Shown here: piece by piece, positions 1 through 32,828 of the stretch | Numbering within the stretch: the first letter of the stretch is position 1 | Layout: each line of letters starts with the position of its first letter | NCBI GenBank assembly: GCA_027064715.1 | Contig: JAMOPG010000206.1 | Span: forward strand, 1 to 32,828 | Origin: Desulfobacterales bacterium | GTDB lineage: Bacteria > Desulfobacterota > Desulfovibrionia > Desulfovibrionales > Desulfothermaceae | Reading direction: 5' to 3' | Length of the DNA stretch: 32,828 nucleotides | Position numbers and translations under genes: made by a program | The notes under the pieces: generated by a model | Databases searched by the model: none | What the model was told of the DNA's origin: nothing | What the model saw: the letters and a program-made list of their open reading frames with translations, nothing else

Positions 1-12
1 ACGGGGCCTTGT

Positions 13-121
13 CCTGTTGAACCCCCCAGAAGGGAACTATATTCAACAGGGCCTGCCCTGTTGAATAATAAAAGGGCGACCCTTGTTGGATTTCCTGAGA
101 AAAGGGGTTATTCAACAGGGC
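13..121. repeat. Cluster of inverted 9-12 bp repeats (TTCAACAGG / CCTGTTGAA)
   Basis: The word CCTGTTGAA occurs at 13-21. ATTCAACAGGGC at 41-52 and GCCCTGTTGAAT at 55-66 form a perfect 12-bp inverted repeat with a 2-nt gap. A third full copy, ATTCAACAGGGC, lies at 110-121. The arms can pair in several mutually exclusive ways (13-21 with 42-50, 41-52 with 55-66, 55-66 with 110-121). A smaller stem AAGGG/CCCTT lies at 72-83. The cluster sits inside the region where the riboswitch core would be expected. It could be part of an unusual aptamer, a small palindromic repeat element, or a remnant of an insertion. Confidence 0.7.
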
Positions 122-227
122 AAGTAGGATGATCCTTAGAGTCAGAAGACCTGCCTGGAAAGAGATTTTAAGTCTCTCGGAGCAAGGGACTTAAGAACTA
201 TGTATAATTTTGGGGATAAAAACGGGA

Positions 228-272
228 AATCCCTGAAATCCAACTCGTATAAAGGATTTCAGGGATTTTTTT
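228..272 (+). terminator. Intrinsic terminator / expression platform of the leader
   Basis: A perfect 14-bp stem (AATCCCTGAAATCC at 228-241 with GGATTTCAGGGATT at 254-267) encloses a 12-nt loop and runs into a T tract ending at about 272. It lies between the B12 box and the receptor remnant, the usual place for a transcription-terminating expression platform. An anti-terminator partner was not worked out. Confidence 0.85.
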
Positions 273-306
273 TGTAAACAATAATTTTTAAAAAAAAGGG
301 AAGGAC

Positions 307-1088
307 ATGATAAAGACAAAACACATATATGTCCAACTATAGGGGCGATATATCTTATTAATGATAATATTAGAGTCAGGGCAAATTATGCCCAGGGCTA
401 TAGGATGCCTAGTGCAAAAGAACTTGCATGAGATTATTATTTTGGGGGCAGACACTATAGAGGGAATTCAGATCTGGACCCAGAAAGAAGCTGGACAGCA
501 GAAGGTGGTGTAGATGCATCTTTTGAATATCTAGATACATCCGTGGGATATTTTTACACCCATTTTAAAGATAGAATTGTGACAAAATCAGATTATGTGA
601 ATCAAATAGTCACTTATGAAAATTATGGAGAGGCAAAAATCCAGGGTCTGGAGGCAAATCTTTCCTTTAATGTGGGTAAATTCTTTGATTTATCCTATAA
701 AATTAAGACCTATGGAAATATTGTATATCTTATAGATAGAAAAGACGAAGAAACCCATGATGACCTAAAATATACTGAAAGATTGACCGCCAGCTACGGA
801 TTATATGTATCTGATAAAAAAGGTTTTTGGTCTAATTTAAATTTTGAATACCATGGAAATCAGTGGATAGACGACTGGGAATCTGGATGGCCTGTCCCTG
901 TAATAAAAAAAGGAGGCTTTAGAGTGGCAAATCTCACAGTTGGAAAAAAATTAACTGATATTGGAAGATTTGGGAGTCTTTCTATAAAAGGAGAAATTAG
1001 AAATCTGCTAGATAAAGATTATAGCTTTGTAAAAGGGTATCCCATGCCTGGTCGATCTTTTTATATAGGGATCAGGTATGAATATTAA
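307..1088 (+). pseudogene. TonB-dependent outer-membrane receptor remnant (BtuB-like), internally deleted
   Basis: The intact part (543-1088) encodes the C-terminal beta-barrel of a TonB-dependent receptor: alternating aromatic strands, a late RNLLDKDY motif, and an ending in YEY as outer-membrane barrels do. The same frame continues upstream to about 342 with typical mid-barrel sequence (ANYAQGYRMPSAKEL, then GNSDLDPERSW, the usual 'GxxLxPE' region). An in-frame TGA at 429-431 interrupts it. Further upstream, an ATG at 307 behind a GGGAAGG-like ribosome site starts a different frame that stops at 340 after 11 codons. This fits an original start joined out of frame to the middle of the barrel by a deletion of several hundred codons; signal peptide, plug and TonB box are missing. 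The leader suggests a corrinoid substrate. The remaining 181-codon ORF is unlikely to make a working receptor. Confidence 0.75.
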
Positions 1089-1120
1089 ATAATTGTGCCA
1101 GGCCCTTACTCTCCATATAT

Positions 1121-1165
1121 AAGAGCGGCGACACCAGCCCCCCTTTAACTCGCCGCTCTTTTTTT
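1121..1165 (+). terminator. Rho-independent terminator after the receptor remnant
   Basis: The stem AAGAGCGGCGA (1121-1131) pairs perfectly with TCGCCGCTCTT (1150-1160) around an 18-nt loop and is followed by a T tract. It starts 33 bases after the receptor stop. The rest of the 312-base gap up to bioB (1166-1400) is very AT-rich and holds the bioB promoter; I see no gene in it. Confidence 0.85.
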
Positions 1166-1341
1166 AATTATTTACACCTCCTATTCTTTGTAATTGGATA
1201 AGTTTCTTTGAAAACCAACATAGGTTGTGTTTCATAATATTTTAGTTAATATGATGGGAAAATTTTTTTCTCTAAATCTCTACTATAACATATTAAATTT
1301 ATTTAATAAACGATTGATAGTTAAGTAATATTTTTATGTGA

Positions 1342-1370
1342 TTGACATTTATCATAAATCGTTTTATGAA
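1342..1370 (+). promoter_or_regulatory. Predicted bioB operon promoter with overlapping dyad
   Basis: TTGACA (1342-1347) and TATGAA (1365-1370) are separated by 17 bp, a good sigma-70-type match on the -35 side. An inverted repeat TCATAAA-TCGT-TTTATGA (1352-1369) covers the spacer and most of the -10, so a bound repressor would block the promoter. It does not resemble the usual BirA operator. The bioB ribosome site AGGAGA (1387-1392) lies 8 nt before the ATG. Confidence 0.5.
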
Positions 1371-1400
1371 CAGACAAATTTATATTAGGAGATAGAGATC

Positions 1401-2366
1401 ATGATTAAAGATATTGTAAAAAAAGTGGTGAGAGGTGAATCAGTAGAATCTCAGGAAATAGATTCAATCTTACAACAATGTAAGTGGTATGATATCTTGT
1501 GGGGGGCTAACAAGATACGGGAGACTTTTAAGGGAAATAAAATTTTTGCGTGTTCCATTATAAATGCAAAGTCTGGTCTTTGTTCTGAAGACTGTAAGTT
1601 TTGTGCCCAGTCAAAGTTTCACAATACTGGAGTGAAAGTATATCCTTTGTTAGAAAAAGAGGAGCTTGTAAAAAGGGCGTTAGATTTGGCAGAAAAAGGA
1701 GCAACTCATTTTTCATTTGTAACTAGTGGAAAGAAGCTTTCAAAAAAAGACATTGATATTATTTGTGAAGCTGCACTGGAGATCAAAAATAAAAGTAGTA
1801 TTAAATTGTGTGCATCGTTGGGTCTATTGGATTTAGATTATGCAAGGAATTTAAGGGAAGCAGGAATTACCAGATATCATCACAATTTAGAAACATCTAA
1901 ATCATTTTTCAAAAATATCTGCACCACACATGAGTATGAAGAGGATATTGAAACAATAGAGGTTGCAAAAAAGGCAGGAATGGAAGTTTGTAGTGGGGGG
2001 ATAATGGGGCTTGGAGAAGATTTTTCACACAGGATAGAGCTTGCACTACTTTTAAATGAACTTGAGGTAGATTCAATACCAATAAATTTTTTAAATCCAA
2101 TTAAAGGCACTAAACTTGAAAATATGCCCTTAATCCCACCTATTGAAGCCTTGGTATGTATAGCTCTTTTTAGATTTTTAAATCCAGATAAAAATATTAC
2201 TATTTGTGGTGGGAGAGAGGTGTGTCTTAGAGATATGCAGTCATGGATATTTTTTGCTGGTGCAAATGGAATAATGATTGGAAACTACCTTACTACACAG
2301 GGAAGAGAAATTGATGATGATCTAAAAATGATAAATGATTTGGGACTTGAGATAGTTTATGAATAG
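1401..2366 (+). CDS. bioB: Biotin synthase (radical SAM)
   Basis: Inserts sulfur into dethiobiotin to form biotin, the last step of the pathway, in the cytoplasm. The radical-SAM cluster motif CxxxCxxC is at C61, C65 and C68 (CSEDCKFCAQS). The downstream regions typical of BioB follow: YHHNLET around 154-160, CSGGIMGLGE around 198-207, and a C-terminal segment around ICGGREV and GANGIMIGNYLTT. The length of 321 residues is normal. The ATG has a good AGGAGA ribosome site. It is first in a plus-strand operon and overlaps the next gene by 8 nt. The assignment is secure; regulation is probably through the promoter just upstream. Confidence 0.96.
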   Translation: MIKDIVKKVVRGESVESQEIDSILQQCKWYDILWGANKIRETFKGNKIFACSIINAKSGLCSEDCKFCAQSKFHNTGVKVYPLLEKEELVKRALDLAEKGATHFSFVTSGKKLSKKDIDIICEAALEIKNKSSIKLCASLGLLDLDYARNLREAGITRYHHNLETSKSFFKNICTTHEYEEDIETIEVAKKAGMEVCSGGIMGLGEDFSHRIELALLLNELEVDSIPINFLNPIKGTKLENMPLIPPIEALVCIALFRFLNPDKNITICGGREVCLRDMQSWIFFAGANGIMIGNYLTTQGREIDDDLKMINDLGLEIVYE

Positions 2367-2664
2367 ACATTATAGAGGATACTTTTTTTTTGATCCCAAT
2401 GAAGAGATATTTGAAAAACATTTTCCTGGAATACCAGTTGTGCCTGGTAGTATGATTTTAAGCTATTTTTTAAAAGAGATTCAAAAAATCTTAAACTGTC
2501 TATTACAAGATCTTACTGTTAAGAATTTTAAATTCATAAAGTTTATCTCTCCAGGAGAATATGAGTTTCAAATCAATTTTAAAGAAAATTACATTAGTTG
2601 TAAGCTTTTTGATAATGATAAGATAGTTTCAAAAGGAAAGGTTTTTTATAATTATGGAAAATAG
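2359..2664 (+). CDS. Hotdog-fold 3-hydroxyacyl-ACP dehydratase-like protein (FabZ-like), biotin operon
   Basis: A short protein of 101 residues carrying the FabZ signature HFPGIPVVPG at residues 21-30; H21 aligns with the catalytic histidine. The following helix, where FabZ has EALAQ, reads FLKEIQKIL, so the acidic partner may be the glutamate of that helix. It is shorter than usual FabZ (about 145 residues), with compressed C-terminal strands. It overlaps bioB by 8 nt and the SDR gene by 11 nt, so it is translationally coupled. Lying between bioB and an SDR/ACP/KAS set, it probably dehydrates the 3-hydroxy intermediate during pimeloyl-chain building. The fold call is firm; the exact substrate is inferred from context. 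Confidence 0.75.
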   Translation: MNRHYRGYFFFDPNEEIFEKHFPGIPVVPGSMILSYFLKEIQKILNCLLQDLTVKNFKFIKFISPGEYEFQINFKENYISCKLFDNDKIVSKGKVFYNYGK

Positions 2665-3373
2665 TTATCTAATCATTGGTGCAGGTTGTGATATAGGTGT
2701 TGAATTTATTAAATTATTGTTAAATAGAAAAACAAATTTTATAATTGCAACATATAGATCAGAAGATTCAAAAAAAAGACTTCTTGATTTAATAAAAGAT
2801 ACAGAGGTAAATTTTGATATTGTCCACCTAGACTTTGAAGTTTTGTCTTCACTACAAAATGTTTTAAATGATATTTCATATATAAAATATGTTGTTGACC
2901 TTGCTCACAACAACCTAGAAGAATTGTTTGCATCTTTAAAAGATAAACACATAGTTGACTATTATACAGCAAATATAATCAATAGGGCAATTTTTTTGAA
3001 GTATATAGTTAGAAAGATGTTGACAAAAAGAAAAGGTAGACTTTTGTATTTATCTTCCACAGCAGTTATGTATCCTAACAAAGGACAGAGTCTATATTCA
3101 TCATCAAAATCAGCAGTGGAAAATATTTATAAGAGTATTGGTATTGAGATGGGTAACAGAGGTATAACAAGTGTTATATTGAGATTTGGATATATAAACT
3201 CAGGACGAGCATTGAGTTTTGTGCAGGATAAAAATGATCTTCTACAAGATTTTTTAATTGAACCATCTGAAGTTGCTAAAAAAGTGGATTTCTTTTTGCA
3301 TGATGATGGGAAGTGTTTTAATGCAAATGAAGTGGTTATAGATAGAGGATTTTTTTCTTCAAAGAGATTTTAG
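2654..3373 (+). CDS. SDR-family 3-oxoacyl-ACP reductase-like protein (FabG-like), biotin operon
   Basis: A short-chain dehydrogenase of 239 residues. The N-terminal nucleotide-binding turn reads GAGCDIG (residues 9-15), a variant of GxxxGxG. The catalytic set is visible: Ser134 or Ser135 in YLSST, Tyr148 and Lys152 in YSSSK, and an Asn at 107-110. Sequence and length fit FabG-type ketoreductases, which reduce 3-oxoacyl-ACP with NAD(P)H. It overlaps the dehydratase gene by 11 nt and is followed by an ACP gene, so it most likely works on the dedicated pimeloyl-ACP chain, not in general lipid synthesis. Divergence from housekeeping FabG is suggested by the unusual glycine-rich loop. Confidence 0.78.
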   Translation: MENSYLIIGAGCDIGVEFIKLLLNRKTNFIIATYRSEDSKKRLLDLIKDTEVNFDIVHLDFEVLSSLQNVLNDISYIKYVVDLAHNNLEELFASLKDKHIVDYYTANIINRAIFLKYIVRKMLTKRKGRLLYLSSTAVMYPNKGQSLYSSSKSAVENIYKSIGIEMGNRGITSVILRFGYINSGRALSFVQDKNDLLQDFLIEPSEVAKKVDFFLHDDGKCFNANEVVIDRGFFSSKRF

Positions 3374-3388
3374 GAGGTGAAGTCGATA

Positions 3389-3760
3389 ATGGATATTTTA
3401 GATGTTTTAAAAAAGATTATAGCAGATATAATGGATATTGATGAACAAGAAATAGATAGAGAAACATATCTAATTAGAGACTTAAACATGGAATCTATAG
3501 ACCTTTTAGAGCTCTCTGTTGCAATAAATTCCCAATTTAAGATTGATGTAGAAGACGATAAGGCCTTTTTAAAGGATTTAAGATTTATATTAAAAGAGAT
3601 TGACCATAATACATCTCTTGATAACTATTTATCAAACCAATATCCACATCTAAGTAAATCAAGGATTGATGAGATTTTGGCAGATCTTGAAAATGGACCA
3701 GTGCTAAAACTAAAAGATGTTGAACAATATATAAATTACACTTTACATAGTCATGGATAA
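3389..3760 (+). CDS. Acyl carrier protein with C-terminal extension, biotin operon
   Basis: The protein has the ACP helical pattern, with the phosphopantetheine-bearing serine in the segment LNMESIDLLEL, where MESID replaces the usual ADSLD. The acidic DIDEQEIDRETYLIRDL helix-loop before it is typical. About 40 residues follow the ACP domain, ending in a predicted amphipathic helix; ordinary ACPs have about 78 residues, this one about 123. I chose the ATG at 3389 because AGGAGG (3372-3377) lies 11 nt upstream; a GTG at 3377 would add four residues but overlaps the ribosome site. It overlaps the KAS gene by 8 nt. The inferred role is to carry the growing pimeloyl chain specifically for biotin. 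Confidence 0.8.
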   Translation: MDILDVLKKIIADIMDIDEQEIDRETYLIRDLNMESIDLLELSVAINSQFKIDVEDDKAFLKDLRFILKEIDHNTSLDNYLSNQYPHLSKSRIDEILADLENGPVLKLKDVEQYINYTLHSHG

Positions 3761-4940
3761 TAGAGTTGTTGTCACAGGAATAGGAATCATACTTCCCATT
3801 GGTAAAACAGAACAAGAAGTGATTCATTCAATAAAAAATGATGTGGTCAACTTTCAAAGATCTAGCTTTAGGAAGGATGTAATTGTTAGTCCTGTAGAAG
3901 ATTTTGATTTTAAAGCTTATATAAAAGCATATAAATACTCACGCTATCTGCCAAAAAGCTGGAGACTTACAATCTGTGCTGTGAAAAAGGCCATTGAAGA
4001 TGCAAAGATTTCTCAAAAGATATTGGAGAACTCTTCTCTTTTTGTAGGAATAGGGCCAAATGTGGATGTTTTTGATATGCAAATAGAACAAAAGGCCCTT
4101 GGAATTTTGAGTATCCTCCCAAATACTCCCAGTTTTTGTATATCAAATCTATTTAGCATTCATGGAGAAAATCTCACAATCTCCACTGCATGTTCTAGTT
4201 CTCTTCAAAGTATTGGAGAGGGATTTTTAAGAATTAAAAAGGGAGATACAAAGGTGGCCCTATGTGGTGGTGGTGATAGTAGATTGTCTAATTTGGGTAT
4301 TTCACTTTATTATAATGCTAGGGTGCTGAAATTAATAGATGAATCACAAGATGTAAAAAATAGCTATGCCCCTTTTGATAAGAAAAATATGGGGTTTGTG
4401 CCAGGAGAAGGGGGGGCATTTTTAGTCTTAGAAGAACTATCTCATGCAAAAAAAAGGGGAGCAAAGATATATGGTGAAATTATAGGATATTCATCATCAA
4501 TGGATGGTCTAAATCCAACAGCCCCTGATACATCTGCCAAATATCCTACAAAATGTATAGAGAATGCATTGGAAAAAGCCAATATTGATCCAAATGAGAT
4601 AGATGCAATATTTGCTCATGGCACAGGAACTAAGTTAAATGATATAATGGAAATAAAACTAATAAAAAATCTTTTTGTAAATAAAAATCCTTATATTACA
4701 GCATTAAAATCTTGGATAGGACACCTTGCATCAGGATGTGGTGCTGCAGAGATGGCAATTGGTATATTTTGTCTTAAAAAGAATATTATACCAAAAATAA
4801 GAAATTTGAAAGATCCAAGAGATGACTTTATTCCTTTTGTAATACATAATACTTACAGACAAGTAAATATTGCAATTTTTCAATCATTTGGCTTTGGTGG
4901 TCAAAATGCTTGTATAATATTTAAGAACTCAGTAGATTGA
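3753..4940 (+). CDS. Beta-ketoacyl-ACP synthase (KAS I/II, FabF-like), biotin operon
   Basis: A 395-residue thiolase-fold condensing enzyme with the full FabB/FabF triad: Cys147 in TACSSS, His289 in AHGTGT and His324 in KSWIGH. The C-terminal glycine-rich FGFGGQNA loop is present. It extends an acyl chain with malonyl-ACP. Its place between an ACP gene and bioF implies that it builds a dicarboxylic pimeloyl chain. It is not a BioZ-type KAS III, whose catalytic set is Cys-His-Asn. It overlaps both neighbours by a few bases. How the carboxylated primer is accepted cannot be read from the sequence. Confidence 0.85.
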   Translation: MDNRVVVTGIGIILPIGKTEQEVIHSIKNDVVNFQRSSFRKDVIVSPVEDFDFKAYIKAYKYSRYLPKSWRLTICAVKKAIEDAKISQKILENSSLFVGIGPNVDVFDMQIEQKALGILSILPNTPSFCISNLFSIHGENLTISTACSSSLQSIGEGFLRIKKGDTKVALCGGGDSRLSNLGISLYYNARVLKLIDESQDVKNSYAPFDKKNMGFVPGEGGAFLVLEELSHAKKRGAKIYGEIIGYSSSMDGLNPTAPDTSAKYPTKCIENALEKANIDPNEIDAIFAHGTGTKLNDIMEIKLIKNLFVNKNPYITALKSWIGHLASGCGAAEMAIGIFCLKKNIIPKIRNLKDPRDDFIPFVIHNTYRQVNIAIFQSFGFGGQNACIIFKNSVD

Positions 4941-5356
4941 TTTCAATTTTTATGAAATTTCAACATATTATATCCATATCAAAAGATGAAATAGAGTTAA
5001 AGGTTACTTATACGTCTAATGATTTGTGGAAAATCATTGAATCTGTATTCCATGCAGGTGGGCTACATTTAAGGTATATTTTTCATTTTCAAAAACATAT
5101 TTTTTTGGTAAAGGTCTCTGAATTTGTTTTTTTGAATTATTTAAACTTGTCGTCAGGCATAGTAAAGTCAAATCTTGTTGCAAAATCTTTATCTGGTGCT
5201 GTTTACAAGGGCTGTATTTTATCAGATGATGGGTTGGTTTTACAGACAGAGTTTTTGTTGGGTGTAAAAGATTATGACCATGAATTTAGAAAGGAATCTC
5301 TTAAACCGTACTATGAGAGGCTTTTTAGATGTTTGATGAATACAAAAAGAAAATAG
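4937..5356 (+). CDS. Unrecognised small protein, possibly a second hotdog-fold subunit, biotin operon
   Basis: 139 residues with no motif I can name with confidence. The second half shows alternating hydrophobic strands (about residues 50-110: KVSEFVFL, then SGIVKSNLVAK, VYKGCIL, GLVLQTEFLLG), like the C-terminal sheet of a hotdog dehydratase or thioesterase. The HFPxxP signature is absent, but a FHAGG segment sits near residue 37. It may form a heterodimer with the short FabZ-like protein or act as a thioesterase or dehydratase on pimeloyl-ACP. The TTG at 4937 overlaps the KAS stop; an ATG at 4952 is an alternative start. It overlaps bioF by 28 nt. Membership in the biotin pathway rests only on operon position. 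Confidence 0.6.
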   Translation: MISIFMKFQHIISISKDEIELKVTYTSNDLWKIIESVFHAGGLHLRYIFHFQKHIFLVKVSEFVFLNYLNLSSGIVKSNLVAKSLSGAVYKGCILSDDGLVLQTEFLLGVKDYDHEFRKESLKPYYERLFRCLMNTKRK

Positions 5357-6480
5357 AGATACAAAAAAGAGAATTTTTGTATCGTTGTCCTCATAAAATA
5401 GCTACCAGAAAAGGTAAATATATAGATGCAGGGGGGAAAAGGTTAATAAATTTTTCTGCTAATGACTACCTAGGGCTCTCTTCAGACAGAAAGATAAAAG
5501 AGATAATAGTGAGGAATTTTGAAAAATATCCTGCGTCGTCATCATCGTCTCGCCTTGTATGTGGAAATTATAATGTTGTTTTAGATGCAGAGAAAAAGGT
5601 GGCAGAATATTTTGGATATGAGGACTGTATCTTTTTTCAAACTGGATTTCAGGCAAATCTGGCTTTAATGTCTACGATTTTTTTAGATAACCACAAGGTT
5701 TTTATAGATAAACATGTTCATGCTAGTACGATATCTGGTTTAAAACTTGGGGGTGTACGTTTTAATACTTTTAAACACAATGACTTAACACATCTTAAAA
5801 AAAGGCTTAATTCTAATGAAAATAAAAATAGTTGGGTGGTGACAGAATCCATATTTTCAATGGATGGAGATTTGTTAGATGTAGAGAAGCTTTTTCAGCT
5901 TAAAGATAATTATAATTTTAAATTGATTGTGGATGAAGCACACGCTGTAGGAATTTTAGGGAAAAAAGGCGTGGGACTTGCACAAGGTGTTGCTGATATA
6001 GCTGTAGGGACCTTTACTAAGGCCTTTGGGTTTTTTGGAGCATTTGTATTGCTTCCAAAGATTATCAAAGAATATTTGTTCAATTTTTCTATACCTCTCA
6101 TATATTCAACAGCTCTGCCCCCTGCCCATAGTGGATGTATATTAGATCTTATAGATATAGTTGAAGATCTTGAGGATAGAAGATGGTATGTTCAGGAGTT
6201 ATCTCAGCTTGCAAGACAAAAGTTAGAAAAAGCAGGAATAAAATATACAGGTTCAGCCCATATAATAACAATACCAATTGGTGAAGAAGAGTTAGGTAAA
6301 AACATATCTGAGGAATTGATTAGCAGGGGATATATGGTTTTTTATTCAAGATATCCAACTGTTCCATTAGGTAAATCACTACTCAGGATCAGTCTTTGTT
6401 ATTTTCACACAGAATCAGATATAATTAAATTCATTGAGTTGCTTAAAGATATACTTTATAAATATGGAATCTTGAAATGA
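5329..6480 (+). CDS. bioF: 8-amino-7-oxononanoate synthase
   Basis: A PLP enzyme of the alpha-oxoamine synthase family that condenses pimeloyl-ACP or pimeloyl-CoA with L-alanine. The PLP lysine is Lys231 in TFTKAFG, and Asp202 and His205 lie in VDEAHAVG. The substrate-loop segment SANDYLGLSS (43-52) and the SSSSRLVCGN stretch are typical of BioF. The length of 383 residues is normal. A GAGAGG ribosome site lies 8 nt before the ATG, inside the end of the previous gene. It overlaps bioD by 4 nt. The upstream ACP/KAS/SDR/dehydratase genes presumably supply its acyl substrate. Confidence 0.95.
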   Translation: MFDEYKKKIEIQKREFLYRCPHKIATRKGKYIDAGGKRLINFSANDYLGLSSDRKIKEIIVRNFEKYPASSSSSRLVCGNYNVVLDAEKKVAEYFGYEDCIFFQTGFQANLALMSTIFLDNHKVFIDKHVHASTISGLKLGGVRFNTFKHNDLTHLKKRLNSNENKNSWVVTESIFSMDGDLLDVEKLFQLKDNYNFKLIVDEAHAVGILGKKGVGLAQGVADIAVGTFTKAFGFFGAFVLLPKIIKEYLFNFSIPLIYSTALPPAHSGCILDLIDIVEDLEDRRWYVQELSQLARQKLEKAGIKYTGSAHIITIPIGEEELGKNISEELISRGYMVFYSRYPTVPLGKSLLRISLCYFHTESDIIKFIELLKDILYKYGILK

Positions 6481-7163
6481 AAAATATATTTATTACAGCA
6501 ACAGATACTGGGGTTGGAAAGACGATAGTTTCTCTTTTGATTATGAACTATCTTTACAAAAACTACAATAGACCAGTTTATTTAAAAATTTTTCAAACTG
6601 GTTGTAGTAGCATCTTTGATGCAGATTCAGATGCCTATTTTGTTTATAAAAATATTCTACCAGAGGTGAAAAAAGAATTTCTAAAGGATAAGATTTGTTA
6701 TTTATTTAAAAATCCAAAAGCACCATATTTTGCTGCAAGAGATGAAAATTGCGAGATTGATATATCTTATGTTTTTAATTGGATAGAAGAAAAGATATCT
6801 ATCTATCATCCTGTTGTTTTGGAAGGAGCAGGAGGGCTGTTTGTACCTATTACAAAGAATTTTTTAATGATAGATTTAATAGAAGAATTAGATGTACACG
6901 TAATATTAGTGGCAAGGCCATATCTTGGAACAATAAACCATACCTTGCTTTCTTTAGAAGCCTTATATAGTAGAGATATACCAGTAAAATGTGTGGTGTT
7001 TTCAAATCAATCTAGAGAGGATGTCCCATTAGATATGGTGCAGGAGAATATAGAGGCAGTGGAATTTTTTGGTAAAGTTCCAACCTTTTTTGTTGATTAT
7101 ATTGGAAATCCAACAGGTGATAAAGAAAATTATTTAAATTTAATAGAGAAATTGTTGAGCTAA
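6477..7163 (+). CDS. bioD: Dethiobiotin synthetase
   Basis: An ATP-dependent carboxylase that closes the ureido ring of 7,8-diaminopelargonate to give dethiobiotin. The N-terminal P-loop reads TATDTGVGKT (residues 7-16), characteristic of BioD, and the VLEGAGGLFVPI motif lies near residue 115. 228 residues is a normal length. Last gene of the biotin operon, overlapping bioF by 4 nt. bioA, whose product feeds BioD, is not in the window, so the aminotransferase must be encoded elsewhere or replaced. Confidence 0.95.
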   Translation: MKNIFITATDTGVGKTIVSLLIMNYLYKNYNRPVYLKIFQTGCSSIFDADSDAYFVYKNILPEVKKEFLKDKICYLFKNPKAPYFAARDENCEIDISYVFNWIEEKISIYHPVVLEGAGGLFVPITKNFLMIDLIEELDVHVILVARPYLGTINHTLLSLEALYSRDIPVKCVVFSNQSREDVPLDMVQENIEAVEFFGKVPTFFVDYIGNPTGDKENYLNLIEKLLS

Positions 7164-7197
7164 GAGTGTTAATTCACTAGGACATTATCAATTGAAG

Positions 7198-7218
7198 GGG
7201 CGAGGGGAAAGCTCGCCC
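7198..7218. terminator. GC-rich hairpin between convergent operons
   Basis: GGGCGAG (7198-7204) pairs with CTCGCCC (7212-7218) around a 7-nt loop, in the gap between bioD and the convergent gene at 7227. There is no T tract on either strand, so it is not a standard intrinsic terminator, but its position suggests it may help end one or both transcripts. Confidence 0.35.
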
Positions 7219-7226
7219 AGTTATGC

Positions 7227-7640
7227 CTATTTTGATGCATTAGTATAAGCTTCTTTTATTCTATCTATCATATAATTTATCTCTTTTTCTGAAAAATCAT
7301 CTAGATCAAAACAATATCCATCTTCCCCTAACAGACCACCAGGGATCAAATCCCCTTTTTCCTCAGGATCACTAATCATATCTCCATAAAAGCAGATGGA
7401 CAACCACCTATTTTCTGGATCATCATCAATCACATCCACCATCACAAAGAGCTTTCTTGTTGTCTGGTTTTTATGTCTTGCCCTTAAAGAATAACTGATA
7501 CCCTGCCTTTCCACAAAGTCTATTTCTACATCTTCAAAACCCAAAATAAGTTCTTTTAATTTCAGAAAACCCTCTTTTGCTGGACAATCCTTCCAATTTG
7601 CTAAAAAAACATCTATCCTTTTTACAATATCACCTGCCAT
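7227..7640 (-). CDS. Conserved-looking protein of unknown function, end of mannosylglycerate operon
   Basis: 137 residues, soluble, acidic, with no transmembrane segment or signal peptide and no motif I recognise. Visible features are a central strand-rich part (SYSLRARHKN, then KLFVMVDVIDDDP, RWLSICFYGDMI) and an acidic C-terminal helix with EKEINYMIDRIKEAY. The ATG at 7640 is preferred because GGGGAGG lies just upstream; a GTG at 7661 in the same frame has no ribosome site and would read through it. It follows the GDP-mannose gene by 58 nt without a clear terminator, so it is probably the last gene of that operon. No function is inferred. Confidence 0.7.
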   Translation of the reverse strand: MAGDIVKRIDVFLANWKDCPAKEGFLKLKELILGFEDVEIDFVERQGISYSLRARHKNQTTRKLFVMVDVIDDDPENRWLSICFYGDMISDPEEKGDLIPGGLLGEDGYCFDLDDFSEKEINYMIDRIKEAYTNASK

Positions 7641-7698
7641 ATTCCTCCCCTTTTCACTCACTTAAACAGCCCATAGCTGCTAAGTTTAAAAAAAATTA

Positions 7699-9111
7699 TT
7701 ATTCCGTTCTTCCATACACATCTTCAATCCTAACAATATCGTCTTCCCCAAGGTAAGAACCTACCTGTACTTCTATAAATATTAAGGGTATCTTCCCTGG
7801 ATTTTCTATTCTATGTATACATCCCACAGGTAGATATACATACTGATTTTCTGACAAAAGGATCTTTTCATTTTCCTTTGTAACAATTCCTGTTCCTTGT
7901 ACAACAACCCAGTGTTCTGATCTATGAAAATGCTTTTGTAGTGACAAAACTGCCCCTGGATTTACCACAATCCTTTTTATCTGATATCTCTTACCCATTT
8001 CCAATGTCTCATATGACCCCCATGGTCTATATATCTTTTTGTGAAAAAATGCCTCATCTCTATTTTGTTCCTTTAGTCTCTCAACAAGTTTTTTTACTTC
8101 CTGGACTCTATCTTTTTTGGATACCAATATTGCATCTTTTGTAACAACTACCACTTCATCTTCTAGACCAACAGTACCAACTAAAATGTCCTTTGCATCA
8201 ACATAACATCCTTTAGAATCTATTGCTACAACACTTCCTTTAAATACATTCTGACTTTCATCCTTATCTCCCACTTCCCATAAAGAATACCATGAACCAA
8301 CATCGCTCCATCTGCAATTAATAGGTATTACAACTGCATTTTTTGTCTTTTCCATTACAGCATAGTCTATTGAATCCGCTGGACACTTACTAAATTCTTC
8401 TTCATTTAATATAATTTCTTTATCTTTTCTTTTGCTTTTTTCCCAGGACAGTCTTGCCTTTTCATATATATCTGGGGCATATTCTTGGAGCTCAGATAAA
8501 TAAGAATCAGCCCTGAACAAAAACATTCCACTATTCCAATAATATTCTCCACTACTTACATATTCTTCAGCAGTCTGGCTGTCTGGCTTTTCCACAAATC
8601 TTTCCACCTCATAAACACCTTCAGATAACTTCATACCCTTCTTTATATAACCATAACCAGTCTCTGGCTTATTAGGAACTATTCCAAAGGTAATAAGTTT
8701 TCCTTTTTTTGCTTCCCTTATTGCATAATCTAAGGCCTTTTTGAACTCATCAAGACCTTCTAAATAATGATCAGCAGGAAGTACCAAAAGTATGGGAACC
8801 TTAAAGTTTTGCTGTGCTTCAAAAGCAGCTACTGCAATTGCTGGTGCAGTATTTTTAGGCTCAGGTTCAATTATCAGCTTATCAATCCCTTTTCCAACTT
8901 CAAAGACCTGCGATATCACAAAAAATTTATGATCCTTATTTGTCAAAAAGTAACCTTCAGCGTGTATATCTAACTCGTCTAATCTCAAAACTGTATCCTG
9001 AAGCATAGTGTTATCATCTATCAAGGGCATAAATTGTTTTGGATACAATTTTCTTGATTTTGGCCACAACCTTGTTCCTGAACCTCCACACAATATAACT
9101 GGTATAACCAT
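7699..9111 (-). CDS. manC: Mannose-1-phosphate guanylyltransferase / mannose-6-phosphate isomerase (bifunctional)
   Basis: 470 residues in two parts. The N-terminal nucleotidyltransferase has the signature GGSGTRLWPKSR (residues 9-20) followed by YPKQF, then FVEKPD near 171 and YYWNSGMFLF. The C-terminal cupin domain (from about 355) contains GSYETLEMG, the metal-site stretch QKHFHRSEHW and IHRIENPG, as in type II phosphomannose isomerases (ManC/AlgA/XanB). It makes mannose-6-phosphate from fructose-6-phosphate and GDP-mannose from mannose-1-phosphate. GDP-mannose is the donor for both mannosylglycerate routes encoded here, so its place in the operon makes sense; a phosphomannomutase is not in the window. 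It sits 10 nt after the glycerate kinase gene. Confidence 0.92.
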   Translation of the reverse strand: MVIPVILCGGSGTRLWPKSRKLYPKQFMPLIDDNTMLQDTVLRLDELDIHAEGYFLTNKDHKFFVISQVFEVGKGIDKLIIEPEPKNTAPAIAVAAFEAQQNFKVPILLVLPADHYLEGLDEFKKALDYAIREAKKGKLITFGIVPNKPETGYGYIKKGMKLSEGVYEVERFVEKPDSQTAEEYVSSGEYYWNSGMFLFRADSYLSELQEYAPDIYEKARLSWEKSKRKDKEIILNEEEFSKCPADSIDYAVMEKTKNAVVIPINCRWSDVGSWYSLWEVGDKDESQNVFKGSVVAIDSKGCYVDAKDILVGTVGLEDEVVVVTKDAILVSKKDRVQEVKKLVERLKEQNRDEAFFHKKIYRPWGSYETLEMGKRYQIKRIVVNPGAVLSLQKHFHRSEHWVVVQGTGIVTKENEKILLSENQYVYLPVGCIHRIENPGKIPLIFIEVQVGSYLGEDDIVRIEDVYGRTE

Positions 9112-9121
9112 ACTAACCTCC

Positions 9122-10270
9122 TTATGCTCTTTTTATACAATCAACAAAAAAGGCCACTACCCTCTGTGTTGCATCCTTTAGATATTCCCTTACATTTTTC
9201 ATTGCAGTATCTAATGAAACAGGCCCAGGAATGATGGTGAATATACCATGAATCCCTATCTGTCTTGCCTTTTTAAAATCCATGTTAACATCAATGGATC
9301 CACACAATGCAATGCAAGGGACGTTATATTTGTTTGCTGTCTCAGCAACACCATATGGGCCTTTTCCAAAAAAGATCTGATTATCTAGCTTCCCCTCGCC
9401 TGTGATAACTAATGAAGCCCCTTTGATCTTTTCATCTAAAGAAGTAAGCTCTTTCATAACTTCAATGCCTTTTTTCAATTTTCCCCCTAAAAATGCATAG
9501 AGCCCTGCTCCAAGACCACCAGCTGCACCACCACCTGGTATATTTGTTATGTCCATCCCTCTTTTTCTTTTTATAATTTGAGCCAGATTTTTAAGTCCCT
9601 TTTCTAAGATCTCTATCATCTTAAGTGTTGCACCCTTTTGAGGCCCATATACACGTGTGGCACCATTTTCCCCCAAGAGTGGATTGTCCACATCACACAC
9701 AACCACAATCTCACACTCTTTTATCCTGGGATCCAAGCCTGAAAAATCAATATCTTGAATCTTTATCAAATTTCCACCGCATGGATATAACTCTTTTCCA
9801 TTTTTGTCTAAAAATCTAATACCTAAAGCGGATGCAACGCCAATTCCACCATCATTTGTGGCACTGCCTCCAATTCCAATGATTATCTTTTTTACCCCTA
9901 GATCTAAGGCATACTTTATGAGCTCTCCTGTACCAAGTGTTGTGGTCTTTGTTGGATCTAGTTCATGTTTTTTTAAAAGGGCCAAGCCACTGGCCCTGGC
10001 CATCTCTATTGCTGCTATTTTTTCTTTTTCTACAATGCATAACTCAGAAACTATCTCTCTTCCTAAAGGATCTTTGACTTTTACCTTTTGAATTGAACCT
10101 TCCATTATATCCCTTAACACCTCTAACAGTCCATCTCCCCCATCTGAAAAAGGAACTTTAACTGTATTAATATCGGGATACAATTCACTTACTGCCTGTG
10201 CCATTACATCTGCTGCTTGTTTTGCAGAAATACTTCCCTTAAATGCATTAGGCGCAACTACTATTTTCAT
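9122..10270 (-). CDS. Glycerate kinase (GlxK/GarK family)
   Basis: 382 residues, matching the GlxK/GarK family along its length. It starts MKIVVAPNAFKGSISA, followed by PFSDGGDG, the glycine-rich GIGGSATNDGG motif near 136-146, GPQKGAT, PGGGAAGGLGAGL and VITGEGKLDNQ. Characterised bacterial members phosphorylate D-glycerate, usually at position 2. It overlaps the mannosylglycerate synthase gene by 23 nt. D-glycerate is the acceptor of that synthase, so the kinase could set or drain the glycerate pool, or recycle glycerate released when the solute is broken down. Product position (2-phospho or 3-phospho) cannot be read from the sequence and matters, because the two-step route uses 3-phosphoglycerate. 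Confidence 0.92.
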   Translation of the reverse strand: MKIVVAPNAFKGSISAKQAADVMAQAVSELYPDINTVKVPFSDGGDGLLEVLRDIMEGSIQKVKVKDPLGREIVSELCIVEKEKIAAIEMARASGLALLKKHELDPTKTTTLGTGELIKYALDLGVKKIIIGIGGSATNDGGIGVASALGIRFLDKNGKELYPCGGNLIKIQDIDFSGLDPRIKECEIVVVCDVDNPLLGENGATRVYGPQKGATLKMIEILEKGLKNLAQIIKRKRGMDITNIPGGGAAGGLGAGLYAFLGGKLKKGIEVMKELTSLDEKIKGASLVITGEGKLDNQIFFGKGPYGVAETANKYNVPCIALCGSIDVNMDFKKARQIGIHGIFTIIPGPVSLDTAMKNVREYLKDATQRVVAFFVDCIKRA

Positions 10271-11489
10271 TCTTCTCTTCCTTTTTTGCTTTTTTAATCT
10301 TATGTTTTGCAGAGTAATTCATATATCTATCTATCATGGAATAAAGATATCTCATTGCAAAATAATATCCCCGAAGGGCTATTGTAGTGGTATAACAAAG
10401 GACCCTACCTACCCATAATTTAAATAAGATCTCCTGCCAATCTTCATTGTTTATATCAAAGTGATCAAGCAAAATTAAATAAGCTTCTCTCCAAGTATGT
10501 TCATCTAAGAAACTAAATGATGGCGCCTTCTTATTTGCATACACTCCATCCCTTATTCTCCTTGGAAACACAGATAAAAGATCTTCCATTCCTGGAGTCC
10601 AATTTTCCATTAAAAGAGTCAGAGAACCTTCAATATCAAAGCCTATTTTCTCAAATACATCCTGAGGTACCTCATGGGGATGTTCTGCCCTGTGTATTAT
10701 CCCTCCTTTGCAGAGAAAGGATCCCTCCATCTCATTAACCTTTGGTATTAACTCTAAAGAGTGATCCCTTAAGGACTGAATTGTATCAAAACATTCCACT
10801 AACATGGTCTTAAGATCTGTGAGTTTTCCATATAGCTTGTGCAATTTCCCTTCAGATATATAGGTCTCAAGCATTGGATAGCAATATTTTACTGAATAAA
10901 ATGTATACATTGTATCAATTCCCCAGTCACTTCTATTCCTAACCTCTTCTTGCTGTAAAAACCTTTCCACAACTTCCCTTTTAAAAAGGAGTTCTCCCCC
11001 TAAGGGTTGTTCAATCCAAGGAAGCTCAGATGTTGGCCATAAAAGTGCAAAACCTGTCTTCGTTATCATCCAGGTAATCATCCCATCAGTTGAACATCTG
11101 GGGAAATAGTGTCTCACCACAGGATATCCCAATTCAGCTCCTTCTAGCAGTTTTGAGATCCAATTTGGGCCAAAGGTGGTAATATCAGAGTCAAAAAAAA
11201 GGATCTCATTATGATCAGTCTCTTCAAGAAAATATTTCAAGGCTGTATTCATCCCATCCCCTTTCCCAGGTCTTTTGTTTCCTATTCTCTCCTGTAAAAT
11301 CAAGTTAATGTCTTTGTTAGTCTCCATTTTTAGTTGAGGGATGTTTTGCTCTAAGCTTCTGTAGGTCTCTTCCTTTTCTACCCCAACACACAACACCTCA
11401 TCCACCTTTGGATGCTGTGCAGCAATTTTCACATTATTTAAGACAACTTGAGGATTTTCTTTTTTAAATGGAAATACTACCAGACACAT
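10248..11489 (-). CDS. mgs: Mannosylglycerate synthase (one-step, GT78)
   Basis: Transfers mannose from GDP-mannose directly to D-glycerate to give the compatible solute mannosylglycerate. The sequence closely resembles Rhodothermus marinus MGS as I know it: start CLVVFPFK, RPGKGDGMNTALKYFLEET (74-92), the metal-binding D100-S-D102 in FFDSDITTFGP, then VRHYFPR, MITWMITKTGFALLWP, SWIEQPLGGEL-like and RSDWGIDT motifs, and LHKLYG. The 413-residue length is slightly longer because of a lysine-rich tail. GGAGG lies 4 nt before the ATG. It is first in the minus-strand operon and diverges from the two-step genes across a 161-bp gap. Confidence 0.93.
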   Translation of the reverse strand: MCLVVFPFKKENPQVVLNNVKIAAQHPKVDEVLCVGVEKEETYRSLEQNIPQLKMETNKDINLILQERIGNKRPGKGDGMNTALKYFLEETDHNEILFFDSDITTFGPNWISKLLEGAELGYPVVRHYFPRCSTDGMITWMITKTGFALLWPTSELPWIEQPLGGELLFKREVVERFLQQEEVRNRSDWGIDTMYTFYSVKYCYPMLETYISEGKLHKLYGKLTDLKTMLVECFDTIQSLRDHSLELIPKVNEMEGSFLCKGGIIHRAEHPHEVPQDVFEKIGFDIEGSLTLLMENWTPGMEDLLSVFPRRIRDGVYANKKAPSFSFLDEHTWREAYLILLDHFDINNEDWQEILFKLWVGRVLCYTTTIALRGYYFAMRYLYSMIDRYMNYSAKHKIKKAKKEEKNENSSCA

Positions 11490-11650
11490 AATCCCTCCTT
11501 TTTATTTGATTTAGATTTTTTAATTTATTCTCAGGATAATTCATATTCAACAAAAATCAAGTAAATAGTTATTTGCATAAAGTTTTTTTTTTAGATATAT
11601 ATTCTTTAGCTGATTCCTTAACAAAGTATAATTTTTGGGAGGTAGATTAG
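11490..11650. promoter_or_regulatory. Divergent promoter region of the mannosylglycerate locus
   Basis: A 161-bp AT-rich gap separates the two divergent mannosylglycerate operons. On the plus strand TATAAT lies at 11627-11632, but it is very close to the GGGAGGT ribosome site (11637-11643) and has only a poor -35 (TTTAGC), so it is uncertain. On the minus strand TTGATT, 16 bp, TATCCT is a possible promoter centred near 11545. Shared osmotic or heat control is an inference from the arrangement. Confidence 0.35.
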
Positions 11651-12835
11651 ATGAGAATAGAGGGATTTAGATATACAGAAAGGCTGGGGGCAGTTTTACT
11701 CAGGGATGTACAAAAAATAATAGAGCTTGATTCTGGAATGGATTCTGATCAAGAGGAGGAAGCAAGGGGGGTATATAAGATAAATGAAAGTATTATACAT
11801 GATATCCAAAAAGAAATGGTTATCGTTATTCCAACCAAAAACGAAAAATTAAAACTTTTTGAAAATTGCATAAGTGGTGTTCCCAATGCATGTCTCAAAA
11901 TAATAATATCTAACAGTGATATAACTCCCTTGAACAGATTTGAGCTAGAAAAAGAGACATTGCAGCAGTTTTGTGACTTCACCAGAAGACGGGCTATTAT
12001 CATACATCAAAAAGACCCCATAATCAGCAGGGCTCTTCAGGAAGCAGGATATACAGATATATTAGATGAGGAGGGGATTGTGAGAGATGGAAAGGCTGAA
12101 GGCATGGTAATTGGTATATTGCTCACCAAATTCTTGGGGAAAAAATATATAGGTTTTATTGATGCAGACAACTACTTTCCAGGAACTGTGCTTGAATATG
12201 CAAGGGCATATGCAGCAGGTTTTTATTTATCTAAATATGAACAGTGTATGGTAAGGATATTGTGGAGGTATAAACCCAAGATACACGAACAAGGGCTTTA
12301 TTTTAAAAGATGGGGAAGGGTATCAGAGATCACAAATAGGTGCCTAAACTCTCTTATTTCTTTTGTAAGTGGATTTGAGACAGATGTAATAAAGACAGGA
12401 AATGCAGGGGAACATGCAATGGCGATTTCTCTTGCAGAGTCCATACCCTATGCATCTGGATATGCAATTGAACCTCAGGAACTTTTGTCTTTGTTTGAGG
12501 AATATGGAGATATACCACACCTGGGAAACCATAGAGATGGTTTTAAAGGAATAGAGATATTACAGATTGAGACTAGAAATCCACATTTACACGAAAATAA
12601 AGGACAGGAACACATAAATCAGATGTTGCTGGCCAGCCTTGGAGCCATCTATCACAGCGATGTATGTTGTGAAGAGACAAAAAATCTCATATTAGAAGAA
12701 CTAAATAGACAGGGGCTTTTAAGGTTGGGAGAAGAACCCCCTAGACCGAAATTGATTAAAGCACCAAAAGAGATCGATTTTGAGGCCTTTGCAAATATTG
12801 TGGGAGAAAATCTAGACAAATATATAGTACAATAA
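11651..12835 (+). CDS. mpgS: Mannosyl-3-phosphoglycerate synthase (GT55)
   Basis: Joins GDP-mannose and 3-phosphoglycerate, the first step of the two-step mannosylglycerate route. The 394-residue protein has the family's features: start MRIEGFRYTERLGAV, LDSG near 26, VIVIPTKNE (57-65), IIISNSD, the metal-binding D171-A-D173-N in GFIDADNYFPG, the NAGEHAMA stretch, and a HEN-KGQEHI segment near the C terminus. The ribosome site GGGAGGT lies 7 nt before the ATG. The HAD phosphatase gene follows after 3 nt, which fixes the pathway. This route is known in hyperthermophilic archaea and Thermus; together with GT78 on the other strand the locus holds both pathways. Confidence 0.94.
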   Translation: MRIEGFRYTERLGAVLLRDVQKIIELDSGMDSDQEEEARGVYKINESIIHDIQKEMVIVIPTKNEKLKLFENCISGVPNACLKIIISNSDITPLNRFELEKETLQQFCDFTRRRAIIIHQKDPIISRALQEAGYTDILDEEGIVRDGKAEGMVIGILLTKFLGKKYIGFIDADNYFPGTVLEYARAYAAGFYLSKYEQCMVRILWRYKPKIHEQGLYFKRWGRVSEITNRCLNSLISFVSGFETDVIKTGNAGEHAMAISLAESIPYASGYAIEPQELLSLFEEYGDIPHLGNHRDGFKGIEILQIETRNPHLHENKGQEHINQMLLASLGAIYHSDVCCEETKNLILEELNRQGLLRLGEEPPRPKLIKAPKEIDFEAFANIVGENLDKYIVQ

Positions 12836-12838
12836 GAT

Positions 12839-13690
12839 ATGAACAAAAAATTTCTTATTTTCACGGACATTGATGGCACATTGATTGATTTGACTACCTT
12901 TGATCCAGGTCCAGTTACTGATGTACTTCCTAAATTGCAGAAAAAAGATATACCAATTGTACTTTGTTCTGCAAAAACTGCAATGGAACAGATAAAACTA
13001 AGGGAATTTCTGAACATAAAAGATCCATTTATAGTTGAAAATGGTGGAGGAATTTATATCCCTAAAGGATATTTTGAAGATAAAATAATAAAAGAGATAT
13101 CTCCCCAAATTGAGTATGAAGATCATTATATTAAGATCTGTGTTGGAACATCTTATAAATATATAAGAAAGATATTGGAGATCATAAAAAAAGAAGAAAA
13201 AATTTACTTTATAGGGTTTGGTGATTTAGATGTAAATGAGATTTCTAGATTAACAGGACTGGATAAAAAAGATAGTGAACTTGCAAAAAAAAGGGAGTTT
13301 GATGAAACTATTGTAGAAATAGATAAAATATCAGTGGATATTTTAAAAACAAGATTAAAAGAATTTGGACTAAAACTTATACATGGAGGAAGGTTTTATC
13401 ATGTAATTAGTAAAGATGCATCAAAAGGCAAAAGTGTAATAATTTTAAAAAATCTGTTTAAAAACAAATATAAAACAGAGCTAGTCACTATAGGTATAGG
13501 AGATAGTGAAAACGATTATGATATGTTAAAACATGTGGATTATCCTTATGTGGTAGAAAAAAAATCAGGGGGATGGATTAATTTTGATATTTTTGATCTG
13601 AAAAAAATAAAAGGCATAGGACCCCATGGTTGGGTTAATGTTATAAAGGACGTTGGAATATTAGAGGGTCAAGCCCCCAATTTCCTATGA
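12839..13690 (+). CDS. mpgP: Mannosyl-3-phosphoglycerate phosphatase (HAD family)
   Basis: Removes the phosphate from mannosyl-3-phosphoglycerate to give mannosylglycerate. HAD motif I is TDIDGTL with nucleophile D10 and D12; motif II serine is in VLCSAKT (about 41-47); the lysine near 200 is in SKDASKGKSV; motif IV is GIGDSENDYDML. This is the Cof/MPGP-type layout with a cap between motifs II and III. 283 residues is a usual length. It starts 3 nt after mpgS, so it is surely co-translated. A strong hairpin follows at 13720-13757. Confidence 0.93.
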   Translation: MNKKFLIFTDIDGTLIDLTTFDPGPVTDVLPKLQKKDIPIVLCSAKTAMEQIKLREFLNIKDPFIVENGGGIYIPKGYFEDKIIKEISPQIEYEDHYIKICVGTSYKYIRKILEIIKKEEKIYFIGFGDLDVNEISRLTGLDKKDSELAKKREFDETIVEIDKISVDILKTRLKEFGLKLIHGGRFYHVISKDASKGKSVIILKNLFKNKYKTELVTIGIGDSENDYDMLKHVDYPYVVEKKSGGWINFDIFDLKKIKGIGPHGWVNVIKDVGILEGQAPNFL

Positions 13691-13719
13691 AAAGGTGGGC
13701 GAGTATATAACTTAGCATG

Positions 13720-13767
13720 GGTAGGGAAAAAATTTACACAAAATTTTTTACCCTACCGAAATTTTTT
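13720..13767 (+). terminator. Terminator-like hairpin after mpgP
   Basis: GGTAGGG plus A6T3 (13720-13735) pairs with A3T6, a bulged A, and CCCTACC (13741-13757) around a 5-nt loop, giving a 16-bp stem. GAAATTTTTT follows. It lies 29 bases after the mpgP stop and upstream of the next promoter, so it probably ends the mpgSP transcript. Confidence 0.7.
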
Positions 13768-13825
13768 AACCAAAATATAAATAATTTTCCCAATATGTTT
13801 TTTTTTTGAACAGCCTGGAACATTA

Positions 13826-13854
13826 TTGACAAAAGACCATTATTAAATTAATAT
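13826..13854 (+). promoter_or_regulatory. Near-consensus sigma-70-type promoter for the rhodanese/TauE operon
   Basis: TTGACA (13826-13831), a 17-bp spacer and TAATAT (13849-13854). Transcription would start near 13861, giving a leader of about 44 nt before the ATG at 13905, which has AGAGGAGA (13895-13902) as ribosome site. Confidence 0.7.
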
Positions 13855-13904
13855 AAACTCATTGGCAAAGTTACCAATAAACCACCAACAAAAAAGAGGA
13901 GATC

Positions 13905-14285
13905 ATGAGGCTAGATGGATTGCTCAAGAAAATGGATATTGGTTTTTTTGGCACGTCTCAACACGGTGTAGGGCCTGATGGAATTGCTGCATTAATAAAG
14001 AATAATGATGTATTTTTCTTAGATGTTCGCACCCAAGAGGAATATAAGTTTCTCCAATTTCCTTTTACCCATCACATACCTTTAAATGAGTTACCAGATC
14101 GTTTAGAAGAGGTGCCAAAAGATAAGTTAATAATAACCTGTTGCTCAGCTATTGTCAGGGCTGCTATTGCTTATGCCTATCTTTTGGAGAAGGGTTATGA
14201 GAAAGTAAAGATATTTCTTGGCACATCAGAACAATTAGCTACTTTATTAAAACCAAAACCTGTGTATAAAAATCTTTTAAAATAA
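13905..14285 (+). CDS. Rhodanese-like sulfurtransferase, cytoplasmic
   Basis: A single rhodanese domain of 126 residues without a signal peptide. The family DVR-x-x-x-E-Y motif is at 40-47 (LDVRTQEEYKF), the IPL segment at 58-60, and the active loop reads CCSAIVR, with Cys80 the probable persulfide-carrying residue and Arg85 closing a six-residue loop. A neighbouring Cys79 is unusual. Such proteins carry sulfane sulfur between donors and acceptors. A 20-nt gap leads to the TauE-family gene, so the pair probably handles sulfur oxyanions or sulfane sulfur together. The partner is not determined. Confidence 0.85.
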   Translation: MRLDGLLKKMDIGFFGTSQHGVGPDGIAALIKNNDVFFLDVRTQEEYKFLQFPFTHHIPLNELPDRLEEVPKDKLIITCCSAIVRAAIAYAYLLEKGYEKVKIFLGTSEQLATLLKPKPVYKNLLK

Positions 14286-14305
14286 TTTTTTCTCTTAGAG
14301 AAGAG

Positions 14306-15130
14306 ATGACTAGAGAATTAATTATTGGGGGGCTTTTATTTATTGTTGCTGTTTTTATGACCATGGTGGGGAAAGGAGGGGGTAACTTTTATGTGGTAAT
14401 ACTGGCAATGGCTGGGATCCCCATGTATGAAGCAGCAACCACAGGTCAGTTTATATTGTTTACCGCCTCCATTGCTGCGATGGTGGTATTTCAAAAGAAC
14501 AAGTCTGTTTCGTGGCATCTAGCGTTATTTATTGGAATATTCGCATCGCTGTCGGCAATGGCTGGTGGATATTTTTCTCACATGTTCAGTGGATTTACCT
14601 TAAAAATGGTATTTGCTGGAATGTTATTTTTAGCTGGTCTAGTTATGCTCATTCCTGTTTCAGAAAAAAAGAACAAACTTGAAGATTCTCGTTTTGGTGT
14701 AATAACTTTTACTTCAGGTCCAAATGTGATAAGGATAAATCTGTGGATTGCAGTGCCTATTACTGTTTTAACTGGATTTGGTGCTGGAATGGTAGGTGTT
14801 TCTGGAGGGTCATTTTTGGTGCCTCTGATGGTTCTTGCCTGCGGAGCCCCCATGCATGTAGCTGTTGGCACAGCATCGACACTTATTGCTGCTACTTCTT
14901 TTATGGGATTTAGTGGACACGTCCTTCGAGGAGATTTTAATCCAAAAGTTGCTGTCCCTTTGGCTGTTATCACAATTATAGGAGGAATTTTGGGTGGTAA
15001 ATTTTCTTTAAAAACAAAACCCAAATATTTAAAACAGCTCTTTGCTTATACAAATTGGATTGCTGCCGCTTTTATGGTTATAAACGCACTATATACAAAG
15101 GGTATAATAACCAAACACTTTTTGTTTTAG
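14306..15130 (+). CDS. TauE/SafE-family sulfur-compound membrane transporter
   Basis: 274 residues and about eight hydrophobic segments in two halves. Each half has the family's glycine-rich repeat: VGKGGGNFYVVILAMAGIP near 21-39 and VGVSGGSFLVPLMVLACG near 162-179, each followed by a small-residue stretch (TTGQFI; VAVGTAS). Members export sulfite, sulfoacetate and related compounds or take up organic anions through the inner membrane. Following a rhodanese gene, a sulfite or thiosulfate-related role is likely here but not shown. It has its own AGAGAAGAG-like ribosome site and shares the promoter at 13826. Confidence 0.85.
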   Translation: MTRELIIGGLLFIVAVFMTMVGKGGGNFYVVILAMAGIPMYEAATTGQFILFTASIAAMVVFQKNKSVSWHLALFIGIFASLSAMAGGYFSHMFSGFTLKMVFAGMLFLAGLVMLIPVSEKKNKLEDSRFGVITFTSGPNVIRINLWIAVPITVLTGFGAGMVGVSGGSFLVPLMVLACGAPMHVAVGTASTLIAATSFMGFSGHVLRGDFNPKVAVPLAVITIIGGILGGKFSLKTKPKYLKQLFAYTNWIAAAFMVINALYTKGIITKHFLF

Positions 15131-15447
15131 AGAAAGGAGAGAACGAGGTTCAGGTATATTGGGATTGTTGGCAGCTATCCATCTTTTGATTGTTAAGAGT
15201 GAAAAAGGCCTAGCTTTTGGCCTGGGAATGATAATTTGTTTTATCAAGCTGTCACAGATGGGATACTTCTATTCTGTGATAACGGAAATCTGTGTCAGGT
15301 GGTTTTTGCTCTCCACGATCTAGGAGCTCTGGTAGCCGTAGTTGTGGCTGATTGGGTTATATTCTTGAAGTCCTATCGGTTTAATCAACAGTAATATGAC
15401 CTGGTTAAGGGCACAGGATTTTCCCTGTCTTTAATTAACAATAATTT
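15131..15447 (+). other. 317-bp gap with possible decayed small membrane gene
   Basis: No ORF with a convincing start is present. An AAGGAGAG ribosome-site-like stretch (15134-15141) follows the TauE stop. In the frame beginning at 15159 about 54 codons stay open to a TAG at 15321. They encode a hydrophobic stretch (LGLLAAIHLLIV, later GLGMIICFIKLSQM and ITEIC) loosely like a DUF2892/YgaP-type membrane domain, which often accompanies rhodaneses. No ATG or GTG lies near the ribosome site. A second open frame without a start runs from about 15203 to 15394. It may be a degraded third gene of the operon; this is weak. Confidence 0.25.
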
Positions 15448-16236
15448 TTAACTGTTAAAGCCGGCAAAAGACTTGATATCAAAAAAATAATATTTTTCTG
15501 TCTCTATTTCTGTGGTGCCTGGTTTATAACTTCTTTCTATAAACTGAATATTTCCTTTATTGTTAAATAATATAACAGTTGATGTCCTTGTGCCATAATC
15601 CTTTCCAATGATAAATATAGGGCTTAAGAATCTTTCTTTTAATATTCCAATCCCAGTATCAGGAAGTTCGTGATCTGGAAATGATTTGGTATCTATTAAA
15701 ATTTTAAACAAGACATTAATATTAATTTTTTTATTTGACACATTTTTTAAAAAGAGATCTTTTAATCTTTTACATTTTGGCCAGTTATTGTTTAGAGTTC
15801 CATTGCTCAATACATTTATCTTTTCATTTAATTTTGACCAAATATCAAAAAAATTGTTGTAATAATAGAGATCACGAATTTCTCCAAATATGAGATTATA
15901 TCCATTATATAATGTTTTTGTATTTTTTAATACTTCTATATAATTATGGGGAGCTATTGGGTTTTTTAAAAAATCAACTACCAATGCTCCCCTTGATTTT
16001 TTGTTTGGATCATTGGAATCTGGGGATCTATAATTTGTAAGTAATGCAATCCTGCCCTGTTTAGACACACCAAGCCAGGTACCTTTATCTTTTAGATCTC
16101 GTCCAGCAAGTATTTGTGTTTGATCATTCCAAAAATGGGCATAAAGTGTTGGCCTATCAAAAGATTCATCCCGATTAGATAATAAAATAAGTGGGTAATC
16201 AGGATGATAATTTATGGCCACAAGGCAGATACACAT
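15448..16236 (-). CDS. NRDE-family protein (TANGO2 homologue)
   Basis: 262 residues with the family's hallmark N terminus: Met-Cys start (MCICLVAINYHP), then LLSNRDESFDRP (18-29), containing the NRDE motif. GRDLKDKGTWLGVS, LLTNYRSP and RGALVVDFL follow in family order. The second residue cysteine resembles an N-terminal nucleophile, but no enzymatic activity is established for the family; the human homologue TANGO2 is linked to haem or lipid handling. It is a single gene on the minus strand, divergent from rplS. No relation to neighbours is evident. Confidence 0.88.
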   Translation of the reverse strand: MCICLVAINYHPDYPLILLSNRDESFDRPTLYAHFWNDQTQILAGRDLKDKGTWLGVSKQGRIALLTNYRSPDSNDPNKKSRGALVVDFLKNPIAPHNYIEVLKNTKTLYNGYNLIFGEIRDLYYYNNFFDIWSKLNEKINVLSNGTLNNNWPKCKRLKDLFLKNVSNKKININVLFKILIDTKSFPDHELPDTGIGILKERFLSPIFIIGKDYGTRTSTVILFNNKGNIQFIERSYKPGTTEIETEKYYFFDIKSFAGFNS

Positions 16237-16352
16237 AAACTTTTTCCTATGATAAGATTTTTTTAGTGGGATTTAAGCTGATAACTCTTTTGTCATTTTC
16301 ATCTTCTTTTTTAAGATGTATACAAACTTTTTTCGTGTCAATTTGAAATGTG

Positions 16353-16381
16353 TTGACTCTTTCCAAAAAGTTGGCTAAAAA
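16353..16381 (+). promoter_or_regulatory. Candidate promoter upstream of rplS
   Basis: TTGACT (16353-16358), 17 bp, TAAAAA (16376-16381) in the 213-bp divergent gap. The predicted leader is about 60 nt. The ribosome site AAGGAG lies shortly before the ATG at 16450. Confidence 0.45.
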
Positions 16382-16449
16382 ATTTATTCTGCACATTGCA
16401 GATGTTGAATTGATGTAACATAAGAAAAAATTACTCAAGGAGTATTGAG

Positions 16450-16800
16450 ATGGAGGAAATCATAAAGGAGATTGAAAGAGATCACATGAGGTATGATATC
16501 CCTGATTTTAGGGCTGGAGACACAGTGAATGTTTATATTAGATTGATAGAGGGAGAAAAAGAGAGGATTCAGGTTTTTAAAGGAACTGTTATCAGGGTGA
16601 GAGGCAGCGGAACCAACAGGACTTTTACTGTGAGAAAGGTATCTGATGGTATTGGCGTTGAGAGGATTTTCCCTGTGCATTCACCTTCAATTGAAAGGAT
16701 AGAGGTGGTTGATAGAGGTAAGGTACGTCAATCTAGGATCTACTATTTGAGAGAAAGAAAGGGTAAGGCTGCTAGAATTAAATCTAGAGATATTTATTAA
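16450..16800 (+). CDS. rplS: 50S ribosomal protein L19
   Basis: 116 residues matching bL19 throughout: [20 protein letters not shown], then [34 protein letters not shown] and the basic C-terminal [20 protein letters not shown]. It sits at the interface of the ribosomal subunits. The ribosome site AAGGAG precedes the ATG. It heads a plus-strand run with rnhB, yraN and rsmI. The usual upstream partners rpsP, rimM and trmD are absent; a minus-strand NRDE gene lies there instead. Confidence 0.97.
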
Positions 16801-16812
16801 AACTAATATCTA

Positions 16813-17412
16813 GTGGATGAGAAAGATCTTATAATTGCAGGAATAGATGAGGCTGGCAGGGGATGCCTTGCCGGCCCTGTGGTTGCTGCGTGCGTAATAC
16901 TTCCAAAGAATTATAACCTACCAAATTTAACTGATTCAAAAAAATTATCCCCCAAAAAAAGGGCGATTTTAGAAAAACAGATAAAGGAAATCGCCATTTC
17001 GTGGGGGATTGGTTTGTCAAATCCTAAAGAGATAGATGAAGTAAATATATTAAATGCTACTCTTCTGGCAATGAAGAGGGCTTATTCAAAGCTTTCTGTG
17101 AAACCAACAGTGGTATATGTGGATGGTACATTCCCTCCAGACATAGAGTCCAAAGTCATTTGTGTAAAAAAAGGTGATCTAAAAATTCCTCAAGTTTCAG
17201 CTGCATCTATTCTTGCAAAGACCTTTCGTGACAGGGTTATGAGAAAGGTGGATAGATTATATCCTTATTATGGGTTTGCAAAACACAAAGGTTATGCTAC
17301 TAAATTGCATTTAGAAAAGATAAGGGAATTTGGGCCTTGTAAAATACATAGAAGAACCTTTAAAGGGGTTAAAAATTTTGTGTGGGAAGAGTTGTGTTTA
17401 AAATTAAAATAG
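16813..17412 (+). CDS. rnhB: Ribonuclease HII
   Basis: Removes RNA from RNA-DNA hybrids, including single ribonucleotides in DNA. The catalytic start GIDEAGRGCLAGP (Asp12, Glu13) is complete, LTDSKKLSPKKR follows, the third acidic residue is in VYVDGTFPP, and the ISAASILAKTFRD-like segment (VSAASILAKTFRDR) carries the fourth. 199 residues is typical. The start is a GTG at 16813, 12 nt after rplS; no ATG lies in frame nearby. It overlaps yraN by 31 nt. Confidence 0.95.
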   Translation: MDEKDLIIAGIDEAGRGCLAGPVVAACVILPKNYNLPNLTDSKKLSPKKRAILEKQIKEIAISWGIGLSNPKEIDEVNILNATLLAMKRAYSKLSVKPTVVYVDGTFPPDIESKVICVKKGDLKIPQVSAASILAKTFRDRVMRKVDRLYPYYGFAKHKGYATKLHLEKIREFGPCKIHRRTFKGVKNFVWEELCLKLK

Positions 17413-17792
17413 GTAAAAAGGGTGAAGAGATTGCGTGCAGATTTCTCAAAAAAAATGGTTATAAAATAATTGCTAGAAATTTTAGAAAAAAGATTGGTGA
17501 GATAGATATTATTGCAGAAAAAGGGGACACTATTATATTTGTAGAGGTTAAGACCAGAAAAAATACCAAATTTGGCCTTCCCCAGGAATATGTGAATAAA
17601 TCTAAGATTGACAAAATGGTAAAAACAGCAAGTATGTTTTTGACTGAAAATTCTATGTGGGATAGGCCCGTCCGATTTGATGTAATTGGCATAAGTCTAG
17701 AAAATGAGGAGATAAAAATAGAGCATGAACAAGACTGTGTCCAGATCGGGGACTTTGTATCTTGTGGCGACCCCAATTGGCAACCTTGGTGA
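17382..17792 (+). CDS. yraN: YraN/UPF0102 family nuclease-like protein
   Basis: 136 residues with the UPF0102 pattern: GEEIACRFLKKNGYKIIARN near the start, GEIDIIAEKGDTIIFVEVKTR (about 40-60), which carries the GEID...EVK acidic-lysine signature of the PD-(D/E)XK nuclease fold, then a KIDKMVKTASMFL helix and RFDVIGI. Its role is not firmly known; DNA repair or recombination is suspected for the family. Start is uncertain: GTG at 17382 (within rnhB) or GTG at 17394. The 3' end overlaps rsmI by 68 nt, an unusually long overlap. Confidence 0.88.
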   Translation: MGRVVFKIKIGKKGEEIACRFLKKNGYKIIARNFRKKIGEIDIIAEKGDTIIFVEVKTRKNTKFGLPQEYVNKSKIDKMVKTASMFLTENSMWDRPVRFDVIGISLENEEIKIEHEQDCVQIGDFVSCGDPNWQPW

Positions 17793-18573
17793 CATAACTA
17801 AAAGGGCCATTGAGATTTTATCAAACTGTCCTGTAATTGTAACAGAAGACACTAGAACAACTGGCAATCTTTTAAATTACCTGGGAATAGAGGGTAAAAA
17901 GTTAATTAGTTTTTATGAAGGAAAAGAAGAAAAAGAGATACCCCATATACTTTCTTTGTTAAGACGCGGAATAGATATAGCCTTGGTATCAGAGGCAGGA
18001 TCTCCTGTGATCTCAGATCCAGGATACCTACTTGTGAAAGAATGTATAAAAGAAGATGTAAAAGTTACTTGTGCCCCTGGACCATCTGCTCCCATTGCAT
18101 CTTTGATGATAAGTGGTATAGAGCCAATTCCTTTTACATTTTTGGGGTTTTTACCTAGAAGACAAGGAGAGATAAAAAACTTATTCTATTCTTTTTTGAA
18201 CATAAAAACCACACTTATTTTTTTTGAGAGAAAATCCAGATTAAAAAACACCCTTAAACTTGCCTTTGATGTGTTTGGTGGAGAAAGAGAGGTTGCAATT
18301 GTCAGGGAACTAACTAAACTATATGAAGAGGTGATTCGCTTTCCCCTTTATGAGTACAATAAGTTAAATGAAGTAAAAGGGGAAATAACTGTGATAATAT
18401 CGCCACCTAAAAAAGATATAAAGACTGATGTAAGTTATGTGAAAAAAATCATTGAACAAAAGATAGGTAGTGGACTCACTGGCAAGGATATTATAAAAGA
18501 GGTGATGGATGAGGTCATAGGATGGAATAAAAAAGAGATTTACGACCTTTTTTTAAGGATTAAAAATGGGTAA
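17725..18573 (+). CDS. rsmI: 16S rRNA 2'-O-ribose C1402 methyltransferase
   Basis: A SAM-dependent tetrapyrrole-methylase-fold enzyme. Visible family motifs are GTLYLVATPIGNLGDIT (9-25), VTEDTRTTGNLL (38-49), ISFYEGKE, ALVSEAGSPVISDPGYLLV and the PGPSAPIASLMISG stretch near 117-130. 282 residues is normal. The ATG at 17725 lies inside the end of yraN. A later ATG would remove the GTLYLVATP motif, so the long overlap is probably real. It overlaps the next gene by 8 nt. Confidence 0.95.
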   Translation: MNKTVSRSGTLYLVATPIGNLGDITKRAIEILSNCPVIVTEDTRTTGNLLNYLGIEGKKLISFYEGKEEKEIPHILSLLRRGIDIALVSEAGSPVISDPGYLLVKECIKEDVKVTCAPGPSAPIASLMISGIEPIPFTFLGFLPRRQGEIKNLFYSFLNIKTTLIFFERKSRLKNTLKLAFDVFGGEREVAIVRELTKLYEEVIRFPLYEYNKLNEVKGEITVIISPPKKDIKTDVSYVKKIIEQKIGSGLTGKDIIKEVMDEVIGWNKKEIYDLFLRIKNG

Positions 18574-19306
18574 GGGTCAACTCCTGGTTCTATTAAAGTG
18601 TTTTTTTAGGACATATTTTATAGGAAGTATGTATAATACCAAAGGACTTCAGAATTTGGGGCTGCTTTACATAATGGATCCTGGTCTTAAATATTTTTAT
18701 AAAGGTTCTGCTCAAGGGTTGGCTGAGGCAAGAAAGAGATATTTGGGTCATTATAATTCACATCCTTATTTTTTGCCATTTTTAGTTGGATATTTTTTGT
18801 TTCTTGAGTCAAAGATTGCTAAAGGTATCCTACCAAGGGATTCATTGAGAACAATCAAAGCCACAACTGCATATACATTAAGTGCTTTAGGGGACTCTTT
18901 TTGGGGTGGATCTTTGCTTATTCTTTGGTCTTTTATAGAGATCATTCTTCTTATAAATAAATACATTACATTGGCATTTGTCTTTTTTATATCTACTTTT
19001 ATTTTTGTTCAATGTTTTAGATTTTTCGTTTTTTGGCAAGGATTTAATAAAGGATTGTCTTTTTTTGAAGTTATAAAAAATATGAATTTGATTCAATGGA
19101 GTAAGAGAATAAAGATAATAAATTCTATTCTTCTTATATTCATTTGGCAAGGTATTGCTAATTTAGTCGAGATATTACCAAAATCATTAGTTTTTATTAT
19201 AGGTGGTGTGGTAATTGGAATTTCTTCTTTTGTTGTTTCGCAACACCATGTATTAAGAGAAATTTTAGTTATAGGTGGCATAGTACTTCTTGCATTGTCA
19301 CTATAA
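18566..19306 (+). CDS. PTS mannose-family EIID component
   Basis: 246 residues, mostly membrane. The N terminus has the EIID features: FFRTYFIGSMYNTKGLQNLG (about 13-32), an amphipathic segment, HYNSHPYFLPFLVGY (62-76), and then LGDSFWGGSLLI near 112-123, the family's GD-x-FWG motif. Hydrophobic segments fill the C-terminal half. In sugar PTSs, EIID works with EIIA, EIIB and EIIC of the mannose family, none of which is encoded here. It overlaps rsmI by 8 nt and is followed by HPr and EI. The job may be regulatory or depend on EII parts encoded elsewhere. Confidence 0.85.
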   Translation: MGKGQLLVLLKCFFRTYFIGSMYNTKGLQNLGLLYIMDPGLKYFYKGSAQGLAEARKRYLGHYNSHPYFLPFLVGYFLFLESKIAKGILPRDSLRTIKATTAYTLSALGDSFWGGSLLILWSFIEIILLINKYITLAFVFFISTFIFVQCFRFFVFWQGFNKGLSFFEVIKNMNLIQWSKRIKIINSILLIFIWQGIANLVEILPKSLVFIIGGVVIGISSFVVSQHHVLREILVIGGIVLLALSL

Positions 19307-19328
19307 TATAAACTGGAGCAAAGAGGAG

Positions 19329-19607
19329 ATGAGTGAGGAAGTTATTGTAAAGGATGTGGTAATAAACAATAAACTTGGATTACATGCAAGACCTGCAGGT
19401 CTTATAGTCAAGGAGGCAAGTAAATTTAAATCAGAGATAAAATTATTGTTAGATGATATTGAAGTTGATGCAAAGAGTATATTAGATATTTTAACTTTAG
19501 GTGCTACAAAAGGTAAGGTTTTGAAGTTGGTTGCAAAGGGAGAGGATGCAAAAGAGGCTATTGATACCTTAACAAAACTCTTTTATAATGGATTTGGAGA
19601 AAAATAA
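19329..19607 (+). CDS. ptsH: HPr phosphocarrier protein
   Basis: 92 residues with the HPr active site LGLHARPAG (His19, phosphorylated by EI) and a regulatory-type serine, Ser50, in VDAKSILDIL. Such a serine is the target of HPr kinase in bacteria that have it. The ATG at 19329 is chosen because an AAGAGGAG ribosome site stands just upstream and it gives the family length; an earlier in-frame start at 19290 would add 13 residues overlapping the EIID end. EI follows after 21 nt. Confidence 0.95.
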   Translation: MSEEVIVKDVVINNKLGLHARPAGLIVKEASKFKSEIKLLLDDIEVDAKSILDILTLGATKGKVLKLVAKGEDAKEAIDTLTKLFYNGFGEK

Positions 19608-19628
19608 AAATATATTACAGGATTAGTT

Positions 19629-21401
19629 ATGGCTAAAAAGATACTTCAGGGGATTCCAGCATCAGTAGGTATAGCAATTGGAAAGGCATATATTTTAACT
19701 AGAGATCATGATTGTATTGCTCCAATGCAAAGTATATCAGAAGAGTTAGTTGACGCAGAGTTAAAACGTTTAAAAGATGCCATTGATATGACTATTGCCA
19801 ATCTAAAATCCTTAAAGTCAAAGATTCCAGCAGAACATACAGAATATTCATCCATAATAGACACACACATAATGGTTTTGGAGGATGCGAAATTTTATGA
19901 AACAATAGCAAGATATATAAAAAATATGAAGCTTAATGCTGAATGGGCAATAGAAAAAGGAATAGGAGATATTGAAAGATCTTTTAGGGATATTGAAGAT
20001 GAGTTTTTTAAGACGAGAATAAGTGAAATAAAATTTCTTGGAAGAAAGATATTAAATAATTTAATTGGAGTTGATCAAGAAATAAAACCTATACTTTCAC
20101 GTGTTATTTTAGTAGCACATGAACTTACGCCAGCAGATACAGTAGAGATAGATGTAAGTAAGATTATGGCATTTGTAACATCACAAGGAGGTAAGACATC
20201 ACATGTATCTATTGTAGCAAGGACATTAGGTATTCCTGCTGTTGTTGGTATTGAAGATATAGATGAAATTATTTCAGATGATCAGTTAGTGATCGTTGAT
20301 GGATTTACTGGCACTATAATTATTGAACCTGATGAAAATGAGATTGTTGATTATATTGAGAAACAAGAGAAATTTGAAAAATACAAAAGAGAGCTATATC
20401 AGGAGAGACGAGTTCCCGCTTATACTAAAGATAAATGTCACATTAAGGTAATGGCAAATATAGAATTTTTTGAGGAAGTGACTTCAGTTTTGGAATATAA
20501 TAGTGATGGAATTGGACTATATAGAACAGAATATTCTTATCTCTATAAACCCCATCTACCAACAGAAGATGAGTTATATGAAGAATACAGAGATCTATTA
20601 ACTATTATGTCCCCAAGGCCAGTGGTAATTCGGACATTAGATGCTGGTGGAGATAAGATTGGAAAAGGGTTTGAGAAAATAGAGGAAGCAAATCCTGCCA
20701 TGGGGCTTAGGGCCATAAGATTTTGCTTAAGAAATAAAGACATATTCAAAACACAAATCAGGGCTATTTTAAGGGCAGCAGTTTCTGGGAATTGTTTTTT
20801 GCTTTTGCCTATGATTTCAGGGTTAGAAGAACTTCTTGAGGCCAAAAAGGTTATTGAATGTGCCAAAGAAGAGCTTCAAAGAGAGGGAAAACAATTCAAC
20901 TATGATCTGCCAATTGGGATAATGATAGAAGTTCCATCAGCTGTGTGCGTGGCTGATGCACTGGCCAAAGAAGTAAGCTTTTTTAGTATTGGATCAAATG
21001 ACTTGATTCAATACTCTTTGGGAATTGATAGAACCAATAAATATGTTGCCCATCTATTCCAGCCACTTCATCCAGCAATAATAAGAGGTATAAAACACAC
21101 CGTGGATGTTGCAAAACAGGCAGGGATTCAAGTTACCATGTGTGGTGAGATGGCTGGTGATCCCTTTTGTGTACCAATTTTGATTGGGATGGGGATAACC
21201 ACATTAAGCCTTTCTCCTAATGCAGCTCCTGGGATTAAGAGAATGGTCAGGATGTTGTCTTATAAGGAGTGTAAAGAACTTGTTGATAATGTCTTGAAAG
21301 GCAAGTCTGTGATAGAAAATAATAGGATTGTTAGACAAAAGATCTATGACAAGATACCAGAGGAATTACAATTTTATACCTCATTTTTTGAAAAACAATA
21401 A
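19629..21401 (+). CDS. ptsI: PTS enzyme I (phosphoenolpyruvate-protein phosphotransferase)
   Basis: Takes phosphate from PEP and passes it to HPr. The phosphorylated histidine is His192 in SQGGKTSHVSIVAR. The C-terminal PEP-binding barrel is complete: DGIGLYRTEYSYL near 290, VIRTLDAGGDK, NPAMGLRAIRF, GIMIEVPSAV, FSIGSNDLIQY and VTMCGEMAGDP. 590 residues is slightly longer than E. coli EI (575). It forms an operon with EIID and HPr and lies 18 nt before smpB. It is the general PTS energy-coupling enzyme, but a full sugar-specific EII is not visible here. Confidence 0.96.
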   Translation: MAKKILQGIPASVGIAIGKAYILTRDHDCIAPMQSISEELVDAELKRLKDAIDMTIANLKSLKSKIPAEHTEYSSIIDTHIMVLEDAKFYETIARYIKNMKLNAEWAIEKGIGDIERSFRDIEDEFFKTRISEIKFLGRKILNNLIGVDQEIKPILSRVILVAHELTPADTVEIDVSKIMAFVTSQGGKTSHVSIVARTLGIPAVVGIEDIDEIISDDQLVIVDGFTGTIIIEPDENEIVDYIEKQEKFEKYKRELYQERRVPAYTKDKCHIKVMANIEFFEEVTSVLEYNSDGIGLYRTEYSYLYKPHLPTEDELYEEYRDLLTIMSPRPVVIRTLDAGGDKIGKGFEKIEEANPAMGLRAIRFCLRNKDIFKTQIRAILRAAVSGNCFLLLPMISGLEELLEAKKVIECAKEELQREGKQFNYDLPIGIMIEVPSAVCVADALAKEVSFFSIGSNDLIQYSLGIDRTNKYVAHLFQPLHPAIIRGIKHTVDVAKQAGIQVTMCGEMAGDPFCVPILIGMGITTLSLSPNAAPGIKRMVRMLSYKECKELVDNVLKGKSVIENNRIVRQKIYDKIPEELQFYTSFFEKQ

Positions 21402-21419
21402 CATAACTGGACTATACAA

Positions 21420-21887
21420 ATGAGTAATCCACATGAAAAGATAAAATTAATAGCCACAAACAAGAAGGCATATCGTTTTTATGATATCTTAGAAAAAAAG
21501 GAAGCTGGCATTCAATTAACAGGGTCTGAGATAAAGTCCATTAGGGCTGGAAAGGTAAATTTTAAAGATAGTTATGTAAGATTTAAAAATGGAGAGGCCT
21601 ATATTGTTGGTCTTCACATATCTCCATATGAAAAAGCAGCACACTTTGGACACGATCCAGAAAGGATGAGAAAACTCCTTTTGCACAAAAGGGAGATCTT
21701 ATCTTGGCAAGGAAAGGTGCAACAAAAGGGTCTTACTGTAATACCTTTGAGGATGTATTTAAAAGGGCCGTGGGCCAAGTTAGAAATAGCCTTATGTAGA
21801 GGAAAAAATATAAGGGATAGAAGGGAAGAGCTCAAGAGAAAGGCATTGAAGATGGACATTGCAAGGCAGATGTCTAAGTATAAATAA
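21420..21887 (+). CDS. smpB: SsrA-binding protein (trans-translation)
   Basis: 155 residues with the SmpB features: IATNKKAYRFYDILEKKEAGI, then LTGSEIKSIRAGKVNFKDSYV (33-53), NPHxP-like HISPYEKAA, RKLLLHKREI, and the basic C-terminal tail GKNIRDRREELKRKA. It binds tmRNA and rescues stalled ribosomes. The tmRNA gene itself is not seen downstream in this window. The start ATG at 21420 follows EI by 18 nt. Confidence 0.96.
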   Translation: MSNPHEKIKLIATNKKAYRFYDILEKKEAGIQLTGSEIKSIRAGKVNFKDSYVRFKNGEAYIVGLHISPYEKAAHFGHDPERMRKLLLHKREILSWQGKVQQKGLTVIPLRMYLKGPWAKLEIALCRGKNIRDRREELKRKALKMDIARQMSKYK

Positions 21888-21908
21888 AACAACTTTAAAT
21901 ATAAACTA

Positions 21909-23282
21909 ATGACTAACCCTTTAAAAAGATCCCATAAAAGATTTTTGATAAACTTGTTTGGTGAAGACAATGCTGTTTTTGAACCTGCCTCATTGGCAAT
22001 TTATGGGACTGATGCCAGTAAAGAGTTTTCATGGCCATGGGCCGTGGTGAGGCCTGAATCTGAGGAACAGATAATTGAGCTATTAAAATGGGCCAATAAG
22101 GAGAAGATTCCAATAGTTCCAAGGGCAAGGGCCTCTAATGTAGTAGGCGCATGTGTACCTATTTTAGGAGGGGTAGTTGTATCTACTCTAAAGTTAAATA
22201 GAATTATAGAGATAAATGATGTTGATTTTGTCGCTGTGGTGGAACCTGGCGTAATAACTGGTGATTTTCAAAGGAAGTTAAAAAGATATGGCCTTTTTTA
22301 TCCACCTGACCCAGCTTCAGCAGATATATCCACTATTGGCGGCAATGTGTCCCAAAATGCAGGTGGACTCAGGGCAGTTAAATATGGAGTAACCAAGGAC
22401 TATGTGCTTGGGATGGATGTAGTACTACCTGGTGGATATAAGCTGTCATTGGGAAGCAGGTGTCACAAAGATGTGGTGGGATTGGACCTTAGATCTATTA
22501 TGATTGGATCTGAAGGTACACTGGGTTTTTTTACTAAGATTATTTTAAAGTTAATACCTATGCCAGAGACATCTATTTCTTTACTTCTTGGATTTTCATC
22601 ATTAGACAGATTATTACACGGCGCTATTTCAATATTAAAAATGGGACTTGTTCCTGTTGCAATGGAGTTTATGGATAGTAGTGTCATTCACTGTATAAAG
22701 AAAATAAAAGATTTTAATATTCCAGATAAGGCTAATAGTTTGCTTATCGTTAGATTTGACGGAAATAAGGCAGATGTGGATTTTTCAGTTAAAAGATGTG
22801 AAGAGGTATTGAAAGATCTAGATGTTGTATTTTATGAAAAAGGAGAAGGTTCAAAAGAGGATGAGATTTGGGATATACGGAGGATGATAAATCCAGCAGC
22901 ATATCAACTTGGCAAAATGAAGATCGCCTTAGATATATGTGTGCCAAGATCCAAGATTGTGGAAATCGTGGATTTTTCTAAAAAAAAAGGAGAAGAAAAA
23001 GATATTCCAGTCTTGTGTTTTGGACATCTAGGGGATGGAAATATTCATGTAAATCTCATGTATACAGGAGATGAGATGGAAAGATCCGTTCATTTAGTGG
23101 CTAATGAGATCTTAAATCGCACAGTGGAGGTGGGAGGTACAATCTCTGGTGAACATGGGGTAGGGATATTAAAAAAAGGTTTTATCAAAAAACAATTAGA
23201 CAGGCATGCAATTTTCATTATGAGAAGAATAAAAAAGATATTTGATCCAAATAATATAATGAATCCTTATAAGGCCTATTAA
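21909..23282 (+). CDS. FAD-linked oxidase, GlcD/lactate-dehydrogenase type
   Basis: 457 residues of the FAD_binding_4 plus FAD-oxidase C-terminal family. The FAD-binding part has IPIVPRARASNVVGACVP (about 62-79), GGVVVSTLKLN and DPASADISTIGGNVSQNAGG (131-150), then VLGMDVVLPGG and IGSEGTLG. The C-terminal domain has CFGHLGDGNIHVNLMY and GEHGVGILKKG, where histidines line the active site. Such enzymes oxidise D-lactate or glycolate and pass electrons to an Fe-S partner or quinone. No GlcF-type Fe-S gene adjoins it; the next gene is a LUD protein. The substrate is probably lactate, by context only. Confidence 0.88.
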   Translation: MTNPLKRSHKRFLINLFGEDNAVFEPASLAIYGTDASKEFSWPWAVVRPESEEQIIELLKWANKEKIPIVPRARASNVVGACVPILGGVVVSTLKLNRIIEINDVDFVAVVEPGVITGDFQRKLKRYGLFYPPDPASADISTIGGNVSQNAGGLRAVKYGVTKDYVLGMDVVLPGGYKLSLGSRCHKDVVGLDLRSIMIGSEGTLGFFTKIILKLIPMPETSISLLLGFSSLDRLLHGAISILKMGLVPVAMEFMDSSVIHCIKKIKDFNIPDKANSLLIVRFDGNKADVDFSVKRCEEVLKDLDVVFYEKGEGSKEDEIWDIRRMINPAAYQLGKMKIALDICVPRSKIVEIVDFSKKKGEEKDIPVLCFGHLGDGNIHVNLMYTGDEMERSVHLVANEILNRTVEVGGTISGEHGVGILKKGFIKKQLDRHAIFIMRRIKKIFDPNNIMNPYKAY

Positions 23283-23307
23283 TTTTAAAATATAAAAGGA
23301 GGAAATT

Positions 23308-23970
23308 ATGTATTCACGGGATCTATTAAATAAATATTGGGATGCAAAACTCGAAAACATAAAGCAGGTACTTGAAAAAAATAACTTTGAGGTGTTTATC
23401 TCCCCATCTTTAAAAGATGCAAAACAGATTTTTATAGATGAAATATTAAACAAATTAGACAATGTAGACAAAATAGCCTTTGGTGGATCTTTAACTGTTG
23501 TTGAATCTGGTATATATGATTATTTAAAAGGGGCAGAGAAGTATAATATTATTGATACATATGATCGGAATGTAGATCAAGAAGAATTTATTGAGAGGCG
23601 GAGGCAGGCACTTTTAAGTGATTTGTTTATTACAGGTACCAATGCTATTACAGAGGATGGAATTTTAGTAAATTTAGATGGATTTGGCAATAGGGTCGCT
23701 GCAATAGCATTTGGACCAAAATATGTAACATTGCTTGTTGGAAGAAATAAGGTTGTGTCAGATCTGCAGGATGGTATAAATAGGATAAAAAATTATTCAG
23801 CTTGTGTAAATGCTATTCGCTTAAATAGAAAAACACCATGTACAAAAATTCTGGAGTGTAAGGATTGTAATAGTCCTGATCGTATTTGCAATGTATGGGT
23901 GATAACTGAAAAAAGTGTACCTCCAAAAAGGATAAAGATCATCTTGATAAATGAAGATTGTGGCATTTAA
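23308..23970 (+). CDS. LUD-domain protein (LutC/YkgG family)
   Basis: 220 residues of the lactate-utilisation (LUD, formerly DUF162) family, shown by FGGSLTVVESGIYDYL (55-70), the RRQALLSDLFITGTNAITEDG stretch (DLFITGxNAIT-EDG) and GNRVAAIAFGPKYVTLLVGRNK. A cysteine-rich C-terminal part has CTKILECKDCNSPDRIC, which may bind an Fe-S cluster. AAAGGAGG precedes the ATG. It lies 25 nt after the FAD oxidase, so the two are probably a unit for lactate or a related 2-hydroxy acid. LutA and LutB are absent. Confidence 0.87.
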   Translation: MYSRDLLNKYWDAKLENIKQVLEKNNFEVFISPSLKDAKQIFIDEILNKLDNVDKIAFGGSLTVVESGIYDYLKGAEKYNIIDTYDRNVDQEEFIERRRQALLSDLFITGTNAITEDGILVNLDGFGNRVAAIAFGPKYVTLLVGRNKVVSDLQDGINRIKNYSACVNAIRLNRKTPCTKILECKDCNSPDRICNVWVITEKSVPPKRIKIILINEDCGI

Positions 23971-24013
23971 TATTTGATTTATTGTATTCTAACTTATTTT
24001 TATTGGAGGAATA

Positions 24014-25108
24014 ATGCAACTGAGGGATGATATTTTAGATTTTAGTCCATACTCTCCAGGTCTATCTATTGATGAAATAAAGGAAAAATACAATCTAACC
24101 AATGTTATTAAAATGGCCAGCAATGAAAATCCATTGGGTATATCACCAATTGTGGAAGAGGTATTAAAAAAATATGCTAGTTTTGGTTTTAGATATCCAA
24201 GGTCTGGAAATCTAGAACTGGTTAAAAAGATTTTTAAAAAATTTCATATACCTGAAAAAAATATTGTAATTGGCAATGGTTCTGATGAAATAATCGATAT
24301 TTTGATAAGAATCATATGTACCTCATATAGGGATAATGTAGTCGTATTTGATCCGAGTTTTTCTATATATAGAATACAGGCAAAGTTTCATGGAATAGAG
24401 GTTAAATTTGTCCCCTTAAATAACGACTTTTCATTTAATTTTGAGCAAATGTTAGAATTGATTGACTCACATACAAAAATGATCTTTATAACCAATCCAG
24501 ATAATCCATCAGGATATACGGTATTATCTGAAGAAATAATCAATTTTGTTGATTTAGTACCTTCTTCTGTAATAGTAATAGTAGATGAGGCATATGTTGA
24601 ATTTTGTGATGATCCTGAGCAAGTTACATGCATAAAAGAGGTATTAAAAAGAGATAATTTATGTGTTTTAAGGACATTTTCTAAGATCTATGGACTTGCT
24701 GGGTTGAGGGTAGGTTATGGTATTTTGCCTGAACTACTTGCAGACTATTTTTACAGGGTAAGGCTTCCATTTAGTGTGAATATTTTGGCAGAAAGAGCTG
24801 CTATCTCTGTGCTTGATGATGAAAATTATGTAGAGCTTACGAGAAATACGATAATATGTGGTAGAAGGTATTTAACAGATAGGTTAACATCTCTTGGATG
24901 TTATGTATATCCTTCTCAGGCAAATTTTATAATGTTTAAACCACCAATGGATGCAAATAAGGTATTTGAAGGACTTTTAAAGCAGGGTGTTATAATTAGA
25001 CCCTTGAAGTCTTATGGATTAAAAGATTATCTAAGAGTGAGCATTGGTAGAGAAGATGAAAATAGGATTTTTATATCAGCATTAAAGAAGGTGCTGAGAG
25101 AGGAATAG
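24014..25108 (+). CDS. hisC: Histidinol-phosphate aminotransferase
   Basis: A fold-type I PLP aminotransferase of 364 residues. The N-terminal KMASNENPLGISP segment, IGNGSDEIIDIL near 93, TNPDNPSG (160-167), VDEAYVEF and the PLP lysine in RTFSKIYGLAGLRVGYG (near 223) follow the HisC pattern. RVSIGREDENR near the end supplies the carboxylate-binding arginine. It transfers an amino group from glutamate in histidine synthesis. Other his genes are not present. GGAGG precedes the ATG. cmk follows after 5 nt. Confidence 0.92.
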   Translation: MQLRDDILDFSPYSPGLSIDEIKEKYNLTNVIKMASNENPLGISPIVEEVLKKYASFGFRYPRSGNLELVKKIFKKFHIPEKNIVIGNGSDEIIDILIRIICTSYRDNVVVFDPSFSIYRIQAKFHGIEVKFVPLNNDFSFNFEQMLELIDSHTKMIFITNPDNPSGYTVLSEEIINFVDLVPSSVIVIVDEAYVEFCDDPEQVTCIKEVLKRDNLCVLRTFSKIYGLAGLRVGYGILPELLADYFYRVRLPFSVNILAERAAISVLDDENYVELTRNTIICGRRYLTDRLTSLGCYVYPSQANFIMFKPPMDANKVFEGLLKQGVIIRPLKSYGLKDYLRVSIGREDENRIFISALKKVLREE

Positions 25109-25113
25109 AATAA

Positions 25114-25782
25114 ATGACAGATAGTAAACTCATAATAACAATAGATGGTCCTGCTGGATCAGGGAAGACCACTATAGCAAAGTTGTTGGCAGATAAACTA
25201 AAGATTGCATATCTGGATACTGGTGCTATGTATAGATCCATTGCCCTATTTTTTTTAGATGAAAATGAGATAGATGAAGAAAGACTGAAGAACATATTAG
25301 ATAATATTTCATACACATTGGTATTTGATGGAGAAACATATCAACTTGCATTAAATAATAAGATCTTAGGTAGTGAAATCAGAAGTGAAAAGGTAGGCCT
25401 TTTAGCATCAACAATATCAAAGATTCCCATTGTTCGTAAATACTTAACAGAGTTTCAAAGGGACATAGCAAAAAGACATTCCATTGTGGCTGAAGGAAGA
25501 GACATGGGTACAGTGGTGTTTCCATATGCTAAGTATAAATTTTATTTAACTGCTAAGCCTGAAGTTAGGGCAAAGAGGAGATGGTTGCAGTTAAAAGAGC
25601 TGGGGGTGGAAGCAGATTTGAATGAGATATTAGAGGATTTAAAAAAAAGGGATGAGCAGGACACAACTAGAGAAATAGCACCACTAAAGCCTGCAGAAGA
25701 CGCACATATTATAGATACATCTAATTTAACACTAGAGAAGATATTAACAGAGATGATAAGTGTAATAAATAAAAATGATTAA
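25114..25782 (+). CDS. cmk: Cytidylate kinase
   Basis: Phosphorylates CMP and dCMP. The P-loop GPAGSGKTT is at residues 12-20, YLDTGAMYRS follows, then the EGRDMGTVVFP motif near 128-138 and the lid region RRWLQLKELG and DEQDTTREIAPLKPA. 222 residues is usual. It is 5 nt after hisC and 6 nt before the DUF362 gene. Confidence 0.95.
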   Translation: MTDSKLIITIDGPAGSGKTTIAKLLADKLKIAYLDTGAMYRSIALFFLDENEIDEERLKNILDNISYTLVFDGETYQLALNNKILGSEIRSEKVGLLASTISKIPIVRKYLTEFQRDIAKRHSIVAEGRDMGTVVFPYAKYKFYLTAKPEVRAKRRWLQLKELGVEADLNEILEDLKKRDEQDTTREIAPLKPAEDAHIIDTSNLTLEKILTEMISVINKND

Positions 25783-25788
25783 CCAGTT

Positions 25789-26685
25789 ATGAAGATCCCA
25801 GTCTATCTGTTATACTCTATTGATTATGATAATGAACTAGAAAATGTTTTATTTGAAACTTTAGATAATTTACTAGTTTCAACAGTTAAACGAGTACTCG
25901 TAAAGCCCAATTTTATTGCCAATAAAAATACTCATATCAGTTGTACCAATCCATATCTATTATTTTATGTGTGCAAATATTTTGTAAGCAGAGGTTGTGA
26001 GGTTATTGTTGGTGACTCACCTGCCTTTGGAAGTGCAAAAAAGATTGCACGTGCAATAGGTTTTCAAAAATTGATAAATAATATGCCAGTGGATATAGTT
26101 GAGTTCACAAAGCAGAAAATAGATGGATATCCCTACTCTATTGCTAGAGAAATAAATGATGTGGACCTAATTGTAAATGTGGCTAAATTTAAGGCACACA
26201 ATCAGATGGGCATGTCTCTTTGTGTTAAAAATTTTTTTGGTATTGTGGTTGGGTATGATAAATTAAAGGCCCACATTAGTTATGGAAATGATCATCTTGA
26301 GTTTGCAACCCTTATTTTAGATATCTTAAAATACCTACCATCTACAATAAATATACTTGATGGGATAGTTGCAATGGAAAGTAAGGGCCCTTTAGATGGT
26401 TATGCGAAAAAATTAAATTTAATAGGTGTATCTCAAAATCCTATTGCATTAGATACTGTAATATATACAATGATTGGTGCTACTCCAAAGCAAATACCTC
26501 TTTGGTATGTATCTAATTTAAAAAATCTCATTGGTTCAAAAATAAAAGATATTCAAGCGATAAAGCAAAAAAACATTCCAGACACGCTATATTTTCATTT
26601 TCCGACTATACTAAACGACATAAGTTTTAGGCCAGATAGGGTTATAAAATCCTTTATAAAAAGATTTATTTCAAAAACCTTTTAA
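25789..26685 (+). CDS. DUF362-domain protein
   Basis: 298 residues resembling the DUF362 family: RVLVKPNFIANK (35-46), CEVIVGDSPAFGSAKKIARAIG, VDLIVNVAKFKAHNQMGMSLCVKNFFGIVVG (about 124-154) and NILDGIVAMESKGPLDG. Many DUF362 proteins carry a 4Fe-4S ferredoxin domain at the C terminus; this one has no CxxCxxC motif and seems to be the short form. The function is not known. It is last in the hisC-cmk run and convergent with the LysE gene 44 nt away. I see no clear terminator between them. Confidence 0.8.
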   Translation: MKIPVYLLYSIDYDNELENVLFETLDNLLVSTVKRVLVKPNFIANKNTHISCTNPYLLFYVCKYFVSRGCEVIVGDSPAFGSAKKIARAIGFQKLINNMPVDIVEFTKQKIDGYPYSIAREINDVDLIVNVAKFKAHNQMGMSLCVKNFFGIVVGYDKLKAHISYGNDHLEFATLILDILKYLPSTINILDGIVAMESKGPLDGYAKKLNLIGVSQNPIALDTVIYTMIGATPKQIPLWYVSNLKNLIGSKIKDIQAIKQKNIPDTLYFHFPTILNDISFRPDRVIKSFIKRFISKTF

Positions 26686-26729
26686 AATCATTGGCAAAAT
26701 ATAGATATATATAGCATTTTACCTAAAAA

Positions 26730-27371
26730 TCATAAAAACTTTTGTAAACCATACAAAAAATATGCTCCAAATATGATTAAAATTGCACCGCATATTTTGA
26801 TTATCATTTGATAAAGGGAGTCTTTCATTAGTTTTTTCCCTTTACTAATCCCAAATGCAACAAATGCATACCACAAAAGATCAGCAAGTATGTGGCCAAC
26901 AAAGAAAGTTACAACCCCTAATATTCCAAATTTAGTTGCAGACAGAAGATATCCAAGTCCAATGGTTGCCCACCACAGTGTCCAGTATGGATTTGCAGCT
27001 GAAACTATAGCTCCAGTAACTATGGTGGACTTATCTAATACAGATTTTTTTGTATTTATTTTTTGGGGATTTAAGCTCAAATTTTTTGCATTTTTTAGCA
27101 TATCATATCCCATATAGATTAACATCCCACCACCTAATACACTAACACAAATCAAAAATGTATTTGATTTGAACAAACTGGACATCCCTAAAACAATTGC
27201 AATAACTAAAACAAGCTCTAAAATACCATGTCCCAAAACCAGTAACGGCCCTTCCCAGAAACCTTTTTTAGCGGAATTTGCAATGGTAACTGTAAGAAGG
27301 GGCCCTGGCATCATAGCACCTGATAGGGTTATTATAAAAGATGTGATAAAAAAGGTATAAAAAGATAACAT
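26730..27371 (-). CDS. LysE/RhtB-family exporter
   Basis: 213 residues and about six membrane segments. The N-terminal LSGAMMPGPLLTVTIANSAKKGF (about 15-37) is the LysE family signature (PGP), GPLLVLGHGILELVLV follows, and NPYWTLWWATIGLGYL lies in the second half. Members export amino acids or related metabolites through the inner membrane. I prefer the ATG at 27371, preceded by AAGGTG at a proper distance, to the longer in-frame start at 27425, which would put a charged stretch before the first membrane segment. It diverges from the cytochrome operon. Confidence 0.85.
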   Translation of the reverse strand: MLSFYTFFITSFIITLSGAMMPGPLLTVTIANSAKKGFWEGPLLVLGHGILELVLVIAIVLGMSSLFKSNTFLICVSVLGGGMLIYMGYDMLKNAKNLSLNPQKINTKKSVLDKSTIVTGAIVSAANPYWTLWWATIGLGYLLSATKFGILGVVTFFVGHILADLLWYAFVAFGISKGKKLMKDSLYQMIIKICGAILIIFGAYFLYGLQKFL

Positions 27372-27492
27372 GCAACACCTTTTAAATATTAAAAAAGTTA
27401 GTATACTTCGAGACCAGATTTTCAAAATAATATCAAAAAGTCAAGACGCATATAAAATCATTAAGTTAAAAAAAGAATGGGTTAATTTTATC

Positions 27493-27521
27493 TAGACATT
27501 GCATATTTATATTTTTAACAT
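27493..27521 (+). promoter_or_regulatory. Weak candidate promoter for the cytochrome operon
   Basis: TAGACA (27493-27498), 17 bp, TAACAT (27516-27521). If used, transcription would begin at about the ATG at 27528, so the message would be leaderless. No Shine-Dalgarno sequence is visible before that ATG. TATAAA at 27451-27456 is an alternative -10 without a good -35. Confidence 0.25.
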
Positions 27522-27527
27522 CCACCT

Positions 27528-29309
27528 ATGTACACTAGATTTATTAAAAGTATTTTCTACCTTCTTTTACTTTTATCTTTATCTAGTTGTGGACATTCAA
27601 ACAACTCATGTGTCTCTTGCCATAAAGATGTCTCTTCACCATCCTCCACTCATAGAGAGTGTATTTCATGCCATAAGGGAAATCCCTATGTATCCAATAA
27701 GGAGTTATCCCATAGTTCAATGCTTAAAAACAACCCTTCGTGTCCTGAAAACTGGGATAAATCATGTGGGCAGTGCCACTATTATGAGTTAATGCGCGTG
27801 AAATCGTCTCTTATGTATACAAATATAGGCATGATCAAAAAAATCCAAAGATCGTGGCAGGGAGACACAGAAAATTTGTATTCAGTGTCAAACAGTACCT
27901 CTTTATTTGATGAACATGGAAATCCATTGTTTATTAACCCCATAAGTAAGTTAAATAATTTGGGAGCTATCTTATATAGAAAATTTTGTTTTAAGTGTCA
28001 TATTGGATACGAAGAAAAAGATGTTCGATTATCTGGATGTGCTTTATGTCATTTTAAATATGATAAAGATAAGGGATATTCTCATAAGCTAGTTCCTATA
28101 CCATCTCAAGATGTATGTCTTATTTGTCATAATAGAAGTGGTAGAATTGGACTTAGTTATACTGGATTTTATGAGACCAATAATTTAGTTCCAACTGATA
28201 AATATGGACCTAAATATATGTTAAGTGGTGGAAGATCCCTTGTTAAAATAAAAAAAGATATCCACTTTGAAAAAGGTATGGAGTGTGTAGATTGCCATAC
28301 TTCAAGGGATATTATGGGAGATGGATATTCATATTTTGATAAATCAGATCAAGTAGAGATATCATGTAGTGATTGTCATGGTTCATATAAAAAATATCCA
28401 ACGACTAAAGAAGTTATTGGAGACGGAAAACTTCCCATTATTGAATCAAAAAATTATCATATAAAAATAATGCAAGGCTTTAATATGGTCCTAACAAAAA
28501 AGAATAGGATGTATTCCAATGTATTTTATAAAGACAATAAAATATTTGTCATTGGTAAAAGATCAGGGAAATTGTTTGAAGCACCTATTATTACTAATAC
28601 TAAATATCACAATATCTATGGGCATGATAGACTAAAATGTATTGTATGTCATTCACGTGTAGTTCCACAATGTTTTGGATGTCATACATATTATTATAGA
28701 GATATTTTAGGTTATGATGGAATAAAAAAAGAGATTTCTTATGGTAGGTTTTTAGAAAAAGAGGATTTTAGGCGCGGCTATCCATTTTATTTGGGGGTTG
28801 ATAGAAATAATAAAGTAACTACCTTGACACCTGGATGTCAGACATTTGTTTATATTAAGGCGAAAAATAAATGGATAAAGCAGGGCTATGTTGCAAGATA
28901 CAAGGGGTCAAGGAGGTTGAGATTTGCCCCATTGTTTTCCCATAACATAAAAAAAGAGTCCATATCTTGTATAGACTGCCATTTAAGTTTTGAGATGCTC
29001 GGTTTTGGGAAAGGTGTATTTTTAGAGGATGGAAGGTTTGAGACAATATATTTAGGCAATAAACGATATCCCTTGGAAGGAATACTCTCACTAAAAAAAA
29101 ATAAGGATCTGATCCCTCAACAGGCATTGACCTCAGGGGCAAGACCATTTAATACTCAAGAGATAAAAAGGATATTAAAGGTAAGTCAGTGTTTAGTATG
29201 TCATGGAAAAGACGATGAAATTTATAAAAAACCCCTTGATTATAATAAGCTGCCTTTTTGTCTTAAGTCCTATGAAAGGTTATACAGAGATTTATCCAAA
29301 GATAGATAA
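27528..29309 (+). CDS. Dodecahaem c-type cytochrome lipoprotein
   Basis: 593 residues. The N terminus has a positively charged start, a leucine run and a lipobox ending LSSC (Cys21), so the protein is probably a lipid-anchored periplasmic or outer-membrane cytochrome. I count 12 CXXCH haem-binding motifs: CVSCH (28), CISCH, CGQCH, CFKCH, CALCH, CLICH, CVDCH, CSDCH, CIVCH, CFGCH, CIDCH and CLVCH near the end. Five lie in the first third and two pairs are closely spaced. Additional histidines could be distal ligands. It is the first gene of an operon with a Rieske protein and cytochrome b, so it probably takes electrons from that complex. Its last 107 nt overlap the next gene. I do not recognise a named family. 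Confidence 0.88.
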   Translation: MYTRFIKSIFYLLLLLSLSSCGHSNNSCVSCHKDVSSPSSTHRECISCHKGNPYVSNKELSHSSMLKNNPSCPENWDKSCGQCHYYELMRVKSSLMYTNIGMIKKIQRSWQGDTENLYSVSNSTSLFDEHGNPLFINPISKLNNLGAILYRKFCFKCHIGYEEKDVRLSGCALCHFKYDKDKGYSHKLVPIPSQDVCLICHNRSGRIGLSYTGFYETNNLVPTDKYGPKYMLSGGRSLVKIKKDIHFEKGMECVDCHTSRDIMGDGYSYFDKSDQVEISCSDCHGSYKKYPTTKEVIGDGKLPIIESKNYHIKIMQGFNMVLTKKNRMYSNVFYKDNKIFVIGKRSGKLFEAPIITNTKYHNIYGHDRLKCIVCHSRVVPQCFGCHTYYYRDILGYDGIKKEISYGRFLEKEDFRRGYPFYLGVDRNNKVTTLTPGCQTFVYIKAKNKWIKQGYVARYKGSRRLRFAPLFSHNIKKESISCIDCHLSFEMLGFGKGVFLEDGRFETIYLGNKRYPLEGILSLKKNKDLIPQQALTSGARPFNTQEIKRILKVSQCLVCHGKDDEIYKKPLDYNKLPFCLKSYERLYRDLSKDR

Positions 29310-30351
29310 ATCTTGTGTATCATGCCATGTTGGTTATGAAAAAATGTTGTCTTGCAATATGGCGACAAGAAAAAAAGAAAAAGAATTTGTCAAAGAGGTG
29401 TTTTCAAAATATGATAAGCATTTTTTTAAAAAAAATTGCAACTCATGTCATTTGAAAGATTGTAAAGATTGCCATAAAGTAAAAGATAATCAAGTAAAAA
29501 AGCCAGGTGTATATGATTGTCTTAAATGTCACAATGGGTATTTTATTGGTATAGAGTATATTGGACTGAGTTTAAGAGAACCATCAATAAGATATAAAAG
29601 GGGCATTTTATTTAAAAATAAATATTATATGCTTATGAAAGAAGATGTTCATTTTACTGCAGGGCTAACATGTGCTGATTGTCATAATATGAAGAGTTTG
29701 TTAAAAAAAAATGTAGGCCCTAAAATATGTATTGATTGTCACAAAATAGATAAAAATATCATTGAACATAGTATTAATGCACATTTAGAAAAATTAGAAT
29801 GTTATACATGTCATAGTGCATGGATAAATCAAGAATATGGAACCTATGTTATTAGAAATTATAGTGAAAATGATTTATATAGAGAGAGATTGTGGGATAG
29901 ATATTCAGAAGAATATCAAAGATCAACATTTTTTGTAAAAAGGGATCTTTTTCCAATAGGATTAAATAAAAAAGGTAAACTATCTCCAATAAGGCCCCAA
30001 TTTATTTTTATTTATTCTGATTTGAAGAAAGATATACATAATAAAATAATATCAAAAACATGGAAAGCAATATTTCCACACACAATCCAAAAGGGAACTC
30101 CAACATGTAATAATTGTCATATGAATAATGGGAGATTTTTGCAATCATGTGATAATGATAACAGTGTGTTATCTTTTTTTGATACAAGTTCTAATTTTAA
30201 AGAAAGATTTAATTTTTTGTGTTATAAAGGTCAGTCTTTGTGGAATGGTCGGTTTTATACAAAAAAAGATGTTTTTAAAGCAAAAAAAGATCCAAAATTT
30301 AAAAAATTGTATATCAAAAAATGGGATTTAATATTAAAAGACGTAAATTAA
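29203..30351 (+). CDS. Octahaem c-type cytochrome
   Basis: 382 residues with an N-terminal signal or anchor (basic start, then LIIISCLFVLSPM). Eight CXXCH motifs are visible: CVSCH (38), CNSCH, CKDCH, CLKCH, CADCH, CIDCH, CYTCH and CNNCH. Seven lie in the first 210 residues, the last near 305, so the C-terminal third is haem-poor. The start may be the ATG at 29203 or the one at 29215, which gives a more usual signal peptide (MKFIKN). Either way the gene overlaps the previous one by about 100 nt in another frame, and the Rieske gene by 31 nt. It probably works as an electron carrier in the same bc-type complex. No clear named family. Confidence 0.87.
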   Translation: MEKTMKFIKNPLIIISCLFVLSPMKGYTEIYPKIDKSCVSCHVGYEKMLSCNMATRKKEKEFVKEVFSKYDKHFFKKNCNSCHLKDCKDCHKVKDNQVKKPGVYDCLKCHNGYFIGIEYIGLSLREPSIRYKRGILFKNKYYMLMKEDVHFTAGLTCADCHNMKSLLKKNVGPKICIDCHKIDKNIIEHSINAHLEKLECYTCHSAWINQEYGTYVIRNYSENDLYRERLWDRYSEEYQRSTFFVKRDLFPIGLNKKGKLSPIRPQFIFIYSDLKKDIHNKIISKTWKAIFPHTIQKGTPTCNNCHMNNGRFLQSCDNDNSVLSFFDTSSNFKERFNFLCYKGQSLWNGRFYTKKDVFKAKKDPKFKKLYIKKWDLILKDVN

Positions 30352-30719
30352 TAAAAAAGATTTTTGGCATATTAGCTACAGTTGCATCTTTCTTTTTTTT
30401 ATACAGATTTTTGTCCTTTAAGAGACACAAAAAAATAAAAAAGATTGTATTGCAAAAAAGACTCATATCTCCAAATAGTGCAGTTGTGTATCCAGAAAAA
30501 AGATTGGCTATTTTAAATATAAAAGGTCGACTATTTGCCCTAGATCTTACCTGCACACATCTTGGGTGTACAGTAAATATAAATCAAAAAGAGATAGTTT
30601 GTCCCTGCCATGGTAGTGTTTTTTCTCATAGCGGAAAGCTCATAAAAGGCCCTGCTAAAAAAGATTTGAGGAGTTATAAGGTGATAGAACATGGAAATTT
30701 TTTTGTCATAGAGGTATGA
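30321..30719 (+). CDS. Rieske 2Fe-2S protein of a bc-type complex
   Basis: 132 residues. The N terminus carries a twin-arginine-like KRRKLIKK followed by a hydrophobic anchor (about 14-32), typical of Rieske subunits exported folded by Tat. The cluster-binding boxes are complete: CTHLGC (C78, H80, C83) and CPCHGS (C94, C96, H97), with the disulfide cysteines C83 and C96. It is short, as in b6f-type Rieske proteins. It transfers electrons from quinol at the outer site to the c-type partner. It is followed by cytochrome b after 6 nt. Confidence 0.93.
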   Translation: MGFNIKRRKLIKKIFGILATVASFFFLYRFLSFKRHKKIKKIVLQKRLISPNSAVVYPEKRLAILNIKGRLFALDLTCTHLGCTVNINQKEIVCPCHGSVFSHSGKLIKGPAKKDLRSYKVIEHGNFFVIEV

Positions 30720-30725
30720 TCTTTT

Positions 30726-31349
30726 ATGGGACTTATTAAGGACTTTATTGAGCATCTATTTCCCAAAAAGATAAGACGAGATAATTTAAAGATAACCTAT
30801 ACCCTTTGTCTTGGTGGCCTCTGTTTTTTATGTTTTTTTGTACTTTTAATCTCAGGGATCTTGCTTACATTTTATTATGAGCCTGGAGATAGAGGATATA
30901 ATTCTATTTTGCTGCTAGAGTCTTCAGTATTTGGTGGAATTTTTTTAAGAAGTATCCATAGATATGCCTCAGACTCCCTTTTGATATTTTTAATTTTACA
31001 TATAATAAGGGTTATTTTTCAGGGTGCGTACCTTCCTCCAAGAAGTACCAACTGGTTAACTGGGTGTGTTTTGTTTTTGTTGTGCTTTTTTGAGGCATAT
31101 TTGGGATACGTCTTGGTTCAAGATCAGGTATCCATATGGGCATTAAAAACTGGAATGGAACTTTTAAATTTTACTTTTCTTACAAGAATTATATATAATT
31201 TGATTGTTGTTGATGGAGTATTTGGGGAACTTACCTTTACTAGAATTTATATTTTACATATCATTATTATTCCATTTTTGATACTTATTCTTTGTTCTAT
31301 GCATATTTATAAAATAAGAAAACAAAAAGGAATACTTCCATATATATGA
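30726..31349 (+). CDS. Cytochrome b6-type subunit
   Basis: 207 residues with four membrane helices, the length of the N-terminal cytochrome b part in split (b6/subunit IV) complexes. Haem b ligands are H78 and H92 in the second helix and H178 and H193 in the fourth; the second pair is 15 apart, the b6-type spacing, against 14 in mitochondrial cytochrome b. Cys28 in LCLGG aligns with the YCLGG cysteine of cytochrome b6 that binds the extra haem c(n)/c(i). RSIHR and LHIIRV motifs match b6. It oxidises menaquinol and moves electrons across the inner membrane. It overlaps the next gene by 4 nt. Confidence 0.92.
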   Translation: MGLIKDFIEHLFPKKIRRDNLKITYTLCLGGLCFLCFFVLLISGILLTFYYEPGDRGYNSILLLESSVFGGIFLRSIHRYASDSLLIFLILHIIRVIFQGAYLPPRSTNWLTGCVLFLLCFFEAYLGYVLVQDQVSIWALKTGMELLNFTFLTRIIYNLIVVDGVFGELTFTRIYILHIIIIPFLILILCSMHIYKIRKQKGILPYI

Positions 31350-31765
31350 AAAAAGACAGTAATGGATATTTTGTTTCAATTGATAAGCTGTTTAAGATGA
31401 TAAAAAGGATATCCATAATATATCTATTTTTTCTTGCAATTATTGCCTATTTTTTTCCTGCTCCACTGGGCCCTCCAGCAAATTTTAATACAACAAATAC
31501 TACATTAAAAGCCACATGGTTTTTGGTGTGGATCCAGGAACTCATTTCATATTCTATTGATTGTATATATATTTTATTTATACTAGTTATTTTATTTTTT
31601 TTGCTTCCATATTTTTCAAGAGTAAAACATGTGGAATATGCCATGTGGTTTCCAAGAAATACAAGATACATTCAGTTCATGGCGAGTACTTTGTTATTTA
31701 GTATTATAGCTTTATGGATCATTGGCATGTTTTTTAGGGGGGAAAATTGGCAATTAAGATTTTAG
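31346..31765 (+). CDS. Subunit IV-like C-terminal part of cytochrome b
   Basis: 139 residues, about three hydrophobic segments. It begins with PAPLGPPANFN and then LKATWFLVWIQELISY, which aligns with the PEWYFFPVFQIL region of b6f subunit IV. The quinol-site PEWY tetrad is not conserved here: KATW takes its place and a glutamate occurs in QEL. The later RNTRYIQF and LLFSIIALWIIGMF segments match the last helix. With the upstream b6-type gene it forms a split cytochrome b. It overlaps the tetrahaem gene by 19 nt. The replacement of PEWY is a real departure from the b6f type. Confidence 0.82.
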   Translation: MKKDSNGYFVSIDKLFKMIKRISIIYLFFLAIIAYFFPAPLGPPANFNTTNTTLKATWFLVWIQELISYSIDCIYILFILVILFFLLPYFSRVKHVEYAMWFPRNTRYIQFMASTLLFSIIALWIIGMFFRGENWQLRF

Positions 31766-32520
31766 TTTTAATTGTATTAGATATTATTTTGATTCTAGGA
31801 AATAGTTTTGGTGAAAGATTAAATTATTGCATATCTTGTCATAGAGCCCATTATTTGTCATATAGCAGATGTGAATTTTGTCATAGGGGAATTAGTAAAA
31901 CTAAGAGGAAGCAAATAGCACATTATAGATTGATCCCAGGGGATTATGCCTATTTTAGGTTAAAAGAATCGGATTTTTTTAAAAAAGGGTGTATGCTTGT
32001 TAGTAAACTAGGGTGTAGAAGGTGTCATATGATTTTGGCAAAAGGCAATAATCTTGCTACTTCATTAGATCAGTTACCTAAAAATATAGAAGTTAAAGAA
32101 TTAACTAAAAATTTAACATCACCTCCAGAATTTATGCCCTATTTTTCTCTTACAAATTATCAAATAAAATGTATTATAAATGTGATATTTAATGGAATCT
32201 TTGAATGTAATAGATCAGATGAAAATTTTTGGGTTATCCATTTTGATAGTTCGAGTAATGTCAATGAATTTGTAAAATATTGTGGTAGTTGTCATAAGGT
32301 TATCTCTAAAAGGTATGGGCCACTTGGCAAAGGTTGTGTTGGGCCTAATTTATCCGGGTTATTTTTGAATTTTTTTTACAGCGAAAGGGGAGGGTGGAAC
32401 CAGGATAAACTTATTCAATGGATAAAAAATCCAAAAACTATAGACAAAAGTTCTTTGATGCCCCCAATATCCATTTCTGATAATTCTGTCTCAGACATCA
32501 TTAAAATTTTATCAAATTAA
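31747..32520 (+). CDS. Tetrahaem c-type cytochrome with two class-I-like domains
   Basis: 257 residues with an N-terminal hydrophobic anchor or signal (residues 4-18). Four CXXCH motifs: CISCH (28-32), CEFCH (42-46), CRRCH (90-94) and CGSCH (179-183). The third is followed by MPYF with Met130, and the last by GPNLSG and LMPP with Met238, the pattern of monohaem class I cytochromes with Met axial ligands. So the protein reads as a dihaem N-terminal part plus two class-I-like modules. The start is a TTG at 31747, chosen because AGGGGGG (31736-31742) stands just upstream. It probably replaces cytochrome c1 or f as an output of the complex. Confidence 0.85.
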   Translation: MAIKILVLIVLDIILILGNSFGERLNYCISCHRAHYLSYSRCEFCHRGISKTKRKQIAHYRLIPGDYAYFRLKESDFFKKGCMLVSKLGCRRCHMILAKGNNLATSLDQLPKNIEVKELTKNLTSPPEFMPYFSLTNYQIKCIINVIFNGIFECNRSDENFWVIHFDSSSNVNEFVKYCGSCHKVISKRYGPLGKGCVGPNLSGLFLNFFYSERGGWNQDKLIQWIKNPKTIDKSSLMPPISISDNSVSDIIKILSN

Positions 32521-32532
32521 AGAAAGTGGTAA

Positions 32533-32561
32533 TTGACAGTATTAGTTTGTAAGATTATAAA
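32533..32561 (+). promoter_or_regulatory. Near-consensus promoter for the last gene
   Basis: TTGACA (32533-32538), a 17-bp spacer and TATAAA (32556-32561). Transcription would start near 32568, leaving about 63 nt before the ATG at 32631. AGGAGG (32617-32622) lies 8 nt before that ATG. It makes the next gene a separate transcription unit from the cytochrome operon. Confidence 0.7.
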
Positions 32562-32630
32562 GTTGTATGTATGGATGTTAATATTTGGTGATGTAGTTTA
32601 TTAATCAAACAAAAAAAGGAGGCGTAGGTT

Positions 32631-32828
32631 ATGAAAAGATTATTGGGATTAGTGATGTGTGTATTTTTGGTATTTGGTTTTGCTTCATTGGCCATATGTG
32701 GTAACAATCCATTGAAGGCCAATGAGAAAAAGGTACACAATGAATTTTGTAAGATTATTCCCAAAAGTCGTTGGATAACGGCTCAACAGTTACATGAAGA
32801 ATGGCTTAAGAGAAAACAGGGTAAAAGT
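32631..32828 (+). CDS. Exported protein, probable rhodanese-like (cut by window end)
   Basis: 66 codons are visible and the 3' part lies outside the window. The N terminus is a signal peptide: MKRLLGLVMCVFLVFGFASLA, with likely cleavage near residue 21-23. The segment after it, RWITAQQLHEEWLKRKQGK, resembles the start of a rhodanese domain (I-x-x-x-x-L-x-x-x-L), just before the place where DVR would appear. The core domain is not in view, so the assignment is tentative. It has a near-consensus promoter and a strong ribosome site, suggesting high expression. Confidence 0.6.
   Translation, partial: MKRLLGLVMCVFLVFGFASLAICGNNPLKANEKKVHNEFCKIIPKSRWITAQQLHEEWLKRKQGKS

Follow-up and report, generated by a model that had tools for sequence, protein, structure and literature searches.

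The window analysed here, which is the whole of contig C206 (32,828 bp) of a 2.1-Mb, 93% complete draft genome (G000), carries two divergent operons encoding five enzymes. On the minus strand, a GT78 mannosylglycerate synthase (10248-11489), belonging to the one-step route from GDP-mannose and D-glycerate to mannosylglycerate (MG), is followed by a class II glycerate kinase (9122-10270) and by ManC (7699-9111), a mannose-1-phosphate guanylyltransferase/mannose-6-phosphate isomerase assigned to donor supply; on the plus strand, a GT55 mannosyl-3-phosphoglycerate synthase (11651-12835) and a HAD-IIB mannosyl-3-phosphoglycerate phosphatase (12839-13690) represent the first and second steps of the two-step route. 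The glycerate kinase and GT78 are probably co-translated, because the start of the kinase gene overlaps the end of the GT78 gene by 23 bp; ManC begins 10 bp after the kinase gene, and the phosphatase gene lies 3 bp downstream of the GT55 gene. The intergenic region between the operons (11490-11650) is presumed to hold both promoters, and no regulator gene is present in the cluster. An earlier note on this DNA had placed a GT78 synthase and a GDP-mannose enzyme on the minus strand and a GT55 synthase and a HAD phosphatase on the plus strand, and the family and structure matches given below bear out all four assignments; its minus-strand list omitted the glycerate kinase, however, the component that tells most about the locus. 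The span it proposed, 7227-13690, does enclose the five enzymes but also takes in a 144-aa ORF (7227-7661) that probably lies outside the module, since this ORF matches no family and the clusters of the other genomes have no counterpart of it next to them.

Characterised enzymes align with both synthases and with the phosphatase along almost the entire protein. For GT78, both Pfam domains are matched in full and far above cut-off (MGS_GT, PF21969, E = 2.4e-99, positions 2-239 of 239; MGS_C, PF21967, E = 2.2e-35, positions 2-110 of 110), and the protein aligns with the solved Rhodothermus marinus enzyme (PDB: 2bo4) over residues 1-393 (E = 1.2e-145). Of the positions checked against R. marinus, 13 are kept (K9, E11, Q66, K76, D100, D102, T139, L163, W189, D192, H217, Y220, and M229) and R218 is replaced by K; those other than Q66 and W189 presumably matter for function as well. 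The DxD metal site corresponds to D100-S-D102, and Q66 and W189 are the base-binding (guanine-contacting) residues of the R. marinus enzyme (PMC2581804). GT55 passes the equivalog model TIGR02460 (500.2 bits against a cut-off of 351.2), matches the Thermus thermophilus (PDB: 2wvk; E = 2.1e-126) and Pyrococcus horikoshii (PDB: 2zu7; E = 5e-116) enzymes, and keeps the DAD motif (D167-A-D169) together with His309 and His311 (T. thermophilus numbering). The phosphatase scores above the cut-off of its family model (TIGR01486, 244 versus 165) but just below that of the equivalog model (TIGR02461, 223 versus 244), with a match to PDB 3ztw at E = 7.5e-33; the fact that it neighbours GT55 in each of the dual-route genomes supports its role. 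ManC is recovered by TIGR01479 (675 versus a cut-off of 373), PF00483, and PF01050, and is found in the same place, 73-77% identical, in two sister genomes. The kinase belongs to the GlxK/GarK type (PF02595, E = 1.9e-141; TIGR00045, 460 versus a cut-off of 168) and aligns with PDB 3cwc over residues 1-373 (E = 1.3e-96); its scores stay under the cut-offs of the two specific models, NF007401 and NF007668, and its product may be either 2- or 3-phosphoglycerate. From these matches, we infer that both synthases would make MG in the cell.

The earlier note had also stressed a shared 161-bp control region. The gap between the operons is indeed 161 bp in the window, but neither its length nor its sequence is conserved: the three sisters have spacers of 255, 259, and 261 bp, and an alignment of the four species reveals little in common beyond the ribosome-binding sites, with no conserved regulatory motif seen. 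A promoter scan of the region gives about as many matches as chance would (29 against an expectation of 27.5), the spacer has no Rfam match, and the arms of its best inverted repeat (15 nt, 87%) are separated by 41 nt. The divergent arrangement is thus what is conserved, and the case for emphasizing a single shared control region is weak.

Distribution and origin of the cluster

The host genus is Desulfothermus (Thermodesulfobacteriota, class Desulfovibrionia, Desulfovibrionales), a heat-loving sulfate-reducing bacterium; the label "desulfobacterial" used before fits the sulfate-reducer lineage but is only loosely apt, as the genus sits in class Desulfovibrionia. Four genomes of the genus are known, G000 and three sisters (G001-G003), the latter being the two MAGs titled "Desulfohalobiaceae" and Desulfothermus okinawensis JCM 13304 that hold the nearest GT78 sequences in named genomes (80%, 79%, and 70% identical, respectively). 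All four share the divergent order ManC-kinase-GT78 // GT55-phosphatase, which rules out contamination as the source of the cluster, allows chance to be dismissed, since five genes are retained in order, and upholds the claim that both MG routes are encoded side by side and divergently in a sulfate-reducer lineage. A genome search found a single copy each of GT78 and GT55 in G000.

Outside the genus, neither GT78 nor GT55 was found in any of the 116 other relatives searched, and no further full-length GT78 was found in ∼395 genomes of the phylum. Weak PF21969 matches occur in 48 other phylum genomes (19-42 bits, compared with 334 here); the one that was inspected is better fitted by a glucosyl-3-phosphoglycerate synthase model, and these matches were not counted as GT78. 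The same ∼395 genomes hold one other GT55, in G380 (L063:881-6499), where it adjoins a sodium:solute symporter and a GH38 mannosidase, a set that possibly serves the uptake or turnover of MG. The only other GT78 relatives found are in two genomes titled Sumerlaeota (L014) and Elusimicrobia (L016), which a genome search places in one small phylum. There are thus six dual-route genomes, four from Desulfothermus and two from this other phylum, all of them drafts (43-95% complete).

Between the window and G003, dN/dS is lowest in GT55 (0.03) and rises through GT78 (0.08), ManC (0.12), and the kinase (0.13) to the phosphatase (0.14), all rough values because synonymous sites are near saturation; the equally rough range across the five genes, 0.03-0.17, indicates purifying selection on all of them and argues that neither route is decaying. 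Apparently degenerate genes in D. okinawensis were set aside as assembly error, as the frameshifts strike every gene of the region, neighbours included. The species relationships obtained from GT78, GT55, and the myo-inositol-1-phosphate synthase (MIPS) described below agree in placing the window outside G002 and G003, which is the expectation for descent within the genus. It should be noted, as a separate observation, that the phosphatase is 52-54% identical between species whose GT55 is 83-88% identical, that is, one step of the two-step route evolves fast.

In an eight-sequence tree, the Desulfothermus GT55 groups with that of T. thermophilus (51-52% identical, support 0.96), and the Desulfothermus GT78 sequences are 56-60% identical to the R. 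marinus enzyme (56% for the window copy) compared with 47-52% to those of the other phylum. Together with the absence of both genes from relatives, these groupings suggest that the two synthase genes may have been acquired before the genus diversified. A search for GT78 among 72,556 plasmids gave no match, and a search of viral contigs found no relative.

Glycerate kinases and the two acceptor pools

The two synthases share a donor but differ in acceptor, which is D-glycerate for GT78 and 3-phosphoglycerate for GT55 (PMC1224877). We consider it somewhat better than even (probability about 0.6) that the locus is a compact MG module in which two synthetic routes share their donor supply and the kinase bridges their acceptors. 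ManC would supply GDP-mannose to both routes; GT55 would join it to 3-phosphoglycerate, after which the HAD phosphatase would free MG, and GT78 would join it directly to D-glycerate. The kinase, by converting D-glycerate to phosphoglycerate, would link the two acceptor pools, and glycerate that is not used by GT78, or that is freed by MG breakdown, would re-enter central metabolism and become available to the GT55 route. The MG made in this way may serve against heat or salt.

The strongest evidence that the kinase functions in the module is that unrelated kinases stand beside GT78 in two dual-route lineages. A PF02595 kinase is found at the cluster in four of four genus genomes but in none of four family relatives and neither of the two genomes from the other phylum. 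A further PF02595 copy in G000 lies on a ManC-kinase fragment of ∼3 kb (G000:C34:1-3060) that is 93-96% identical to sister G002 and most likely reflects strain mixture in the draft. L014 and L016 likewise carry GT78, GT55, and the phosphatase side by side, in convergent rather than divergent orientation, and a P-loop kinase of 278/279 aa lies directly upstream of GT78; its best PDB match in L016 is a D-glycerate 3-kinase (7xpc, GLYK, E = 1.3e-31), with a second D-glycerate 3-kinase, 6ckg, at E = 1.2e-17. The GT78 proteins of L014 and L016 are 73% identical and the two genomes are related, so the kinase association counts as two independent events. As judged from family membership, then, two unrelated families of predicted glycerate kinase are placed independently beside GT78 in dual-route clusters, which suggests that the kinase is a working part that may join the acceptor pools of the two routes. 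The sister solute glucosylglycerate offers a documented case of a glycerate kinase gene next to genes for synthesis and breakdown (PMC7178133).

This same recurrence weighs against a simple redundancy of the R. marinus kind, in which one route would answer to salt and one to heat and the kinase would be a passenger for general glycerate use. R. marinus does have both routes, and a title cited in PMC1224877 (Borges et al. 2004) speaks of specialised roles, but a kinase that is at the cluster in four species and absent from family relatives, and whose place is taken by an unrelated kinase in another phylum, makes a passenger improbable.

A counter-point to the module reading is that the kinase would compete with GT78 for D-glycerate and so fits simple one-step synthesis poorly. 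Removal of glycerate suits breakdown better than synthesis, and the pathways might therefore be opposed, with GT55 and the phosphatase making MG irreversibly and the minus-strand operon recovering it through reverse GT78 (MG + GDP → GDP-mannose + D-glycerate), pulled by the kinase and with ManC helping mannose back to central metabolism. No MG hydrolase (PF22422) was found in the six dual-route draft genomes, in a search that does match Thermus composti, and no GH38 mannosidase was found in the four Desulfothermus drafts; a weak partial GH38 match occurs in G121. The reverse reaction is, by our own rough estimate, energetically conceivable at osmolyte concentrations of MG. Glucosylglycerate clusters offer an analogy, as they place a reversible phosphorylase beside glycerate kinase, synthase, and phosphatase, and that phosphorylase is the only known possible glucosylglycerate sink in many such organisms (PMC7178133). 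By this analogy, GT78 and the kinase could form a reversible salvage arm facing the synthetic GT55 arm across the divergent promoter, a make-and-recycle osmolyte switch that we regard as doubtful. Against salvage stand the characterisation of R. marinus GT78 as a synthase (PMC1224877), the presence of GT78 without GT55 in plants (PMC3342304), the need for ManC in synthesis too, and the scope of the glycosidase search, which covered PF22422 and GH38 in genomes that are 43-95% complete. Given the characterised synthase activity of GT78 and the draft state of the genomes, we hold opposed pathways to be unlikely.

Sequence cannot fix the donor or the acceptor of GT78, which might then make another solute (glucosylglycerate, for instance, or the mannoside of a different small acid), in which case the two operons would differ in product. 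At position 218, the arginine of R. marinus is replaced by K in Desulfothermus and by A or S in the proteins from the other phylum. The 56% identity to the R. marinus enzyme, the retention of the 13 active-site positions including Q66 and W189, and the presence of ManC within the GT78 operon all speak against a different product, to which we give little credence.

Known systems and other genes of the window

Both enzyme families are already known, as is the occurrence of both routes in one organism: the dual MG system of R. marinus (GT78 MgS plus GT55 MpgS and MpgP) uses the same two families as found here. R. marinus belongs to another phylum, however, whereas Desulfothermus, a sulfate-reducer lineage, has a single divergent module that also includes glycerate kinase and ManC. 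The mpgS-mpgP systems of Thermus and Pyrococcus, which like the plus-strand operon combine GT55 with a HAD phosphatase, are to our knowledge single-route. Glucosylglycerate clusters (GpgS, GpgP, phosphorylase, and glycerate kinase; PMC7178133) likewise contain a two-step synthase, a phosphatase, a kinase, and a third enzyme acting on a glycoside and D-glycerate, but they rely on a GH13_18 phosphorylase and a GT81 synthase instead of the GDP-mannose-dependent GT78 and GT55 of Desulfothermus. As of 2012, R. marinus was the only bacterial GT78 entry (PMC3342304). In the literature searched, outside which lay most subscription papers and a 2014 review of MG evolution, no paper was found that connects MG synthesis to Desulfothermus or to glycerate kinase; within that scope, neither the lineage nor the compact module nor the recurrent kinase appears to have been described, in agreement with the earlier note, which knew of no description of this arrangement in such a genome.

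The question of why an organism should keep two routes to one solute has so far centred on R. marinus. With a module found throughout a genus, and a separately built version that uses an unrelated kinase, the question becomes testable and takes a specific form: whether the kinase balances acceptors, or whether one synthase is the missing recycling enzyme in genomes where no hydrolase is seen. Thermophilic homologs of GT78 and GT55 are also of practical use, since MG is sold to stabilise proteins.

In the three sisters, the GT55-phosphatase operon is followed by a gene for MIPS (among them L017:7044-8147 and L018:12745-13869), 110-119 bp downstream in the two that are cleanly assembled. These genes were found with PF01658; PF07994 missed true MIPS genes. 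In the window's genome, MIPS is on another contig (G000:C136; L079:7444-9895), where it adjoins a bifunctional CTP:inositol-1-phosphate cytidylyltransferase/di-myo-inositol-phosphate synthase that matches PDB 4mnd (E = 4.2e-54), and the species therefore probably has the capacity to make di-myo-inositol phosphate as well. Di-myo-inositol phosphate is a heat-related solute, and the predicted pathway is consistent with the MG module supplying a stress solute.

Some further genes may be mentioned on their own account. In G003, a gene for a small heat-shock protein (Hsp20; L018:5929-6378) adjoins ManC. Elsewhere in the window, inspection by eye shows a biotin operon (1401-7163) in which bioB, bioF, and bioD enclose genes for a dehydratase-like protein, a short-chain reductase, an acyl carrier protein, and a ketoacyl synthase, suggesting in-house pimeloyl synthesis by dedicated fatty-acid-synthesis genes. 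At the far end of the contig lies a multiheme cytochrome operon (27528-32520), the first gene of which resembles the selenite/tellurite-reduction cytochrome ExtM (646 bits, below the cut-off of 800) and is followed, again as judged by eye, by genes for Rieske and cytochrome b-like proteins.
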